Source of the DNA: Pseudomonas putida S13.1.2
Lineage (GTDB): Bacteria > Pseudomonadota > Gammaproteobacteria > Pseudomonadales > Pseudomonadaceae
Direction: 5' to 3'
NCBI RefSeq assembly: GCF_000498395.2
Contig: NZ_CP010979.1
Coordinates: 682,001 to 746,000, forward strand
DNA length: 64,000 bases
In this document: positions 1 to 64,000 of the stretch, piece after piece
Layout: every line of letters starts with the position of its first letter
Position numbering within the stretch: position 1 is the first letter of the stretch
Program-made: the position numbers and the translations under genes
Notes under the pieces: model-generated
What the model saw: only the letters and a program-made list of their open reading frames with translations
Databases searched by the model: none
What the model was told of the DNA's origin: nothing

Positions 1-39
1 AGTCAAGCCGCTCAGGCGATCAAGCAGCACCTGGAGTAA
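1..39 (+). CDS. C-terminal end of an unidentified protein (partial)
   Basis: Frame 1 stays open from the window edge to a TAA at 37-39 and would encode the last 12 residues of a protein, ending in a hydrophilic stretch (SQAAQAIKQHLE). Too little is visible to name it, and an open frame this short could be chance. Confidence 0.25.
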   Translation, partial: SQAAQAIKQHLE

Positions 40-64
40 TCGCAAAAATCAGTCGAAGACAGCC

Positions 65-250
65 CTAGGCATTGATAGCCTCAATGGGCGGCTTGGCCTG
101 CAAGGTCGCTGCCCCGGCTTCTAGCAATTGGGTCTTGGCTGATGCGGGTCTGCCGGGTGTCTCCACAGGCGACTTCGTCTCAGGAGCAGAGCAAGCCCAC
201 AGAAGACTACCGGCCAGGGGAAGGGTTATGAATCTGATGAGTTGTGGCAT
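65..250 (-). CDS. Small putative lipoprotein (61 aa)
   Basis: A short leftward frame starts at ATG 250 with a basic-hydrophobic leader (MPQLIRFITLPLAGSLLWAC) ending in a lipobox-like LLWA-Cys20. The remainder is a Pro/Ala/Lys-rich tail. This is the pattern of a small lipoprotein exported and acylated at Cys20. An in-frame TTG at 277 would add nine residues but would lengthen the region before the hydrophobic core, so the ATG is preferred. The ribosome-binding site is weak. No function can be assigned. A competing plus-strand frame (72-335) has no such features. Confidence 0.5.
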   Translation of the reverse strand: MPQLIRFITLPLAGSLLWACSAPETKSPVETPGRPASAKTQLLEAGAATLQAKPPIEAINA

Positions 251-346
251 GAGAGTGGCTCTAGTTAGTGTCCTCAAAGGACAGCCTGGGCCAGCAGAAC
301 GGACAATTCAGAAGACAAACGGCCTGGGTCGATGACGAATTCCATA

Positions 347-375
347 CAAAAGAAAGCCCGCTGCTAGGCGGGCTA
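347..375 (-). terminator. Rho-independent terminator, leftward
   Basis: Perfect 7-bp stem AGCCCGC/GCGGGCT (355-361 with 368-374) around a 6-nt loop. Read on the minus strand, the stem is followed by TTTCTTTTGT. It implies a leftward transcript arriving from the 390-700 region. Confidence 0.65.
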
Positions 376-388
376 ATGGGAGCTTCTA

Positions 389-622
389 TCACACATAGGG
401 ATAGGGCGAGTGTTGCCTAGGTGTCGTGAAAATTGGGTGAAAGAAAAGTCCCGCCAATGTCATCACCGGGATTCCCTCAATGCAGGGCCAGTCATATGTA
501 CGTGAGTCTGCGAGAGAGATATGCGACGGTTCACTTCGTTGAATCTTGAGTTCACAAAGGGCAAGCGGAGCGCGCCGGCCCAATGGGCCAGAGGCGTGAG
601 CATGGAAGCCCGGTAGGGCCAC
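389..622 (-). CDS. Hypothetical small ORF (77 aa), doubtful
   Basis: Leftward frame beginning with GTG at 622 and ending just before the terminator at 347-375. The product has no recognisable domain, no signal peptide and an irregular composition (His, Pro and Arg rich). Its support is limited to its position directly upstream of a same-strand terminator. The segment could instead be an untranslated RNA, or non-coding. Nothing else was recognised between 278 and 718. Confidence 0.22.
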   Translation of the reverse strand: MALPGFHAHASGPLGRRAPLALCELKIQRSEPSHISLADSRTYDWPCIEGIPVMTLAGLFFHPIFTTPRQHSPYPYV

Positions 623-718
623 CCCAGGGCGACGCCAGGGGTCGGTTCACGACAGCCTTCCTAAGACTGGGCAGGCCCAGTTGAACTCTCGGCGCGGGGT
701 GATCATCTCGGTGGATCG

Positions 719-1186
719 ATGATTCACTTAGCGGAATCGTTGACCAGTGTGGATGACGTAAAGGCGTACCTCGAGCGCCGTGTCCTGGTGCTCTACGCCG
801 GAGCTATGGCGGAAACTCTTCCCCAGGGCCAAGTCCCGGAAAGGGGAGTGGACAGGGATAGGGCAGCCAAGATTATTCGTGGGTCTTTAGGTGCAGAACA
901 AGACTATGCCAAGGCTCGAGAAGCGATTCATCTGTTACGCAGCATCCTGCATCCAGGTGTCCCCGATGCAGATGTTGTTGATGAACAACTGAAAGCACTG
1001 GATGAGCGCCTCTGGAGTCGGGCGTTGATGTTGGTCGAAGAGTATGAGGACACTATCGTTGGATTGGCCTGTGGGTTCACGCAGCATTTAGAAGCGCAAC
1101 CGCGAGGTATGTACAGCGCTGTCTATGACAAAGAGCTTCTTGACGGGCTGTCTGGATTGCAGGCGTTGCCTTTGTTGCGGCCTTGA
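719..1186 (+). CDS. Hypothetical protein, 155 aa, mostly helical
   Basis: Intact rightward frame from ATG 719, with a modest GGTGG about 5 bases upstream. The product is soluble and helix-rich. The segment VLYAGAMAETL, followed by a charged helix and a long helical C terminus, is reminiscent of the C-terminal helical part of FtsH-type M41 peptidases, which have a similar LAGRAAEEL segment. No HExxH metal site is present, so peptidase activity is not claimed. The frame is open upstream to about 665 without another good start codon, so this could be the 3' remnant of a longer gene. It converges on livF across an inverted repeat. Function unknown. Confidence 0.5.
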   Translation: MIHLAESLTSVDDVKAYLERRVLVLYAGAMAETLPQGQVPERGVDRDRAAKIIRGSLGAEQDYAKAREAIHLLRSILHPGVPDADVVDEQLKALDERLWSRALMLVEEYEDTIVGLACGFTQHLEAQPRGMYSAVYDKELLDGLSGLQALPLLRP

Positions 1187-1247
1187 GCTTCCCCTCTATG
1201 AAAGACAACGGGAACGTGGCGCATGTGGTAATCGTTTGGCCCCGCCT

Positions 1248-1287
1248 GCTGATCCACCAGCGAGATCTTGCTCATTGGTGGATCAGC
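1248..1287. repeat. 40-bp hyphenated inverted repeat between convergent genes
   Basis: GCTGATCCACCA (1248-1259) is repeated as its exact complement at 1276-1287, separated by 16 bases that themselves centre on the palindrome AGATCT. There is no T-run on either side, so it is not a textbook terminator. It lies between the end of the 155-aa ORF and the end of livF and could still act as a bidirectional transcription or RNA-stability barrier, or as a protein-binding dyad. Confidence 0.6.
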
Positions 1288-1299
1288 TCTACCCCCTAG

Positions 1300-2001
1300 T
1301 TATCCACCAAGGTACGCATCACGCACTCGTGGGTTAGCCAACAGATCCGCGCCACTTCCCTGCATCACGATCCGGCCATTTTCCAGCACATACCCTCGGT
1401 CAGCCAGGCGTAAAGCTTGGTTCGCGTTCTGCTCAACCAGGAAAACGGTAACCCCATCGTCCCGCAACTGCTCAACGATCTGGAAGATCTGTTGGATGAT
1501 GATCGGGGCCAGGCCCAGCGAAGGCTCATCCAGCAACAGCAATTTGGGTTTGCTCATCAGCGCTCGACCGATGGCGAGCATCTGCTGCTCACCACCAGAC
1601 ATGGTTCCAGAACGTTGGCTGAAGCGCTCACGAAGACGCGGGAATAGCTCGAGGACTTTCTCTAGCTGGGCGTTAAAATCAGCCTTGTCAGTGAAGAATC
1701 CGCCCATGGCCAGGTTCTCTTCTACAGTAAGCCGAGAAAACACTCGGCGACCTTCCGGCACCACGGCAATGCTCTTGCGCATGATCTCGCTAGAGTGGCT
1801 GGTGGTCAGTTCCTCACCTTCATAGCGGATGCTGCCTTTCGTGGCCTTGGGGGCGCCGCAGAGGGTCATCAGCAGTGTCGACTTCCCAGCTCCGTTTGCG
1901 CCGATGAGCGTGACAATCTCACCCCGATTCACCTCAATGCTCACATCGTACAGCGCCTGAATCTTGCCGTAGTGGGTCGAGACATTCTCAAAATGCAACA
2001 T
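1300..2001 (-). CDS. livF: Branched-chain amino-acid-type ABC transporter ATPase LivF
   Basis: 233-residue ATPase of normal LivF length. Walker A GANGAGKST is at residues 34-42, the ABC signature MSGGEQQ near 140, Walker B LLLLDEP about 20 residues later, followed by a switch-type EQN. It powers uptake by the HAAT (branched-chain amino acid) transporter as one of two ATPases on the cytoplasmic face. It is the last gene of a compact operon: its start is 2 bases from the livG stop, and no other gene follows on this strand before the inverted repeat at 1248. The substrate cannot be read from the ATPase. Family assignment is firm, substrate unknown. Confidence 0.93.
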   Translation of the reverse strand: MLHFENVSTHYGKIQALYDVSIEVNRGEIVTLIGANGAGKSTLLMTLCGAPKATKGSIRYEGEELTTSHSSEIMRKSIAVVPEGRRVFSRLTVEENLAMGGFFTDKADFNAQLEKVLELFPRLRERFSQRSGTMSGGEQQMLAIGRALMSKPKLLLLDEPSLGLAPIIIQQIFQIVEQLRDDGVTVFLVEQNANQALRLADRGYVLENGRIVMQGSGADLLANPRVRDAYLGG

Positions 2002-2003
2002 GA

Positions 2004-2771
2004 TCAGGCTTCTCCCAGGTAGGCTTTGATGACGTCAGGATTGACCTTGATTTGCTCTGCCGTGCCATCAGCCAAAGGAGTGCCTTGGTTCACCACGTAG
2101 ATGTGATCAGAGATGCTCATCACCAGGTGCATGTCGTGTTCAATGAGCATGACGGTTACTCCTTCTTCAGCTCGCAAAACGCCGATCAACGCTTTCAGGT
2201 CTTCCGTTTCTTTTGGGTTCAATCCGGCAGCGGGCTCATCCAGCATAAGGAGGCGAGGCTTGGTCATCATGCAACGAGCGATCTCGAGTCTGCGTTGCTG
2301 ACCGTAGGCGAGGGTGCCCGCTGGTCTGTTGGCGACATCCAGGAGGTCTGTGCGCTTCAACCAGCTTGCGGCGAAGTCCATCGCTTCAGCTTCTTTTCTC
2401 CGGAAATCAGGCGTTTTGAACAGGCCTGAGAAAAAGTTCGTGTTCAGGTGCCGGTGCTGGGCGATGAGCAGGTTTTCAATCGCGGTCATTTCTTTGAAGA
2501 GGCGGACGTTCTGGAAAGTCCGGACTATCCCCTTGGATGCGATGGCATGGCCAGGCAACCCTTGAATCGGTTCGCCTCCCAGACTGACGGATCCAGAGGT
2601 CGGCTTATAGAAGCCGGTGAGGCAATTGAAGACCGTAGTTTTGCCGGCGCCGTTGGGCCCTATCAGGGACACGACCTTTTTTTCCGGTACAGTGAGCGAC
2701 ACGTTATTGACCGCCAGCAGACCACCGAAGCGCATCGAGAGGCCACTAACCTGCAAAATAGGATTACTCAT
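2004..2771 (-). CDS. livG: Branched-chain amino-acid-type ABC transporter ATPase LivG
   Basis: 255-residue ATPase with Walker [10 protein letters not shown] near residue 40, an atypical signature [14 protein letters not shown] as usual in LivG, Walker [14 protein letters not shown] and switch His in [11 protein letters not shown]. The [10 protein letters not shown] motif after Walker A is typical of LivG. It pairs with LivF on the LivHM permease. Its start overlaps the livM stop by 4 bases, indicating translational coupling. Confidence 0.94.
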
Positions 2772-4099
2772 CGCGCTTCTCCGCGATTGCTCGATTGGAT
2801 GAAGTTGGTGGGCTCTGTGCCAGCTTTGAGCGGGTCGGTGTTACGTGATCCCAAGGTCATGTGAGGGCGTTGCATTGGAAGCAGACCTTGCGGGCGCCAG
2901 ATCATCATCAGCACCATCAGTGCGCCAAACATAAGCATCCGGTAGTCACTGAACTCACGCATGAGTTCGGGCAGGAGGATCATCACGACTGCCGCCAAGA
3001 TCACGCCCAGCTGGGAGCCCATCCCACCCAGGACGACAATGGCCAGGATGATGGCCGACTCGATGAAGGTGAACGACTCGGGCGTTACCAGGCCTTGGCG
3101 TGCAGCGAAGAAGCTGCCGGCGAATCCTGCGAAGCAAGCACCAAGCGTGAAAGCAGATAGCTTGATGACTGTCGGGTTGAGGCCTAGCGCCCTGCAGGCG
3201 ATCTCATCTTCTCTCAAAGCCTCCCAGGCACGCCCAATTGGCATGCGCAACAGGCGGTTGATGATGAACAGTGCCAGCAGCACAAGGAGAAGGGCAACCA
3301 GGTAGAGGAACACCACCTTGCTGACGGAGTTGTACGGCAGGCCAAAAAACTCATGGAAGGTTTGCATACCTTCTGCAGCACGACGCTCGAAGGTCAGGCC
3401 GAAGAAGGTGGGTTTCTCAATGTTGCTAATACCGTTTGGGCCACCCGTGATATCTGTCAAATTACGCAGGAAGATGCGAATGATCTCGCCGAACCCCAGT
3501 GTGACGATGGCCAGGTAATCGCCCCTCAAGCGAAGGACAGGGAAGCCCAGCAGGAAGCCAAACGTAGCAGCCATCAGGCCGGCAATCGGAAGGCAGATCC
3601 AGAAGCTCAAGCCATAGTAGTGGGACAGGAGCGCGTAGCTGTAGGCGCCTACGGCGTAGAAGCCGACGTAGCCGAGGTCGAGCAGGCCGGCAAGGCCAAC
3701 CACGATGTTCAGGCCCAGGCCCAACAGCACGTAGATCAAGATGAGGGTTGCGATATCGACAGCCCCCCGGGTGCCGAAGAACGGCCAGGCTAATGCCGCC
3801 AAGATCAAGCCCAGAATGATCCAGCGCTGAGTTTTCGGAAGGGTCAGGAAATTAGTGACGTTTGGGGAGATAAGCTGCGAGTTGGAGCGGCCCGCGAACA
3901 TTGCTTGCCACTGCCCGTTGAAGAGGACTCTCAGGAACATGAGTGCCGAACAGATCGCGATTACCGCGAGCGTTGTCGAGCCTTGACCTTGGACTTCTAA
4001 CCGAATACCGACAATGGATAGTTTCAAGCCGAGAACCGGAAATGCGACCGCCCATACCAGCAAGGCGCTGAAAATTGCTTGCCTGAAATGCTTGCTCAT
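2768..4099 (-). CDS. livM: Branched-chain amino-acid-type ABC permease LivM
   Basis: 443-residue membrane protein of LivM type. An N-terminal extension with extra hydrophobic segments is followed by the conserved core [28 protein letters not shown] and an EAA-like region before the end ([19 protein letters not shown]). It forms the translocation pore with LivH. ATGA-type overlaps with livH upstream and livG downstream show tight coupling. The hydrophilic C-terminal tail (about 35 residues) is not unusual for Pseudomonas LivM. Confidence 0.93.
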
Positions 4100-5019
4100 A
4101 CCTTCTCAACCTCTGGGCGGCCAAGGATGCCGGTGGGGCGGAACAGAAGAACCATGACCAAGAGGCCGAAGGCGACGACGTCTTTGTATTGGTCTCCGAA
4201 GATGTTTGCGCCAAAAGCTTCAGCAACTCCGAGAACAAGGCCACCGAGCATCGCTCCAGGGATACTCCCGATACCACCCAGGACGGCTGCAGTGAACGCC
4301 TTTAGTCCGACGAGGAAGCCGGCATTGGGGTTAATCACGCCGTACTGCATGCTCAACAGCACCGCTGCTACGGCGGCGAGGGCGGCACCGATGACAAAGG
4401 TCAGGGCGATGATATTGTTGGTGTTGATCCCCAGCAGGTTGGCCATCTTGATGTCTTCAGCGCAGGCGCGGCAGGCGCGGCCTAGTCTAGAGCGAGAAAT
4501 GAACAGTGTGAGGACTGTCATGGCGATCAGAGTTACGGCGAAAACAAGGATCTGCATGTATGACAAAATGATCTCTGTAGATTCAGTTGATCCGAACGAG
4601 AATGAGCCAGGTATTAAATTGGGGATCGATTTGTCTTTCGAGTCTTGGGATAGCAGAACCGTGTTCTGTAAGAAGATTGACATGCCAATTGCGGAGATGA
4701 GAGGGATCAATCGATTGCTATTGCGCAGAGGCCTGTAGGCTATTCGTTCGATGCTATAGCCATAAGCACTGGTGACGCAGATCGTCGCGATGAAGGCGAC
4801 GGTCATCAGGATCGGAAGGGAGTGGATGCCCATCATTGCTAGGCCCGCCAGGGCTATGAAGGCAACGTAGGAGCCGATCATGTACACCTCGCCGTGGGCG
4901 AAGTTGATCATGCCAATGATGCCGTAAACCATGGTGTAACCAATCGCGATAAGTGCGTAGGTACTACCCACAGACAGCCCATTGATCAATTGCTGTATGT
5001 AGTAAAACAATTCGCTCAT
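4096..5019 (-). CDS. livH: Branched-chain amino-acid-type ABC permease LivH
   Basis: 307-residue membrane permease beginning [19 protein letters not shown], containing the LivH hallmark [20 protein letters not shown] and the EAA-type segment [19 protein letters not shown]. The ATG at 5019 is chosen because AGGAG lies 7 bases upstream. An in-frame longer start at 5160 would add 47 non-conserved residues and run into the binding-protein gene. About 97 bases separate it from the binding-protein stop, so the binding protein may be expressed more strongly than the permease. Confidence 0.93.
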
Positions 5020-5116
5020 CACTGACTCCTGCCCGATTGCACATAATGCATCAGGCAAAGTTGAAGAAGGTGAAAGATCCCTGCCCAAGATTAGGGCAGG
5101 GAAGATGAGGCAGCGC

Positions 5117-6256
5117 CTATTGTGTGGCCAGAGTTTTAGTGCCGTCGGCGTGCCAGTCATAAACTACAAAGCTGAAGTTCTTCAGATCACCTTTTTCATC
5201 AAATTGCAGCGTTCCGATTGGGGTGTTGAAACTTTCACCTCGGATTGTCGCAGCAACCTTCTCTACATCAGTGCTGGCGGCATCACTGATACTTTTCGCC
5301 AGTACTTGTACCGCTGCATATGCAGGAAGTACAAAGATACCGCTTGGATCCGCTTTCGCATCTTTGAAAGCTTGTACAAGAGACTGGTTTGCGGGGTCTT
5401 CATCGAAGGCTTTTGGAAGGGTTACTGAAAGCCCTTCTGCCGCCGAGCCGGCAATGGCAGTGAGCTCTTTATTCCCAGCCGCTTCAGTACTCATAAATTT
5501 AGCATTGACTCCTCGCTCACGTGATTGCCGCAGAATCAAGCCAAGCTCTGGGTGGTAGCCGCCAAAGTAAACCAAGTCAATGTTTTGTCGTTTAATCTTA
5601 GAGATTATAGCCGAGTAGTCTTTGTCGCCGGCATTGATACCTTCGAACATAGCGACGGACTGACCCTGTAGTTCCAGGTTGCGCTTGACCTCCGATGCGA
5701 TGCCTTCGCCATATTGTTGTTTATCATGAATGATGGCGATTGACTTCGGTTTGATGTGCTCAAGAATATATTTTGATGCTATTGGCGCTTGTGCGTTGTC
5801 CAGGCCTATTGTTCTGAACAACAACTTATAGCCTCGATTGGTGATCTCAGGATTGGTCGACGCGGCAGTTATCATCAGGACGCCTTCATCCTCGTAAATG
5901 TCGGACGCCGGTTGAGTTGAGCTAGAGCAGACATGGCCTACAACAAATTTGATCCCATCATTAACTACCTTGTTAGCGACCGCGACGGCTTGCTTAGGAT
6001 CGCATGCATCATCATAAGGTACAGCTACCAGTGTTTTGCCAGCAAATTGGCCAGACTTATTCAGTTGTTCAATCGCCATTTTGGCGCCGACAGATTGCAT
6101 TTCTCCGAACTGGGCCAACTGGCCGGTAGCGGGCCCAACGATTGCAATCTTGATGGTGTCGCCGGCAAAGATCGTTGTGGCTGATGCACTGAGAAGGGCT
6201 CCTACAATCACATTGCGCACAATATGATGTTTACATTTATTAGTGCTATTTTTCAT
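5117..6256 (-). CDS. Periplasmic amino-acid-binding protein of the Liv-type transporter
   Basis: 379-residue type I periplasmic binding protein of the LivJ/LivK family. A basic leader and hydrophobic core end at TIFAG (signal cleavage around residue 30). The mature protein starts with DTIKIAIVGPATGQLAQFG, the family N terminus. The second ATG at 6256 is preferred because GGAG sits 6 bases before it, whereas the ATG at 6262 is only 2 bases from it. It captures the substrate and delivers it to LivHM. It is a divergent paralogue, so leucine specificity is not assumed; the neighbouring catabolic genes suggest an unusual amino acid. Confidence 0.9.
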   Translation of the reverse strand: MKNSTNKCKHHIVRNVIVGALLSASATTIFAGDTIKIAIVGPATGQLAQFGEMQSVGAKMAIEQLNKSGQFAGKTLVAVPYDDACDPKQAVAVANKVVNDGIKFVVGHVCSSSTQPASDIYEDEGVLMITAASTNPEITNRGYKLLFRTIGLDNAQAPIASKYILEHIKPKSIAIIHDKQQYGEGIASEVKRNLELQGQSVAMFEGINAGDKDYSAIISKIKRQNIDLVYFGGYHPELGLILRQSRERGVNAKFMSTEAAGNKELTAIAGSAAEGLSVTLPKAFDEDPANQSLVQAFKDAKADPSGIFVLPAYAAVQVLAKSISDAASTDVEKVAATIRGESFNTPIGTLQFDEKGDLKNFSFVVYDWHADGTKTLATQ

Positions 6257-6426
6257 TACCATCTCCGATGTTTATTGTGTTTTTCGGGCAGCAGGTTCGC
6301 ATAGCAAGATTTTATTATTTTTTCGGAATCCTTAGGCCTACAATAAGCATTTTCCGAGCAGAGCGTCTACCCTGTTTCTCTTAGGGTGTTAGCGTCAGGG
6401 CCGCCTCGTGACAAACAAGGCCAAAA
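6257..6426 (-). promoter_or_regulatory. Leader/promoter region of the Liv-type operon
   Basis: AT-rich stretch between the permease terminator and the binding-protein gene. On the minus strand TTGTAG and an AT-rich AAATAATAAAAT are about 17 bases apart, a plausible sigma-70 arrangement. This would give the transporter its own promoter downstream of the terminator. Placement of the elements is by eye only. Confidence 0.35.
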
Positions 6427-6456
6427 TTAAAAAAGGGCAACATAGAAACATTGCCC
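6427..6456 (-). terminator. Rho-independent terminator after the permease gene
   Basis: Minus-strand stem GGGCAA/TTGCCC (6451-6456 with 6435-6440) with a 10-nt loop, followed by six Ts and more AT-rich sequence. It separates the catabolic gene block from the Liv-type transporter operon. Confidence 0.8.
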
Positions 6457-6469
6457 CGCTTAAATTTGT

Positions 6470-7879
6470 TCAGTAGTTTACCGATTGGTTGCTAGCTACC
6501 AACTCTGGAGGGCGTGCCAGCCTCCTTTTATAGAGCAGTGTTAGCATCACAAACCAGAAGGGCACCAGTGCTAAGCCTTTGGCGGTGTCGGGCGACAGCG
6601 CGAGAATAAAGATAATGGCCGCAAAAAATACCAGGCACAGGTAGGCCATTGGTACGCCGCCCGGTAATTTAAATGTGGATTTAGAATGCAGGCTTGGTTC
6701 TTTCGATCGATATTTTATATAAGCGAACAAAATCATTGCCCATACGAAAATGAATAAAATCGCGGAGATGGTCGAAAGGATGGTGAAAACTTGCATCACA
6801 GAAGGCGATACAAATAGTAAGCACAACCCCGCCGCCATGACTGAGCATGAAAAAATAAGGCTGCGCACCGGTACAGAAGTCTTAGATAGCCTGTTAAAGA
6901 AGCTTGAGCTCTGTCCTGCATTTGACATTCCATACAGCATGCGGCTGGTTGCAAAAACTCCGCTATTTGCTGCTGACATCGTTGAGGTAATAACTACCAG
7001 ATTGATGATCGCCGCTGCAGCTGGAAGCCCGGCCATAATAAACAGCTCTACAAATGGGCTTTTATCACCAGAAATCTCCCCCCAAGATGAAACCGAAATG
7101 ATAGTGCTCAAGGAAAGAACGTAGAAAATTAGTACTCGCACAGGTACAGCGTTGATTGCTTTAGGAAGTGTTTTTGTGGGATCTTTCGCTTCGGCTGCAG
7201 TAGTCCCAATTAGCTCAATGCCGCCAAAAGAAAATATGGCCATTTGGAAGCCGGCTAGAAAACCAGCCAGGCCGTATGGGAAAACTGCGTTTTCCTCAAT
7301 CAAATGCCCAAGAGAAGCTTGAATGCCAGTTTGAGAAATGTAAGAGGTTGCTATCATAATTACGCCAGTGGCAATTAACGACACGATAGCTACGACTTTT
7401 ATCAATGCAAACCAAAATTCCATCTCGCCGAACATTCGAACTGCTACGAGATTTAGCGACAATATAAGTGCCAGTACGGAAAATGCAGGGATCCAAGCAG
7501 GTAGTTCAGGGAACCAAAGTTTGAGATATCCACCGACGATTGTGCAATCTGCGATTGCGCCAACCACCCAGGTCATCCAATACGACCAGCCGATAAAGTA
7601 TCCGGCCCAAGGGCCGATGTAGTGGGTGCAAAAATCCGTGAAAGATTTAAAGCTGAGGTTTGAGAGTAGTAGCTCCCCCATTGCGCGCATTACGAAGTAA
7701 AGAAAAAATCCAATTATTGCGTAAGTTAGAATGATAGATGTGCCGGAAACGCTGATAGTTTTCCCTGCGCCCATGAAAAGGCCTGTACCTATCGCGCCTC
7801 CAATGGACATAAGTTGAATGTGGCGGTTGGTTAGCCCGCGATTTAAACTGTGTTCTTTTTGTTGGACTATAACAGACAT
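6470..7879 (-). CDS. CycA-like amino-acid permease (APC superfamily)
   Basis: 469-residue protein with about 12 membrane segments. The N terminus (LNRGLTNRHIQLMSIGGAIG followed by TGLFMGAGK) and FVMRAMGELLLSNL are diagnostic of the amino-acid transporter family of Gram-negative bacteria. They lie closest, from memory, to CycA (D-serine, D-alanine, glycine, cycloserine). It is a proton-coupled inner-membrane importer. It lies downstream of the cyclase and PDH genes on the same strand and ends in a clear terminator, so it is probably the last gene of the catabolic operon. Two independent amino-acid importers in one locus support an amino-acid-like growth substrate. The exact substrate is unknown. 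Confidence 0.85.
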   Translation of the reverse strand: MSVIVQQKEHSLNRGLTNRHIQLMSIGGAIGTGLFMGAGKTISVSGTSIILTYAIIGFFLYFVMRAMGELLLSNLSFKSFTDFCTHYIGPWAGYFIGWSYWMTWVVGAIADCTIVGGYLKLWFPELPAWIPAFSVLALILSLNLVAVRMFGEMEFWFALIKVVAIVSLIATGVIMIATSYISQTGIQASLGHLIEENAVFPYGLAGFLAGFQMAIFSFGGIELIGTTAAEAKDPTKTLPKAINAVPVRVLIFYVLSLSTIISVSSWGEISGDKSPFVELFIMAGLPAAAAIINLVVITSTMSAANSGVFATSRMLYGMSNAGQSSSFFNRLSKTSVPVRSLIFSCSVMAAGLCLLFVSPSVMQVFTILSTISAILFIFVWAMILFAYIKYRSKEPSLHSKSTFKLPGGVPMAYLCLVFFAAIIFILALSPDTAKGLALVPFWFVMLTLLYKRRLARPPELVASNQSVNY

Positions 7880-8021
7880 AGGAAATCTCTATATAATCAT
7901 TGTGTAAATGACTTCTTGTCCTGTTCGAATCTACACGACCCACAGGCCTTGCAGACTGTTTGCTGCAGGGCGCGTGCACGAGGTGGCCTGATCAGACAAA
8001 AAATGTCATTTTCAATGTAAA

Positions 8022-8037
8022 ACCAGTCATGGCTGGT
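8022..8037 (-). terminator. Weak hairpin downstream of the cyclase gene
   Basis: Minus-strand ACCAG/CTGGT with a short loop, followed by TTTTA. Only 5 bp of stem, so it may be an attenuator or nothing. The region 7880-8091 otherwise holds only the permease leader. Confidence 0.25.
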
Positions 8038-8091
8038 CAGCTCAGGAGGAGGCAGTTGGTTTCGATCTGCCCCCTATCCATCGAGTGGAGA

Positions 8092-9027
8092 TCAGGGAGT
8101 AGGTCGCATTACACCCAAATCATCACGTTTCAGTGGATATTTCTGAGTTGGGAGGGGAGCACCAGGTGCTGTTAGCACAGTCTCGCCGTACTTCCAGTTA
8201 GCCGGGGCGATGGCAACATATCGAGCGTACCCCCCAGCACCTCCCAGCGGTTTGGCGAATCCGATAGAGATAAGAGCTCCAGCCTCCGGAACTTTATCAA
8301 GGTTCGTCACGCCCTCAGCCTGCGCAAAGTTGTTGTGCATGAGCCAAGCTTCGCCTTCAGCGTTGGGTGTTGTGTCAGTGTCGAGTGGCTCGTGACCGTG
8401 CATGAGTATCTTTCTGTCCATGTGCAGAAATTTTAACGCGGAGAGGCTTACCCCTGGAAACGGCGGTTTGCGATATCGTTCAAGGTCGTCCCACTTTTTG
8501 TACCAGTCGGAACGCACCATGACTACGGAGCCAGCGGGAATCCGGCCATGTTGTTTTTCCCAAGCATCAACGTCAGAAACCTGGAGGTGGTAGCCAGGGT
8601 CTTTTGCGACCTGAGGTGCGATGTTGATCACAACAAGAGGTCGAACGCTCATGGTCGGGGGGAGGTCGCTAATGGTAGCGCCGTATTGGTTCCAATGCGA
8701 AGGCGGATCCAGTTGTGTGCCGTACTGATCGGTGGGGAGTACGTAGGCGCTGGCTACAAAGCCGTTTTTTTCATAGGTGAATGCTTCACCTTTATTAGCC
8801 ATTCCAGGCACGTCTGATGCTGCAGATGCTGCCTTGAATGTAGCATTACCGAAGCCCGGCCACACGGCCATGTGAGGCTCAAAAGCATGAGTCAAATCAA
8901 TGTACTTAGCGGGCTTTATTACTTGGTCGTATGCTTTCCATAACATAAGGTCGTCTGAAGCGACCGTGATCATGCTTGATCCCAAACCCATGCAGACTGT
9001 AATAATTTTTAGAAACGCATGGCTCAT
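8092..9027 (-). CDS. Exported cyclase-family (kynurenine formamidase-like) hydrolase
   Basis: 311 residues from ATG 9027, chosen for the strong AGGAGGAG just upstream and because it exposes a signal peptide (MSHAFLKIITVCMGLGSSMI, cleavage near residue 24). The mature part begins YIDLTHAFEPHMAVWPGF, the entry to the cyclase fold (Pfam Cyclase), whose members are metal-dependent hydrolases or lactonases. The family motif HxGTHxDxPxH appears as QYGTQLDPPSH (residues 101-111): both early His are Gln while Asp107 and His111 remain. It probably acts in the periplasm, for example opening a lactone or amide before uptake by the transporters encoded downstream. Family assignment is good; substrate unknown. 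Confidence 0.75.
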   Translation of the reverse strand: MSHAFLKIITVCMGLGSSMITVASDDLMLWKAYDQVIKPAKYIDLTHAFEPHMAVWPGFGNATFKAASAASDVPGMANKGEAFTYEKNGFVASAYVLPTDQYGTQLDPPSHWNQYGATISDLPPTMSVRPLVVINIAPQVAKDPGYHLQVSDVDAWEKQHGRIPAGSVVMVRSDWYKKWDDLERYRKPPFPGVSLSALKFLHMDRKILMHGHEPLDTDTTPNAEGEAWLMHNNFAQAEGVTNLDKVPEAGALISIGFAKPLGGAGGYARYVAIAPANWKYGETVLTAPGAPLPTQKYPLKRDDLGVMRPTP

Positions 9028-9105
9028 GCTTACTCCTCCTAACTTATTAGTAATTACGTATCTAGGCAGAAGAGCTTTGTTGCACAACTTTTTTATTTTT
9101 AGTTG

Positions 9106-9127
9106 AAGGCAGCGCAGTCGCTGCCTT
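9106..9127 (-). terminator. Stem-loop downstream of the E2 gene
   Basis: Perfect 9-bp stem AAGGCAGCG/CGCTGCCTT with a 4-nt loop between the aceF stop and the cyclase start. There is no T-run in the minus direction, so it is more likely an mRNA-stabilising or partially terminating intercistronic hairpin than a full stop. Confidence 0.5.
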
Positions 9128-9141
9128 TAACTATTGCGGTC

Positions 9142-10455
9142 TTACAGAGAGACGCGACGGTAGTCGGCCAGCAGCCTGCAGATGGTGGCATTGAAGCGAC
9201 CAGCATCTGCACCGTCGATGACTCGGTGATCCCAGCTCAAGCTCAGAGGGAGCTCCAGACGCGGCGTGACTTCGCCGTTACGGATGGCCACGCGTTCAAC
9301 CATGCGGCCAAGGCCCAAGATGGCCACTTCCGGCGCATTGATGATCGGGGTGAAGTAGCTACCGCCGATGCCGCCCAGCGATGAGATGGTAAAGGTGCCA
9401 CCCTTCATATCATCGGAGGTCAGCTTGGCTGCACGAGCCTTCTCGGACAGCTCCGACATTTGCGTAGCAATCTGTCGGATGCTCAGACGGTCAACACCTC
9501 GAATCACCGGTACAACGAGACCGCCAGACGTATCGACTGCGAACCCGATATTGTAATACTTCTTCAGTACCACCTCATCGCTATCCAGGCTCGAGTTGAA
9601 GATTGGATGCTGCTTGAGAGCCACCACAACTGCCTTCATCACCAGAGCCAGCAGCGTCAGTTTCGGCTTCACCCCGGCGTTGTTCTCGGAAACACGGAAC
9701 TGCTCCAGCTCAGTGATATCTGCTTCGGCATGGTTGGTCACATGGGGGATGGTGACCCAGTTACGATGCAGGCTCGCGCCGCTTATTTTCTTGATCCGCG
9801 ACAGCTTCTCGCGCTCGATCTCGCCGAACTGTGCGAAGTCGACATCTGGCCACGGCGCCAGATCCAGACCTGACCCGGACGAGTGAGACTGGCCTGGTTT
9901 CTGGCTGGCCAAGGTTCTGACGTAGCCGTGAACATCTTCCTTCGAGATACGCTTTTTCGGGCCGGTGCCGATGATGTTGAACAGATCGATGCCGAGCTCC
10001 CGAGCCAGTTTCCTGACCGAAGGAGAGGCGTATGGGAAGCTGCCCGCTCCGGCATTGAGGTTGGCTGGCGTCGGCGCCGGGTGAATAGCCACCGCTGGCT
10101 GCACAGGCTTTGGCTGTTTTTGGGCAGCCTGAGGGGTAGGCGTGCTTGCAGCCTCAATCACTGGGGATACGGCCTCAACGGGGACAGAGGCCTCAGCCGG
10201 TGCTGCACTCTCCTGACCGGCCTGAATTGCACCGATCACCATGCCTTCACTAACGCGATCACCCACGGTGATTTTCAGCTCGGTGACCAGGCCATCGTGG
10301 GAGGAGGGGATCTCCATCGATGCTTTATCAGTCTCCACAACCAGCAGGGGTTGGCCAGCGCTGATCTTCTCGCCAACCTTCACAACGATTTCAATAACCT
10401 CGACGTCCTTGAAGTCGCCGATGTTAGGGATCTTAATTTCTTCCGCTTTGCTCAT
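9142..10455 (-). CDS. aceF: Pyruvate dehydrogenase E2, dihydrolipoyl acetyltransferase (single lipoyl domain)
   Basis: 437 residues from ATG 10455, preceded by GGAG; an in-frame GTG at 10467 is less likely. Domains in order: one lipoyl domain (1-75, lipoyl Lys44 in ETDKASM), an Ala/Pro-rich linker, an E3-binding domain (about 139-180, containing SPSVRKLARELGI), and the catalytic acetyltransferase domain ending with the active-site HRVIDGADAGRF (His410). It transfers acetyl groups from E1 to CoA in the cytoplasm. Pseudomonas housekeeping AceF is about 547 residues with more lipoyl domains, so this is a shortened paralogue dedicated to this locus. E3 (lipoamide dehydrogenase) is not encoded nearby and must be shared. 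Confidence 0.9.
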   Translation of the reverse strand: MSKAEEIKIPNIGDFKDVEVIEIVVKVGEKISAGQPLLVVETDKASMEIPSSHDGLVTELKITVGDRVSEGMVIGAIQAGQESAAPAEASVPVEAVSPVIEAASTPTPQAAQKQPKPVQPAVAIHPAPTPANLNAGAGSFPYASPSVRKLARELGIDLFNIIGTGPKKRISKEDVHGYVRTLASQKPGQSHSSGSGLDLAPWPDVDFAQFGEIEREKLSRIKKISGASLHRNWVTIPHVTNHAEADITELEQFRVSENNAGVKPKLTLLALVMKAVVVALKQHPIFNSSLDSDEVVLKKYYNIGFAVDTSGGLVVPVIRGVDRLSIRQIATQMSELSEKARAAKLTSDDMKGGTFTISSLGGIGGSYFTPIINAPEVAILGLGRMVERVAIRNGEVTPRLELPLSLSWDHRVIDGADAGRFNATICRLLADYRRVSL

Positions 10456-10482
10456 GAGGCACTCCACGTAAACTATTTTTTG

Positions 10483-13188
10483 TTAGCAAGACCAGGAGGC
10501 TGATGCGCTGGCAGAAATGTTGTATTCATCAATCGCTTGCTGGCATACCTCGCGGGCGATCTTCCCTTCGTCTGCGAGTGCGGTAAGGGCCGCCAGGACG
10601 ATGTGAGGAGCATTCACTTCGAAGAAGTCGCGGAGGGCCTCGCGAGTGTCGCTGCGTCCGAACCCATCAGTGCCCAGGACAACGAACGGAGCCTTGACGT
10701 GCGGAGCGATCAGGCTCGGCAGAGCACGGACGTAGTCGGTGGCAGCGATGATAGGGGAACTCTCGGGCAGGGACTCTTCGACGTGGCTTACGCGCTTCGG
10801 CTGAGTTGGGTTGAGCTTGTTCCAGCGTTGGATTTCGCGGGCTTCTTTGGTGAGCTCCGAGAAGCTGGTGACACTCCACACCTCAACAGCAATGTTCCAC
10901 TTCGTCTCGAGGATCTCGGCGGCGGCAATGACTTCGCGGAGGATGGTGCCCGAGCCCAGCAGTCTGACCGATGCGACCTGGCCAGTACCTACCGACTTCG
11001 AGTACAGGTACATGCCGCGAAGCACATGGTTATGGGCGGTAGCCGGCAGATTTGGTTGGGCATAGTTCTCGTTCATCAAGGTGATGTAGTAGAACTCGTC
11101 GACACCATTTTCCAGCATCTGCTTCATGCCGTGATCCATGATGACTGCCAGTTCACCTGCAAAAGCAGGGTCATATGCACGGCAATTCGGAATCATTGCG
11201 GCGATCACATGGCTGCTGCCATCCTGGTGTTGCAGACCTTCACCACCCAGGGTTGTCCGGCCAGCCGTAGCGCCCAACAAGAAGCCACGTGCGCGTTGAT
11301 CTGCAGCTGCCCAGATGAGGTCGCCTACACGCTGGAAACCGAACATCGAGTAGTAGATGTAGAACGGCAGCATTGGGACGCCGTGCACGGAGTAACTCGT
11401 AGCTGCGCTCACCCACGAGCTGATAGCGCCGGCCTCGCTGATGCCTTCCTCCAGAATCTGACCGTCGACCGCCTCACGGTAGGAGAGAAGGGAGTCGATG
11501 TCCTCAGGTTCATAGTGTTGGCCAACGCTGGAGTAAATGCCGATTTGCTTGAACAGGCTTGCCATACCGAAGGTGCGTGCCTCGTCGGCTACGATTGGCA
11601 CGAGTCGACGAGCGAATTCTTTGTTCTTGAGCAGGCCAGACAACATCCGCACGAATGCCATCGTGGTGGACATTTCTTTGTCGTTCGCTTCCAGCGCGAA
11701 TGCGCCGTAGCTTCCGAGCTCTGGTACAGCAACAGCCGTAGCCTGGGTGTTCCTGGAAGGCGTGTAACCGCCCAGTGAGTCCCGACGAGCACGCAGGTAC
11801 TTCATTTCCGGGCTGTCTTCAGAGGGCTTGTAGTAGGCCAGTTGTTCAACTTCAGCGTCGCTGATCGGAAGATTCGCACGGTTGCGAATACCGATGAGGT
11901 CTTCGTAGTTGAGCTTCTTCTGTTGGTGGGTGGTCATCTTGCCTTGGCCGGCTTCACCCATACCGTAGCCTTTCTTGGTCTGAGCCAAGATGACGGTTGG
12001 TTGGCCTTTATGCTTCGCAGCAGTAGCGTAGGCAGAATAGATCTTGACCATGTCGTGACCGCCACGCTTCAAGCGGTCGATTTGCTCGTCGGTGAGGCCT
12101 TGAGCCAGGTGCTTGAGCTCCTCGTTCTGACCGAAGAAATGCTCACGGTTGTACTGGCCGTCCTTCGCTGCGAAGGTTTGCAGCTGGCCATCAACGGTCT
12201 TGTCGAACGCTTTGATAATGGCGCCATCTGTATCTCGGGCGAACAGACCATCCCAGTCGGAACCCCAGAGCAGCTTGATGACATTCCAGCCAGCACCTTT
12301 AAACAGTGCCTCGAGCTCATCAACAATCCGGCCATTGCCGCGTACCGGGCCATCCAGGCGCTGGAGGTTGCAGTTCACTACCCAGATCAGGTTGTCCAAG
12401 CCCTCGCGGGCGGCGAGCGTGAGCGCGGACATGCTTTCCGGCTCATCCATTTCACCATCGCCAAATACACCCCAAACGGTGCGGCCTTCGGTGTTCAGCA
12501 ACTGACGGTGCTGCAGGTACCGCATGAAGCGGGCTTGGTAGATGGAGGTGATCGGGCCGATACCCATGGAGCCGGTTGGGAACTGCCAGAAATCATCCAT
12601 GAGCCAGGGGTGTGGGTAGCTGGACAAGCCCTTTGCGCCGGTTTTGCGGGCTGTAATCTCTTGGCGATAGTGATCAAGGTCGGTATCGTTCAGTCGGCCT
12701 TCCAGGAATGCGCGAGCGTAGACGCCCGGGGCCGAGTGAGGTTGATAGAAGACCAGATCGCCGCCGTGGCTGTCATCGGCTGCATGGAAGAAGTGGTTGA
12801 AGCCGACTTCGAAGAGATCTGCCGCGCTCGCATAGCTGGAGATGTGGCCGCCCAGTTCACCGTATGCCTTGTTGGCACGAACAACCATTGTCAAGGCGTT
12901 CCAGCGCATGATGGACGCCAGGCGCTCTTCAGTTGCAAGGTCTCCTGGGTACGCCGGCTGGTTTGTAACATCAATCGTATTGATGTAGGGCGTGTTGAGT
13001 CTGGATTTCCAGCCGATATGCGGATGCTGCATGATTTTGGCCAAGGCATCCATGATCTCCTTGGCGCTGTCGATGCCTTCACTCTGGATGACGGCCAACA
13101 ATGACTCGCACCACTCTTTGAGCTGAAGATCATCCGTAGTGGCGGCAATGATGGACAGTGACAGGCCTGACGGAAGGAGAGTACCCAT
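10483..13188 (-). CDS. aceE: Pyruvate dehydrogenase E1 component, homodimeric type
   Basis: 901 residues from ATG 13188, with AAGGG upstream; an in-frame GTG at 13215 is rejected. The thiamine diphosphate motif GDGEMDEPESMSAL through NCNLQRLDGPVRGN is intact, and length and architecture match gamma-proteobacterial AceE. It decarboxylates pyruvate (or a related 2-oxoacid) and acetylates the E2 lipoyl group. It is followed after 27 bases by the E2 gene. In this locus it would consume the pyruvate (or 2-oxobutyrate) released by the aldolase encoded upstream. The C terminus ends in a Ser/Ala-rich tail, SASASASWSC, which is not conserved in standard AceE. Confidence 0.93.
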   Translation of the reverse strand: MGTLLPSGLSLSIIAATTDDLQLKEWCESLLAVIQSEGIDSAKEIMDALAKIMQHPHIGWKSRLNTPYINTIDVTNQPAYPGDLATEERLASIMRWNALTMVVRANKAYGELGGHISSYASAADLFEVGFNHFFHAADDSHGGDLVFYQPHSAPGVYARAFLEGRLNDTDLDHYRQEITARKTGAKGLSSYPHPWLMDDFWQFPTGSMGIGPITSIYQARFMRYLQHRQLLNTEGRTVWGVFGDGEMDEPESMSALTLAAREGLDNLIWVVNCNLQRLDGPVRGNGRIVDELEALFKGAGWNVIKLLWGSDWDGLFARDTDGAIIKAFDKTVDGQLQTFAAKDGQYNREHFFGQNEELKHLAQGLTDEQIDRLKRGGHDMVKIYSAYATAAKHKGQPTVILAQTKKGYGMGEAGQGKMTTHQQKKLNYEDLIGIRNRANLPISDAEVEQLAYYKPSEDSPEMKYLRARRDSLGGYTPSRNTQATAVAVPELGSYGAFALEANDKEMSTTMAFVRMLSGLLKNKEFARRLVPIVADEARTFGMASLFKQIGIYSSVGQHYEPEDIDSLLSYREAVDGQILEEGISEAGAISSWVSAATSYSVHGVPMLPFYIYYSMFGFQRVGDLIWAAADQRARGFLLGATAGRTTLGGEGLQHQDGSSHVIAAMIPNCRAYDPAFAGELAVIMDHGMKQMLENGVDEFYYITLMNENYAQPNLPATAHNHVLRGMYLYSKSVGTGQVASVRLLGSGTILREVIAAAEILETKWNIAVEVWSVTSFSELTKEAREIQRWNKLNPTQPKRVSHVEESLPESSPIIAATDYVRALPSLIAPHVKAPFVVLGTDGFGRSDTREALRDFFEVNAPHIVLAALTALADEGKIAREVCQQAIDEYNISASASASWSC

Positions 13189-13238
13189 TTTAAAACCCTT
13201 TGTTCTTATAATCACAAGTTATTAGTATGTGCGAACAA

Positions 13239-13490
13239 TCAAACATCTTCGGTTAAACGTCTGTAACGCTGCCCATGTTGGACGCCTTCCACACACCCTG
13301 TGCTTGAAAGCGCGTTCTGTATGAAGCCTTCCAGGCAGAAAGGTGTTTCCAGCTGCAGCTGAAGAATGCAAGTGTCAGCACGATAGAAGTCGCAGGAACG
13401 AACTTCACTGTGGCTCTGCATAATTTCCTTGAAGCGTTTTGCGGATTTGTCCGAGTTGCGGCGGAGCATAACTTGGATGTAGGTATTCAT
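13239..13490 (-). CDS. Stand-alone Lrp/AsnC ligand-binding (RAM) domain protein, 83 aa
   Basis: Start ATG 13490 has AAGGTG upstream. The sequence follows the alpha-beta pattern of the RAM domain at the C terminus of Lrp-type regulators: a helix (SAKRFKEIMQSHSEVRSCDF), then YRADTCILQLQL, a helix, and SSTGCVEGVQ in place of the usual lpGV turn. There is no helix-turn-helix. Known stand-alone RAM proteins bind amino acids and form dimers or decamers. Here it sits inside the operon, between the aminotransferase and PDH genes. It could sense the substrate or modulate the full-length Lrp encoded at 18104. Assignment is by pattern and moderately sure. Confidence 0.6.
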   Translation of the reverse strand: MNTYIQVMLRRNSDKSAKRFKEIMQSHSEVRSCDFYRADTCILQLQLETPFCLEGFIQNALSSTGCVEGVQHGQRYRRLTEDV

Positions 13491-13525
13491 AGAGCACCTT
13501 CGACACCGGTTAGTATTGTCGATGT

Positions 13526-13609
13526 TCAGCGTTTTTTTCTGGCGGCCAAGGCGATTATTATCAGCAACAAAAGCACGATAAAGGTTCGCATTTCTTCGAG
13601 GCCGGCCAT
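13526..13609 (-). CDS. 27-residue single-span membrane microprotein
   Basis: ATG 13609, AAGAGG 8 bases upstream, TGA at 13526-13528. The product has a short acidic N terminus (MAGLEEMR), a continuous hydrophobic helix (TFIVLLLLIIIALAA) and a basic C terminus (RKKR). This predicts an inner-membrane span with the basic end in the cytoplasm. It lies 13 bases after the aminotransferase stop and 35 before the RAM gene, on the same strand, so it is in the operon. No family is recognised; an accessory role for the permease or a regulatory membrane peptide are possibilities only. Confidence 0.55.
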   Translation of the reverse strand: MAGLEEMRTFIVLLLLIIIALAARKKR

Positions 13610-13622
13610 GAAAATACCTCTT

Positions 13623-14813
13623 CTACCAAATGTGCTTCTTAAGCAATCCACCCAGCGCTTCAATGCCATTGACAATAGCCGCATCGGTGCTGGTGGAATA
13701 ACTTACGCGAGCATGGTTGGCTTTCTGATCCACGGAGAAAAAAGTCGCACCCGGTACGTAAGCTACTTGCGCTTCGGGGAGAGCGTGATTAAGCATGAAG
13801 TCGGCTGCGTCAAAGCCATTCGGGAAGGTCAGCCAGGTGAACATGCCGCCCGCAGGTTTGGTGTATTGAACCTCGCTCGGGAAGAAGTCATTAATTGCCT
13901 TAAGCATGACGTTCTTCTTGCGGAGGTAGGTCTTTCTGATCTCGTCGATATGAGCGTCTACGTCATATTTGTCGAGGTACAGAGACACCGCTTTCATGTT
14001 CAAGGTGCTGCACTGAGTATCTGCAGCCAGCTTGAGCAGGGTCAGTTTTTGGACAAGCTCGTCCGACGCGATGATCCAGCCCAAGCGCAGGCCTGGGGCC
14101 AGAATTTTCGAGAAGCTGCCCAGGTAGATGACGCGGTTCTCAGTATCAAAGGACTTGATCGCTGGGAGGTGCTCGCCTTCGTAACGAATTTCGCGGTACG
14201 GAGTGTCTTCCAGAATGATGAGGTCATGGGCGTTGGCCAACTCGACCAGCCGCTTTCGGCGTTCCAGGCTCAAGGTCACGCCAGTTGGGTTCTGGAAGTC
14301 AGGGATGACGTAGATGAACTTGATGCCCTTGGTGGTCTTGAGCTTTTCCTCCAGAGCCTCGACGTCCATTCCATTCTCATCCATCGGCACTGGAACGTAC
14401 TGCGGCTGATAGGGGTTGAAAGCGATCAGCGCGCCCAGGAAGGTGGGGTCTTCCGCGACGATTTTATTGCCCGGATCAATCAGCAGTTTGGCGACAAGGT
14501 CGAGGCCCTGCTGTCCACCCTGGAGCACCAGGACGTTGTCAGCACTGCAGGTAACACCCTGTGCCGCCATGCGCTGGGCGATTTGCTCGCGGAGGCGAAT
14601 CAGGCCGTTCGACTCGGTGTATTGGAGCGCTGCCCGACCGTTCTGGAGAATGGCCTCGGCATAAACGTCATTCAGCTGCTCCAATGGAAAAAGCGAAGCG
14701 TCCGGATAACCGCCGCCGAACGAGATGATTTTTGGATCAGCTCCAAGCTTCAAAAGTTGGCGGATAGCGGAAGGCTTCACGCCCGACATACGAGTTGCGA
14801 AAATGTTTTCCAT
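13623..14813 (-). CDS. PLP-dependent class I/II aminotransferase (2-aminoadipate/aromatic type)
   Basis: 396 residues from ATG 14813. A GTG three codons upstream is possible, but neither has a strong ribosome-binding site. Fold-type I features are present: the N-terminal SFGGGYPDASLFP, cofactor-binding Asn175 in PDFQNPTGVT, and Schiff-base Lys236 in GSFSKILAPGLRLGW. The N-terminal form resembles LysN/2-aminoadipate and branched or aromatic aminotransferases related to MocR domains. It converts an amino acid to its 2-oxoacid. Its place directly downstream of the aldolase gene suggests it makes the 4-hydroxy-2-oxoacid that the aldolase cleaves. Family secure, substrate inferred. Confidence 0.88.
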   Translation of the reverse strand: MENIFATRMSGVKPSAIRQLLKLGADPKIISFGGGYPDASLFPLEQLNDVYAEAILQNGRAALQYTESNGLIRLREQIAQRMAAQGVTCSADNVLVLQGGQQGLDLVAKLLIDPGNKIVAEDPTFLGALIAFNPYQPQYVPVPMDENGMDVEALEEKLKTTKGIKFIYVIPDFQNPTGVTLSLERRKRLVELANAHDLIILEDTPYREIRYEGEHLPAIKSFDTENRVIYLGSFSKILAPGLRLGWIIASDELVQKLTLLKLAADTQCSTLNMKAVSLYLDKYDVDAHIDEIRKTYLRKKNVMLKAINDFFPSEVQYTKPAGGMFTWLTFPNGFDAADFMLNHALPEAQVAYVPGATFFSVDQKANHARVSYSTSTDAAIVNGIEALGGLLKKHIW

Positions 14814-14899
14814 TGGAGTCACTTGATGTTGAGTGCTTTAGATCTGATGGGGCAACGACCAACCTACCGACAGTGGCCCCACCGCCGTGCTAGACGAGA

Positions 14900-15913
14900 T
14901 CAGTTCGACTTTTGGCGAACGATGTCGAGGGCAACGTCTTCAATCATGTCTTCCTGGCCACCGATCAGCTTGCGACGCCCGATCTCAACCAAGATTGCAC
15001 GCGGATCCAGACCGTACTTGTCAGCAGCCTTTTCGGCGTGCCGCAGGAAGCTGGAGTACACACCTGCGTAGCCGAGGGTCAGCGTTTCTCGGTCAACCCG
15101 TACAGGGCGGTCTTGAATCGGACGAACTAGGTCGTCTGCTGCGTCTTGGAGTTTGAAGAGATCGCAGTTGTGTTCCCAACCGTAGTGGTTGGCTACAGCT
15201 ATGAAGGCTTCCATTGGGCAGTTACCAGCGCCGGCACCCATCCCAGCCAAGGACGCGTCCACGCGAGTGGCGCCGGCCTCAATTGCCGCCACGGTGTTGG
15301 CCACAGACAACGACAAGTTTTCATGGGCGTGAACACCGCGCTCGGTGCTGCTGTTCAGGGCTTGGCTGACTGCAGTGAAGCGTTCGGAGGCGCCTTTGAC
15401 TGTAAGGCCACCTGCTGAGTCGGCGAGGTACACACAGGCCGCACCATAGCTCTCCATTTTCTTGGCCTGGATGGCCAGCGCTTCGGGAGAGGCTGCGGAT
15501 GACATCATCAAGAAGCCCGAAACGTACATCCCCATCTCTTTAGCGGCAGCAATGTGCTGGGCCGAGACATCGGCTTCAGTGCAGTGAGTGGCGATACGAA
15601 TCGACTGGATGCCGGCGTCGCGAGCTCGTTTGATGTCATCGATGGTGCCGATGCCAGGCAGCAATACCGTGGTTAACACAGCTCGCTTACAGACCTTGGC
15701 GGCTTCTGCGATGTACGCGACATCGGTGTGGCGGCTAAAGCCGTAGGTCAGGCTGGAGCCATTCAGGCCGTCACCGTGTCCTACTTCGATCCCGTCAACA
15801 CCGGCCTCGTCCAACGCGGCAGCGATATCCCGGATGTGGCCAAGGTCGTACTGCTGACGTACAGCGTGCATGCCGTCACGGAGAGTTACGTCGAGAATAA
15901 AGAGCTTAGTCAT
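14900..15913 (-). CDS. mhpE: 4-hydroxy-2-oxovalerate aldolase
   Basis: 337 residues from ATG 15913; GGGGTGG precedes it and an in-frame GTG at 15922 is rejected. It is a DmpG/MhpE/BphI-type class II aldolase: TLRDGMHA at residues 10-17 carries the catalytic Arg and His, His195 and His197 in GVHAHENL bind the metal, and the C-terminal helical communication domain for the partner dehydrogenase is present. It splits 4-hydroxy-2-oxovalerate to pyruvate and acetaldehyde and channels the aldehyde to the partner enzyme. It overlaps the dehydrogenase gene by 8 bases. The usual upstream hydratase (MhpD/XylJ) and ring-cleavage genes are missing here. Confidence 0.93.
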
Positions 15914-16850
15914 TGCTACCACCCCAACCGCGAATCGCTACGATATTTTCGGCAGCCTTCAGTGCTGCAGAGGTCATGATGTCCAGGTTGCCTGCGTAAG
16001 CCGGCAGATAGTGGGCGGCGCCTTCAACTTCGAGGAAGACGGATACCTGGAGGCCCACGAAAGGAGCCTGGGGCGCGGGTAATCGCAGCGGGGATTCTTC
16101 GGTGAATTCCTGAAACTGGACGTCCTGCTTGAGGCGGTACCCAGGTACGAACGTCTGAACTTCTTTGACCATTCGCTCCACGGATTCGCGGATAGCCTCT
16201 TTGTTCGTGGAGCGGCACAGGCAGTGGACTGTGTCACGCATGATCAGAGGAGGCTCTGCAGGGTTCAGGATGATGGTCGCTTTCCCCCGCTTAGCCCGGC
16301 CTACGCTTTCGATAGCGTGAGTGGTCGTTTCGGTAAATTCATCAACATTGGCGCGGGTACCCGGGCCTGCCGACTTCGAGGCAATCGAAGCGATGATTTC
16401 AGCGTATTCCACTACTGCGACATCACTGACTGCGGCAACGATTGGGATGGTGGCCTGCCCACCGCAGGTGACCATGTTGAGATTGTAACTGTCCTGATTC
16501 TCTTTCATGTTCACAGTCGGAATCACGAAAGGGCCTACCGCTGCCGGGGTAAGGTCGATCAGTTGGATGTCTTTGCCCTTAAGCACTTCATCATGGTGTC
16601 TATGAGCACCGGCAGAGGTGGCGTCGAATACGACCTTAACACCTTCAAATTCCGGAAGACGCAGCAGGCCTTCGATACCTTCATGTGTAATACCCAGACC
16701 ATGCTTGTGGGCGCGTTGCAAACCGTCAGACTCAGGATCAACCCCCGCCATCGCGACTATCTCGAGCAGTCGCGAATTACGCTTGATTTTGATCATCAAA
16801 TCGGTACCGATGTTACCCGATCCAATAATCGCCGCTTTTACTTTTGGCAT
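15906..16850 (-). CDS. mhpF: Acetaldehyde dehydrogenase (acylating)
   Basis: 314 residues from ATG 16850; the longer frame to 16904 adds a basic, non-conserved leader. Rossmann motif [12 protein letters not shown] lies at the N terminus and nucleophile Cys129 in [11 protein letters not shown]. The length is normal for DmpF/MhpF. It oxidises the acetaldehyde handed over by the aldolase to acetyl-CoA with NAD and CoA, in a heterotetramer. First gene of the minus-strand block, so the operon promoter should lie in 16851-17130. Confidence 0.93.
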
Positions 16851-17130
16851 TATTGTTCTCGCACTAAAAGGGAGGCGTAGTCGAAGGTTACGTCTCGTAA
16901 CCACGGGGGCATTCCGCTTGGGGCGGGATACCTGCGGCCATCCTAGTGCTGGGTTGAGCGGGTCGTTTGCGACGGATGGCCATTTTTTTCATGAAACTGC
17001 CGGTGTCGCGTTTTTTTCTTTCGGACGGACAGAGGTATGCGTAAATCTCCTTACGTATGCCAGGGTAGGCACGAGAAATGCTTGCATTCGATAGAAATCA
17101 GAAAACGTTACCTTTCCATCAGGTGCCAAA
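16851..17130. promoter_or_regulatory. Divergent control region between the catabolic operon and araC-type regulator
   Basis: 280 bases without a gene between oppositely oriented mhpF and the AraC-family gene. It should contain both promoters. No operator could be identified with confidence. An AT-rich tract with TTTTTTC and GTTTTTTTC lies around 16984-17020. Confidence 0.5.
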
Positions 17131-18078
17131 ATGCTGACACAACGCCTGCAGATCCCGGATGACCCATCCCACCACCTTCTGAAGCCATGGAAGAGCTATT
17201 CAGATTTTTACCTGGGTTCTAATTATTCGAAATTCCCTCAGGAACACAGGGTTTCCGCCGGCCTCTTGAATTTCCGAATGATTCATGTAGAGCAGGGTGC
17301 TCACAATTTCGCTGACCCAAGCGTTCGAGAAACCATCCTTGCCCTGCCGGTTAAGGCGAGTTCGAATTGCATGTGGGGTTGGCAAATCGATGGGGTTTGG
17401 CGGGAGCAGAGGTCAGAGGCTGGACGAATGTTGGTGGTACCTTCTGACACACAGAGCCATTGGGAGGTTGATGGAGAGCGCACCATTCTGGTGCTAGCGT
17501 TGCCTAACGACACCATCAAGGGGTTACTTGGAGTCAACTGCCCAGCTCGAATTAGCGAAGCGTTCAGACGCCTCGCTGAGGATACATGGCACGATGCTTT
17601 CCTAGAACTGATGATGACTAGACTTTGGGAATGCTGCTCGGGCAACGATCCAGCCAATGCCCTGCTTGGCGACGGCCTGCTTATGTCAATTCTTTCCAGT
17701 ATGCTCAAAAGAGCGGGCACCGACTTGCATGCCAACACGGCTGTTGTCCTGCCGCAGTGGCGAATCAAGAGGGTAGAGCAGTTCGTCGAGGCCAACCTCA
17801 ACGGAGAAATCTCCATTGAGGATTTGTCGGCAGCCGCTGGGCTGAGTCGCCGCCATTTTTCTAGGAGCTTTCACCAGCAACTAGGGCTCACCCCGCACCG
17901 GTGGTTGATGAAGGTGCGGACTGACAAGGCAAAGGCCATGCTAATCGGATCAAACCTTTCGCTTTGTGAAATAGCTGAGGCTTGCGGGTTTGCTAGCCAA
18001 AGCCATTTTGCAACCATGTTTAAGCAGCAGACGAACACTACGCCCTCTAGGTGGCGCCAGTCTTACAGACAAAACTAA
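17131..18078 (+). CDS. AraC/XylS-family transcriptional regulator
   Basis: 315 residues from ATG 17131, with AGGTG upstream. A variable N-terminal domain (1-200) is followed by the typical double helix-turn-helix (about 212-312) including ISIEDLSAAAGLSRRHFSRS and SLCEIAEACGFASQSHFATM. These proteins usually activate neighbouring catabolic promoters on binding an effector. Divergent orientation to the mhpF operon makes it the likely local activator. It is followed after 25 bases by an Lrp-type gene. Confidence 0.9.
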   Translation: MLTQRLQIPDDPSHHLLKPWKSYSDFYLGSNYSKFPQEHRVSAGLLNFRMIHVEQGAHNFADPSVRETILALPVKASSNCMWGWQIDGVWREQRSEAGRMLVVPSDTQSHWEVDGERTILVLALPNDTIKGLLGVNCPARISEAFRRLAEDTWHDAFLELMMTRLWECCSGNDPANALLGDGLLMSILSSMLKRAGTDLHANTAVVLPQWRIKRVEQFVEANLNGEISIEDLSAAAGLSRRHFSRSFHQQLGLTPHRWLMKVRTDKAKAMLIGSNLSLCEIAEACGFASQSHFATMFKQQTNTTPSRWRQSYRQN

Positions 18079-18103
18079 ATACGTAGAGCCTGAGGTGATG
18101 GAA

Positions 18104-18673
18104 ATGAATGCTGCGCAAGCTATATTTTCTCGGATCAAAGATGTAACTGCGCCTGTCCAAGACGTATACACGCATGATGAAGTTGATATTGCAATCCTAC
18201 GCGTTCTTTCTGAGGATGCCAGGATGTCTCAGCGTCAGGTAGCTGCCGCGCTGGGGATCTCAGCTCCCACCGTTAGTGAGCGTATGGCACGCCTAGAGAG
18301 GGCTGGCGTCATTAAAGGGTATGCCGCCCAAATAAATTGGGCAGCTCTCGGATATTCTCAAGTGGTGTACCTGACGATATCTGCCTCCAGAGATCATGAT
18401 ATCGCTGAAGTCATGAGGGGGATATGGGCGTTGCCCGAGGCTCAAGAAGTAACACTGATTTCTGGGGATGTCGACCTATTGGTGCAGCTGAGGGTTCGCG
18501 ATCACTCGCATCTGAGGGAGTTATTGATGGATCAGATTTGGCAGATAACTGGCTTGCAAGGGACTTCAACCCAGATCGCTATCGCAGATATGCCTGCCAA
18601 GAACTTCTCGATGGGGATGCTCTCTCAATTGGAGCAAAGACTAACTAAGTCTGGTAAGTTGAGTGGGGGTTGA
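18104..18673 (+). CDS. Lrp/AsnC-family transcriptional regulator
   Basis: 189 residues from ATG 18104, chosen because GAGG lies 8 bases before it. The AsnC-type helix-turn-helix (DEVDIAILRVLSEDARMSQR and onward through ISAPTVSERMARLERAGVI) is followed by a RAM ligand-binding domain. It probably senses an amino acid. The approximately 40-residue N-terminal extension before the HTH is longer than usual for Lrp. Forms a two-regulator unit with the AraC gene. Its last 29 bases overlap the 3' end of the convergent LysR gene. Confidence 0.88.
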   Translation: MNAAQAIFSRIKDVTAPVQDVYTHDEVDIAILRVLSEDARMSQRQVAAALGISAPTVSERMARLERAGVIKGYAAQINWAALGYSQVVYLTISASRDHDIAEVMRGIWALPEAQEVTLISGDVDLLVQLRVRDHSHLRELLMDQIWQITGLQGTSTQIAIADMPAKNFSMGMLSQLEQRLTKSGKLSGG

Positions 18674-19556
18674 TATGGCCGGATTTCCACTTTTCTACAA
18701 AACTCAAGATGTGCGTGTGCATGGCCTTTGCGGCTGGTGATAGCAATGTAGCGGATTTTGATGCAAGCCCTATGTTTCGCACAACTGGTGGCTTTAGTGG
18801 GTAACTACGGATCTCCGCTTTTCGGTTTTGAAGCGCGAGTTCAGGCATGATTGAAACACCAAGGCCTTTCTCTACCATCGCTAAGATTACGTTATCGTCT
18901 ACGGCCTTGATCGTCGAGTGCATGGACGAAGGGGCTTTCTTGAGGATGTCGCGAATTTCTTTTGAGTTGCTTTCGTGCTGTCCAATAAACTCTTGACTAG
19001 CAAGTTCCTCAAGCGAAACGTGACAGGGATTGATTGGAGTAAAGGATCCGTTAGTCACGCATACCATTTGGTCGCTGTACAGAGGCACTACGTTGAAGTG
19101 ACCCGCTGCTGGTGTTGTGACAAATCCTAGATCAGCGTCCCCCAAGCTCAGAGCGCTTAGCACGTCGTCATAGCTTCCCTGATTAACGTGAACGGTCACC
19201 AAGGGGTAACTAGCCCTGAAAGTGCTCACCAGCTCAGGTATCCAGGCCACGCTCACTGAGCTGAATGCCGCAATTTTCAAGGTGCCTGTCGATAAACCCT
19301 TGAGTTCAGTCGCGTGCTCTATAAGCTTTTTGTGGGCTCGAATTGCTTCCTTTGCCAGAGGGATAAGCGCCTCGCCTTGAGGCGTCAAGTTGGTGCCGGC
19401 ACGGCCCCTGGTCATCAATGCAAAGCCGAGCTGAGCTTCGAAATTCGCTAGCGCGTGGCTTACAGCGGATGGGGACAAATGCAGGAAGTCTGCAGCCGCT
19501 GCCAAGCTGCCTCGTTCGACAATGGCTATGAATACTTCATAAGACGCTAAGGCCAT
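18645..19556 (-). CDS. LysR-family transcriptional regulator
   Basis: 303 residues from ATG 19556, with AGGT 6 bases upstream. The N-terminal winged HTH includes SLAAAADFLHLSPSAVSHAL; the C-terminal part is a LysR substrate-binding domain. Divergent from the MFS gene at 19758 and therefore its likely regulator. It is clearly a paralogue of the LysR protein encoded at 22654: both share the YxVFxxIVExG(S/T)L N terminus and the AWIP(E/G) segment of the effector domain. Confidence 0.9.
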   Translation of the reverse strand: MALASYEVFIAIVERGSLAAAADFLHLSPSAVSHALANFEAQLGFALMTRGRAGTNLTPQGEALIPLAKEAIRAHKKLIEHATELKGLSTGTLKIAAFSSVSVAWIPELVSTFRASYPLVTVHVNQGSYDDVLSALSLGDADLGFVTTPAAGHFNVVPLYSDQMVCVTNGSFTPINPCHVSLEELASQEFIGQHESNSKEIRDILKKAPSSMHSTIKAVDDNVILAMVEKGLGVSIMPELALQNRKAEIRSYPLKPPVVRNIGLASKSATLLSPAAKAMHTHILSFVEKWKSGHINPHSTYQT

Positions 19557-19757
19557 AAGATACCTGTGACACATAGGTGAAAAATATTAATCTGAAAGAC
19601 AACGCTATTCGCTTTTTCATCGCGCCAAATTTTGCTAGGGTGCCTGACGCAACGTGTAATTGGCGTTGGAAGCGGTAACAAGTATAAGATTCCGCACTTT
19701 AACTTGCATATTTTCTGCCTCAATAATATGTTTTAAGATAAAGGCTCGGACTGAGAG
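19557..19757. promoter_or_regulatory. Divergent promoter region of lysR and MFS gene
   Basis: 201 bases, AT-rich near the MFS start, between oppositely oriented lysR and MFS genes. LysR-type regulators normally bind such regions; a specific T-N11-A box was not assigned. Confidence 0.4.
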
Positions 19758-20933
19758 ATGATAAATCCAAACGAAAAGGCGACGCTGCGTCGCTCGCAAG
19801 GCTTTGCTGCCGCAGGTGCATTTGGTTTGCTGCTCGCTGGCACTAATATGACTACGCCACTTCTTCCTCTCTATAATAGTGATCTTGGCTTTACTCCATT
19901 GTTGATGTCGATGACTTTTGTTTGCTATGTCTCGGTATTGATTGGAGTTTTGATAGTTTTTTCTAATCCATCCGCCGCTAAATATGCCCCGCAGCTAATA
20001 TGTACATCGCTGGTCGTGGCTGCCGTGTCGGATTTCTTACTATCGCAAGCGAATGAAGCTTGTATTTTGCTGGGCAGGGGAGTGGCAGGTGTTGCAGGTG
20101 GTATTGGCACCGGTGCCGCAGCAGCGCTGGTGGTCACGGCACTGGGAGCGAAGGGGCGTTCGATATCTGCGACAGGGAACTTAGTGGGTGCTGTAGTAGG
20201 TACGTCTTTCGGACAAGCCTGCGTGATGATTCTTTCAGCTGATGCCATGCGTGTCACCTTTATAATTCATGGTTCCGCTTGTATGGTTGCTCTCGCGGTT
20301 CTTCTGCCGATCCTGTATCGCAGGCGCGAGATCAACAGGTTCTACCTTAAGCAGGTACATATTGATTCACCCTCGGCGGAGATGGCCATACTGCGCTTAC
20401 CGCTTGCCGTTGGGTGTATAGCCTGGATAGCCATCAGCATTGTCATCGTCTCGTTGCCTACGCTATTTTCAATCATCGGTCTGGACAGCGCTAAGATCGG
20501 CGGAGTGATTGCATTGCTGGTGGCGTGCGCTATGGGGCAGCTCTCCAGCCCATGGTTGGCTAAACATGCACCTCGGATTTCAGGAGTGATGGCAATGGCT
20601 GTTGGCGCCGGCCTACTCCTCGTCGGTGCCGAAGTACATAGTTCAGCAGTTGTATTGTTTGGCTTAGGCATTCTGGGTGGTGGAGCTGGTGTTGCTTACA
20701 GAATTGGGTTGCTGGTAATAACTAAGGGATGTTGCCCATCATTGCAAAGTTCCAGGTCTTCTATCTATTCGGCGGTCACGTATGGTGCTGCTGCAGTAGT
20801 AATCCTGCTGGCCGGCGTCGCAGGTAACGTATTTGGGATTTCACATGTAGTCACCGCTCTTTTCAGCGTCCTTGTCTGTATCAAGCTTGCATTGTCTGCC
20901 TGGGCACCGAGGTTGAAAGACAGCATGGAGTAA
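19758..20933 (+). CDS. MFS transporter
   Basis: 391 residues with about 12 membrane segments and no signal peptide. The N-terminal half has the MFS pattern around a central cytoplasmic loop (LYRRREINRFYLKQ); the canonical G-x-L-A-D-R loop 2-3 motif is not obvious, which makes it a divergent family member. Direction of transport and substrate are unknown. Its GAGAG is very close to the ATG, suggesting modest translation. Codons are visibly richer in A/T than in the right half of the window. Confidence 0.78.
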   Translation: MINPNEKATLRRSQGFAAAGAFGLLLAGTNMTTPLLPLYNSDLGFTPLLMSMTFVCYVSVLIGVLIVFSNPSAAKYAPQLICTSLVVAAVSDFLLSQANEACILLGRGVAGVAGGIGTGAAAALVVTALGAKGRSISATGNLVGAVVGTSFGQACVMILSADAMRVTFIIHGSACMVALAVLLPILYRRREINRFYLKQVHIDSPSAEMAILRLPLAVGCIAWIAISIVIVSLPTLFSIIGLDSAKIGGVIALLVACAMGQLSSPWLAKHAPRISGVMAMAVGAGLLLVGAEVHSSAVVLFGLGILGGGAGVAYRIGLLVITKGCCPSLQSSRSSIYSAVTYGAAAVVILLAGVAGNVFGISHVVTALFSVLVCIKLALSAWAPRLKDSME

Positions 20934-21212
20934 CGTTGTCCGTCTCGTCGTGTGGGCCACATTGTGTATCTTGCACTGTGAGTCGAATTGCATGAGTCTG
21001 ACGATTTCAGGCGATTTGCCCACCTTTCGTCAACCCGCATTCGATGCTCCTTCCCAATAGATGTATCGATACGGCCTTGTCGATGAAACTATGGCCGTTT
21101 TGTGAAATGTGATTGCAGTTTTCTCCTTTACACCTGGTGGCGAAAGGGGCTGCAATGATGCGGCATTAGCCACCTAGGCTACTTTGAATCATAAGAATAA
21201 AAAGGATGATTT

Positions 21213-22574
21213 ATGGCAGCGCCGAAAGACCTGGATGTGTCGACGTTTCTAGATGATCAGCCCACATCGGGTAGGCAGTGGGGTGTCTTCATACTTTGTA
21301 TGGTTGTACTAGCCATCGATGGTTTTGACACAACCTCGATTGGGTTCATTGCTCCTGCACTGATTGATAGCTGGGATATCTCGAAGCAGAGTCTCGGGCC
21401 TGTAATGATGAGCGGTTTGCTTGGTGTAGCTGTAGGTTGCATTATCGCGGGGCCTCTCGCTGACCGTTATGGCCGGCGCCTCGTCATAGTTATTTCAATG
21501 CTAATTGTGGGGGTGTGGAGTATTGCCTGCGCCTTCTCGACCGATATCGTAATGCTAAGTGCATTTCGATTCCTCACTGGGCTTGGCCTTGGAGCATCTA
21601 TGCCCAACGCTGCTACTCTGGTCTCCGAATTTGCTCCCAAGCGACGCAGATCCCAGATGGTCGCAAGTATCTATTCAGGTTTCGCCGTTGGAGCGGCACT
21701 TGGAGGTTTCGGAAGTGATGCATTAATAAGCAACTTTGGGTGGGGATCAGTATTCATTGTTGGTGGCGTAATCCCATTGGTTTTCTGCCTGGTATTAATC
21801 AGGTATCTTCCTGAGTCTACAGCGTTCCTGCTAAGCAAGGGCGAAGCGTATAAGCCCAGGTTGGTTGAGGCAATTAACAGGCTTCGACCTGGCTTAGCTA
21901 CGCATGGTTGCAGGATTTATACTTCGGAAGATGTTCTGGCCGGGAGCGGAAGTGTTGAAGCGCTATTTTCCCCAAAATATCTTTTGGGGACTATGGCTAT
22001 ATGGCTGATGCTATTTGTTGGCCTGATCAACTTATACTTGCTTTCCAGTTGGCTGCCGCTCTTAGTTAAAGGCGCTGGAATGACACTAGGTGAGGCTGCT
22101 TTGATCGGAGCTATCTTTCAAGCCGGAGGGATATTCGGCAACCTAGCCATCGGTTTGAAGATGGATCGATGGGGACATCACAAGATCGTCGCACTTACAA
22201 TTCTAGGTGGTGCTATTACTGCCGCAGTGATTGGGTTAAATACACCATCGATGAGGCTATTGATTCCACTCGGTTTTGTGCTGGGTTACTTCGTCAATAG
22301 TGCCAATGGCGGTGCTTACGCATTAGCTGCTCAGTTCTATCCTGCTCAGTTTAGGGCCACCGGTGTCAGCTGGGCTACAGGGATAGGCCGTCTGGGCTCT
22401 ATTACAGGAGCAGGGATTGGTGCAACGATGCTTGCCCTAGGCTGGGGTTTCAGGGAGTTGTTCTTGTTCTTGAGCATTCCGGCTAGCGTTGGGATTCTCG
22501 CTCTGGTTATCAAGTACCGTAGTTCACGCAATGCTTCCGCACATGGCAGCGATTCCGCAGCCCAGCTGGGGTAG
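21213..22574 (+). CDS. Aromatic acid:proton symporter-type MFS transporter (AAHS family)
   Basis: 453 residues, 12 predicted membrane segments. The first segment IDGFDTTSIGFIAPAL and the loop motif GPLADRYGRRLVI are diagnostic of the AAHS subfamily (PcaK, BenK, MhpT). FPAQFRATG-like YPAQFRATGVSWATGIGRLG is conserved near the end. It imports an aromatic or related carboxylate with protons. AAAAAGGATGATTT gives a good ribosome-binding site. The substrate is probably linked to the deacylase gene downstream. Confidence 0.88.
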   Translation: MAAPKDLDVSTFLDDQPTSGRQWGVFILCMVVLAIDGFDTTSIGFIAPALIDSWDISKQSLGPVMMSGLLGVAVGCIIAGPLADRYGRRLVIVISMLIVGVWSIACAFSTDIVMLSAFRFLTGLGLGASMPNAATLVSEFAPKRRRSQMVASIYSGFAVGAALGGFGSDALISNFGWGSVFIVGGVIPLVFCLVLIRYLPESTAFLLSKGEAYKPRLVEAINRLRPGLATHGCRIYTSEDVLAGSGSVEALFSPKYLLGTMAIWLMLFVGLINLYLLSSWLPLLVKGAGMTLGEAALIGAIFQAGGIFGNLAIGLKMDRWGHHKIVALTILGGAITAAVIGLNTPSMRLLIPLGFVLGYFVNSANGGAYALAAQFYPAQFRATGVSWATGIGRLGSITGAGIGATMLALGWGFRELFLFLSIPASVGILALVIKYRSSRNASAHGSDSAAQLG

Positions 22575-22653
22575 CAGGCATCGCCTGATGCTGATCGTGA
22601 TTGTTTGGGCCATTGCTGTTATGGCTTGATACTCAATCTAGAGGGCGGCTCAC

Positions 22654-23526
22654 TTGACTTTGCATAACTACCAAGTTTTTGTGTCAATCGTTGAGCACGG
22701 CACGCTCGTGGGCGCTGCTCACCGCCTAAATTTATCGCCATCGGCCATTAGCCACGCTCTTGCCTCGCTTGAGGCTAATCTTGGTTTCTCATTGTTTTTG
22801 AGGACGAAGTTAGGAATCAGGATTACAAAAAGCGGCGAGGAAATGCTTGTGGCAGCAAGGAGTGTGCTGGCAGCCCACAATCGTTTGCTTCAACAAGCTG
22901 CTCAGCTAGAAGGTCTTGAGGTAGGTTCTGTAACAATAGGTGCCCTGAGCAGCATCTGCGCTGCATGGATACCCGGTATCGTTCATGGCTTCAGAAGCCT
23001 CTATCCGAATATAGAGATCTCAGTAGAACAGGGCGGCCTGGACGATGTGAGGACTTGGATTGCCGAGGGTAAGGTGGATATAGGATTTATTACTTATCCG
23101 GCTCCGCCTGGCCTTGACTCCGATGATTTATATTGTGATCCGCTCATATGCATTACGCCTAGAGGCTTTAAGTCAGAAGGGGGCGCCTCAATGTCAGTGA
23201 GTGATCTGCGAGATGTGTCATTGATAAGCCAGCGCGGTGACTATGCTAGAGATATTGCTCGGCTCTTGGAGCAGCATAAGATAGTCATCAAATCCCAGAT
23301 GCACGCGATAGATGCTGCCTCCATCATCGCAATGGTAGAGAGTGGTCTGGGAGTTGCTGTCCTTCCAGCCTTGTCGTTGGCAAGATACAAGTACGATCTT
23401 GATGAGTTTCAGTTTGATCCGCCTGCTTGCAGAAAGATAATACTGGCGAGTTTAGGTAGGGAAGGGTTGAGCCCTGCTGCGAGTAAAATGCGTTCATATA
23501 TATTATCGAGCGCCGAAAATTTCTGA
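22654..23526 (+). CDS. LysR-family transcriptional regulator (TTG start)
   Basis: 290 residues. The only sensible start is TTG 22654, preceded by GAGGGCGG. N-terminal HTH includes LVGAAHRLNLSPSAISHALA. Paralogue of the LysR at 18645. It ends at a strong terminator, so it is probably the last gene of the transcript that starts at or before the AAHS gene. It lies just upstream of the deacylase/DUF3100/porin genes, which it may control. Confidence 0.88.
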   Translation: MTLHNYQVFVSIVEHGTLVGAAHRLNLSPSAISHALASLEANLGFSLFLRTKLGIRITKSGEEMLVAARSVLAAHNRLLQQAAQLEGLEVGSVTIGALSSICAAWIPGIVHGFRSLYPNIEISVEQGGLDDVRTWIAEGKVDIGFITYPAPPGLDSDDLYCDPLICITPRGFKSEGGASMSVSDLRDVSLISQRGDYARDIARLLEQHKIVIKSQMHAIDAASIIAMVESGLGVAVLPALSLARYKYDLDEFQFDPPACRKIILASLGREGLSPAASKMRSYILSSAENF

Positions 23527-23533
23527 GAGCTTA

Positions 23534-23557
23534 GCCACCGAAAGGTGGCATTTTTTT
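23534..23557 (+). terminator. Strong rho-independent terminator
   Basis: GCCACC-GAAA-GGTGGC followed by ATTTTTTT, 8 bases after the lysR stop. Textbook structure with a stable GAAA tetraloop. Confidence 0.9.
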
Positions 23558-23684
23558 ACCTGTGGTGATGAAAAAAACTGCATCTGGCTCCGAAAAAATT
23601 CATGGATTGTCATGGCCTATCGGCTATGGAATATTTTGAATAGAACAGGTGATTTCTATCAGTAATCCGTAGATGAGGTGCGTT

Positions 23685-24704
23685 ATGCAAGAGCGATCCA
23701 TGATTCAAGAAAACGTTAATTTTGAAGCGAGCGGTGTGCAATTCGGCTCACTCAGAGTACCTCACTCTGTTAACCGGTCTGCTTATGGGCACATCGCAAT
23801 TCCCATAGCTGTTATAAAGAATGGTGATGGCCCTACAGTCCTCCTGACAGGCGGGGTACATGGTGATGAGTATGAAGGGCCTGTCGCTCTTTCAAAGCTT
23901 GTGCGTCGGATCAATGTCGCGGATGTAAGCGGGCGTATAATCGTTATACCTGCGTTGAATTACCCTGCATTCCTGGCCGCTACTCGGGTCTCTCCTATTG
24001 ATGGGATTAACCTTAATCGTACTTTTCCTGGGAAACGCGACGGCACAGTGACCGAAATGATCGCACATTACGTTACGAGTCGTTTGCTTCCCATCTCTGA
24101 CTACCTGTTCGATTTCCATGCGGGGGGAAGTTCGCTTCAGTATCTACCAGGTGTCTTGGCGCCATTTGCCCATCAAGAGCGCGATCCAGAGCGAGCAGCG
24201 CAATTGCTGAACGCTTTTGCTCCGAAGCGAATTTATTATTATGACAGTGATAGCGCGCTGAGTGGCGAAGATCGTGTGCTGGGTAACTACGCAAAGAAAG
24301 CAGATGTCGCATTCTTGTGCGGAGAGTTCGGCGGCGGATCCTCTGTGAATTTAGAAGGTCTTCAAACCGTGGAGCAAGGCTTGCTCGGATATCTTCGAGA
24401 GGTTGGCGTCTTACGTTCTGAGCTCGTCAGCAATGGAGAAACTTGCGGAGCACAGTCATTCTCGCTGGACGGACAGGGGTTGATGGCGTTTTCCCCGAAA
24501 ACAGGATTTTTTGAGCCGGCGTTCCAGCTCGGTGAGACCATTCAGCCTGGTGGGATGGCAGGTGCAATTTATGACTTGGACAATCCGTGGGAGGATCCGG
24601 TCATTGTCAATTTTGAGAGGGGAGGTGTTGCTGTTTGCATTCGGACTTATTCGATGGTTCAGCCTGGTGATTGTTTAGGGCATCTGGCAATTCCGATTAG
24701 CTGA
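23685..24704 (+). CDS. M14-family zinc deacylase (DoeB / aspartoacylase-like)
   Basis: 339 residues from ATG 23685, chosen because GAGG lies 6 bases upstream; an ATG 12 bases earlier overlaps that site. Zinc ligands are visible: His59 and Glu62 in GGVHGDEYEG and His145 in FDFHAGGSS. NLNRTFPG is the family substrate-binding motif. The closest remembered relative is DoeB, the N-acetyl-2,4-diaminobutyrate deacetylase of ectoine breakdown, and succinylglutamate desuccinylase/aspartoacylase more broadly. It hydrolyses an N-acyl bond in the cytoplasm. The ectoine hydrolase DoeA is not nearby, so a different N-acyl substrate is likely. Confidence 0.82.
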   Translation: MQERSMIQENVNFEASGVQFGSLRVPHSVNRSAYGHIAIPIAVIKNGDGPTVLLTGGVHGDEYEGPVALSKLVRRINVADVSGRIIVIPALNYPAFLAATRVSPIDGINLNRTFPGKRDGTVTEMIAHYVTSRLLPISDYLFDFHAGGSSLQYLPGVLAPFAHQERDPERAAQLLNAFAPKRIYYYDSDSALSGEDRVLGNYAKKADVAFLCGEFGGGSSVNLEGLQTVEQGLLGYLREVGVLRSELVSNGETCGAQSFSLDGQGLMAFSPKTGFFEPAFQLGETIQPGGMAGAIYDLDNPWEDPVIVNFERGGVAVCIRTYSMVQPGDCLGHLAIPIS

Positions 24705-24841
24705 ACCAAGCTTCAGGTCTTGTTTGGTCAATAAAAATAAAAATGCATGTTGGGCTTCTTAATAAAATTTACTCCTGCCCCTGATGCTAAGACTAATGGC
24801 TGATGCAGTGGTAAAGGCTGTGTCGGTCTGGAGATGCTTTT

Positions 24842-26164
24842 ATGTACGGTGCAATTGTATATCGGTTGCGAGATCGAGGTGCAAGCCTTGATGTGTTTAA
24901 GCTGTATTTCTGGGCGATCATGATAGTGATCGTGGCTGAGCTATGTGGGCCAATTAAGATACCGGTAGGCTCAGGAAACATTGTGCTGCTCCCGTACCTT
25001 TGGGCAACCCTTTTAGCCCTTGCCGTTGGCCTGATGGGTACAAGGTTGAATCGGCTAGTTGCGATTGATATTGCAGCGCAGTGCAAGGCTGCGTTGATAT
25101 TTCAAACTGCTATTCTTGTTTTCATAGCTAAACTCGGCCTACTTGTGGGTGAGTCCGTCCCGGTGATCATCAACGCAGGTTGGGCGATCATCTTCCAGGA
25201 GCTGGGACATTTCGTAGGTACCATTCTCCTAGGCCTGCCTGTTGCACTCCTGCTTGGCATCAAAAGAGAAGCTGTCGGTGCCACATTCTCTGTTGGTCGA
25301 GAACCCAGCCTGGCAATCATCAGTGAAAAATATGGCATGAACTCTCCTGAGGGTAGGGGAGTGATGGGTGAGTATCTCACTAATACCCTGCTGGGTACGT
25401 TGTTCATGACCTTTGCGGCTGGCCTCGTTACGAGCCTGGGCGTTTTTGATCCAAAGTCCCTCGCCATGGGGGCCGGAATCGGATCTGGAACCATGATGGC
25501 AGCGGCTGCCGGTGCCATCGCGGCACAGCAAACACCTGAAGTCGCGAAAGAAGTGATGGCGATTGCGGCTGCGGCCAACCTCATGACAACCACAATCGGC
25601 ACATACTTCACTCTCTTCATCTCACTGCCGCTCGCGAATTGGGCTTATAGAACATTCGAGCCAATAATCGGACGTGTGTCTTCTGCGTCCATTCCTTCCG
25701 ATGGTGATTTCAGCTTGTCTGAAGGCGAGCGCTCACTGACCTGGTCAGGGAAATTTTTCGCTTGGACTGGCATTACGATGTTGGCTCTTTTGGCAAACTA
25801 CGTGGCCTTTGCCAGTATCCCAGCGATCCTCTACTTAGGCTTAGCATTGCTAATTGCAATCGCGTTTGTTGGCGAGTTTTTATTCATCATCACAAGGCGA
25901 AAAATTCCAGTAGTGTGTTGGGTCTCGATTGTGGCAATGTTTCTTACATCTCCAGCCAATCCGTTTGCTGAGGAAGTCAAGCTGGTAGCGAGCAGCGTAA
26001 ACATCATCACGTTGATAACCCCCATCCTGGCTTTTGTTGGTTTGTCTATCGCCAAGGATCTTAGGGCCCTAAAGCAACTTGGGTGGAGACTTGTATTGGT
26101 GTCTCTTTTGGCCACCTTTGGTACATTTATCGGCGCTACCTTGGTGGCAGAGCTTTTCCATTGA
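24842..26164 (+). CDS. DUF3100-like multi-pass membrane protein
   Basis: 440 residues with 10 or more hydrophobic segments and no signal peptide; GGAG precedes ATG 24842. Glycine-rich conserved-looking segments (AMGAGIGSGTMMAAAAGAIA, GREPSLAIISEKYG) suggest a transporter, and the pattern recalls proteins annotated DUF3100. A hydrophilic loop separates two halves near residue 280. It lies between the deacylase and an OprD porin on the same strand, so an inner-membrane transporter for the deacylase substrate or product is the simplest reading. Function is not established for the family. Confidence 0.65.
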   Translation: MYGAIVYRLRDRGASLDVFKLYFWAIMIVIVAELCGPIKIPVGSGNIVLLPYLWATLLALAVGLMGTRLNRLVAIDIAAQCKAALIFQTAILVFIAKLGLLVGESVPVIINAGWAIIFQELGHFVGTILLGLPVALLLGIKREAVGATFSVGREPSLAIISEKYGMNSPEGRGVMGEYLTNTLLGTLFMTFAAGLVTSLGVFDPKSLAMGAGIGSGTMMAAAAGAIAAQQTPEVAKEVMAIAAAANLMTTTIGTYFTLFISLPLANWAYRTFEPIIGRVSSASIPSDGDFSLSEGERSLTWSGKFFAWTGITMLALLANYVAFASIPAILYLGLALLIAIAFVGEFLFIITRRKIPVVCWVSIVAMFLTSPANPFAEEVKLVASSVNIITLITPILAFVGLSIAKDLRALKQLGWRLVLVSLLATFGTFIGATLVAELFH

Positions 26165-26238
26165 AAGTAACTAAGTGGTTCTAAGTCTATTTTTCAATAC
26201 GTTCAGTATTGCTTAGCTAATTTCAAGGAAATGCCGTC

Positions 26239-27543
26239 ATGTTCTTCACATTTAGATCAATGGTTGCACTAGGCTTTTTGTCGGTGTCTGGTTTGGGGTA
26301 TGCTGATTTTCTCAAAGATAGTAAGGCTCAGCTCGGTTATAAAAATTACTACTACAATAACGATAACCGAGACGGGGAAGCATCTCCGTCAAAAATTGCT
26401 GAGTGGGCACATGGTTTAACACTTGATTATCAGTCTGGTTATACACAAGGCAACGTGGGTTTCGGGTTTGATGCCTTGGGTATGGTTGGGATGAAGCTGG
26501 ATAGCGGGAAAGGGCGTCATCTAGGAAGTAGCATGATTCCTACTGACACTGATGGGCGGGGGGTTGATGAGTGGAGTCGCTTTGGTGTTACTGGCAAAGC
26601 AAAGGTTGGCGAAACCAGCTTACTCTATGGAACGTTGCGACCCTCCCTTCCTGTCATTTTGACTAATGACGCACGCGTATTGACGCAGACATACCAGGGC
26701 GGTCAAGTCGTGATTAAGGATTTACCCCAGTTCACATTCACTGGCGGTCGCATAAGCCGTGCTACTGCTCGTGCCTCTACTGATCGCACCGGACTCGCTA
26801 TCACCGGTGGTACCCAAGAGAGCGACGGGTTCACGTTCTCAGGTGTTGACTGGACGCCGCAGAAAAGTCTTAAACTTCAATACTACTTTGGGCACCTGGA
26901 CGATTACTACACGCAGCACTTCCTTGGCGCTGTTCATCAGTGGGATTTAGGAGGCGGGCAGTTTTTAAAGACCGATCTCCGCTACTTTGATACGAGCTCT
27001 TCAGGACGAAACAGTCAAGGCGATGCTGGCTATCGTATCAGCGGTTATACAAGCAATGGCGATGGTGAAATTGACAACAAGACTTGGAGTGCAATGGGAG
27101 TGTATGGCATCTCAGGTCATTCGCTCACGGCAGGGTACCAGGTGGTGTCGGGGGGCAGTAACTTCCCTCAGGTAGCCCAGGGTAGCTTGCCCGGCAAAGG
27201 ATCGGTTGGTAGTACGCTCTACCTGTTCACTGACAGGCTTATCCAGAGCTTCAACAGAGCGGGGGAGAGGACGTACTTTGGCCAGTATGCGTATGATTTT
27301 TCCGCGTTAGGTGTGCCAGGTCTCAAGGCATCGCTGACATACCTTAAGGGCGACGATATCAAAACGGATAGCGGCATTGACCTTCGAGAGTGGGAGCGGG
27401 ATCTCATCGTTGATTACGCTGTTCAGTCCGGTTTTCTCAAGGGACTGGGGGTGGCCTGGCTTAACGGAAAATCGCATAGCGAAGCATCAAGAAACCAGGA
27501 TCAAAACAGACTGATCCTGAGCTATACGATCCCCCTACTATGA
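26239..27543 (+). CDS. OprD-family outer-membrane porin
   Basis: 434 residues with a signal peptide (MFFTFRSMVALGFLSVSGLG, cleavage at YA-D). The OprD N terminus DFLKDSKAQLGYKNYYYNND, the GYTQGNVGFGFDALGMVGMK segment and the C-terminal DQNRLILSYTIPLL are all typical. OprD channels admit small carboxylates and amino acids. The third outer layer of a pathway with the DUF3100 and deacylase genes, AAGGAA upstream. Shares family and about the same length with the porin at 35609. Confidence 0.93.
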   Translation: MFFTFRSMVALGFLSVSGLGYADFLKDSKAQLGYKNYYYNNDNRDGEASPSKIAEWAHGLTLDYQSGYTQGNVGFGFDALGMVGMKLDSGKGRHLGSSMIPTDTDGRGVDEWSRFGVTGKAKVGETSLLYGTLRPSLPVILTNDARVLTQTYQGGQVVIKDLPQFTFTGGRISRATARASTDRTGLAITGGTQESDGFTFSGVDWTPQKSLKLQYYFGHLDDYYTQHFLGAVHQWDLGGGQFLKTDLRYFDTSSSGRNSQGDAGYRISGYTSNGDGEIDNKTWSAMGVYGISGHSLTAGYQVVSGGSNFPQVAQGSLPGKGSVGSTLYLFTDRLIQSFNRAGERTYFGQYAYDFSALGVPGLKASLTYLKGDDIKTDSGIDLREWERDLIVDYAVQSGFLKGLGVAWLNGKSHSEASRNQDQNRLILSYTIPLL

Positions 27544-28265
27544 AATTGTAAGTGCAGTGCTGAAGCTAGGTATTGGGTCAGTAAGCAAGGCGCGGTGGAT
27601 GATGAGTGATCTCGGCTCATCTTGCCGTGCCGCGCTTATCCCGAGGTTGTTGCGCTTTTGCACCTTGTTCATGGGCGCAACGCCCGAGAATGCTCCGCTT
27701 GTGCCTTGGCGCCGCCATCTCTTCAAGCACCGTAACCTAGGACTCACAGACGCTACGGAAGACCCTGCGCGCGCTCAGGTCACCCGCGACCGATGTGTTG
27801 GAAGAGACAGGCTGGCATCACCACATTTGTGATATCCACTTTGCCAATGCGTTGGCGGGGGGATCAATCTGCAGTCCGAGGATGGTCGCTATATAAGGGT
27901 CAACACTGGTGAGTCATTGTTCATTCAATCATGGTTCAGGCACACCGAAACCACCGTTCCCCCTGATCTAAAGCTCGAGGTGTTCGCACCCGGGAAGATG
28001 CGCCCGTTGCTTGCCACTCTCCTAGCAACTGCCGACTGTCGAAAGACGCGAGCTGGCCGGCTTCGGTAGGAACTCATAGGGTAGGGCCTATCAGATAAAG
28101 ACAGTTTGTGTGTGTCCAGCCGTATCTAGCTTCGAAGGCTTCGCGCTTCGAGAACACACTATTGACCGCTCGATAATTCTCAGAAGAGTGGCAGCCCTTT
28201 ACGATGGCTCACGCATCCTAGATGCAACCCAAATGGACAAACGTTATGAATAATGGAGCGCCCCA
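27544..28265. other. 722-base stretch without an intact gene; possible gene remnants
   Basis: No convincing coding region. Two opposed short frames (27557-27832 plus, 27538-27747 minus) lack motifs and good starts. A plus-strand frame without a start codon runs 27833-28069 and reads like protein (GGINLQSEDGRYIRVNTGES and onward to a TAG), suggesting a decayed gene. The last 185 bases presumably hold the promoter of the TIM-barrel gene. This marks a junction between two gene blocks. Confidence 0.4.
27833..28069 (+). pseudogene. Possible gene remnant lacking a start codon
   Basis: 78 open codons ending at TAG 28067. The translation includes SLFIQSWFRHTETTVPPDLK and LEVFAPGKMRPLL, with amino-acid composition like a real protein, but there is no plausible start codon or ribosome-binding site and the frame is closed upstream by TGA at 27830. 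The parent family is not recognised. Confidence 0.25.
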
Positions 28266-29021
28266 ATGCTCAACTTCAACGCGCACCTAGGTTTTCAGTT
28301 CACTGAGCTTCCTTTTCTCCAGCGCTTCGCTGCAGCCACCCTAGTAGGCTTCAAAGCGGTAGAGTTTCCTTCCCCTTATGCCTACGACGCTTCGGTGCTA
28401 GGCGATCTGCTTCAAAAGCACAAATTGAAGCTTGTTCAGTTCGCAGCCCCCGCTGGTGAGACGAAGGGCCTTGCAGCCGTTCCGGGGAAAGAAGACGAGT
28501 TTCGTCATGGCCTGAAGGTAGCAGTGCAGTACGCCAAAGCGCTCGGTTGCGCCAACGTGCACCTGATGTCAGGCGTCAGTGGGGATGGCCAGGCAAACAC
28601 TGTCTTCAGAGAAAACCTGGATTACGGGGTCAAGTACCTGCTCGATCATGGTCTTGTTCCGTTGTTGGAGGTTATCTGCACAGAAGCTGCGCCAGGTTAC
28701 TTCTTCTCGGATTTCCACAAGGCGCAGGACGCTCTTGAGCGTTTCCCAGACCTTCGTCTGATTCTGGATCTCTACCATGCTCAGATCCTGACGCAGGATG
28801 CGATAGGCATGCTTCGGGCCTATCATCATCGAACTGAGCATGTACAGATTGCAGACTGGCCTGGACGACATGAACCAGGTACCGGGAGTATGGATTTTTT
28901 GAGCCTGTTCAACATGTTGCAACAGCTTGACTATAGCGGCTGGGTGGGGTGCGAGTACCATCCTTCTGGTGTGACTACGGACACGCTTGGATGGATGAGT
29001 CGATTCAAGAGCGATCTGTGA
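28266..29021 (+). CDS. Hydroxypyruvate isomerase-like TIM-barrel protein
   Basis: 251 residues from ATG 28266 (GGAG upstream). Resembles Hyi/OtnI: N terminus MLNFNAHLGFQF, VEFPSPYAYD, catalytic/metal Glu135 in PLLEVI, and the C-terminal HVQIADWPGRHEPGTG and GWVGCEYHP segments with the second conserved Glu. It interconverts hydroxypyruvate and tartronate semialdehyde in the known relatives, or isomerises 2-oxo sugar acids (OtnI). No glyoxylate carboligase or tartronate semialdehyde reductase is adjacent. It is followed on the same strand by a lysR gene, so the true substrate may be another hydroxy-oxo acid. Confidence 0.8.
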   Translation: MLNFNAHLGFQFTELPFLQRFAAATLVGFKAVEFPSPYAYDASVLGDLLQKHKLKLVQFAAPAGETKGLAAVPGKEDEFRHGLKVAVQYAKALGCANVHLMSGVSGDGQANTVFRENLDYGVKYLLDHGLVPLLEVICTEAAPGYFFSDFHKAQDALERFPDLRLILDLYHAQILTQDAIGMLRAYHHRTEHVQIADWPGRHEPGTGSMDFLSLFNMLQQLDYSGWVGCEYHPSGVTTDTLGWMSRFKSDL

Positions 29022-29065
29022 CCGCCTTCGCGGAGCTTGAAAAGCTACCTACCAGGAATTGAACA

Positions 29066-29953
29066 TTGCGCTACGACCTTACCAGCCTTGACCTTTTCAT
29101 CACTGTTGCCCAGGAGCGGAACCTCACTCGTGCCGGTCGAATCAAGCATGTCGCAGTTTCGGCCATCAGCAAAAGGATCACTGAGCTCGAGGCGCAGATC
29201 GGCTCCCCGCTACTGCTGCGTAATGCTAGAGGGGTAGAGCTGACCCCAGCAGGTCAATCCCTGTTGTTTTACGCCAGGCAACTCAAGCAAACCATGGCCC
29301 AGCTCGACACCGAATTGAGTGGGTATGCAAGCGGAGTCAAAGGACACATTCGAATCCACGCGATCACTTCCGCGTTGTCCCAATTTTTGCCTCAGGACGT
29401 TGATGGTTTTGCCCAGCTCTACCCACAGATCAAGTTTGATATCGAGGAGCGAGTTGGCTCTGCTGTGATTCGAGCGGTAGCTGATGGCCGAGCTGACCTT
29501 GGGATCATCGCAGCACAAACGGCCTCAGAGGGGCTTGAGGCGCTGACCTACAGGCATGATGAGTTGACCTTGGTGGTCCCCAGTGGTCATGAGCTAGCCA
29601 CGCGTAAGGTCATCAGATTCAAGGAGGTGCTGGAGCATGAATTCGTTGGCCCTCACCTTGAAAGCTCGATGCACACCTTGCTGACAGCGGAGGCCGCGAA
29701 GCTGGGTATGAGCCTCAAGTTACGTATTCGGATTAGCAGCTTCGACTGCATGTGCAGGATGGTGTCTGCCGGGCTGGGTATCGCTGTGCTGCCTCGAAGT
29801 GTCATCAACCAGTATCTGCGCAGCCACAAGCTCAAGGCTGTGACCCTGGATGAGCCATGGGCACACCGCACGCTGTTACTGGTGGTCAGAAAGTACGAAG
29901 CCGCATCCCCCACGCTCAAAACGTTCATCGATCACCTTAAGCTACCAGAGTAG
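29066..29953 (+). CDS. LysR-family transcriptional regulator (TTG start)
   Basis: 295 residues starting at TTG 29066, with AGGA 8-9 bases upstream and no ATG in a sensible place. The N-terminal HTH includes NLTRAGRIKHVAVSAISKRI. The C terminus is a LysR effector domain of the LrhA-independent CbbR/PBP2 type. It lies 44 bases after the isomerase gene and just before the aconitase gene, a typical local regulator position. Confidence 0.88.
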   Translation: MRYDLTSLDLFITVAQERNLTRAGRIKHVAVSAISKRITELEAQIGSPLLLRNARGVELTPAGQSLLFYARQLKQTMAQLDTELSGYASGVKGHIRIHAITSALSQFLPQDVDGFAQLYPQIKFDIEERVGSAVIRAVADGRADLGIIAAQTASEGLEALTYRHDELTLVVPSGHELATRKVIRFKEVLEHEFVGPHLESSMHTLLTAEAAKLGMSLKLRIRISSFDCMCRMVSAGLGIAVLPRSVINQYLRSHKLKAVTLDEPWAHRTLLLVVRKYEAASPTLKTFIDHLKLPE

Positions 29954-29963
29954 AGCAGTCCGG

Positions 29964-29988
29964 CAGCGTTCTCGTTTGGAGAACGCTG
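29964..29988 (+). terminator. Stable stem-loop after lysR
   Basis: CAGCGTTCTC-GTTTG-GAGAACGCTG, a perfect 10-bp stem 10 bases after the stop codon, followed by TTGTGG. The T-run is poor, but position and stability support termination or 3' protection. Confidence 0.6.
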
Positions 29989-30097
29989 TTGTGGTAATTG
30001 ACCAATTTTCATCCCCGCAGACTGCTCTTAGTATCGGCTCAACCGCCTAAGGCATGGCTCCGCGCATGCCTGCTAGCACTATAAGAAGCCGAGCGAA

Positions 30098-32782
30098 ATG
30101 AGCATGACCGAGACTGCCTGCGACCTCTTTACTCCCCTGACAATCAACGATGATTCGTTCACGATTGTCGATCTGGGCAAGATGCTTGATCTCAGCCAGC
30201 TGGCAAAGCTGCCGTATTCCATTCGTATCCTGCTGGAGAACGTTGCACGCTGCTCTCCAGAAGCCTTGCCGTCAGTGTTGGCGAGAGCTACCGGGCAGGG
30301 CCCGGACTGCGAAGTACCTTTCCAGCCCAACCGCCTGATGTTCCATGACACCACCTGCCTGCCTGCTTTGGCCGACTTCGCCGGCATGCGGGATGTTGTC
30401 GCCGAGCTGGGTGGCGATCCACAGGCGATGAACCCGCTGATCCCCGCTGTACTGACTATCGACCACTCGGTAATCGTCGAGCGCTACGCCGAGGCGAACG
30501 CGGTCGAGCAGAACCTGGACATCGACTTCCGCCGCAACAGCGAGCGCTACCGTTTCATCAAATGGGCTCAGAAGAGCCTGGACAACTTTGGTGTGATCCC
30601 ACCGGGTACCGGCATCATTCACCAGATGAACATGGAGGCGTTGGCCCAGGTCGTTTGGGAAAGTCGCGCAGCGAACGGGGAGCGCCTGCTCCACCCTGAC
30701 GACATGGTCGCCACCGACAGCCACACGCCGATGATCAATGCCATTGGTGTGCTGGGCTGGGGCGTTGGTGGGCTGGAAGGGCAGGCCGCCATGGTGGGTG
30801 AACCGGTACCGATCAGCTTCCCGAAAGTGATTGGTATCCGCGTGACCAATGCCATGCGCCCAGGTGTAACAGCCACCGATTTGTCCCTGCATGTGGCAGA
30901 AATTCTGCGTAAGCGCTCGGTCGTGGGCAAGTTCGTGGAGTTCACTGGGCCAGGCCTCTCCACGCTAAGCTGGGCAGCACGTGGCACAGTCTCCAACATG
31001 GCGCCCGAGTACGGGGCGACGGTTGTGTTCTTCCCGTTCGACAACGAGACGTTGGCCTACCTGGAGCTCAGCGGTCGTTCGGCCAAGTTGCGCGAGCAAG
31101 TCATCGCCTACATGAGCGCCCAGCCGCTGTGGCGCCGCGACGAGCTGGCCGAGCCGGAATTCGACGAGCTCATCGAGCTTGATCTGGCGTGCATCGAGCC
31201 GAGTGTTGCAGGCCCGCACCAACCGCACCAACGTCAGCCACTTTCCAAGGCCGCAGCGTCGTTCCAGGATGAAGTGCTGGGCGGCGGCAAGCTGATCACA
31301 GCTCCGCAAGAGCAGTGCTTCTTCGAGCCTTCTTTTGGTGAGTCGATCACTCACGGCGCTGTGGTGATGTCGGCTATTACCAGCTGTACCAACACCGCAA
31401 ACCCGGCGCAGATGATCCAGGCGGGTTTGCTGGCCCGTAAGGCCCGGAGCCTGGGCCTTCAGCGTAAGCCGTGGGTCAAGACGTCGCTCTCGCCTGGCTC
31501 GCAGGTGGTCGCAGACTACTTGGCTGAAGCCAACCTGCTGGAAGACTTTTCTGCATTGGGCTTCGATCTGGCGGGCTTCGGTTGCATGACCTGCATCGGC
31601 AACTCGGGGAAGCTCGAAGAGCACGTTGAGCATTTCGCCGATCAGGGCCTCAAAGGCGTGGTCGTGTTGTCCGGCAACCGAAATTTCGAAGGCCGGGTGA
31701 ACCCTAAAGTACCGGCAGGCTATCTGGCATCCCCGGCGTTGTGCGTTGCCTACGCCATCGCCGGTACCATCGATATCGACCTGACTTCGCAGCCGCTTGC
31801 CACGGATGCTGGGGGCCAGCCGGTATTCTTGCAGGATCTGATGCCAAGCGATGCTGACATTGCCGATGAGGTCGCCAAGGTGGTCAAGCCGGAGTTCTTC
31901 CAGCATCGCCTGGCAACTGTCTGGGAGGGTACGCACCATTGGCAGGCGCTTTCTGCCGAGGGTAGTGTCCAGTTTCCCTGGAGGCCCGAGTCTACCTACC
32001 TGCGTCGTCCGCAATACCTGGCGGATATCCAGGCGGAGCCTAAAGCGTCCCTGGCTATCAATGGTGCTCGGACGTTGATGGTGCTTGGCGATAACGTCAC
32101 TACTGACCACATCTCGCCAGCAGGCGCGATCCCTGCCAATAGCTTGGCGGGCCAGTGGTTGCTCGAACGTGGTGAGGATCCACAGGACCTCAACCAGTAT
32201 TCCACGCGTCGCAGTAACCATGAAGTGATGCTGCGTGGTGCCTTCACCAACAAATCAGTGAAGAACCGTCTCCTTGGTGATCAGCAGCCAGGGCTGGGCG
32301 CCTGGGCGTGGAATGCTGACCACAGCGAATGCTTACCGCTGTACGAGGCTGCCAAAAGCTATGCCCTGCAAAAGACACCGATGGTGGTTTTTGCAGGTAT
32401 CAACTACGGCGCTGGCTCCAGCCGTGACTGGGCCGCGAAGGCACAGGCCCTGCTTGGGGTGAAGGCGGTGGTTGCGCAAAGCATCGAGCGTATTCACCGC
32501 AGCAATCTGATCGGCATGGGCGTACTGCCTCTGGTCTTCAAACCTGGCCAAAGCGTTGACGACCTTCGTATGGATGGCAGCGAGCAGTTCGATTTCCTGG
32601 GCCTTGATGAGCTGGCTGTAGGCGAGAACCTGATCAAGTTGATCGTTCATCGCGCCGATGGCCGTCGTGATGAAGCCGAGGTTATTGCGCGTGTGGATTC
32701 GCAGCAGGAAGTGCGCTACCTGGCCAACGGTGGTGTGCTCCCGTTCGTGATCCGCAAGGTTGTTGCCCGCACTCGGGCTTGA
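30098..32782 (+). CDS. acnA: AcnA-type aconitate hydratase, divergent paralogue
   Basis: 894 residues, the length of AcnA/IRP-type aconitases. The three 4Fe-4S cysteines are present in ITSCTNTANP and CMTCIGNSG; TDSHT and the swivel-domain active-site AGSSRDWAAK are intact. It isomerises a 2-hydroxy tricarboxylate through the cis-alkene in the cytoplasm. It differs from housekeeping Pseudomonas AcnA in active-site neighbourhoods: HTPMINAIGVLG for the usual HTTMINGLGVLG, and GGLEGQAAMVGE for GGIEAEAAMLGQ. The context (lactonase, ACS transporter, porin) points to a role in using an external tricarboxylate rather than in the TCA cycle. The first of two close ATGs is used; the second is at 30104. 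Confidence 0.88.
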   Translation: MSMTETACDLFTPLTINDDSFTIVDLGKMLDLSQLAKLPYSIRILLENVARCSPEALPSVLARATGQGPDCEVPFQPNRLMFHDTTCLPALADFAGMRDVVAELGGDPQAMNPLIPAVLTIDHSVIVERYAEANAVEQNLDIDFRRNSERYRFIKWAQKSLDNFGVIPPGTGIIHQMNMEALAQVVWESRAANGERLLHPDDMVATDSHTPMINAIGVLGWGVGGLEGQAAMVGEPVPISFPKVIGIRVTNAMRPGVTATDLSLHVAEILRKRSVVGKFVEFTGPGLSTLSWAARGTVSNMAPEYGATVVFFPFDNETLAYLELSGRSAKLREQVIAYMSAQPLWRRDELAEPEFDELIELDLACIEPSVAGPHQPHQRQPLSKAAASFQDEVLGGGKLITAPQEQCFFEPSFGESITHGAVVMSAITSCTNTANPAQMIQAGLLARKARSLGLQRKPWVKTSLSPGSQVVADYLAEANLLEDFSALGFDLAGFGCMTCIGNSGKLEEHVEHFADQGLKGVVVLSGNRNFEGRVNPKVPAGYLASPALCVAYAIAGTIDIDLTSQPLATDAGGQPVFLQDLMPSDADIADEVAKVVKPEFFQHRLATVWEGTHHWQALSAEGSVQFPWRPESTYLRRPQYLADIQAEPKASLAINGARTLMVLGDNVTTDHISPAGAIPANSLAGQWLLERGEDPQDLNQYSTRRSNHEVMLRGAFTNKSVKNRLLGDQQPGLGAWAWNADHSECLPLYEAAKSYALQKTPMVVFAGINYGAGSSRDWAAKAQALLGVKAVVAQSIERIHRSNLIGMGVLPLVFKPGQSVDDLRMDGSEQFDFLGLDELAVGENLIKLIVHRADGRRDEAEVIARVDSQQEVRYLANGGVLPFVIRKVVARTRA

Positions 32783-32789
32783 TGTTTAA

Positions 32790-32808
32790 AGGCCCCATGC
32801 GGGGGCCT
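32790..32808 (+). terminator. GC-rich hairpin after acnA
   Basis: AGGCCCC-ATGCG-GGGGCCT immediately after the stop, no T-run. It could attenuate transcription into the lactonase gene or stabilise the acnA message. Confidence 0.45.
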
Positions 32809-32839
32809 ACTTGGCCAAAACAATAAGAAGGACTCGTCC

Positions 32840-34090
32840 ATGGATCGCGAACAATCCAACGTTGTTGCGCCTGACCTCGCGAGCGTCACGCACGCAGGGT
32901 TATGCCGTCGCACGCTGATCAAGCACTTAGGTACAGCCACCGGCCTCGGTATCCTGGGCTCATTGCTACCTGCAGGGTTGGTCAGCGCCGCGAGTGCCAT
33001 GTCTTCAAACAATTCTGCAAGCGGGAGTAATACCCCAATGTTCGCTTATGTCGGATCGCGCACAACCCGGGAGCGCAATGCCCGTGGTGATGGCATCACG
33101 GTCTATCGGTTGAATCAAGACGCCGGCACGCTGGAGCAGGTGCAGTTGGTCGACGACTTGGTGAATCCCTCGTTTCTTGCCCTCAATCGCGCCGGTGATC
33201 GCCTCTACACTGTTCATGGCGACCGCAGTGAGGTCAGTGCCTTCAGCGTCGACAAGGCAAGTGGGAAGCTGACATTCCTCAACCGCCAAAGCTGTGAAGG
33301 AAAGAATCCGGTGCATTTGGCGCTGGATCCGAGCGAGCGGTTCCTGGTGGTTTCCAACCATATTACCGGCACCTTGGCAGTGCTCAATGTGGAAGAAAAT
33401 GGCGCCTTGGGCGGTATCAATCAATTGCTCAAGCTTGAAGGCCCCACTGGCCCTCATCGGGTTGAGCAGCCATTCGCCAAGCCGCATTTCAACCCGTTTG
33501 ATGCAACAGGGAACTACGTTCTGGTACCGGATAAAGGCCTGGATCGAGTGTTCAGCTTCCGCTTTGACAACGGCAAGCTGCACCCTGCCGACCAGCCATT
33601 CGCTGTTGCCCGCGAGGGTTCTGGCCCGCGTCATATCGCAATGCACCCCAAAGCCGGTTTCGCTTATGTGATCAACGAGCTGGACTCAACCGTTACCAGC
33701 TACCGTTTCGACTCGCGCAGTGGTGCCCTGCAACCGTTCCAGGTGTTGCCGTCGCTGCCGGCGAGCTATACCGGCAACAGCCGCGCGTCCGAGATCGAAG
33801 TGGACCGCAGCGGGCGTTTCCTCTATGCCTCCAATCGCGGTTACGACAGCATCGCTGTGTTCAAGATTGATCAGGGAAGTGGCCTGCTGAGCCCTGTCGA
33901 CTTCGTGCCTAGCGAAGGGAAAACGCCGCGTTTCTTCAGCCTGACGCCAAATCAGCGTTTCCTGTTTGCACTCAATGAGGACAGCGACAGCATCGTGTCA
34001 TTTGCTGTCGATCCGCAGACCGGTGGTTTGAGCAAGACAGATTTTTCGATTTCGACCGGCAGCCCGGTCTGCATGATCTTTTCCGCCTGA
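32840..34090 (+). CDS. Tat-exported beta-propeller lactonase
   Basis: 416 residues, AAGGA 7 bases before ATG 32840. A twin-arginine signal (Arg23-Arg24 in CRRTLIKHLG, then a hydrophobic stretch to VSAASA) directs export of a folded protein. The rest is a seven-bladed propeller of the Lactonase family (6-phosphogluconolactonase/carboxymuconate-cyclase type), with repeated blades such as PKAGFAYVINELDSTVTSYRF and SGRFLYASNRGYDSIAVFKI. It would hydrolyse or form a lactone in the periplasm, so sugar phosphates are an unlikely substrate. It lies between acnA and an organic-acid transporter gene; a carboxylate lactone is the natural guess. Confidence 0.82.
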   Translation: MDREQSNVVAPDLASVTHAGLCRRTLIKHLGTATGLGILGSLLPAGLVSAASAMSSNNSASGSNTPMFAYVGSRTTRERNARGDGITVYRLNQDAGTLEQVQLVDDLVNPSFLALNRAGDRLYTVHGDRSEVSAFSVDKASGKLTFLNRQSCEGKNPVHLALDPSERFLVVSNHITGTLAVLNVEENGALGGINQLLKLEGPTGPHRVEQPFAKPHFNPFDATGNYVLVPDKGLDRVFSFRFDNGKLHPADQPFAVAREGSGPRHIAMHPKAGFAYVINELDSTVTSYRFDSRSGALQPFQVLPSLPASYTGNSRASEIEVDRSGRFLYASNRGYDSIAVFKIDQGSGLLSPVDFVPSEGKTPRFFSLTPNQRFLFALNEDSDSIVSFAVDPQTGGLSKTDFSISTGSPVCMIFSA

Positions 34091-34115
34091 TACCTGCTGC
34101 AACGATAACAATTAA

Positions 34116-34137
34116 AGGGCGAGCTACGGTTCGCCCT
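34116..34137 (+). terminator. Intercistronic stem-loop before the MFS gene
   Basis: AGGGCGA and TCGCCCT form a 7-bp stem with an 8-nt loop, 13 bases before the MFS start codon and next to its GAGG ribosome-binding site. With no T-run it is more likely an mRNA processing or translation-tuning element than a terminator. Confidence 0.4.
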
Positions 34138-34150
34138 AGATGAGGTCTCT

Positions 34151-35467
34151 ATGAACAACAACAAAACTGTCGATGAGCAGGCTGTCGTTCGCAAGGTTAC
34201 CTTGCGGATCATCCCGTTCATGTTCTTGCTGTACATCGTCTCCTACCTGGACCGCGCCAATATCGGTTATGCCGCGCTGGAGATGAACAAGGAACTCGCC
34301 CTGACCAGCGAGGCGTTCGGTTTCATTTCCGGGATCTTCTTCATCGGCTATTTCCTGTTCGAAGTGCCGAGCAACGTGATGCTCAACAAATACGGTGCGC
34401 GGGTCTGGATAGCCCGGATCCTGGTGACCTGGGGCCTGATTGCTGCCGCTACCGCCTTCGCCCAGACCGCCAACCAGCTTTACGTGCTGCGCTTTTTCCT
34501 GGGCGTGGCCGAGGCGGGCTTCTTTCCGGGCGTGATCGTCTACCTGACCTACTGGTTCCGCTCGAAGGAGCTGGCCACGACCGTCGCGCTGTTCACGGCG
34601 GCAATCCCGGTCAGCTACATCATTGGCGCGCCGCTTTCGACCTGGATCATGGACAACATCAAGTGGCTGGACTGGAGCGGCTGGCGTTGGATGCTGTTCC
34701 TCGAAGGCGTCCCGGCCGTGTTCCTTGGCATAGCCTGCTTCTTGTTCCTGACTGACAAACCGGAGCAGGCCAAATGGCTTACCCAGCAGGAGAAAGACTG
34801 GCTGCTCGCCGAGCTCGAGCGTGATCGCCAGAGCCGCAAGAACGTCAAGCGACTGGGTGTGTTCAAGACAATGGTCAACAAGAAGGTGCTGTACCTGGCC
34901 TTCATCTATTTCGTGTACCAGTGCGGCAGCCTGGGTGTGGGTTACTGGATGCCGCAGATCATCAAAGGCTTCTCCAGCGAGCTCACGCACACGCAAATCG
35001 GTTTGATCGCAATGCTGCCCTATATCGTTGCGACGGTAGCGATGGTTATTTGGTCGCGAAGCTCTGATCGACGAAACGAGCGCAAGATGCATTCTGCGAT
35101 CCCCCTTGCAGTGGCGGCCTTGGGCCTGGTGGGGGCGGGCATGTTGTCCAGTCCTGTGGCCTCGATGGCGATGATCTGTGTGGCATTGTCGGGTCTCTAC
35201 AGCTTCAAATCCCCGTTCTGGGCACTGCCCACCCTGTTCCTTGATCGTGCTACCGCAGCGGTATCCATCGCAGTAATCAACTCCATCGGCAACCTGGGTG
35301 GTTTCGTTGGCCCATCAATGATTGGCGTGGTTAAAGGCAACAGCCAGAGCGCCGCTACCGGCCTGCTGTTCCTCAGCGCACTGCTGCTCATCGCGTTCCT
35401 GATGACTGCACTGATGCGTGTGACCAACAAAGAGCCCGATCAGCCAGTAGCCGCTTCAGCCCACTGA
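34151..35467 (+). CDS. MFS transporter, anion:cation symporter (ACS) family
   Basis: 438 residues, 12 membrane segments. SYLDRANIGYAALEMNKEL in segment 1, GIFFIGYFLFEVPSNVML in segment 2 and FLGVAEAGFFPGVIVYLTYWF in segment 4 are diagnostic of the ACS family (tartrate, phthalate, 4-hydroxyphenylacetate, hexuronate porters). It imports an organic anion with protons. Part of the acnA-lactonase-porin unit. Confidence 0.9.
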   Translation: MNNNKTVDEQAVVRKVTLRIIPFMFLLYIVSYLDRANIGYAALEMNKELALTSEAFGFISGIFFIGYFLFEVPSNVMLNKYGARVWIARILVTWGLIAAATAFAQTANQLYVLRFFLGVAEAGFFPGVIVYLTYWFRSKELATTVALFTAAIPVSYIIGAPLSTWIMDNIKWLDWSGWRWMLFLEGVPAVFLGIACFLFLTDKPEQAKWLTQQEKDWLLAELERDRQSRKNVKRLGVFKTMVNKKVLYLAFIYFVYQCGSLGVGYWMPQIIKGFSSELTHTQIGLIAMLPYIVATVAMVIWSRSSDRRNERKMHSAIPLAVAALGLVGAGMLSSPVASMAMICVALSGLYSFKSPFWALPTLFLDRATAAVSIAVINSIGNLGGFVGPSMIGVVKGNSQSAATGLLFLSALLLIAFLMTALMRVTNKEPDQPVAASAH

Positions 35468-35608
35468 CCTGCTGACAGAGTCGCTCTTACAGGGCATTCC
35501 AATCTTTGTAAGGGCGGTTCCAGACCGCGTAGCAATCCCCGTAACGAATAATTTCTTCCTGGCCCGTTCCGGGTCGGGCAGCGTCATGCCAAAAAATGGA
35601 ATCGCCAG

Positions 35609-36862
35609 ATGCACAACAACAAAAACATCCTGCGCACCCTGATCACTCTGTCCCCGTGCCTGGTCGTCGGTACCGCCGGTGCAGAAGGTTTTGCCGAGGA
35701 CAGCAAGGCAAGCCTGCAACTGCAAAACTACTACTTCAATCGCGATTTTCGCGAGGGTGCCGGCCAGTCCAAACGGGAAGAATGGGCCCAGGGATTCCTC
35801 TTCGATTTCCGCTCTGGTTACACCCCAGGCACTGTGGGCTTTGGCCTTGATGCGTTGGGAATGCTGGGTATCAAGCTGGATTCAAGCCCTGACCGATCCG
35901 GTTCCGGCCTGCTGCCGGTGCATGACGATGGGCGCGCTGCCGATGAGTTCAGTCGTCTCGGCCTGACCGCCAAGGTGAAGGTTTCCGAAAGCGAGCTCAG
36001 GTACGGAACACTCACCCCCAAGCTGCCGACCGTGCAGGCCAATACCGGGCGGATACTGCCGCAGACCTTCGAAGGTGGCTTGCTGACCAGTAACGAAATC
36101 GAGGGCTTCACGCTGACGGGTGCACGCTTCAATCGCGTGACTGATCGTGACTCGACCGACGCTCAGAAAATCACCCTGAACAACAAGAACCGCAGGTTTA
36201 CCGGTGCTGTGGAAGGTGATGATTACTGGGTGGGCGGATTTGATTACGCGGTTAACAAAGGGCTGACACTTAGCTACCAGTACGCCGAACTGCAGGACGT
36301 GTACCGACAAAACTTTTTGGGTATCAATCACACGTGGAGCATTGGCCCCGGTAAGCTCAAAAGCGATTTGCGCTACATGCTGAGCGACGACGCTGGCAAC
36401 GCGAATGCTGGCGCCATCGACAGTGGTGCGCTCAGTGGGTTGTTCACTTATAGCCTGGGCGGCCATGCATTTGGCCTCGGGCTACAGAAAATGAACGGTG
36501 ACACTTCGATGCCATTTCTCAATGGCACGGATCCGTACCTCACCAACTATATCCAGATCAACGATTTTGCCGAGCCTGGCGAACGCTCCTGGCAGCTGCG
36601 TTACGACTACAACTTTGCCGCCATCGGCATCCCTGGGCTGACGTTCATGAGTCGCTATGTCAAAGGCGATCACGCTGATGCAGCTACCCATGCCGGGGAA
36701 GGCCGTGAGTGGGAGCGCAATACTGATATTGCATACGTATTCCAGTCCGGTGCATTGAAAAATGTTGGTATCCGTTGGCGCAATGCGGCCTACCGCGCGA
36801 ACCTTGCGCGTGGCGCGGATGAGAATCGCTTGATCGTTTCGTATACCTTGCCAATCTGGTAA
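35609..36862 (+). CDS. OprD-family outer-membrane porin
   Basis: 417 residues. Signal peptide ends at GTAGA-EGF; FAEDSKASLQLQNYYFNRDF and the C-terminal ENRLIVSYTLPIW are typical of OprD. RSGYTPGTVGFGLDALGMLG matches the porin at 26239. Likely outer-membrane entry route for the ACS transporter substrate. A weak GGA precedes the ATG; 141 bases separate it from the MFS gene, so it may have its own promoter. Confidence 0.92.
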   Translation: MHNNKNILRTLITLSPCLVVGTAGAEGFAEDSKASLQLQNYYFNRDFREGAGQSKREEWAQGFLFDFRSGYTPGTVGFGLDALGMLGIKLDSSPDRSGSGLLPVHDDGRAADEFSRLGLTAKVKVSESELRYGTLTPKLPTVQANTGRILPQTFEGGLLTSNEIEGFTLTGARFNRVTDRDSTDAQKITLNNKNRRFTGAVEGDDYWVGGFDYAVNKGLTLSYQYAELQDVYRQNFLGINHTWSIGPGKLKSDLRYMLSDDAGNANAGAIDSGALSGLFTYSLGGHAFGLGLQKMNGDTSMPFLNGTDPYLTNYIQINDFAEPGERSWQLRYDYNFAAIGIPGLTFMSRYVKGDHADAATHAGEGREWERNTDIAYVFQSGALKNVGIRWRNAAYRANLARGADENRLIVSYTLPIW

Positions 36863-36882
36863 ACCCCTTTCAGGAGATCCCT

Positions 36883-37608
36883 ATGACCACCATCACCCCC
36901 GCGGTACTCGATGACTTGGCCCCAGGTGGCGTCATGCACGCTGCGATCAACTTTGGTAACCCCGTGCTCGCTCAGCGTGGCCCGAATGGCGAGCCACAAG
37001 GCGTATCCGTTGCACTTGCCAAAGCCCTTGCGCAAGAACTGGGTGTGAAGCTGGAAATGCGCACTTTCGATGCCGCAGGCAAAGTCTTTGCCGCGTTGGA
37101 CGAGGGGGTATGGAGCCTGGCGTTTCTGGCTATCGAGCCGGTGCGTGAGGCGCAGATCTCGTTCAGCGAACCCTACGTCATTATTGAAGGCACGTACCTC
37201 GTTGAGCGCGACTCCCCATTCCAGTCGGTGGCTGATCTGGACCAAGCCGGGCTGAAGCTGGCAGTGGGCAAGGGGGCTGCCTACGATCTGTTTCTGACCC
37301 GTACCCTGAAGAACGCCGAGCTTGAACGCGCGGACACGTCCGCAGGGGCGGTTGATCTGTTCCTTGAACAAAAACTCGATGCGGCTGCGGGCGTGCGCCA
37401 ACCCTTGCAGAAGGTAGCTGATCTCGACCCGCGCTATCGGGTGCTGGATGACGCCTTCACCTCAATCCGCCAGGCAATGGCGGTGCCACGTGGACGGGAT
37501 GCGGGCGCGGCATACGTAAGGGCATTCGTTGAGCGAAAAAAAGCTGAAGGTTTCATTCATGCGGCTCTGGCTCAGAGCGGCCAGGCGGACGTGACCGTCG
37601 CACCTTGA
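36883..37608 (+). CDS. Leaderless type II periplasmic-binding-protein homologue
   Basis: 241 residues, AGGAG upstream of ATG 36883. It has the fold of amino-acid-type solute-binding proteins (SBP_bac_3): AINFGNPVLAQRGPNGEPQG, VSVALAKALAQELGVKLEMR, then EPVREAQISFSEPYV. There is no signal peptide: the N terminus is MTTITPAVLDDLAPGGVMHA, which is polar. No permease or ATPase gene accompanies it. It probably works in the cytoplasm, as a sensor, ligand buffer or enzyme. It lies 20 bases after the porin stop and so belongs to the acnA unit. Confidence 0.75.
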   Translation: MTTITPAVLDDLAPGGVMHAAINFGNPVLAQRGPNGEPQGVSVALAKALAQELGVKLEMRTFDAAGKVFAALDEGVWSLAFLAIEPVREAQISFSEPYVIIEGTYLVERDSPFQSVADLDQAGLKLAVGKGAAYDLFLTRTLKNAELERADTSAGAVDLFLEQKLDAAAGVRQPLQKVADLDPRYRVLDDAFTSIRQAMAVPRGRDAGAAYVRAFVERKKAEGFIHAALAQSGQADVTVAP

Positions 37609-37680
37609 ATCGTGCCAGGAAAGCGATAGTCTCGGGCTGAAATGGGGTGAGGCTTGGGATAGTGGCTGTTGGTCGGGGCC

Positions 37681-37878
37681 ATGGGGGCTGCTGTGCAGCC
37701 CATCGCAGGCAAGCCAGCTCCTACAGGTAGTGCACAGCTTTCGATGCTGGCGCATCAACCTGTAGGAGCGGCCTTGTGCCGCGAAAGGGCCGCAAAGCGG
37801 CCCCCGGATTTTGGCGTTACATCAACGGGTGCTGGGGCTGCTTTGCAGCCCTTTCGCGGCACATGGCCGCTCCTACAA
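37681..37878. repeat. Cluster of three P. putida-type REP-like palindromes
   Basis: Two inverted copies of the GTAGGAGCGGCC...GCCGCGAAAGGGC unit at about 37761-37803 and 37836-37878 form a pair facing each other. A third, degenerate copy ending AAGCCAGCTCCTACAGG lies at 37681-37727. They sit between the convergent binding-protein homologue and pcaJ. REP elements are typical of the resident P. putida chromosome; the 37609-37916 gap holds nothing else. Confidence 0.85.
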
Positions 37879-37916
37879 AGGTCCGCGTAAGGCAACAGAC
37901 TGTGTAAGCCGGAAGA

Positions 37917-38558
37917 TCACTTTATCAGCGGCACACCGCTCAGCTTCTGCAACTCGTCAAAGTCGATATCTGCACATATCTCGACCACTTTCAGCCCTTC
38001 AGGCGTCACTTCCAGTACGGCCAGGTCGGTGTAGATGCGGCTAACGCACGCAATGCCGGTCAGCGGGTAGGTGCACTCGGGCACCAGCTTGCTTTCGCCG
38101 GTCTTGGTCAGGTGGTCCATCATCACGAACACCTGGCGGGCGCCGGTGGCCAGGTCCATCGCGCCGCCTACGGCCGGGATCGAGCCTTCGGCGCCGGTGT
38201 GCCAGTTGGCCAGGTCGCCCTTGACCGACACCTGGAAGGCGCCCAGTACGGCGATGTCCAGGTGGCCGCCACGCATCATCGAGAACGAGTCGGCATGGTG
38301 GAAGAAGGCACCACCGGTCAGCAGGGTGACGTGCTGTTTGCCGGCGTTGATCAGGTCATCGTCTTCCTCGCCCGGCGCTGGGCTTGGGCCCATGCCCAGC
38401 AGGCCGTTCTCGCTGTGCAGGAACACTTCCTTGTCGCCCAGGTAGTTGGCTACCAGGGTCGGTGCGCCAATGCCCAGGTTTACGTACGCGCCTTCCTGGA
38501 TGTCTGCGGCCACGCGCTGGGCCATCTCGGTGCGGGAGAGCTTTTTGGTGATGGTCAT
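37917..38558 (-). CDS. pcaJ: 3-oxoadipate CoA-transferase subunit B
   Basis: 213 residues, matching the P. putida PcaJ in length and sequence as remembered. The active-site Glu50 in the SENGLLGMGP motif forms the CoA thioester intermediate. Together with PcaI it transfers CoA from succinyl-CoA to 3-oxoadipate, the penultimate step of the beta-ketoadipate pathway. Its start is 8 bases downstream of the pcaI stop, so the two are co-translated. Confidence 0.96.
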   Translation of the reverse strand: MTITKKLSRTEMAQRVAADIQEGAYVNLGIGAPTLVANYLGDKEVFLHSENGLLGMGPSPAPGEEDDDLINAGKQHVTLLTGGAFFHHADSFSMMRGGHLDIAVLGAFQVSVKGDLANWHTGAEGSIPAVGGAMDLATGARQVFVMMDHLTKTGESKLVPECTYPLTGIACVSRIYTDLAVLEVTPEGLKVVEICADIDFDELQKLSGVPLIK

Positions 38559-38566
38559 GGCAGGCC

Positions 38567-39262
38567 TCAGACAGCTTTGGCGATCGAAGAAGCGGCAGCG
38601 CCGGTAACGGCAACCACGCGCTGTACGAAGATACCCGGGGTGATGATGTGTTCCGGGTCCAGTTCACCGAGTTCGACAACCTGGTCGACCTGGGCGATGG
38701 CGGTCTTGGCGGCCATGGCCATGATCGGGCCGAAGTTGCGCGCGGCCTTGCGGTAGGTCAGGTTGCCCCAACGGTCACCCTTGTGCGCCTTGATCAGCGC
38801 AAAGTCGGCGTGCAGCGGCATTTCCAGCACGTACATGCGGCCGTCGATTTCACGGGTTTCCTTGCCTTCGGCCAGCAGGGTGCCGTAGCCGGTCGGCGAG
38901 AAGAACGCACCAATGCCCGAACCCGCTGCGCGGATGCGCTCGGCCAGGTTGCCTTGCGGCACCACTTCCAGCTCGATCTTGCCGGCGCGGTACAGTTCGT
39001 CGAACACGTAGGAGTCGGACTGGCGCGGGAACGAGCACACCACCTTGCGCACGCTGCCCGCCATGAGCAGGGCGGCCAGGCCGATTTCGCCGTTGCCGGC
39101 GTTGTTGCTGATAATGGTCAGGTCGCGGGCACCGGTTGCGATCAGGCCATCGATCAGCTCGGACGGCATGCCGGCTGTGCCGAAGCCACCGACCATGATG
39201 GTCGAACCGTCGGTGATCCCTTCCACCGCGCTGGCGATGGACTCGTACGTTTTATTGATCAA
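38567..39262 (-). CDS. pcaI: 3-oxoadipate CoA-transferase subunit A (TTG start)
   Basis: 231 residues starting MINKTYESIASAVEG, as in P. putida PcaI. The start codon is TTG at 39262, with AGGAG 6 bases upstream, so the unusual codon is well supported. The CoA-binding glycine-rich VGGFGTAGMP is near residue 25. It is the first gene of the pcaIJ operon, under control of the PcaR box at 39412-39426. Confidence 0.96.
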   Translation of the reverse strand: MINKTYESIASAVEGITDGSTIMVGGFGTAGMPSELIDGLIATGARDLTIISNNAGNGEIGLAALLMAGSVRKVVCSFPRQSDSYVFDELYRAGKIELEVVPQGNLAERIRAAGSGIGAFFSPTGYGTLLAEGKETREIDGRMYVLEMPLHADFALIKAHKGDRWGNLTYRKAARNFGPIMAMAAKTAIAQVDQVVELGELDPEHIITPGIFVQRVVAVTGAAASSIAKAV

Positions 39263-39411
39263 GGCGAGCTCCTGGTTGTTCCTGGAGTATGGTTGTCGGG
39301 CTGGCCGGCGCTTTTAAGCGATGAGGCCTGTCAGCGCTTGAAATTGTTTGCTGACTTTCGCTATAGCGTGCCGCAAGATAGGGCAACAGTAGAGGGGGTT
39401 TAGCGGAATTT

Positions 39412-39426
39412 GTGCGATTATCGAAC
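39412..39426 (-). promoter_or_regulatory. PcaR operator at the pcaI promoter
   Basis: The minus strand reads GTTCGATAATCGCAC, identical to the PcaR-binding sequence known from P. putida pca promoters, and it contains a GATAAT -10-like core. A second, imperfect copy (11 of 15 matches) lies at 39431-39445, starting 19 bases upstream. PcaR activates pcaIJ in response to 3-oxoadipate. Confidence 0.88.
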
Positions 39427-39445
39427 TGTTGTGCGATGTGCGAGC

Positions 39446-39651
39446 AGTTCTGGCGGCTATTTGTCACATTCCGGATAAGGGCCTGATTTCATCTGGTTTG
39501 CGCCTCGGTGGTGCATTCAGGGCCTGCCCATGACCTTTCTTGCACAAGTGCTGTGCATTCAATGACTTGAATTCCCCATTAATCACCGCTCCCGCCGTTG
39601 GCGTGCGACTTGCTATCAGATTGCCATCCGATGTCGCGTATGGTGAAGATA
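39446..39651 (+). promoter_or_regulatory. Upstream region of the chemoreceptor gene
   Basis: Non-coding between the PcaR boxes and the chemoreceptor start. It contains a short palindromic TTGCACAAGTGCTGTGCA near 39540-39557 that could be an operator; nothing more definite is seen. Confidence 0.3.
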
Positions 39652-41817
39652 ATGTCGCTTTCCAGTGGTTCCATGGAGTTGTCATCGAGTGAAAAGGGCT
39701 GGCTGCCCTGGCTGGGTAAAACCGGAAAGCTCAGGATGGGCTGGGCATGTCACCTTAACCGGGCGAATTACCCGCAGATCGAGCAAACTTTCGAAGCCAT
39801 TGCCCAGACCCGCGTGCGGTTGTTGCATGATTGGGCGTGCGAGCACTGGGAGCACTTGGCGGAACTAGCGGAACAACTCGCGCAAGGGTTCGCTCAACCC
39901 GACAGCACGCTGCTGCGGGACAAGCTGGCGCAGGCCGAAGACTTTTCCGAGTTGTTTGTCGTCGATGCTGCCGGCAGCATCATCGCCTCCACCTGGCCAC
40001 AACGTGGTACGCCGCGTATCGAGCACACTACAGCGCTGGCCCAAGGCCTGAAGGCGCCGTTCCTCCATGGCCCCTACAGCGACCCGCTGACCCTGCGCAT
40101 TGGCCCGTCGTCCTCACGCTTCCACGATGAAGTAACGCTGATGTTCTACCAGCCGGTGAAGGCCGGTGGCAAAGTGCTCGGCTGCCTGTGCGGCCGGGTG
40201 CCCAACGATGTGCTGGGTGACCTGATCCAGCGCGAGGCCGGGCATATTTTCGCCGAGTCGGGCGACAACTACCTGTTCATGGCGCAGTCGCGCTTCGACC
40301 CGGCGATCCAGCCCGGCACGGCGCTGTCGCGCTCGCGCTTCGAGGACGGCACCTTTACCCATGGCGAAAACCTCAAAAGTGGTGTGCACACGCCCTGGAC
40401 CACCGTGCAGGTCCAGCGCCATACCGAGCTGGAACTGCGCTTCACCGACCCCTCCACGCGCGAACTGCACCCAGGGGTGAGGGAAACCATCAGGCGTGGT
40501 GCCAACCTGTTCGTGACCTACCCGGGTTACTCGGACTACCGCCACGTGCCGGTGGTCGGCAAGGGCGTGACGTTCCAGTTGCCGGGCTCGCCCGACCGCT
40601 GGGGCATGATGTGCGAGGCGGACCTGGAGGAGGTCTACCGACGCCGCTCGCTGAGCTATGGGTTGATGAAACCCTATGTGGCGACCATGGCCGGGTTGTT
40701 CGGCTGCAACTACCTGGTGCAGCACTATGCCGGCCTGCCGCAAGGGCTGAACGACGTGATTCTGGCCGTGAGCATGCTCGGCGCCACGCTGGTGTTCGGC
40801 GTGTTCGGGCCCAAGCGCCTGGCAGCCAGGTTGAATGGCATGAGCGGCGTACTGCGCACCATTGCCGAGGGTGAAGGCAACCTGCGTCAGCGCCTGGACA
40901 CCAGCACCCTGGGCAACGATGAGAGCGGCGACATGGCGCGCTGGATCAACAGCTTCATCGACCGCCTGGACGCGGTAGTGGGGCAGGTTGTGAAGGCCAG
41001 CCGCACGGTCGGCAGCACCAACCAGATGATGCTCGGGCGCAGCCAGGAGGCGAGTGTGAGCTCTGCCGATGTGGCGGACGCCGTGCACCACATGATGATC
41101 ATCATGGAGGAGCAGCTTGGTGAACTGCAGCAGGCCTCGGTCAGCGCCGAGCAGATGAAGCAGGCGATGGACGAGGTGGTCAGCCGTGCCCGCGAGCAGT
41201 TTCTGGCGGTGCAGGCAGGCACCCAGTCGATTCGCGATGTGGTGGCGCGCTCGTCCTCCAGTGTGCAGCGGCTCGACAGCCGCATGGTCGAAATCGACAA
41301 CATCACCGGGTTGATCAGCGACATCACCAACCAGACCAACCTGCTGGCGCTCAATGCTGCCATCGAGGCGGCGCGTGCCGGCGAACATGGCCGCGGCTTT
41401 GCGGTGGTGGCCGACGAGGTGCGCAGCCTGGCCGCGCGAACCGCGCGGGCCGCTGAAGACATCCGCCACATGGTCGAGAGCCTTCAGGGCGAAACCCGCC
41501 AGGCCGTCAGCTTCATGGAGCAGGGCGTACAGGACGTCGACAACAGCCTGCGCCTTGCCGAAGACGCCTCGTCCGAGAACGTCCAACTGCACCAGGCCGT
41601 GGAAGGCATGTTCGCGATCATCCAGCAGCTCAACCGGCGTAGCGTGGAATACGGCAAGACCATCGACCAGGTCAACCAGTCCTCCAGCGAGATGCGCCAG
41701 ACGGCGGTGGTGCTGCAGAGCAGCGCGCAGAAGGTGCGGGTGGATGCCGGCAAGTTGCAGAAGCTGGTGGGGCAGTTCGAGGTCAGTGGCGAGGGGAAGG
41801 GGGCCGCTGCAGCTTGA
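39652..41817 (+). CDS. Methyl-accepting chemotaxis protein with an N-terminal sensor lacking a membrane anchor
   Basis: 721 residues from ATG 39652 (GGTGAAG just upstream). Earlier ATGs at 39631 and 39640 and a TTG at 39598 are possible. The C-terminal half has the signalling hairpin: [40 protein letters not shown]. The N-terminal roughly 330 residues look like a PAS/Cache-type sensor ([27 protein letters not shown]) but have no hydrophobic N-terminal helix. Two hydrophobic segments (around [15 protein letters not shown] and [18 protein letters not shown]) follow, then a HAMP-like region. Most chemoreceptors place the sensor in the periplasm between two spans, so this topology is unusual. The pcaIJ/nic context suggests an aromatic or nicotinate-type ligand. 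Confidence 0.85.
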
Positions 41818-41946
41818 GCAAAAGACTGCATCCGCGAAAGGGTTCGTGCATGCATACAAGGCATGCCTTGCCCTCTGGCATTGCATCATGCACGCCAGCT
41901 TCAGGCATCATGTACCCAGCCCCATCCACTAAAGCTGAACCCGCAG

Positions 41947-42825
41947 ATGCCTGACTCCATCAAACCCAACCGTGCCATCTATGACCTGGACATGCTCCGC
42001 ACCGTGGTCATGGTGGCCGACTGCGGCAGTTTCACCACCGCTGCCGCGCGCCTGCACTCCACCCAGTCCACGGTCAGCCAGAAGGTGCGCCGGCTGGAGG
42101 AAATGGTCGGCCAGCAGTTGCTCGACCGCAGCAACCGCGAGGTGCACCCGACCGATGCCGGGGAAACCCTGCTGGGGTATGCGCGGCACTTGCTGGCGGT
42201 GAGCAGCCAGCTGACCGAGGCCATGTCGGGTGGGGTGACGGTGACCGTGCGCATCGGCCTGCCGGACGATTTTGTCGCGGGCAAGACGATGCAGGCGCTG
42301 GCGGCGTTCAACCGGCTTAACCCGACGGTGAAGCTGGAAATTACCGGTGGGCTTAGCCGGGACTTGATGAGCACCTATGACCGTGGCGAACTGGACCTGG
42401 TGCTGATCAAGCAGCGGCGCCATAGCCGGGAGGCCAATGCGTGCGAGCCGGAGCGCATCGAATGGATCGACAGTGCGCAGTACCCGTGTTTTGCCCAAGA
42501 CCCTATTCCGCTGGTGACCTTTCCGCCGCGGGGGTTGTACCGGGATGACATGATCGGTGCAGTCGAGGCAATGGGGCGCAGTTGGCGGATCGCTTTTACC
42601 AGTTCGAGCCTGGCGGGGATTCAGGAAGCGGTGGCGAACGGGTTGGGGGTTAGCCTGTTGCCGTCGCGGGTGGTGACGGGTGGGCATCGAGTGCTCGGGG
42701 CGGAGCAGGGGTTCAAGCCCATCAAGGTGTTTGAGGCGGCGATTTTTCATCGGCCTACGGCGGACCCTATGGTCATGGCGCTGGCTGAAATTCTGATCGG
42801 GATCTTGCGGGCTGAGGCCGAGTGA
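41947..42825 (+). CDS. LysR-family transcriptional regulator
   Basis: 292 residues from ATG 41947. The frame is open further upstream, but the added residues are not conserved, and the HTH (DCGSFTTAAARLHSTQSTVS) begins about 25 residues from this start. The effector domain follows. No strong ribosome-binding site is seen. Target unknown; it may control the amidohydrolase or transporter genes downstream. Confidence 0.85.
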   Translation: MPDSIKPNRAIYDLDMLRTVVMVADCGSFTTAAARLHSTQSTVSQKVRRLEEMVGQQLLDRSNREVHPTDAGETLLGYARHLLAVSSQLTEAMSGGVTVTVRIGLPDDFVAGKTMQALAAFNRLNPTVKLEITGGLSRDLMSTYDRGELDLVLIKQRRHSREANACEPERIEWIDSAQYPCFAQDPIPLVTFPPRGLYRDDMIGAVEAMGRSWRIAFTSSSLAGIQEAVANGLGVSLLPSRVVTGGHRVLGAEQGFKPIKVFEAAIFHRPTADPMVMALAEILIGILRAEAE

Positions 42826-42887
42826 GCCTGCGCAGCCCATTGGCTGCGCCTTCGCTCAGCGTACAAAGCTCGAAACCGTGCCGCGTA

Positions 42888-42979
42888 CCCTGTGGGAGCG
42901 GGTTTACCCGCGAAGAAGACAACGCGGTGTATGGCACCGGCGCTGCCGGTGTTCGCGGGTGAACCCGCTCCCACAGGGG
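42888..42979. repeat. Pair of inverted REP-like elements
   Basis: CCTGTGGGAGCGGGTTTACC and CGCGAA (from 42888) are mirrored by TTCGCGGGTGAACCCGCTCCCACAGG ending at 42978, with a short GGCACCGGCGCTGCCGGTG hairpin between. Typical Pseudomonas BIME-like unit between convergent lysR and amidohydrolase genes, likely also acting as a bidirectional terminator. Confidence 0.85.
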
Positions 42980-43013
42980 CCGAGCAGGGCTGAGATCTGA
43001 ACTTCGCCTGCGG

Positions 43014-44231
43014 TTAACGCCGCAGTTCGGTAGCAAACTGCGCAGCTTTCAACTGCAACTGCGCAGGCCTGCCCCAGAACGCGCCATGGCGCACAATCAC
43101 CCGTTCATGAATGGCCGCAGCCACCGCCGCAGCAGCATTGGGCGCCTTGAGCAGAACAAAGCTCGCCTCGTTACCAACCTTCAAACCATAGTCCTGCTTG
43201 CCTATCACCCCGGCACTGGCTTCGGTCGCCATTTCCAGCGCAACCCGCAGCTCTTCATCGGTATTGAAGCCCGAGCGGTAGCTGACCAGCATGGCCCGCT
43301 GCAGCATGTCGCCATTGCCGTAGGGCCACCAGGCGTCCTGGATGTTGTCGTTGCCGGTAAATACCCGCACGCCGCCGTTACGCAGGCGCAGTACGGGTGG
43401 GAACGCATGTTCGCCGGGGGCGTTGGTCATGATGGAGATGCCTGCGCCGGCCAGCACTTCGGCCGTGCGGTCGACAACAGCATCGGATACGTCGCCCAGG
43501 CCATAGGCGTGGCTGACCGCCACCAGGCCTTGCATGCCCAGTGCCTGGGTGCGTGCCGCAATGCGCTCGAGCTGGGCGATGCAGATATCGCCCGGCTCGT
43601 GCAGGTGAATGTCGACCTTCACGCCATGCCGTTCGGCGATGCCGAAGACAATGTCCAGCTGGGCGTCGGCGTCGCCGTCCAGGGTGGTCGGGTCGATGCC
43701 GCCGACTACCTGCACGCCTTCGCGGATGGCCGCTTCCATCACCTCAGCCGTACCGGGGCAGGTCACCACACCGGCCTGGGGGAAGGCCACCAGCTCGATG
43801 TCGAGCAGGTCTTTCCACTTGTCCCGGGCTTGGAGCATGGCGTGCAGGTTGGTCAGGCCGGTGGTGGCGTCTACGTCCACGTGGCAGCGCATCGCCAGGG
43901 TGCCGAACGAGGCGGCTTGGCGCATCAGCGCATCGGCGCGCTCGACGATGGGTGGGGCACTGGCCAGTTCGCGTTTTTCCACGGCCAGGCGCTCGCGCAG
44001 GGTGGCCACGGGTTGGTGCGGTCGCCAGCGGTCGCCGACAAAGCTCTTGTCCAGGTGGATGTGGCCATCGACAAAGCCTGGCAGCACCAGCAGGCCTTCG
44101 AGGTCGATGGTTTCACGGGCTGGGGTGCTGGCGCGTTGCGGGCCGATGTGGGTGATGCGGCCGTTGGTTACGGCAATGTGCAGGGGCAGGCCATCGGCGT
44201 CGATGGCGTTGATGAACTCACGGTCGTTCAT
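43014..44231 (-). CDS. Cytosine deaminase-type amidohydrolase
   Basis: 405 residues from ATG 44231; AAGG lies 8-9 bases upstream and the longer frame to 44342 is not conserved. Amidohydrolase-superfamily features: His57-x-His59 with Asp61 and Lys62 in GFVDGHIHLDKSF, VDIHLHEPGD, VSHAYGLG, and catalytic Asp in FTGNDNIQDAWWP. This set matches the CodA/AtzC-like subgroup that deaminates or hydrolyses N-heterocycles. Divergent from the MFS gene at 44514, so the pair could take up and deaminate an N-heterocycle. Not in an operon with the pectin genes. Confidence 0.82.
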   Translation of the reverse strand: MNDREFINAIDADGLPLHIAVTNGRITHIGPQRASTPARETIDLEGLLVLPGFVDGHIHLDKSFVGDRWRPHQPVATLRERLAVEKRELASAPPIVERADALMRQAASFGTLAMRCHVDVDATTGLTNLHAMLQARDKWKDLLDIELVAFPQAGVVTCPGTAEVMEAAIREGVQVVGGIDPTTLDGDADAQLDIVFGIAERHGVKVDIHLHEPGDICIAQLERIAARTQALGMQGLVAVSHAYGLGDVSDAVVDRTAEVLAGAGISIMTNAPGEHAFPPVLRLRNGGVRVFTGNDNIQDAWWPYGNGDMLQRAMLVSYRSGFNTDEELRVALEMATEASAGVIGKQDYGLKVGNEASFVLLKAPNAAAAVAAAIHERVIVRHGAFWGRPAQLQLKAAQFATELRR

Positions 44232-44513
44232 GATCGGACCTTTTTTACTGAGGCTTGGGTGACGTACCACGGTAGGGGGGATGCGGGTATGTCTCCAATT
44301 AATTATCAGGATCGGGTGCAGTGCATTTCTGGATGCAGGCAAAGGGCGGCGGCCAGCATTAAAAAGCCCACTGATATGGATGCCGATAATTAACTTTCAA
44401 AGCCTACGATCTCGGCCCACGATTGCCCACCAGACCCGCCCAGTCGCCCGCTACGGCGCCTTCCAGGGCAGGTCGCCACACACAATAAAAACAAATGCCG
44501 TGTCGGGGTCCCC

Positions 44514-45668
44514 ATGACGCAAGATTCCAAGCTGCTGCGTGCCGCGCTGATTTTCATCGCCTGTACTTCCTTCATCGTCTGTGGCGTACAACCCATCTTC
44601 ATGGGGCTGGTCACGGAGCAACTGAGCCTGTCACTCGATCAGCAGGGCTGGGTGGTGTCGGTCGAGATGATCGGCATGACCCTGGGCACCTTGCTTTGCC
44701 CGGTGCTGATGAAGCGCCATGGCGGGCGCAGCCTGTGCCTGATCGTGGGCGCCCTGTGCGTGGCCTTGAGCATCGCGACCGCCTTTGCCACCACCAACAC
44801 CCTGCTGCTGATCGTGCGCCTGGCGGCCGGCACCTGTGCGGGGCTGGTGTATGCCTATGCGGTGTCCACGCTGGGCCGCTTGCCCAACCAGGACCGTTCG
44901 TTCGGGTTGATGCTGTTGCTGCAAACGCCAGAGTACTCGCTGTTTTCCGCAGCGTTGCCGCTGCTGGCCGCGCAGAGTGGCACGGTAACCGCCTTGTGCG
45001 CGTTTGGCCTGTGGTACTTGCTGATCTGCGGCGCCAGCCTGGTGCTGCCGCGTCGCCCCGCGGCGTTGCTGGCCAGCGGCGAAGCCTCGCCTGCCCAGGG
45101 TGGTTCGGCGCGCACGGGGCGTACTGCGTTGGTGGGCATGCTGTTCATGCAGATCGCCATCTACTGCGTATGGGGCTTCATTGACCAGTTGGCGCGAGAC
45201 CAAGGCATCAGCGGCGTCGATATCGGCTGGGCGTTCGGCCTGTCGGCCCTTGGTGGTTTGCCGGGTGCGGGGCTGCCTAGCCTGTTGGGTGCGCGGGTCA
45301 ATCGCCAGTTGATGATCGCCGTGGGGCTGGTGGCGGTGTTCATTTCCATCGCCATGCTCACGGGCCATACCCGCACGCCAATGCAGCTGTTCGTGGCGTT
45401 GTTGCTGATCAACTTTGGCTGGGTGCTGTCGTTGTCTTACTACATGGCGCTGATCACCACCAACGACCCGACCGGCAAGCTCACACCGCTGGTCAGCATC
45501 ACGTTGATGGGGGCTGCAGCGGTGACGCCGGCACTGATTGCCATGCTGGTGGAGGGCTCCAACCAGCAGCTGATTTTCCTGTTGGGTACCGGGGCGTTGG
45601 TGATTGCCTTTGCGGTCACTTGCCTTGGGGCAGGTCGCAGGGGGATGTCCAGCAAGGCTGCTTACTGA
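44514..45668 (+). CDS. MFS transporter
   Basis: 384 residues, about 12 membrane segments. The N-terminal half shows LVTEQLSLSLDQQGWVVSVE and LGTLLCPVLMKRHGGRSLCL, which is an MFS loop 2-3 variant. It recalls uncharacterised YbfB-like/sugar-acid MFS carriers, but the substrate cannot be named. It lies between the divergent amidohydrolase and the convergent uronate-lactonase gene, so it could serve either system. Region 44232-44513 (282 bases) is the shared promoter. Confidence 0.8.
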   Translation: MTQDSKLLRAALIFIACTSFIVCGVQPIFMGLVTEQLSLSLDQQGWVVSVEMIGMTLGTLLCPVLMKRHGGRSLCLIVGALCVALSIATAFATTNTLLLIVRLAAGTCAGLVYAYAVSTLGRLPNQDRSFGLMLLLQTPEYSLFSAALPLLAAQSGTVTALCAFGLWYLLICGASLVLPRRPAALLASGEASPAQGGSARTGRTALVGMLFMQIAIYCVWGFIDQLARDQGISGVDIGWAFGLSALGGLPGAGLPSLLGARVNRQLMIAVGLVAVFISIAMLTGHTRTPMQLFVALLLINFGWVLSLSYYMALITTNDPTGKLTPLVSITLMGAAAVTPALIAMLVEGSNQQLIFLLGTGALVIAFAVTCLGAGRRGMSSKAAY

Positions 45669-45704
45669 ACATACCCTTGGTGGCAGCTATTGCCGGCCCA
45701 GGCT

Positions 45705-46598
45705 TCAGCCCCCGGCAATCGGCTCCGCCAAGCCTTTTACGCCGGGGTTGAGCGCGAACACGCCGCCGGCCAGTGGCTGGTCGCTCAGGTCGATGCCTTG
45801 TGGGCGAATCGACGTCACGAACAGCGTATCCAGCTGCGGGCCGCCGAATGCGCACATGGTCGGTTTCTTTACCGGTAGCGGCAGGGCGCGGTCCAGTTTC
45901 CCTTCGGGGGTAAAGCGCAGTACCTGGCCGGCATCGATCGCGCAAATCCAGTAGCAACCTTCGGCATCTACCGCAGCCCCGTCCGGTCGGCCGGGGTGCT
46001 GGTTCATGTCGACGAATATTCGGCGGTTGTGCGGTGTGCCGCTGTCGATGTCGTAGTCGAAGGCCCAGATCAGCTGAACGCTGGGGTGCGAGTCGGAGAC
46101 ATACAGTGTTTTGCCGTCCGGGCTGAACGCCATGCCGTTGGGCACGATCAGCTTGTCCAGTCGTGCTTGCATTGGCTTTACCGTTGCGTCCGCCGTCGCG
46201 TCATATCGGTAAAGCGCACCCACCGGTTCGGCGCCCATATTTGTTTGCATCGTACCGGCCCAGAAGCGCCCCTGGCGGTCGCAACGGCCGTCATTGAAAC
46301 GCATGCCGGGCCTCGCGTGTTCGACGCTGGCGCGCTTGTCGGCAACCAGGCGACCGTCAGCCTGGGGGGTGAGGTGGAAGACCCCGCTCTCCATGGCCCC
46401 AAGCCAGTGGCCTTGCTGGCTACGGACGATGCAGCCGAGCATTTCGTCTGCGGCCCAGTGTCGGGTCTGGCCATCTGGTTGCCAGCGGTGCAGGCGGCCT
46501 GCCGGTATATCCACCCAGTACAAGGCATTTTCCTGCGGGTGCCAGACCGGGCTTTCGCCTGTGGCATTGCGTGCATCGGTAATCAGTTCGGCTGTCAT
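45705..46598 (-). CDS. SMP-30/gluconolactonase-family aldarolactonase
   Basis: 297 residues from ATG 46598; an in-frame GTG at 46613 lies next to GGAG and remains possible. Six-bladed propeller with metal-site motifs: Glu in ATGESPVWH, Asn/Asp in RFNDGRCDRQGRFW, LIVPNGMAFSPDG and YVSDS. In uronate oxidation pathways this family (UxuL) opens galactaro- or glucaro-1,5-lactone to the free aldarate. It follows the uronate dehydrogenase gene by 27 bases on the same strand, which strongly supports that role. Acts in the cytoplasm; no signal peptide. Confidence 0.85.
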   Translation of the reverse strand: MTAELITDARNATGESPVWHPQENALYWVDIPAGRLHRWQPDGQTRHWAADEMLGCIVRSQQGHWLGAMESGVFHLTPQADGRLVADKRASVEHARPGMRFNDGRCDRQGRFWAGTMQTNMGAEPVGALYRYDATADATVKPMQARLDKLIVPNGMAFSPDGKTLYVSDSHPSVQLIWAFDYDIDSGTPHNRRIFVDMNQHPGRPDGAAVDAEGCYWICAIDAGQVLRFTPEGKLDRALPLPVKKPTMCAFGGPQLDTLFVTSIRPQGIDLSDQPLAGGVFALNPGVKGLAEPIAGG

Positions 46599-46625
46599 GG
46601 AAGAATTGCGCACTCCATCAGGGGT

Positions 46626-47444
46626 TTAGTCGCCAAAAGGGCCGGCAGCGGTGAAGGCGCCACCTTGCAGGTGGGCTGTCGGGTCATCTGTAACAGGCTT
46701 TGGCTGCTGCTCCAGGGCCGGGCGGAAGCGCTCGGCACTGTCCTTCGGATTAAAGTCCAGGTGTGCGGCGTGGCGGTTGCTCCACCAGAGGTCGCGGTTG
46801 GCCGAGACACCGTACACCACGGTATGGCCGACGTTTTCGGCAAGCAATGCGCGCTCTACCAGATGTGCCAGGTCGCCGTAGCTCAGCCAGGTGGACAGCA
46901 TGCGCACATTGCGTGGTTCGGGGAACGAAGAGCCGATGCGCAGGCTGACGGTTTCGATGCCGTAGCGGTGGAAGTAGAACGTGGCCAGGTCTTCGCCGTA
47001 GGCCTTCGACAGCCCGTAGTAGCAGTCTGGTCGGCGCGGCGAATGCGCATCTACCTGTTCGCCTTGAGGGTAAAAGCCGGTGACATGGTTCGAGCTGGCG
47101 AACACCACGCGCTTGATGCCGTGCTTTCGGGCGGCCTCATAGATGTGGAAGGTACCGACGATGTTGGCTTGCAGAATCTCTTCGAAGGCACGCTCGGTGG
47201 AGATGCCGCCCAGGTGCACGATGGCGTCCACATCCTGGGCCAGGGCCAATACGCCGGCCTTGTCGGCCAGGTCGCAGTTGATGACTTGCTCATGCTCGCC
47301 TGCAGCCGCTGCCATGGGGCTGATGTCTGATACGCGCACGATGTTGGCGTGTGCTTGCAGTGCTTCGCGAAGCACTTGCCCGAGCCCGCCGGCGGCGCCG
47401 GTGAGCAGCAGGCGGTTGAGGGGTTTGCGGTTGGTCGTGGTCAT
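46626..47444 (-). CDS. udh: NAD-dependent uronate dehydrogenase
   Basis: 272 residues from ATG 47444; the upstream 36 codons to 47552 are not conserved. Short-chain (extended) Rossmann motif TGAAGGLG near the N terminus and catalytic Tyr-x3-Lys in CYYGLSKAYGED. Close to P. putida Udh: SSNHVTGFYPQGE, IGSSFPEPRNVRMLSTWLSY, and a C-terminal GGAFTAAGPFGD. It oxidises galacturonate or glucuronate to the 1,5-lactone, the substrate of the lactonase encoded next. Confidence 0.92.
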   Translation of the reverse strand: MTTTNRKPLNRLLLTGAAGGLGQVLREALQAHANIVRVSDISPMAAAAGEHEQVINCDLADKAGVLALAQDVDAIVHLGGISTERAFEEILQANIVGTFHIYEAARKHGIKRVVFASSNHVTGFYPQGEQVDAHSPRRPDCYYGLSKAYGEDLATFYFHRYGIETVSLRIGSSFPEPRNVRMLSTWLSYGDLAHLVERALLAENVGHTVVYGVSANRDLWWSNRHAAHLDFNPKDSAERFRPALEQQPKPVTDDPTAHLQGGAFTAAGPFGD

Positions 47445-47518
47445 TGTTGGATGCCTTTTGCTGAAACTGCATGAGGGTGCCGTGGTGCAACGACACCGGC
47501 ATGGTCGGGCGGTTGCCC

Positions 47519-48244
47519 TTACAGGAAGTTGTACTGGATACCCAGGCGCCAACGGGCCTGGCGATCGTCCGTATAGCTGTTGACCTTGATGTCACCCACT
47601 TCCATGAAGGGCGCCCACTGTTTGTTGAGCTTGTACTTGATGATCAGGTTCTGCTCGTAGTCGCGCTTCTTGTTGTCGTAGCGGATGTAGTCGGTGGTGA
47701 AGTGGATGTACTGGTATTCGAATGCCCACGGGCCGCTGGGGGTATAGCCGAGCCAGCCTTCAAGGCGGGTGGTGTTCTGGTTGTCCTTGGCGCGGTCCGC
47801 CTTGCTGTGGTCGATCTGGTCGCGGTCGAGGCTGCGTGCGTCGTGGCGTACGCGCGTGGCGACGTACCAGGTGTCGCTGAGCTTGTAGTTGTACTTCAGG
47901 CCGAACTTGTAGGTGGTTGCGTCCTTGGAGCTGTCCATCTGGAAGGCGGGGGTCCAGGTCGACTTGGGGCTCATCTTGTAGTTGTAGTCCACGGTGAACT
48001 CATGGCCGTTGTTGACCATGTTGTCGTAGGCGACGTCTTCGCGGTCGCCGGCAGTCTTGTATTTGATTTCTGCGGCAAACCCCAGGCCGCTGTCCTTGCG
48101 GTAGCTCAGCTTTATCCGGTCGGAGTGAATGCTGTCGTCTTCGGTGTACCCATGCCGGTAGTTGATGCTGGCGGAGTCCGCGCAGGCGTAGAACGACAGG
48201 CCGAGGGTGCTGGCGGCGATAAGGCGGCGAAGTGTGTTGTTCAT
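47519..48244 (-). CDS. KdgM-family oligogalacturonate porin
   Basis: 241 residues with signal peptide (MNNTLRRLIAASTLGLSFYA, then CADSASINYRHGY). Alternating amphipathic strands and the N-terminal SINYRHGYTEDDSIHSDRIK pattern plus the C-terminal ARWRLGIQYNFL match the KdgM family, 12-stranded channels for oligogalacturonides. First gene of the leftward operon porin - udh - lactonase, 74 bases before udh. It would admit products of the secreted polygalacturonase encoded at 57311. Confidence 0.88.
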   Translation of the reverse strand: MNNTLRRLIAASTLGLSFYACADSASINYRHGYTEDDSIHSDRIKLSYRKDSGLGFAAEIKYKTAGDREDVAYDNMVNNGHEFTVDYNYKMSPKSTWTPAFQMDSSKDATTYKFGLKYNYKLSDTWYVATRVRHDARSLDRDQIDHSKADRAKDNQNTTRLEGWLGYTPSGPWAFEYQYIHFTTDYIRYDNKKRDYEQNLIIKYKLNKQWAPFMEVGDIKVNSYTDDRQARWRLGIQYNFL

Positions 48245-48586
48245 GCGATCTCTTTTTTTGTTTTTGTTGAGGACGTGATGAGGCGTGTGAGCAAGGTGGG
48301 TGAGGTGGTGAGCGCTCCGTGATTTTTAAAATAAGTTATCGTACGACTGTGGGGCTGTCCACGAATTATTGAAATGTTGTCTGATCACATTGGCGGAAGG
48401 CTCTAATACGGTAGTTATGGCTTTGCATGTGCTTTGTGACGGGGATCACAGGGCGGGGTTTAGCAGGCTATTCACGACTATTTCGTCGGCTTGAAGAGGT
48501 GCTTTCCAAATGTTGTATGATGACGTAGGATTGCCTCCAGAGCGTGACTCACCCGCCACAAATCCAATAAGAAGGCTCAGACGTCC
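48245..48586. promoter_or_regulatory. Divergent control region of the pectin operons with two candidate GntR boxes
   Basis: 342 bases between the kdgM-type and enolase-superfamily genes. FadR-type GntR proteins favour TnGTnnnACnA. TCGTACGACTG at 48339-48349 (95 bases before the porin start) and TTGTATGATGA at 48513-48523 (64 bases before the rightward operon start) each match at all but one position. One box per promoter fits control by the GntR proteins encoded at 59128 or 59971. Confidence 0.4.
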
Positions 48587-49741
48587 ATGATCATTACTGC
48601 AGTAAACGTCCAGGTGTTTTCCTACCCCACGCGCCGCGCTGTAGACAGCGCCGGCCATGCCCATCCGGGCGACGTGACCCAGGCCAAGATGGCCTTGCTA
48701 CGCATCAAGACTGAGTGCGGCAACGAAGGCTTCGCCTTCGGCGCTCCCGAGCTGATCCGCCCGTATGTGCTGGATGGCTTCGTGCGCAAGGTGCTGGTCG
48801 GCGCCAATGCCTTCGACCGCGAAAAAATCTGGCACGACCTCGCCCACTGGCAGCGCGGCAGCGCAAGCCAGCTCACCGACCGCGCCCTGGCCCTGGTCGA
48901 ACAGGCCCTGTGGGACTGGGCCGGGCGCAAGCTCAAGGTGCCGGTGCACAAGCTCATCGGTGGCTACCGCGACAAGGTCCCGGCTTACGGTTCGACCATG
49001 TGCGGTGACGAGCTGCCGGGCGGCCTGTCGACCCCTGAAGAGTACGGCCGCTTCGCCGAGACCCTGGTCAAGCGCGGCTACAAGGCGATCAAGCTGCACA
49101 CCTGGATGCCGCCGGTGTCGTTCGCCCCGAGCGTGAGCATGGACATCAAGGCCTGCGCCGCCGTACGTGAAGCGGTCGGCCCGGACATCGCGCTGATGAT
49201 CGACGGCTATCACTGGTACAGCCGCACCGAAGCGCTGACCGTCGGCCGTGCCCTGGAGAAGCTGAATTTCGCCTGGTTCGAAGAGCCGATGATGGAAGAC
49301 TCGGCCGAGTCCTACGCGTGGCTGGCCGGCCAGTTGGACATCCCCGTGCTGGGCCCGGAAAGCCTCGGTGGCAAACACCTGAGCCGCGCCAGTTGGGTCA
49401 AGAACGATGTCTGTGACATCCTGCGTGCCGGCGTTGCCGGGGTCGGCGGTATCGCCCCGTGCCTGAAGGTCGCGCACATGGCCGAAGCGTTTGGCATGGA
49501 TTGCGAGATCCACGGCAACGGCGCGGCCAACCTGGCGGTGGTCGGCGCGATCAAGAACTGCACCTGGTACGAGCGCGGCCTGCTGCACCCGTTCCTCAAC
49601 TATGACGAAGTACCGGCCTACCTCAAGCGCCTGGTCGACCCGATGGATGAAGACGGCTTCGTGCACCTCTCCGACCTGCCTGGCCTGGGGGAGGAGATCG
49701 ACTTCGACTACGTCGAGACCAACACGCTGCAGAGCTTCTGA
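48587..49741 (+). CDS. Enolase-superfamily enzyme, mandelate racemase subgroup (probable sugar-acid dehydratase)
   Basis: 384 residues. Metal ligands Asp206 (LMIDGYHW), Glu232 (WFEEPM) and Glu258 (LGPESLGG) are in place. The base motif is Lys169-Leu-His171 (KLH), not the common KxK, and His309 in EIHGNG replaces the C-terminal base. These enzymes abstract the proton next to a carboxylate, usually dehydrating aldonates or aldarates. As first gene of the pectin operon it may dehydrate galactarate or a galacturonate-derived acid, substituting for GarD, which is absent here. Substrate not proven. Confidence 0.83.
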   Translation: MIITAVNVQVFSYPTRRAVDSAGHAHPGDVTQAKMALLRIKTECGNEGFAFGAPELIRPYVLDGFVRKVLVGANAFDREKIWHDLAHWQRGSASQLTDRALALVEQALWDWAGRKLKVPVHKLIGGYRDKVPAYGSTMCGDELPGGLSTPEEYGRFAETLVKRGYKAIKLHTWMPPVSFAPSVSMDIKACAAVREAVGPDIALMIDGYHWYSRTEALTVGRALEKLNFAWFEEPMMEDSAESYAWLAGQLDIPVLGPESLGGKHLSRASWVKNDVCDILRAGVAGVGGIAPCLKVAHMAEAFGMDCEIHGNGAANLAVVGAIKNCTWYERGLLHPFLNYDEVPAYLKRLVDPMDEDGFVHLSDLPGLGEEIDFDYVETNTLQSF

Positions 49742-49810
49742 TTCGTGCATGGCGGCACGCCTCGGTGCGTGCCGCCCGAGAGTCCAATAACTATAAAAAG
49801 GCTATCTCAC

Positions 49811-51421
49811 ATGAGCGTTCTCCCCAAATTCTGGGCGGGGGTCCTGGCCGCATCGCTGGCGATGACGTCGGTACCTGCCGCTTTCGCCAAGACCCCCGCC
49901 GACCAGTTGATCGTCGGCATGAGCATGATCAACCTGCTGTCGCTCGACCCGGCCGCCGCCACCGGCCTGGATGTGTCCGAGGTCAATGCCAACCTCTACG
50001 ACATGCTGCTGGTGCAGGACGTCAAGCAGCCGGACCAACTGGTACCGGCCCTGGCGCAAAGCTGGCAGGTCAGCGACGACCGCAAGACCCTGACCTTCAC
50101 GCTGCGCCCCGGCGTGACCTTCCAGTCGGGCAACCCGCTGACTGCCGAAGACGTCGCCTGGTCGTTGCAGCGCGTGCTCAAGCTCAATCTGGCCCTGGCC
50201 TCGACATGGAAGGCTTACGGCTTCACCGCCGGCAACGCCGCCCAGTACCTGCGCGCCGCCGACGAGCACACCTTTGTCCTCGAGCTGCCGCGGCCAACCG
50301 ACCCGATGTTGGTGCTCAACACCCTGGCGACCTCGCCCAGCGCCTTTATCCTCGACCGCAAAGTGGTCCAGCAACACCAGAAGGGCGACGACATGGGCGG
50401 CGCCTGGCTGACCACCCACGCCGCCGGCAGCGGCCCGTTCATCCTCAATGACTGGCGCGCCAACGATGTGATCCTGATGAGCCGCTACGACGGTTACTGG
50501 GGTGGCCCGGCCAAGCTCAAGCGCATCGTCATGCGCAACATGACCGAGTCGCAGTCGCTGCGCCTGATGGTCGAGCGCGGTGACCTGGACCTGGCCAAGG
50601 GCATGTCCGCACCCGACATCGAGGCCCTGGAGAAGTCCGACAAGGTGCGCACCCAGACCGTGCAGCGCGGGACACTCTACTACGTTGCCCTTAGCGTCAA
50701 GAACAAGCCCTACGATGACGCTCGCGTGCGCCGCGCGGTGCGTTCGCTGATCGACTATCAAGGCATCAACCAGACCGTCATGCCGCACTACGGCCAGCTC
50801 AACCAGCGCCCATTGCCGCTCGGCCTGCCGGCACGGCTGGACGATCCGGGCTACACCCTGAACGTCGCCGAGGCGAAAAAACTGCTGACCGAAGCCGGTT
50901 ACCCGAATGGCTTCAAAACCACCATCCGCGTGCTCACCGAGCCGCCATTCATCAATATCGCCTCCAGCCTGCAGGCGACCCTGGCCCAGGCCGGCATCCA
51001 GGCGACCATCGTCACCGGCACCGGCAACCAGATCTACGGCGCCATGCGCGAACGCAGCTTCGACATCCTGGTCGGCCGCGGCGGTGGCGGGGCCGAGCGT
51101 CATCCGCATTCGAGCCTGCGGACCCTGGTGTACAACCCGGACAACCGCGACGAAGCCAAGCTAAGCAACTTCCAGGGCTGGCGCACGTCGTTCTACAGCC
51201 CCGAGCTGAACGCGCTGATCGAGCAGGCCGAAGTCGAGCCTGACAAGACCAGGCAACTGGCCCAGTACCAGCAGATCCAGAAGACCCTGGACGCGCAGGT
51301 CGGGGCGATCCTGCCGGTGTCGCAGATGACCGACACCGTGGTGGTCTACCACGATGTTCAGGATTACCAGACCCACAGTGCGGCCACCACCCGCTACAAA
51401 GACGTCTACAAGTCGCGATGA
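49811..51421 (+). CDS. Family 5 solute-binding protein of a Dpp-type ABC transporter (copy 1)
   Basis: 536 residues from ATG 49811, AAGG upstream; the frame open to 49745 is not used. Signal peptide ending PAAFA-KTPADQL. SBP family 5 features: LVPALAQSWQVSDDRKTLTF, FQSGNPLTAEDVAWSLQRVL. It binds a peptide-like or oligosaccharide ligand in the periplasm. The setting with KdgM and GH28 makes a short galacturonide plausible. Clear paralogue of the protein encoded at 52581, same length. Confidence 0.9.
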   Translation: MSVLPKFWAGVLAASLAMTSVPAAFAKTPADQLIVGMSMINLLSLDPAAATGLDVSEVNANLYDMLLVQDVKQPDQLVPALAQSWQVSDDRKTLTFTLRPGVTFQSGNPLTAEDVAWSLQRVLKLNLALASTWKAYGFTAGNAAQYLRAADEHTFVLELPRPTDPMLVLNTLATSPSAFILDRKVVQQHQKGDDMGGAWLTTHAAGSGPFILNDWRANDVILMSRYDGYWGGPAKLKRIVMRNMTESQSLRLMVERGDLDLAKGMSAPDIEALEKSDKVRTQTVQRGTLYYVALSVKNKPYDDARVRRAVRSLIDYQGINQTVMPHYGQLNQRPLPLGLPARLDDPGYTLNVAEAKKLLTEAGYPNGFKTTIRVLTEPPFINIASSLQATLAQAGIQATIVTGTGNQIYGAMRERSFDILVGRGGGGAERHPHSSLRTLVYNPDNRDEAKLSNFQGWRTSFYSPELNALIEQAEVEPDKTRQLAQYQQIQKTLDAQVGAILPVSQMTDTVVVYHDVQDYQTHSAATTRYKDVYKSR

Positions 51422-51487
51422 GCGGGAGCGGGGCGTGCGCGCCCCGAACGCCTCGGTGTTGGCTGAACGCATTTTCAGGAGCCTGTT

Positions 51488-52525
51488 ATGTTAGTTTCGA
51501 CTGCCTCTGTGCTGGGCACGCGCGTGTCTGGCACTGCCCGACGGGCCAGCACGGTCCTGGTGACCCTGCTCGGTCTGTTGGCGCTGACCTTCTTCATTGG
51601 TCGGGTGATGCCGCTGGACCCGGTGCTGGCCGTGGTCGGGCCGGACGCCGACAGCTCCACCTACGATCAGGTGTACCGGGCGATGGGCCTGGACCAGCCG
51701 ATCTGGGTGCAGTTCGGGCTGTACCTCAACGACCTGCTCCACGGTGATTTCGGCAACGCCCTGCTGACCGGCCACCCGGTGCTGGAAGACATCAAGCGGG
51801 TGTTCCCGGCGACCATCGAGTTGGCCACCCTGGCAATTCTCTTCGGCATCGTCATCGGCTTGCCACTGGGCGTGGTCGCGGCCAGTAACCAGGGCCGCCT
51901 TGGCGACCATGTGGCACGGGTGATCACCCTGTTCGGTTACTCCACGCCGATCTTCTGGGTCGGCATGATGGGCCTGCTGGTGTTCTACGCCTGGCTCGGC
52001 TGGGCCGGCGGGGCAGGGCGCATCGACCTCGCCTACGACGGCATGGTGCCGGACATCACCGGCCTGCTGCTGATCGACACGGCCCTGGCCGGGGATTGGG
52101 AAGCCTTCACCAGCGCGCTGCGGCACATCGTCCTGCCGGGGCTGATCCTGGGCCTCAACTCGGTCGCCTACATCAGCCGCATGACCCGCAGCTTCATGCT
52201 CGAACAGCTGTCCCAGGAATACATCATCACCGCCCGGGTCAAGGGCCTGTCGCGCCGCCAGGTGGTCTGGGGCCATGCGTTTCGCAACATCCTCGTGCAG
52301 CTGCTGACGGTGGTCGCTTTGGCCTACGGCTCGCTGCTCGAAGGCGCGGTACTGATCGAAACGGTGTTTGCCTGGCCCGGTTTCGGTCAGTACCTGACCA
52401 GCAGCCTGATGCTCGGTGACATGAACGCGGTGATGGGCTGTGTGCTGGTGATCGGGCTGATCTTCGTGGCCCTGAACCTGATCAGCGACGCCCTGTACAA
52501 GGTGTTCGACCCAAGGACCCGTTAA
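51488..52525 (+). CDS. Dpp-type ABC permease, DppB-like
   Basis: 345 residues, six membrane segments. DppB features: FFIGRVMPLDPVLAVVG, YRAMGLDQPIWVQFGLYL, and the EAA loop EYIITARVKGLSRRQVVWGH. Forms the inner-membrane channel with the DppC-like protein. It separates the two binding-protein genes, an uncommon arrangement. Confidence 0.92.
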   Translation: MLVSTASVLGTRVSGTARRASTVLVTLLGLLALTFFIGRVMPLDPVLAVVGPDADSSTYDQVYRAMGLDQPIWVQFGLYLNDLLHGDFGNALLTGHPVLEDIKRVFPATIELATLAILFGIVIGLPLGVVAASNQGRLGDHVARVITLFGYSTPIFWVGMMGLLVFYAWLGWAGGAGRIDLAYDGMVPDITGLLLIDTALAGDWEAFTSALRHIVLPGLILGLNSVAYISRMTRSFMLEQLSQEYIITARVKGLSRRQVVWGHAFRNILVQLLTVVALAYGSLLEGAVLIETVFAWPGFGQYLTSSLMLGDMNAVMGCVLVIGLIFVALNLISDALYKVFDPRTR

Positions 52526-52580
52526 GCCCCGCGCGGCCAGCGCGAACACAGTGCATGACTATAAAAACAAGGACAGCCAC

Positions 52581-54191
52581 ATGAAAACTGTACTTCCGAT
52601 CCTGCGCCTGAGCCTGCTGGGTGCGATGCTGGCACTGGGGCCGATGGCCGCCGTGCAGGCCAAGACCCCCGCCGACCAGTTGATCGTCGGCATGAGCATG
52701 GTCAACCTGTTTTCCATCGACCCGGCCAACGCCCCGGGCCTGGATGCCTCCGGGGTCAACGCCAACCTGTATGACACGCTGGTCAAGCGCGACCAGGGCA
52801 ACCCGGAAAAACACCTGCCACAGTTGGCCGAACGCTGGGAGATCAGCGAAGACGGCAAGCAGGTCACCTTCCACCTGCGCAGCGACGTCAAGTTCCATTC
52901 CGGCAACCCGCTGACCGCCGAAGACGTGGCCTGGTCGCTGTACCGCGTGATGAAACTCAACTTCGGCCTGGCCACCACCTGGAAGGCCTACGGCTACAGC
53001 GTCGACAACATTCAGGGGCTGATCCGCGCCACTGACCCGCACACCCTGGTGGTCGAGCTGCCGCAGCCCGCCGACCCGCTGCTGCTGATCGACTCGCTGG
53101 CGATCTCGCCCAGCGCGGTCATCGTCGACCGCCAGGAAGCCTTGAAGCACGAGAAGGACGGCGACCTGGGCGCCGCCTGGCTGGTCACCAACGAGGCCGG
53201 CAGCGGCCCGTTCACCCTGACCAAGTGGAGCGCCAACGACGCCTTGGTGATGACCCGCTTCGACGGCTACTGGGCGGGCCCTGCAAAAATGAAGCGGGTG
53301 CTGGTGCGGCACATGACCGAGTCGCAATCACTACGGCTGATGCTCGAGCGCGGTGACCTCGACCTGGTCTACGGCATGGCCGCGCCAGACATCAAGGCCA
53401 TCGAGCGCTCGCCCAAGCTGCAGGTGCAACCGCTGCAGCGCGGCACCATGTACTACGTGGCGATGAGCATGAAGCAGCCCGAATTCGCCAACCAGAAAGT
53501 CCGCGAAGCGGTGCGCAACCTGATCGACTACAAAGGCATCGACGAGCAGGTCATGCCGCACTACGGCATGCTCAACCAGCAGCCGATGCAGCTTGGCCTC
53601 GACGCCCGCCTGCCGGACCCAGGCTACAAGATGGATGTCGCCAAGGCCAAGGCGTTGCTCGCCGAAGCCGGCTACCCGCAAGGCTTCGCCACCACCATCC
53701 GGACCTTGTCCGAGCCGCCGTTCATCGACATCGCCGCGCGCATGCAGTCGACGCTCGCCGAAGGCGGGATCAAGGCCAGCATCGTCACCGGCACCGGCAA
53801 CCAGGTGTATGGCGCGATGCGCGCGCGCAACTTCGAAATGATCGTGGCGCGCGGTGCCGAGCGCTACCCGCACCCGTACTTCAGCCTGCGCACCTTTGTC
53901 TACAACCCGGACAACAGCGACAGCGCGGGCCTGCCCAACTTCCAGGGCTGGCGCGCGTCGTTCTTCGATCAACAGCTCAATGCGCTGATCGACCAGGCGG
54001 GCATCGAGCGTGACGCCGCCAAGCGCGTGAGCCTGTACCACCAGGCCCAGCAGCGCTACGACCAGCAGGTCGGGCCGATCATGATGCTCTCGCAGATGAC
54101 CGACACCGCGGTGAGCGCGGTGGACGTCAAGGGCTTTACCGGCGATGACGCCGAGGCGACCCGTTACCTGGGCGTCTACAAGCAACGCTGA
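52581..54191 (+). CDS. Family 5 solute-binding protein of a Dpp-type ABC transporter (copy 2)
   Basis: 536 residues from ATG 52581, AAGGAC upstream. Signal peptide ends AAVQA-KTPADQL. Shares with copy 1 the mature N terminus KTPADQLIVGMSM, FHSGNPLTAEDVAWSLYRVM and VTGTGNQ(I/V)YGAMR, so the two are duplicates that have since diverged. The leader ACTATAAAAA just before the start is also shared. Two binding proteins may widen the substrate range of one permease. Confidence 0.9.
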   Translation: MKTVLPILRLSLLGAMLALGPMAAVQAKTPADQLIVGMSMVNLFSIDPANAPGLDASGVNANLYDTLVKRDQGNPEKHLPQLAERWEISEDGKQVTFHLRSDVKFHSGNPLTAEDVAWSLYRVMKLNFGLATTWKAYGYSVDNIQGLIRATDPHTLVVELPQPADPLLLIDSLAISPSAVIVDRQEALKHEKDGDLGAAWLVTNEAGSGPFTLTKWSANDALVMTRFDGYWAGPAKMKRVLVRHMTESQSLRLMLERGDLDLVYGMAAPDIKAIERSPKLQVQPLQRGTMYYVAMSMKQPEFANQKVREAVRNLIDYKGIDEQVMPHYGMLNQQPMQLGLDARLPDPGYKMDVAKAKALLAEAGYPQGFATTIRTLSEPPFIDIAARMQSTLAEGGIKASIVTGTGNQVYGAMRARNFEMIVARGAERYPHPYFSLRTFVYNPDNSDSAGLPNFQGWRASFFDQQLNALIDQAGIERDAAKRVSLYHQAQQRYDQQVGPIMMLSQMTDTAVSAVDVKGFTGDDAEATRYLGVYKQR

Positions 54192-54247
54192 ACCTGTCCG
54201 GGGGCGCCTGTGGGCGCTCCGGGCGGCCATGATTTCACACCGAGAAC

Positions 54248-55171
54248 ATGCCGATGATTGCCAACATGTCTTCTACCCAAGCAAGCGCCAAGCCGCAGGC
54301 CGACACCACGCCGGCTTCCAGCCTCGACGCCTTTTACAAAAGCAGCCTGCGGGTGCTGCGCCACCTGTTGCGCAACCCCATGACCCTGGCCGGGCTGCTG
54401 GTGGCCGTGCTGCTGATCGTGGTCGCCACCTTTGCCCCGTGGATCGCCACCCATGACCCGGTGGTGCAGAACCTCGCCAACGCCCTGCAGGCCCCTGGTG
54501 CCGCGCACTGGTTCGGCACCGACGAATACGGCCGCGACATCTTCAGCCGGTTGGTCTACGGCTCACGCATCACCCTCTACATCATTACCCTGGTGACCGT
54601 TATCGTCGGACCGATCGGGCTGTTCATCGGCACTGTGTCGGGCTACTACGGTGGCATCGTCGACACGGTGTTCATGCGCATCACCGACATCTTCATCTCG
54701 TTCCCCAGCCTGGTCCTGGCACTGGCGTTCATCGCTGCCCTTGGCCCTGGCCTGGAGCATGCCGTGGTCGCCATCGCGCTGACCTCGTGGCCACCGATCG
54801 CACGGCTGGCAAGGGCTGAAACCCTGTCGCTGCGCAAGGCTGACTTCGTTGTCGCGGTCGAGCTGCAGGGCGCCTCGTCGACGCGCATCATCCTGCGTCA
54901 CATCGTGCCGATGTGCCTGTCGTCGGTGATCATCCGCCTGACCATGAACATGGCCGGGATCATCCTCACCGCTGCGGCGCTGGGCTTCCTCGGCCTTGGC
55001 GCACAGGCGCCGCTGCCGGAGTGGGGCGCGATGATCTCCACCGGTCGACGCTACATGCTCGAATGCTGGTGGCTGGTGGCGGTACCGGGTGCGGCGATCA
55101 TGCTGGTGAGCCTGGCGTTCAACCTGCTGGGCGATGGCCTGCGGGACATTCTCGACCCGCGTAGCGAGTAA
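54248..55171 (+). CDS. Dpp-type ABC permease, DppC-like
   Basis: 307 residues, cytoplasmic N-terminal tail of about 40 residues, then the DppC pattern: HWFGTDEYGRDIFSRLVYGS and the EAA loop LRKADFVVAVELQGASSTRI. Partners the DppB-like protein. Several ATGs cluster at the start (54248, 54254, 54266); the first is used. Followed by the ATPase gene after 11 bases. Confidence 0.92.
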   Translation: MPMIANMSSTQASAKPQADTTPASSLDAFYKSSLRVLRHLLRNPMTLAGLLVAVLLIVVATFAPWIATHDPVVQNLANALQAPGAAHWFGTDEYGRDIFSRLVYGSRITLYIITLVTVIVGPIGLFIGTVSGYYGGIVDTVFMRITDIFISFPSLVLALAFIAALGPGLEHAVVAIALTSWPPIARLARAETLSLRKADFVVAVELQGASSTRIILRHIVPMCLSSVIIRLTMNMAGIILTAAALGFLGLGAQAPLPEWGAMISTGRRYMLECWWLVAVPGAAIMLVSLAFNLLGDGLRDILDPRSE

Positions 55172-55182
55172 CTGGAGGCTTT

Positions 55183-56022
55183 ATGTCGTCGCTCAAACTC
55201 AACGTCGAAGCGCTCAACGTACGCTTCGTCAACGGCAAGACAGAAATGCACGCGGTGCGCGATGTGTCGTTCACCCTTGGCCGGGAAAAACTGGCCATCG
55301 TCGGCGAGTCCGGCTCGGGCAAGTCGACGGTCGGGCGCAGCTTGCTCAAGCTGCACCCCGGCAGCACGCAGATCACCGCCAAGGCCCTGCAGTTCGGCGA
55401 TGTCGACCTGCTCAGCGCCAGCGAAAAGGCCATGCAGAAGATCCGTGGCCAGCGCATCTCGATGATCATGCAAGACCCCAAGTACTCGCTCAACCCGGTG
55501 GTCAAGGTTGGCGACCAGATCGCCGAGGCGTACCTGGCGCACCACAAGGCCAGCCGCAGCGAGGCACGCGAGCGGGTCATGCTGATGCTGGAAAAGGTCC
55601 ATATCCGCGACCCGAAACGCGTCTACAACCTGTACCCGCATGAAGTCAGCGGCGGCATGGGCCAGCGCATCATGATCGCCATGATGGTCATCACCAACCC
55701 GGAGGTGATCATCGCCGACGAGCCGACCTCGGCACTCGACGTGTCGGTGCGCCAGCAGGTGCTCAACGTGCTCGAAGAGCTGGTGGTCGAGCAGCAGATG
55801 GGGCTGATCTTCGTCAGCCACGACCTCAACCTGGTGCGCAACTACTGTGACCGGGTGTTGGTGATGTACGCCGGGCGGGTGGTCGAGTCGCTCGCCGCGT
55901 GCGACCTGCAGTATGCCGAACACCCTTATACCCGTGGCCTGCTGGCGGCCTTGCCGAGCATGGACAACCGCCGCCCGCGCTTGCCGGTACTGCAACGCGA
56001 CCCGCTCTGGCTCACCTGCTGA
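55183..56022 (+). CDS. Dpp/Opp-type ABC ATPase, DppD-like
   Basis: 279 residues with GGAGG upstream. Walker A GESGSGKST near residue 43, signature VSGGMGQRIMIA (a Met where LSGGQ is usual), Walker B IIADEPTSALD, switch SHDLNLV. At 279 residues it is shorter than typical DppD (about 325): the C-terminal oligopeptide/dipeptide domain, which in relatives can carry an iron-sulphur site, is reduced to HPYTRGLLAALPSMDNRRPR and a short tail. Confidence 0.92.
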   Translation: MSSLKLNVEALNVRFVNGKTEMHAVRDVSFTLGREKLAIVGESGSGKSTVGRSLLKLHPGSTQITAKALQFGDVDLLSASEKAMQKIRGQRISMIMQDPKYSLNPVVKVGDQIAEAYLAHHKASRSEARERVMLMLEKVHIRDPKRVYNLYPHEVSGGMGQRIMIAMMVITNPEVIIADEPTSALDVSVRQQVLNVLEELVVEQQMGLIFVSHDLNLVRNYCDRVLVMYAGRVVESLAACDLQYAEHPYTRGLLAALPSMDNRRPRLPVLQRDPLWLTC

Positions 56023-56032
56023 GGTAACTGAC

Positions 56033-56809
56033 ATGTCCATGATCCAAGCACAATCGCTGAACCTGAGCTTCGGCGTTGGCGCCACCCTCAACCAGGTGCT
56101 GCACGACGTCGACCTGACCGTCGAGGACGGCGAGTCGTTCGGCCTGGTCGGTGAGTCGGGCTCCGGCAAGACCACCGTGCTGCGCTGCCTGGCCGGCCAG
56201 TACCGGCACTGGAGCGGGGCGCTGAGCATTGCCGGCGGTGCGTTGCAGCACAAGCTGCCCAAGGAGCACTTTCGCAAGGTGCAGATGGTCTTCCAGGACC
56301 CCTACGGCTCGTTGCACCCGCGGCACACCATCGACACCGCCTTGCGCGAGCCGCTGACCATTCACGGCATGGCTGATCGCGACGACCGGATCAACGACAT
56401 TCTGGTCAAGGTCGGCCTCAATGACAGCTTCCGCTACCGCTATCCGCACCAGTTGTCGGGCGGGCAGCGCCAGCGTGTGGCGATTGCCCGCGCGCTGATC
56501 CTCGAGCCGCGTGTGTTACTGCTGGATGAGCCCACTTCGGCGCTGGATGTCTCGGTGCAGGCGGAGATCCTCAACCTGCTGGCAGACCTGCGCCAGCGCG
56601 AGAAGCTCACCTACCTGATGGTGACCCACGACCTGGGGGTGGTCAGCCACCTGTGCGACAAGGTCGCGGTGATGCAGCAAGGGCGCATCGTCGAGCGCCT
56701 CGACAGCCAAGCGTTGAGCCAGGACCTCGCCCGTCATGACTACACCCGCATGCTGGTCCAGGCCAGCCGCGACTTCAGCGCCGAATCGCCGCGCGCCGCC
56801 TCTGCCTGA
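56033..56809 (+). CDS. Dpp/Opp-type ABC ATPase, DppF-like
   Basis: 258 residues from ATG 56033, GAGGTAAC upstream. The frame open back to 55913 overlaps the previous gene and is not used. Walker A GESGSGKTT, VFQDPYGSLHPRHTI in the Q-loop, LSGGQRQRVAIARAL, LLLDEPTSALDVSVQ, THDLGVV. It also lacks the usual long C-terminal extension. Second ATPase of the putative oligogalacturonide transporter. Confidence 0.92.
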   Translation: MSMIQAQSLNLSFGVGATLNQVLHDVDLTVEDGESFGLVGESGSGKTTVLRCLAGQYRHWSGALSIAGGALQHKLPKEHFRKVQMVFQDPYGSLHPRHTIDTALREPLTIHGMADRDDRINDILVKVGLNDSFRYRYPHQLSGGQRQRVAIARALILEPRVLLLDEPTSALDVSVQAEILNLLADLRQREKLTYLMVTHDLGVVSHLCDKVAVMQQGRIVERLDSQALSQDLARHDYTRMLVQASRDFSAESPRAASA

Positions 56810-56878
56810 ACCCCTCCCAAGCCTTGCGCCTGAGCCTGCGGGGCAGGGCGCACAGGGCTGCCGATCAAGGAATCCACC

Positions 56879-57247
56879 ATGCCTCATTGCATTATCGATT
56901 GCCCGGCCAGCTTGGCTGAGCGGGTTGGCGAGCAGACGCTGCTGGCCGCCGTGCACGACGCCATCGATGCCAGCGGGCTGTTCAAGCCCGGCGACATCAA
57001 GGCGCGGCTGAACACCTTCAGCCATTGCCGCTGCGGCGCCGGGCAGGATGATTTCGTGCATGTCGCGCTGTACCTGTTCGCCGGGCGCAGCGCCGAGCAG
57101 CGGCGCAGCCTCGCCTCGGCGGGGGTGGCGGCGCTGGTCGGCCTGCTGCCCGAGGTCGAGGCACTATCAATGGATGTGAGGGAAATGGCCCGGGAGACCT
57201 TCGTCAACCGCAGCCAGTACCTCGAGCAAGCCGCGTTGACGGCCTGA
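56879..57247 (+). CDS. 5-carboxymethyl-2-hydroxymuconate isomerase-like tautomerase
   Basis: 122 residues, complete. MPHCIIDCPASLAE at the N terminus with Pro1 available as catalytic base after Met removal, and the helical segment LAAVHDAIDASGLFKPGDIK followed by CGAGQDDFVHVALYLFAGRS, match the CHMI (HpaF) branch of the tautomerase superfamily. No other homoprotocatechuate gene is near. In a pectin operon it may tautomerise an unsaturated or 2-oxo uronate-derived intermediate. Co-directional with the ABC genes and 63 bases before the GH28 gene. Confidence 0.8.
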   Translation: MPHCIIDCPASLAERVGEQTLLAAVHDAIDASGLFKPGDIKARLNTFSHCRCGAGQDDFVHVALYLFAGRSAEQRRSLASAGVAALVGLLPEVEALSMDVREMARETFVNRSQYLEQAALTA

Positions 57248-57310
57248 GCCACGCGGCTGGGCCGCTCAAGCGTGGCGTTATCAATGGCAAAAACAAGGAA
57301 GATAAAAACC

Positions 57311-59125
57311 ATGCCGTATGCACACCCTGCTGTCGCTGCACGCAAACACCCACTGGCGGGTGCACTGCTGAGTGCCCTGGCCATGGGCTGCAGCCTGCCG
57401 CTCTGGGCGCTGGACGCGCCCGCCAAACTCCAGGTGCCGACGCTGGCCTACGATGAGCAACAGATCATCCTGGTCTGGGAGAAGCCGGCCGACCACGCCG
57501 AGATCGTCGATTACCATGTCTATGGCAATGGCAAGCTGCTCGGTGGCAGCAACGCCAACAACGACCAGGTCTCACCGGCCAAGCCTTACATAGACCACTT
57601 CTACCAGCAGGACACGCAGAACTTCCATCACCGCATCGCCATTCACAGCTTCACTGCCCAAGGGCTTGCGCCCGATACTGAATACCGCTTCACCGTGCGT
57701 TCGGTCGATCGCAACGGCAAGGAGTCGGCCGACAGCCCTGTGGTGGTGCAGCGAACCACGGCCGTCCCGGCACTGTTTGACGTGCAGCAGTACGGTGCCA
57801 AGGGTGATGGCAAGGCGCTCGACACGGCCGCCATCCAGCGTGCCATCGACGCTTGCAGCAAGGGCTGCAAGGTGCTGCTGCCTGCCGGCACGTACAAGAG
57901 CGGGGCGCTCTACCTCAAGAGCAACATGACCCTGGAAATCGCCGAGGGCGCTACCCTGTTGGGCTCCGAGCGTGCCGAGGACTACCCGCGCGAAGGCTAT
58001 ATCCAGTACCCGTATTCCACCACCGTGCGCCCGGCCTCGCTGATCAACGCGTTGCCGCGCGACCCGCAGGCGCATCAGGCCTTCGAGAACATCCGCATCG
58101 TTGGCAAGGGCACGATCGACGGCAATGGCTGGAAGCGTAACCCGGATGTGCTCGACGAGCGCGGGCAAGCCTTGCCCTTCTACCTGCCCAGCGACAACAC
58201 CCGCTACATGCACGACGGCGTGCTGGCCAAGGCGCAAGTAGAGCGGGCGGTTGCCGAGGGCATGAATGTCAAGGACGCCTACGGCCAGATGCGCTCGTCG
58301 CTGATTACCCTGCGCAATGTGACTAACGTGTTCTATGGCGGCTTCACGGTGGTCAACCCGGCCTATCACGGCATCATGAACCTGGAAACGCAGAATGTGG
58401 TGCTGGCTAACACTACGCACCGTACCTACGACGCCAACAACGGCGACGGTATCGAGTTTGCCAACAGCCGCGGCGCGCTGGTGTTCAACAACTTCTTCGA
58501 CACCGGTGACGACTGCGTCAACTTCGCCGCTGGCACCGGTGCGGGTGCGGTCCACCAAAAGCCGCAGGAAGATGCCTGGATCTTCAACAACTATTTCCGC
58601 AAAGGCCATGGAATGATCGTGGCGGGCAGCCACACCGGCGCGTGGATTCAGAACATCCTGGCCGAGGACAACGTCTCGGATGGCACCGATGCCGGGCTGC
58701 GCATGAAAAGCACCAACTTCATGGGCGGTGGCGCACGCCACGTGACCTTCCGTGATTCAGCCATTCGCAATACCGCAAAACAGGCCTTCATCTTCACCCT
58801 GGATTACAACGACCCGAATGCCAAGCTCGACTACAAGCGCTCGACGGTGGCGGGGCAGTTTCGGGATATCACGGTCAGCGACGTGAGCGTGGAAAACGCC
58901 AGCACCGCTGCCATCGAGGTGAAGGGCGATAGCAGCCATGGCGCCTGGCATCAGGGGCTGGTGTTCGAGCGTGTACGTTTCAGCGGGCCGGCCCCGGTCA
59001 AGATCGATGGCCTGAAAGATTCGCGCTTCGTCGGGCTTCGCTTCACCCACACCGGGGGCGCCAACCCTTGGCAAGTACAGGGCAGCCAAGGGCTGGCCTT
59101 CACGGATGTGGAGCCTGCGCCTTAG
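57311..59125 (+). CDS. Secreted GH28 exo-polygalacturonosidase with fibronectin III domain
   Basis: 604 residues from ATG 57311, AAGGA about 9 bases upstream; an in-frame GTG at 57272 is rejected. Signal peptide ends near LPLWALDA. Residues about 35-145 form a fibronectin type III domain, as in Erwinia PehX and Thermotoga-like exo-enzymes. The GH28 beta-helix carries the four signature sites: Asp379 in NNGDGIEF, Asp400-Asp401 in TGDDCVNF, His433 in GHGMIV and Arg464/Lys466 in RMKS. It releases mono- or digalacturonate from pectate outside the cytoplasm. It stops 2 bases short of the convergent gntR stop. Confidence 0.9.
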   Translation: MPYAHPAVAARKHPLAGALLSALAMGCSLPLWALDAPAKLQVPTLAYDEQQIILVWEKPADHAEIVDYHVYGNGKLLGGSNANNDQVSPAKPYIDHFYQQDTQNFHHRIAIHSFTAQGLAPDTEYRFTVRSVDRNGKESADSPVVVQRTTAVPALFDVQQYGAKGDGKALDTAAIQRAIDACSKGCKVLLPAGTYKSGALYLKSNMTLEIAEGATLLGSERAEDYPREGYIQYPYSTTVRPASLINALPRDPQAHQAFENIRIVGKGTIDGNGWKRNPDVLDERGQALPFYLPSDNTRYMHDGVLAKAQVERAVAEGMNVKDAYGQMRSSLITLRNVTNVFYGGFTVVNPAYHGIMNLETQNVVLANTTHRTYDANNGDGIEFANSRGALVFNNFFDTGDDCVNFAAGTGAGAVHQKPQEDAWIFNNYFRKGHGMIVAGSHTGAWIQNILAEDNVSDGTDAGLRMKSTNFMGGGARHVTFRDSAIRNTAKQAFIFTLDYNDPNAKLDYKRSTVAGQFRDITVSDVSVENASTAAIEVKGDSSHGAWHQGLVFERVRFSGPAPVKIDGLKDSRFVGLRFTHTGGANPWQVQGSQGLAFTDVEPAP

Positions 59126-59127
59126 CT

Positions 59128-59874
59128 TCAGGCCTCGCTGTAAAAAGCCTGTAGCCGTTGCGCCTCACGCAGGCGCGTACGGCTGTTGCTCAGGTGCAGG
59201 TACATGGCAGCGCGCGCCGCATCAACCTGGCGGCTGGCGATGGCATCGTAGATCTGCTGATGTTCGGCGTTGATACCGGCCAGGTAGGTGCTGCGGTTGC
59301 TTTGGCCGGTGTAGGCAGAGTTCATGCGCGTGCGGGGGATCATCTTGGTGCCCAGATGCTTCATGATATCGATCAGGTACTGGTTGCCTGCGGCCTTGGC
59401 AATTTTCAGGTGGAACTGGAAATCGGCGTTTGTCGTGCTGCCGGATTTTTCCGGGCCCTGCATCAAGGCTTCAAGTGCTTGATGCAGTTCTTCCAGCGCT
59501 TGCGGCGTGGCCCGTTCGGCGGCCATGCCGGCGGCTTGCACTTCAAGGCTGAGGCGGTATTCCAGCAGGTCGAGCACATCGGACAACAGGCTGATGGTTG
59601 CGGGCCCCACGTTGAAGCTCTCCGGCGCCGGCATGTCCAGCACGAAGGTGCCCACACCGTGGCGGGTCTCGACCAGGCCCGCTGCCTGCATGCGCGACAA
59701 CGCTTCGCGTACTACCGAGCGGCTGACACCTTCGGTTTCGATCAGTGTGGCTTCGGTCGGCAGCTTGTCACCCCGCTTGAGCGTGCCCTCGCGCATGCGT
59801 TCGGCAAAGCGCTCGACCAGTGCTTCGGCCAGGCGGCGGGGCTGTTGAGGGGGGCTGGCGGCAGGGTTCGGCAT
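59128..59874 (-). CDS. FadR-type GntR regulator
   Basis: 248 residues. N-terminal winged HTH (RGDKLPTEATLIETEGVSRS, VVREALSRMQAAGLVETRHG) and all-helical FCD effector domain with metal-binding His/Asp pattern (FQFHLKIAKAAGNQYLIDIM, EHQQIYDAI). FCD proteins commonly bind small carboxylates; KdgR/ExuR/GudR-like members control uronate genes. Divergent from the second gntR at 59971. Likely local repressor of the pectin operons. Confidence 0.9.
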   Translation of the reverse strand: MPNPAASPPQQPRRLAEALVERFAERMREGTLKRGDKLPTEATLIETEGVSRSVVREALSRMQAAGLVETRHGVGTFVLDMPAPESFNVGPATISLLSDVLDLLEYRLSLEVQAAGMAAERATPQALEELHQALEALMQGPEKSGSTTNADFQFHLKIAKAAGNQYLIDIMKHLGTKMIPRTRMNSAYTGQSNRSTYLAGINAEHQQIYDAIASRQVDAARAAMYLHLSNSRTRLREAQRLQAFYSEA

Positions 59875-59970
59875 TGCTGTGCTCTTGTGTTGGCAGCAGC
59901 CAGTATAGTGCGTTTTGGCCCTGGGCAGCGGGTATACTCCGGGATCTTCCGCTTAGCAAAGGTTCGCCCA
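59875..59970. promoter_or_regulatory. Divergent promoter between two gntR genes
   Basis: 96 bases between oppositely oriented gntR genes. TATACT at about 59933-59938 is a good rightward -10 element for the gene at 59971; the -35 element is less clear. The tight spacing suggests shared, possibly cross-acting autoregulation. Confidence 0.45.
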
Positions 59971-60690
59971 ATGGCTTCTGCCCCCCCGGAAAAACGCCTG
60001 AATCTCGCCCAGCAACTGGTGCATGACCTGTCGCAGCAGATTCGCTCGGGTGAATTGCCAGCGGGTAGCAAATTGCCCACCGAAGAAGCTGTGACCAAAG
60101 CGCGAGGCGTAAGCCGTACCGTGGTGCGTGAAGCCATTTCTCGGTTGCAGGCCGAAGGCCTGGTCGAAACCCGCCGTGGTATCGGCACCTTCGTTGTAGA
60201 CGCCATCCCGGCAGGTGACTTCCAGAGTACCAGCCCTGGAATGGGCGATGCTTACAACGAGGTGGCGATCATCGAGCTGCGGCTTTGCCTGGAGGTCGAG
60301 GCGGCTGCCATTGCTGCCCAGCGTGCTACCGCAGGGCAACTGGCTGCCATGCGGGCGGCGCTGGATGAGGCCGTTGATACGCAGTCAGCGCCCTGCATGC
60401 GAACCGACTTCGAGTTTCACCTGCGCATAGCCCGATGCACGGGCAACAGCTTTTTCATCGACACCATGACCCATCTCGGGCGTACCTTGTTGGCTGCGGC
60501 CCAGCAAGCCGTGCCCGGGGGCGATGCCCAGCAGCGGGCACTGGAGGCGCTGGAGCGCGAGCAAGTGCATGCCGCGATCACCCGCAAGGATGCCGGTGCT
60601 GCCCGTGCTGCCATGCGGCTGCACCTGGTCAACTGCCTGACACGCGCCCAGCGAAGCATCACCCAAGACGAACGGGGTGCCGAGCCGTAG
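59971..60690 (+). CDS. FadR-type GntR regulator, paralogue
   Basis: 239 residues from ATG 59971, AAAGG 7-8 bases upstream. HTH segment SKLPTEEAVTKARGVSRTVV and REAISRLQAEGLVETRRGIG align with those of the gntR product at 59128; FCD domain with TDFEFHLRIARCTGNSFFID. The two are clearly paralogous. This one could sense a different intermediate or control the downstream nic region or the pectin genes; the sequence does not decide. Confidence 0.9.
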   Translation: MASAPPEKRLNLAQQLVHDLSQQIRSGELPAGSKLPTEEAVTKARGVSRTVVREAISRLQAEGLVETRRGIGTFVVDAIPAGDFQSTSPGMGDAYNEVAIIELRLCLEVEAAAIAAQRATAGQLAAMRAALDEAVDTQSAPCMRTDFEFHLRIARCTGNSFFIDTMTHLGRTLLAAAQQAVPGGDAQQRALEALEREQVHAAITRKDAGAARAAMRLHLVNCLTRAQRSITQDERGAEP

Positions 60691-60860
60691 GTGGCAGCAC
60701 GGTGCACCGCCACACCGTATCCCCGGCGCTGGCCCATTGCCGTGCCTTGTCGTGTGTTCAGCTCCCCCGCGTTTATCGTGTCAGCCCAGCCGAAAAAGCC
60801 GCGCAATGGCTCAATGTCTGTGGCAGTGTTGGGCATCTGGCCAGCCCCACAGGGACCGAC

Positions 60861-61499
60861 ATGCAAACTCGCAAAACCGGTGTTCGCGCCCAACAGGCCG
60901 ACCGCACCCGGGACAACATTCTCAAGGCTGCGGTGAAGGTCTTCAGCAAGGAAGGCTTCACCGGTGGGCGCATCGAGCAGATCTCCACGCTGGCCAAGTC
61001 CAACGACCGGATGATCTATTACTACTTTGGCAGCAAGGAAAAGCTGTTCATCAGCGTGCTGGAGCACATCTATGCCAGCTTCAACCAGGCCGAAGCCAAG
61101 CTGCGCATCGACCTCGGCGACCCGGAACAGGCCCTGCGTGAGCTGGTGGCTTTCATCTGGGACTACTACGTGCGCCACCCCGAATTCGTCACCATCCTCG
61201 CCACCGAAAACCTTCACCAGGGCCAGCACGCGCGCAAGTCGCAGAACCTCAAGGCGCTGTCCGGCGAAGCGGTGGGCGTGCTGCGGCCGATCATTGAAGC
61301 AGGCCAGGCCAAGGGCCTGTTCCGCGACGACATCGACATCACCCACGCCTACCTGATGATTGCCTCGCTCTGCTATTTCTATAATTCCAACCGGCATACC
61401 CTCAGCTCGTTTCTGGCCGTAGACCTGGCCGACAAGCAGGCCAAGGCCGACTGGCTGGTGTTTATCAGCGACCTTGCCCTGCGCGGCCTGCGCCGCTGA
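60861..61499 (+). CDS. nicS: TetR-family regulator, probable NicS
   Basis: 212 residues from ATG 60861. N-terminal TetR HTH: RDNILKAAVKVFSKEGFTGG, IEQISTLAKSNDRMIYYYFG, SKEKLF. The C-terminal ligand domain is of the TetR_C_6/NicS-like type (FVTILATENLHQGQHARKSQ). It lies beside, and convergent with, the nicB-type gene; in P. putida NicS represses nicAB and is released by nicotinate or 6-hydroxynicotinate. Gene name rests on this context and should be taken as probable. Confidence 0.75.
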   Translation: MQTRKTGVRAQQADRTRDNILKAAVKVFSKEGFTGGRIEQISTLAKSNDRMIYYYFGSKEKLFISVLEHIYASFNQAEAKLRIDLGDPEQALRELVAFIWDYYVRHPEFVTILATENLHQGQHARKSQNLKALSGEAVGVLRPIIEAGQAKGLFRDDIDITHAYLMIASLCYFYNSNRHTLSSFLAVDLADKQAKADWLVFISDLALRGLRR

Positions 61500-61502
61500 A
61501 AC

Positions 61503-64000
61503 TCAGTGGTTGCCGGGGTTGGCGCGCACCTGCGCGGCCTTTGCCGCCAGCCCTTGCCAGGCCGGCTTGTCGGCAGCGAAGCGCTGGCGCAGGTAAGCTG
61601 CCAGGTCGGCGACCTGGCGGTCCGACAGGCTGTCCTTGAAGCCGGGCATGTAGCCCAGGTCACGGGTGGCCGGGGTGGCAATGCCGTGCAGCACCACGCG
61701 CAGCAGGTTGTCCGGCAGGGCGCTGTGGACGTTGCTGTTGACCGCCATCGACGGGCTAACGCCAAACAGCTTCGGCCCCAGCCCATCGCTGTGGCAGGCT
61801 ATGCATGCGCCTTTGAATACCCGCTCGCCGTTGCTCAGCGAAACCTGCGTGTCCACCAGGGGCGCGGCCTTGGCGGCCACTGCCTGCGGCTCGCCGTCGA
61901 GTGAACCGAGGTAGTGGGCAATGGCACGCACGTCACTCTTTGGCAGCGTGGCCAGTTCGCTGACCACCGGGCCCATGGGGCCGGCCGCCACACCGTGCTT
62001 TTCGGAGAAGCCGGTGCTCAGGTAGTTGAACAGTTCGTCTTCGCTCCACGGCGTGGATGATTTGCCCAGCGCATTCAGGGCCGGGGCTTCCCAGCCATCG
62101 ACCATGCCGCCGGCCAGGTAGCTGCTGCCGCCTTTTTCCGCGCCCATCAGGTTGCGCGGCGAGTGGCAGGCGGTGCAGTGGCCCAGGCCGTCGACCAGGT
62201 AGGCGCCGCGGTTCCACTGGGCACTGCGCTGCGGGACGGGCTGGTATTCGCCGCGTTGCAGAAACAGCGCATTCCAGCCGGCCATCAGTGGCCGCTGGTT
62301 GAACGGGAAGCGCATCTGGTTGGTGGGTGCTTGCTGGCGTACCGGGGTTTGCGACATCAGGTAGGCATACAGGGCCTGCATGTCGGCGTCGTTGATGTTG
62401 CGAAACGAGGTATAGGGAAACGCCGGGTACAGGTGCCGACCGTCGCGGCTGATGCCTTCGCGCATGGCCCGCTCGAAGGCGCCGAACGACCAGCGGCCGA
62501 TGCCGGTTTCCGGGTCGGGCGTGATGTTGGTGCTGTACAGCGTGCCAAACGGTGTGTCCATCGCCAGCCCGCCTGCGTTGACCTTGCCGCCGCTGACCGT
62601 ATGGCACACGGCGCAGTCACCGGCCGCCGCCACCTGGCGCCCACGCTCGAGCATCGCGGCGCTCCAGCTGCCGGCGCCTGGCGGGGTGACCGGGGCGATT
62701 TCGGCGCGCCAGGGCAGGGCTGTGGCGAGTACACCCAATGCAGCGCCGAATACCCCGGCCAGCGAGCCGAACCACCACTTCGAACGCTTGGATGTCGGCT
62801 GCGCTGGCGCTTCAGGGCCCTGACCTTCGCCATCGAGGGCGGCACGTACCCGTTCTGCCGTGATCGGCAGCTCGCGAAAGCGAATGCCGGTCGCGTCGAA
62901 AATGGCATTGGCGATGGCCGCCGCGCTCGGTACCGAGGCCGACTCGCCGCTGCCCATCGGCGCTTCGTGCTGACGCGGCAGCATCATCACGTCGATGGCC
63001 GGCAGTTCGGGGAAGGTCAGGATCGGGTAGCCGCCCCATTCCTTGCTGGCCACGGTCGACTCTTCGAAGCTGACCTGTTCCTTGAGCACCCGGCTGGTGG
63101 ACTGGATGACGTTACCGTGGATCTGGTGGCGTACGCCCTCGGGGTTGACCATCATCCCGGCATCGTGGCCGATCACCACGCGGGTGACGGCCACTTCACC
63201 GGTGCGCCGGTCCACCGCGACGTCGGCCACCCATGCCGCCCAGGCCGCGCCGAAACCGGGGAACTTGCTGTGGATGTAGCGTGCATAGGCAAAGCCCCTG
63301 CCGCGTAGCACATCGCCTTCGGCCTGCGCCTGCATGGGCCGGGTATGCGGCTGCCATTCGGCGCGTTCGGCAGTGGCCTTGACCAGGTCGATGGCGCGCG
63401 GGTCGGACAGGTGCCTGAGGCGGTATTCGACCGGGTCGACGCCGGCGGCAAAGGCCAGCTCATCGATGTACGACTCATGGGCGAAGCTGTTGGGCATGGC
63501 CGACACACCACGCATCCACGAGGCACGTACCAGTGGCGTCATGTCGTTGATGGTGACGCGCATGTGTTCGTAGTCATAGGGCGGTATCGAAGTGCGGTCG
63601 CCCATCTCGAACAGGGCCGGCACCGGCTCCACGGCGCCGGTCAGCAGCAGGGCCAGGGTAGGTGCGCCATTGGACGGGTAGCTGGTCTGGAAGTCGTAGG
63701 CGGCCACGCTGCCGTCGGCGTTCAGGCCACCGTCGATTTCCATCAGCTGCGCGGTGCCCTTGGGCTCCCACACATGCTCCTGCTCGCGGGTCAGCTGCAC
63801 CCGCACAGGGCGCTGTACCGCGCGCGATAGCAGCACCGCATCGGCGCACACGTCATCGGCACAGTTGCGGCCGTAGCAACCGGCGGCCTCCATGCGAATG
63901 ATCTCGATGCGCTCCTCTGTGCACTCCAGCAGCCAGGCGAGGTCGGCGCGCAGCAGGTGCGGGTTCTGCGTGCCGGACCACACGCGGATTGGCCCATCGG
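61503..64000 (-). CDS. nicB: Nicotinate dehydrogenase subunit B-like molybdenum/cytochrome c protein (5' end beyond window)
   Basis: At least 832 residues are visible; the frame stays open through the right edge, so the start is missing. The visible N-terminal part is the molybdopterin-binding xanthine-dehydrogenase domain (VWSGTQNPHLL, GCYGRNCADDVCADAVLL, PMGSGESASVPSAAAIANAI with the catalytic Glu). A membrane segment (WWFGSLAGVFGAALGVLATA) follows, then three cytochrome c domains with haem motifs CAVCH, CTACH and CIACH at 62601-62615, 62163-62177 and 61791-61805. This fusion is the NicB architecture: nicotinate hydroxylation with electrons passed to haems. Stops 3 bases from the convergent nicS stop. 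Related isoquinoline or aldehyde dehydrogenases with the same layout cannot be excluded. Confidence 0.85.
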   Translation of the reverse strand, partial: DGPIRVWSGTQNPHLLRADLAWLLECTEERIEIIRMEAAGCYGRNCADDVCADAVLLSRAVQRPVRVQLTREQEHVWEPKGTAQLMEIDGGLNADGSVAAYDFQTSYPSNGAPTLALLLTGAVEPVPALFEMGDRTSIPPYDYEHMRVTINDMTPLVRASWMRGVSAMPNSFAHESYIDELAFAAGVDPVEYRLRHLSDPRAIDLVKATAERAEWQPHTRPMQAQAEGDVLRGRGFAYARYIHSKFPGFGAAWAAWVADVAVDRRTGEVAVTRVVIGHDAGMMVNPEGVRHQIHGNVIQSTSRVLKEQVSFEESTVASKEWGGYPILTFPELPAIDVMMLPRQHEAPMGSGESASVPSAAAIANAIFDATGIRFRELPITAERVRAALDGEGQGPEAPAQPTSKRSKWWFGSLAGVFGAALGVLATALPWRAEIAPVTPPGAGSWSAAMLERGRQVAAAGDCAVCHTVSGGKVNAGGLAMDTPFGTLYSTNITPDPETGIGRWSFGAFERAMREGISRDGRHLYPAFPYTSFRNINDADMQALYAYLMSQTPVRQQAPTNQMRFPFNQRPLMAGWNALFLQRGEYQPVPQRSAQWNRGAYLVDGLGHCTACHSPRNLMGAEKGGSSYLAGGMVDGWEAPALNALGKSSTPWSEDELFNYLSTGFSEKHGVAAGPMGPVVSELATLPKSDVRAIAHYLGSLDGEPQAVAAKAAPLVDTQVSLSNGERVFKGACIACHSDGLGPKLFGVSPSMAVNSNVHSALPDNLLRVVLHGIATPATRDLGYMPGFKDSLSDRQVADLAAYLRQRFAADKPAWQGLAAKAAQVRANPGNH

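Follow-up and report, generated by a model that had tools for sequence, protein, structure and literature searches.

What a protein of the 5-carboxymethyl-2-hydroxymuconate isomerase (CHMI) family is doing in a pectin operon of Pseudomonas putida S13.1.2 is the question raised by this locus. The window, that is, the whole stretch of DNA that was analysed, comprises 64,000 nucleotides. In the first-pass annotation the gene at 56879-57247 was described as an orphan CHMI-type tautomerase lying between ABC transporter and polygalacturonase genes, with the other genes of the homoprotocatechuate pathway missing here, and a new substrate was suggested, for example an enol or unsaturated sugar acid made by the enolase-superfamily enzyme encoded from 48587. 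This interpretation was partly supported by the analysis described below.

The gene consists of an ORF of 122 codons plus a stop codon (57245-57247), starts with ATG followed directly by a proline codon and is preceded by AAGGA, a Shine-Dalgarno-like sequence. Its product matched the CHMI family of Pfam (PF02962) with 41 bits (E 3e-10; cut-off 26.5). The median dN/dS was 0.15 among 20 full-length orthologs of the 22 identified (151 pairs with dS 0.1-1.2), which shows that this is a real gene, kept by purifying selection. The AlphaFold2 model of the protein, built as a monomer with 34 sequences as input, reached a mean pLDDT of 92.4. A Foldseek search with this model returned 3e6q, a putative CHMI from P. 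aeruginosa, at rank 1, directly followed by the designed cages 4nwp and 4nwq; CHMI from E. coli (1otg) stood at rank 8 and further members of the tautomerase superfamily, including MSAD and cis-CaaD, came lower. From this model the 122-residue protein is predicted to have the tautomerase-superfamily fold, and the assignment to the CHMI family is upheld by the family match and the modelled fold.

The features around the gene are collected in Table 1. Six ABC transporter genes are placed upstream of the tautomerase gene on the same strand, two of them encoding substrate-binding proteins. The tautomerase gene has the strand of both its neighbours, from which it is separated by 69 bp on the ATPase side and 63 bp on the GH28 side, and no terminator-like site was found between the ATPase gene and the GH28 gene. 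Its placement between ABC and polygalacturonase genes, as first annotated, is thus correct, and the enolase-superfamily enzyme is also real by its family match. The AlphaFold model of this last protein was poor (pLDDT 39.5). The structures that it matches over its full length are presumably those of the Agrobacterium galactarate dehydratase III (GalrD-III), and the window enzyme is of the galactarate-dehydratase kind. Work of Groninger-Poe on "galactarate dehydratase-III" is cited in the review PMC6353982.

Table 1. Features of the pectin/galacturonate operon region (positions in the window)
Feature	Position	Strand	Basis or remark
SMP-30/gluconolactonase-family lactonase, UxuL-like by context	45705..46598	-	Pfam match
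Uronate dehydrogenase	46626..47447	-	314 bits to 6mfh, 274 bits to 3rft
KdgM-family oligogalacturonate porin	47519..48244	-	Pfam match
Enolase-superfamily enzyme	48587..49741	+	full-length match to 1rvk/4hcd/4mmw, 610 bits over 380 residues
Substrate-binding protein 1, SBP_bac_5-type	49814..51421	+	Pfam match
ABC transporter permease	51488..52525	+	family matches
Substrate-binding protein 2	52581..54191	+	60% identical to substrate-binding protein 1
ABC transporter permease	54248..55171	+	named from sequence
ABC transporter ATPase (first)	55183..56022	+	ATPase named from sequence
ABC transporter ATPase (second)	56033..56809	+	ATPase named from sequence
CHMI-like tautomerase-superfamily protein, 122 aa	56879..57247	+	Pro1, Lys40, Arg42, Arg69 (= CHMI Arg71)
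GH28 polygalacturonase with fn3 domain	57311..59125	+	PF00295; ATG at 57311, same frame open from GTG at 57272
FadR/GntR-type regulator	59128..59874	-	family match
Second FadR/GntR-type regulator, divergent	59983..60690	+	family match

The oxidative galacturonate pathway, as outlined in PMC6353982 and PMC9007349, is composed of uronate dehydrogenase (Udh), a lactonase of the Gli/Gci or UxuL type, a dehydratase, KdgD and KGSA dehydrogenase. Udh, a lactonase and a dehydratase of these kinds are encoded in the window, with a KdgD-like gene placed elsewhere in the genome (C1:1226152); the pathway as outlined in those two sources has no tautomerase. The role of UxuL-like lactonases is treated in PMC9007349, according to which, in P. 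putida KT2440, the lactonase PP_1170 is important on both glucuronate and galacturonate, and PP_1171, the uronate dehydrogenase, is important on glucuronate. The operon is the oxidative galacturonate route, as outlined in PMC6353982, with an oligogalacturonide front end. In some relatives a gene for KdgD (TIGR03249, 441 bits, cut-off 374) lies between the ATPase gene and the tautomerase gene, and the same insertion contains a dehydrogenase whose best NCBIfam match is of the alpha-ketoglutaric semialdehyde kind (542 bits, below the cut-off of 770).

Some minor features of this gene set were also noted. Two substrate-binding proteins with 60% identity in one ABC operon perhaps serve different forms of oligogalacturonides; 18 genomes of the genus have only a 57-60% match to the binding protein and may possess a single one. 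A second lactonase, 68% identical to that of the window, is encoded at G000:C1:6412031-6412900 and is perhaps the counterpart of KT2440 PP_1170.

A first possible explanation is that the gene encodes an additional, misplaced CHMI that acts in homoprotocatechuate degradation. The PF02962 match and the retention of Pro1 and Arg71 are in line with this. Nevertheless we consider it very improbable. Pro1, Arg40 and Arg71 are given as key residues of CHMI in PMC11641302, and in the alignment to 1otg the protein keeps Arg71 (here Arg69) and Arg42 but has Lys at the place of Arg40. A better-placed CHMI-family gene exists in the same genome, adjoining a gene for the HpaD dioxygenase (TIGR02298, 453 bits, cut-off 316) at G000:C1:834838, 89 kb past the window, which ends at 746000; its product scored 109.5 bits with PF02962 and shares 20% identity with the window protein. 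Moreover the HpaF equivalog model NF011605 gave the window protein 35.2 bits against a cut-off of 215, although the hpaD-linked copy fails too (47.8 bits), so that this model alone does not discriminate. Among the 42 ORFs of the window that were run, five of which matched nothing, there were no matches to homoprotocatechuate families at the thresholds applied, and for these ORFs the claim that no other such gene is found here holds, with the pair of this genome lying outside the window. Compared with E. coli HpaF/HpcD (1otg), the protein has the same PF02962 family, fold, Pro1, Arg71 equivalent and Arg42, but differs by Lys at the Arg40 place, by another operon and by failing the HpaF equivalog model. 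A homoprotocatechuate function was rejected on these grounds, and to this extent the suggestion of a new substrate stands, the classical one being unlikely. The meta-cleavage lower-pathway genes at 14900-16904 (DmpG-type aldolase, acetaldehyde dehydrogenase), 40 kb off, belong to a different aromatic route.

The residues were compared in an alignment of 32 of the 54 locus sequences together with the window protein and the hpaD-linked copy; near-duplicates and the loci L009, L016 and L079 are among the sequences omitted. Pro1 follows Met directly in the window protein and in all 34 aligned rows, and Arg69 (CHMI Arg71) is present in 34/34. As the catalytic proline has to be the N-terminal residue, the protein is expected to be cytosolic, with no signal peptide. 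Lys occupies the Arg40 place in all 33 non-HpaF rows and Arg does so in the hpaD-linked copy. Cys7, Asp29, Cys51 and Asp56 are invariant within the clade of operon copies and missing from the other aligned sequences, which suggests a specialised function. The best structure match, 3e6q (39 bits with phmmer), shares Lys40 and Arg42 with the window protein, whereas it is without Cys3, Cys7, His25, Cys51 and Asp56 of the operon clade.

Two deviations within the operon clade were observed. Residue 50 (Met1 numbering) is Cys in the window protein and Tyr in the other 19 aligned rows of the clade, and in the operon copy at L064:9912-10277 (genome G055) the Gly-Arg motif reads Arg-Arg, possibly a case of early decay.

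Orthologs with at least 69% identity were found in 22 of the 298 genomes of the genus, its own genome included, the next group being at 41-49%. The closest named genomes are those of P. putida W15Oct28 (98%) and P. reidholzensis (97%). The tautomerase gene is placed directly before the GH28 gene in all 22, and also in the 14 loci of named genomes (14/14), which overlap with these. The pairing is kept even where genes for KdgD, the semialdehyde dehydrogenase or a chemoreceptor are inserted upstream, while the flank to the right of GH28 differs between loci. Measured by match ends, the tautomerase and GH28 genes lie 9-73 bp apart in 34 of 35 loci, the exception being L014 with 379 bp; the gap between the ATPase and tautomerase genes ranges from -3 to 4253 bp owing to the inserted genes (33 loci, L009 and L049 not being measurable). 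Moreover the divergence of the tautomerase tracks that of five operon proteins (r 0.75, reached by 0 of 2000 permutations; 21 operons, G076 omitted), and it diverges at twice their rate. The tautomerase gene thus belongs to the oxidative pectin/galacturonate operon, co-localised with it in 22/22 genus genomes, and the neighbourhood conservation proposed as a check in the first-pass annotation was found for the pair.

Three peculiarities of single sequences should be mentioned. In L016 (P. sivasensis), near 10001-10366, the tautomerase gene is split over two frames, which perhaps indicates ongoing loss or a sequencing error, and the same applies to a sister-clade copy in L079, near 9806-10264. 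Apparent internal TAA or TGA codons in orthologs proved, in the sequences inspected, to be ordinary stop codons of slightly shorter proteins.

The gene is not present wherever the operon is. A GH28 ortholog occurs in 35 of the 298 genus genomes, which include all 22 with the tautomerase gene and 13 without it. Ten of these 13 have the operon, with GH28 placed after the ATPase, the KdgD or the chemoreceptor gene; in the remaining three (G001, G086, G164) GH28 is located apart. The tautomerase gene is therefore missing from 10 of 32 GH28-containing operons, and all 10 retain the dehydratase. In the ATPase-GH28 gaps of these 10 no remnants of CHMI were detected by tblastn with E up to 10, three weak pieces with E 0.12 to 1.1 being taken as chance. 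On a tree of 31 of the 32 operons (G076, whose operon is split over contigs, was omitted) the presence of the gene required 8 changes, against a mean of 8.6 for shuffled labels (826 of 2000 shuffles gave 8 or fewer), that is, it is as scattered as the shuffled labels and shows no clustering. Co-divergence along with scattered absence is read here as vertical inheritance with repeated loss. A replacement by the lactonase or KdgD in genomes lacking the gene was not found, both being present with or without it; of the 35 genomes with this GH28, all have a KdgD-like match, which is partial in G001, and 34 have a lactonase-like one.

The binding protein of the transporter was found in 53 of the 298 genus genomes, namely those with the 32 GH28-containing operons and 21 others. 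Among the 21 genomes that have the transporter but no GH28 beside it, none had an ortholog of at least 69% identity. Six such GH28-less operons (L108-L110, L112-L114) were read; dehydratase, transporter and porin were present in them and the tautomerase gene in none. Within the genus the tautomerase gene follows GH28, not the dehydratase, in a comparison that is uncorrected for, and confounded by, kinship. This association with GH28 rather than with the dehydratase counts against the dehydratase product as the substrate.

A substrate derived from cut polymeric pectin could be proposed instead, such as the unsaturated galacturonate or 4-deoxy-5-ketouronate that would come from oligomers cut by lyases and set free by GH28, with the protein standing in for KduI or KdgF. 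The gene indeed occurs only where GH28 is in the operon (22/32, against 0/21 of the other genomes with the transporter, kinship uncorrected), and a PL1 pectate lyase is encoded in 14 of the 22 gene-positive genomes. However PL1 occurs at a similar frequency in the operon genomes that lack the gene (5 of 10; Fisher P 0.70), and the genome of the window has no PL1 and no PF04962 match. We regard this explanation as unlikely, and links to PL1 and to KduI were set aside on the same counts; many of the PF04962 matches in other genomes are, we believe, IolB. In a search that covered PL1, with PL2, PL3, PL9, PL10, PL22 and KduD outside it, the products of PL1 are poor candidate substrates, and the unsaturated sugar acid of the initial proposal, if it is one derived by PL1, is not favoured.

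Outside the operon clade the relatives lead to other surroundings. When 398 genomes of the phylum were searched with a profile built from the operon clade and the sister clade, 68 had matches (E<=1e-6), a few of the same genus included. In 20 regions around the best relatives outside the genus, tblastn (1e-10) found no Udh, lactonase, porin, dehydratase, binding proteins, permeases, GH28 or KdgD. The matches that it did give were to ABC ATPases of a generic kind in L152 and L163 and to a chemoreceptor in L159. The neighbours of these relatives, named from their sequences, include triosephosphate isomerase, ribosomal proteins and glyoxalase-like and hydroxyacid-dehydrogenase-like genes. In 12 sister-clade loci (41-49%) no other gene of the operon was found, and none of 10 genomes outside the genus with a homologous binding protein had a tautomerase match (E<=1e-6) beside it. 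Among the loci examined the link to pectin is thus confined to one Pseudomonas clade and one metagenome bin labelled Paucimonas (L014). Random neighbourhoods in other genomes were named in the first-pass annotation as a refuting outcome, and by this standard the wider subfamily fails, 0/20 phylum regions and 0/12 sister-clade loci having pectin-operon enzymes. The superfamily itself is known; the protein is a divergent member of it whose context is specific to one clade.

Four sister-clade copies (L068, L073, L079, L070) have as neighbours either an OprD-like porin and gcv genes or phenylalanine-hydroxylase-like genes (phhA), and they are equally uncharacterised.

This distribution raises the possibility that the gene is a passenger, an orphan CHMI-like tautomerase with a housekeeping or detoxifying role that once landed in the operon and is retained there for the sake of co-expression, none of the compounds of pectin catabolism being its substrate. 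The spread of the subfamily over the phylum in regions without specific operon enzymes, the porin/gcv or phhA surroundings of the four sister-clade copies and the scattered absence from the 10 operons would all agree with it. What argues against it is that all 22 orthologs stand directly before GH28 despite upstream insertions and a changed right flank, and that residues restricted to the operon clade (Cys7, Asp29, Cys51, Asp56) suggest a specialised function. We hold the passenger explanation to be nearly as probable as the reading preferred below.

The reading that we prefer, to which we give a probability of about one in three, is that the gene encodes an accessory tautomerase, acting through Pro1, that ketonises an enol-pyruvoyl intermediate, perhaps the product of the dehydratase, in oxidative galacturonate catabolism. 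Galacturonate or oligogalacturonate, supplied by GH28 and the KdgM porin, would be imported by the ABC transporter, and uronate dehydrogenase and the lactonase would yield galactarate. The enolase-superfamily dehydratase (48587) would then remove water, giving the enol of 2-keto-3-deoxygalactarate. With Pro1 serving as base/acid and Arg69 and Lys40 holding the carboxylates, the tautomerase could ketonise this enol, or one closely related to it within the pathway, for KdgD to take, and it would matter most at high flux from pectin hydrolysis. We infer both the tautomerase activity in this pathway and the intermediate that would be taken.

An enolase-superfamily galactarate dehydratase forms an enol-pyruvoyl compound before its ketone, and the enol-keto tautomerisation of the superfamily is the last chemical event of sugar-acid dehydration, which makes such enols a fitting class of substrate. 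These enols also ketonise unaided, and this fits with an enzyme that is helpful but dispensable, as the 10 of 32 GH28-containing operons without the gene would have it. On the other hand, in dehydratases of the enolase superfamily the enol is usually ketonised while still on the enzyme, which counts against the proposed role, and the absence of the gene from GH28-less operons having the same dehydratase is a poor fit unless the flux differs because of pectin hydrolysis. The enol from 48587 suggested at the outset is fitting in its chemistry but less so in the distribution of the gene, which follows GH28 and is absent from 10/32 GH28-containing operons and from 6/6 GH28-less ones. It is only tentatively that we would propose a tautomerase-superfamily enzyme dedicated to the catabolism of pectin sugar acids, which captures and ketonises an enol of the pathway, for instance that of the galactarate dehydratase.

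As described in PMC5818174, three enzymes of the superfamily have one reaction in common, in which a pyruvoyl moiety undergoes enol-keto tautomerisation with the help of Pro1. The CHMI-like subgroup comprises 1767 sequences, the great majority uncharacterised; the reaction of its founder is this same tautomerisation and, in what that source states of the subgroup, no member is tied to sugar-acid catabolism (PMC5818174). The protein might also catalyse another type of reaction, a hydration or decarboxylation similar to those of cis-CaaD or MSAD, on 2-ketoglutarate semialdehyde or on a by-product of the dehydratase. The return of MSAD and cis-CaaD by Foldseek, the Lys at the Arg40 place and the catalytic diversity of the superfamily (PMC5818174) lend something to this idea; yet the sequence falls in the CHMI family, to which the same source assigns no reaction other than tautomerisation, and we judge such a reaction quite improbable.

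If the preferred reading, ketonisation of a pathway enol, is true, the gene would add an optional, so far unrecognised step to the oxidative galacturonate pathway and would provide a function for part of the uncharacterised Lys40 clade of CHMI-like proteins, a subgroup in which most members are without known function. Activity on the dehydratase enol would moreover mean that the "spontaneous" ketonisation in sugar-acid pathways is sometimes assisted by an enzyme. With a clade locked into one defined catabolic operon, the choice of candidate substrates shrinks to a few sugar acids, which are open to preparation and assay, and natural controls are provided by near relatives of the operon that have or lack the tautomerase gene. 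Among literature titles that link tautomerases or CHMI to galacturonate, galactarate or polygalacturonase none was relevant (Bouvier 2019 and Groninger-Poe 2014 being outside this scope).

Two further loci of the window were noted. A 7-bladed beta-propeller lactonase (PF10282) is encoded at 32840-34087 beside an aconitase-family protein, possibly another module for sugar acids or tricarboxylates. At 61503-63983 there is a long ORF whose translation resembles a molybdopterin aldehyde oxidase subunit to which CxxCH motifs of cytochrome c are joined.
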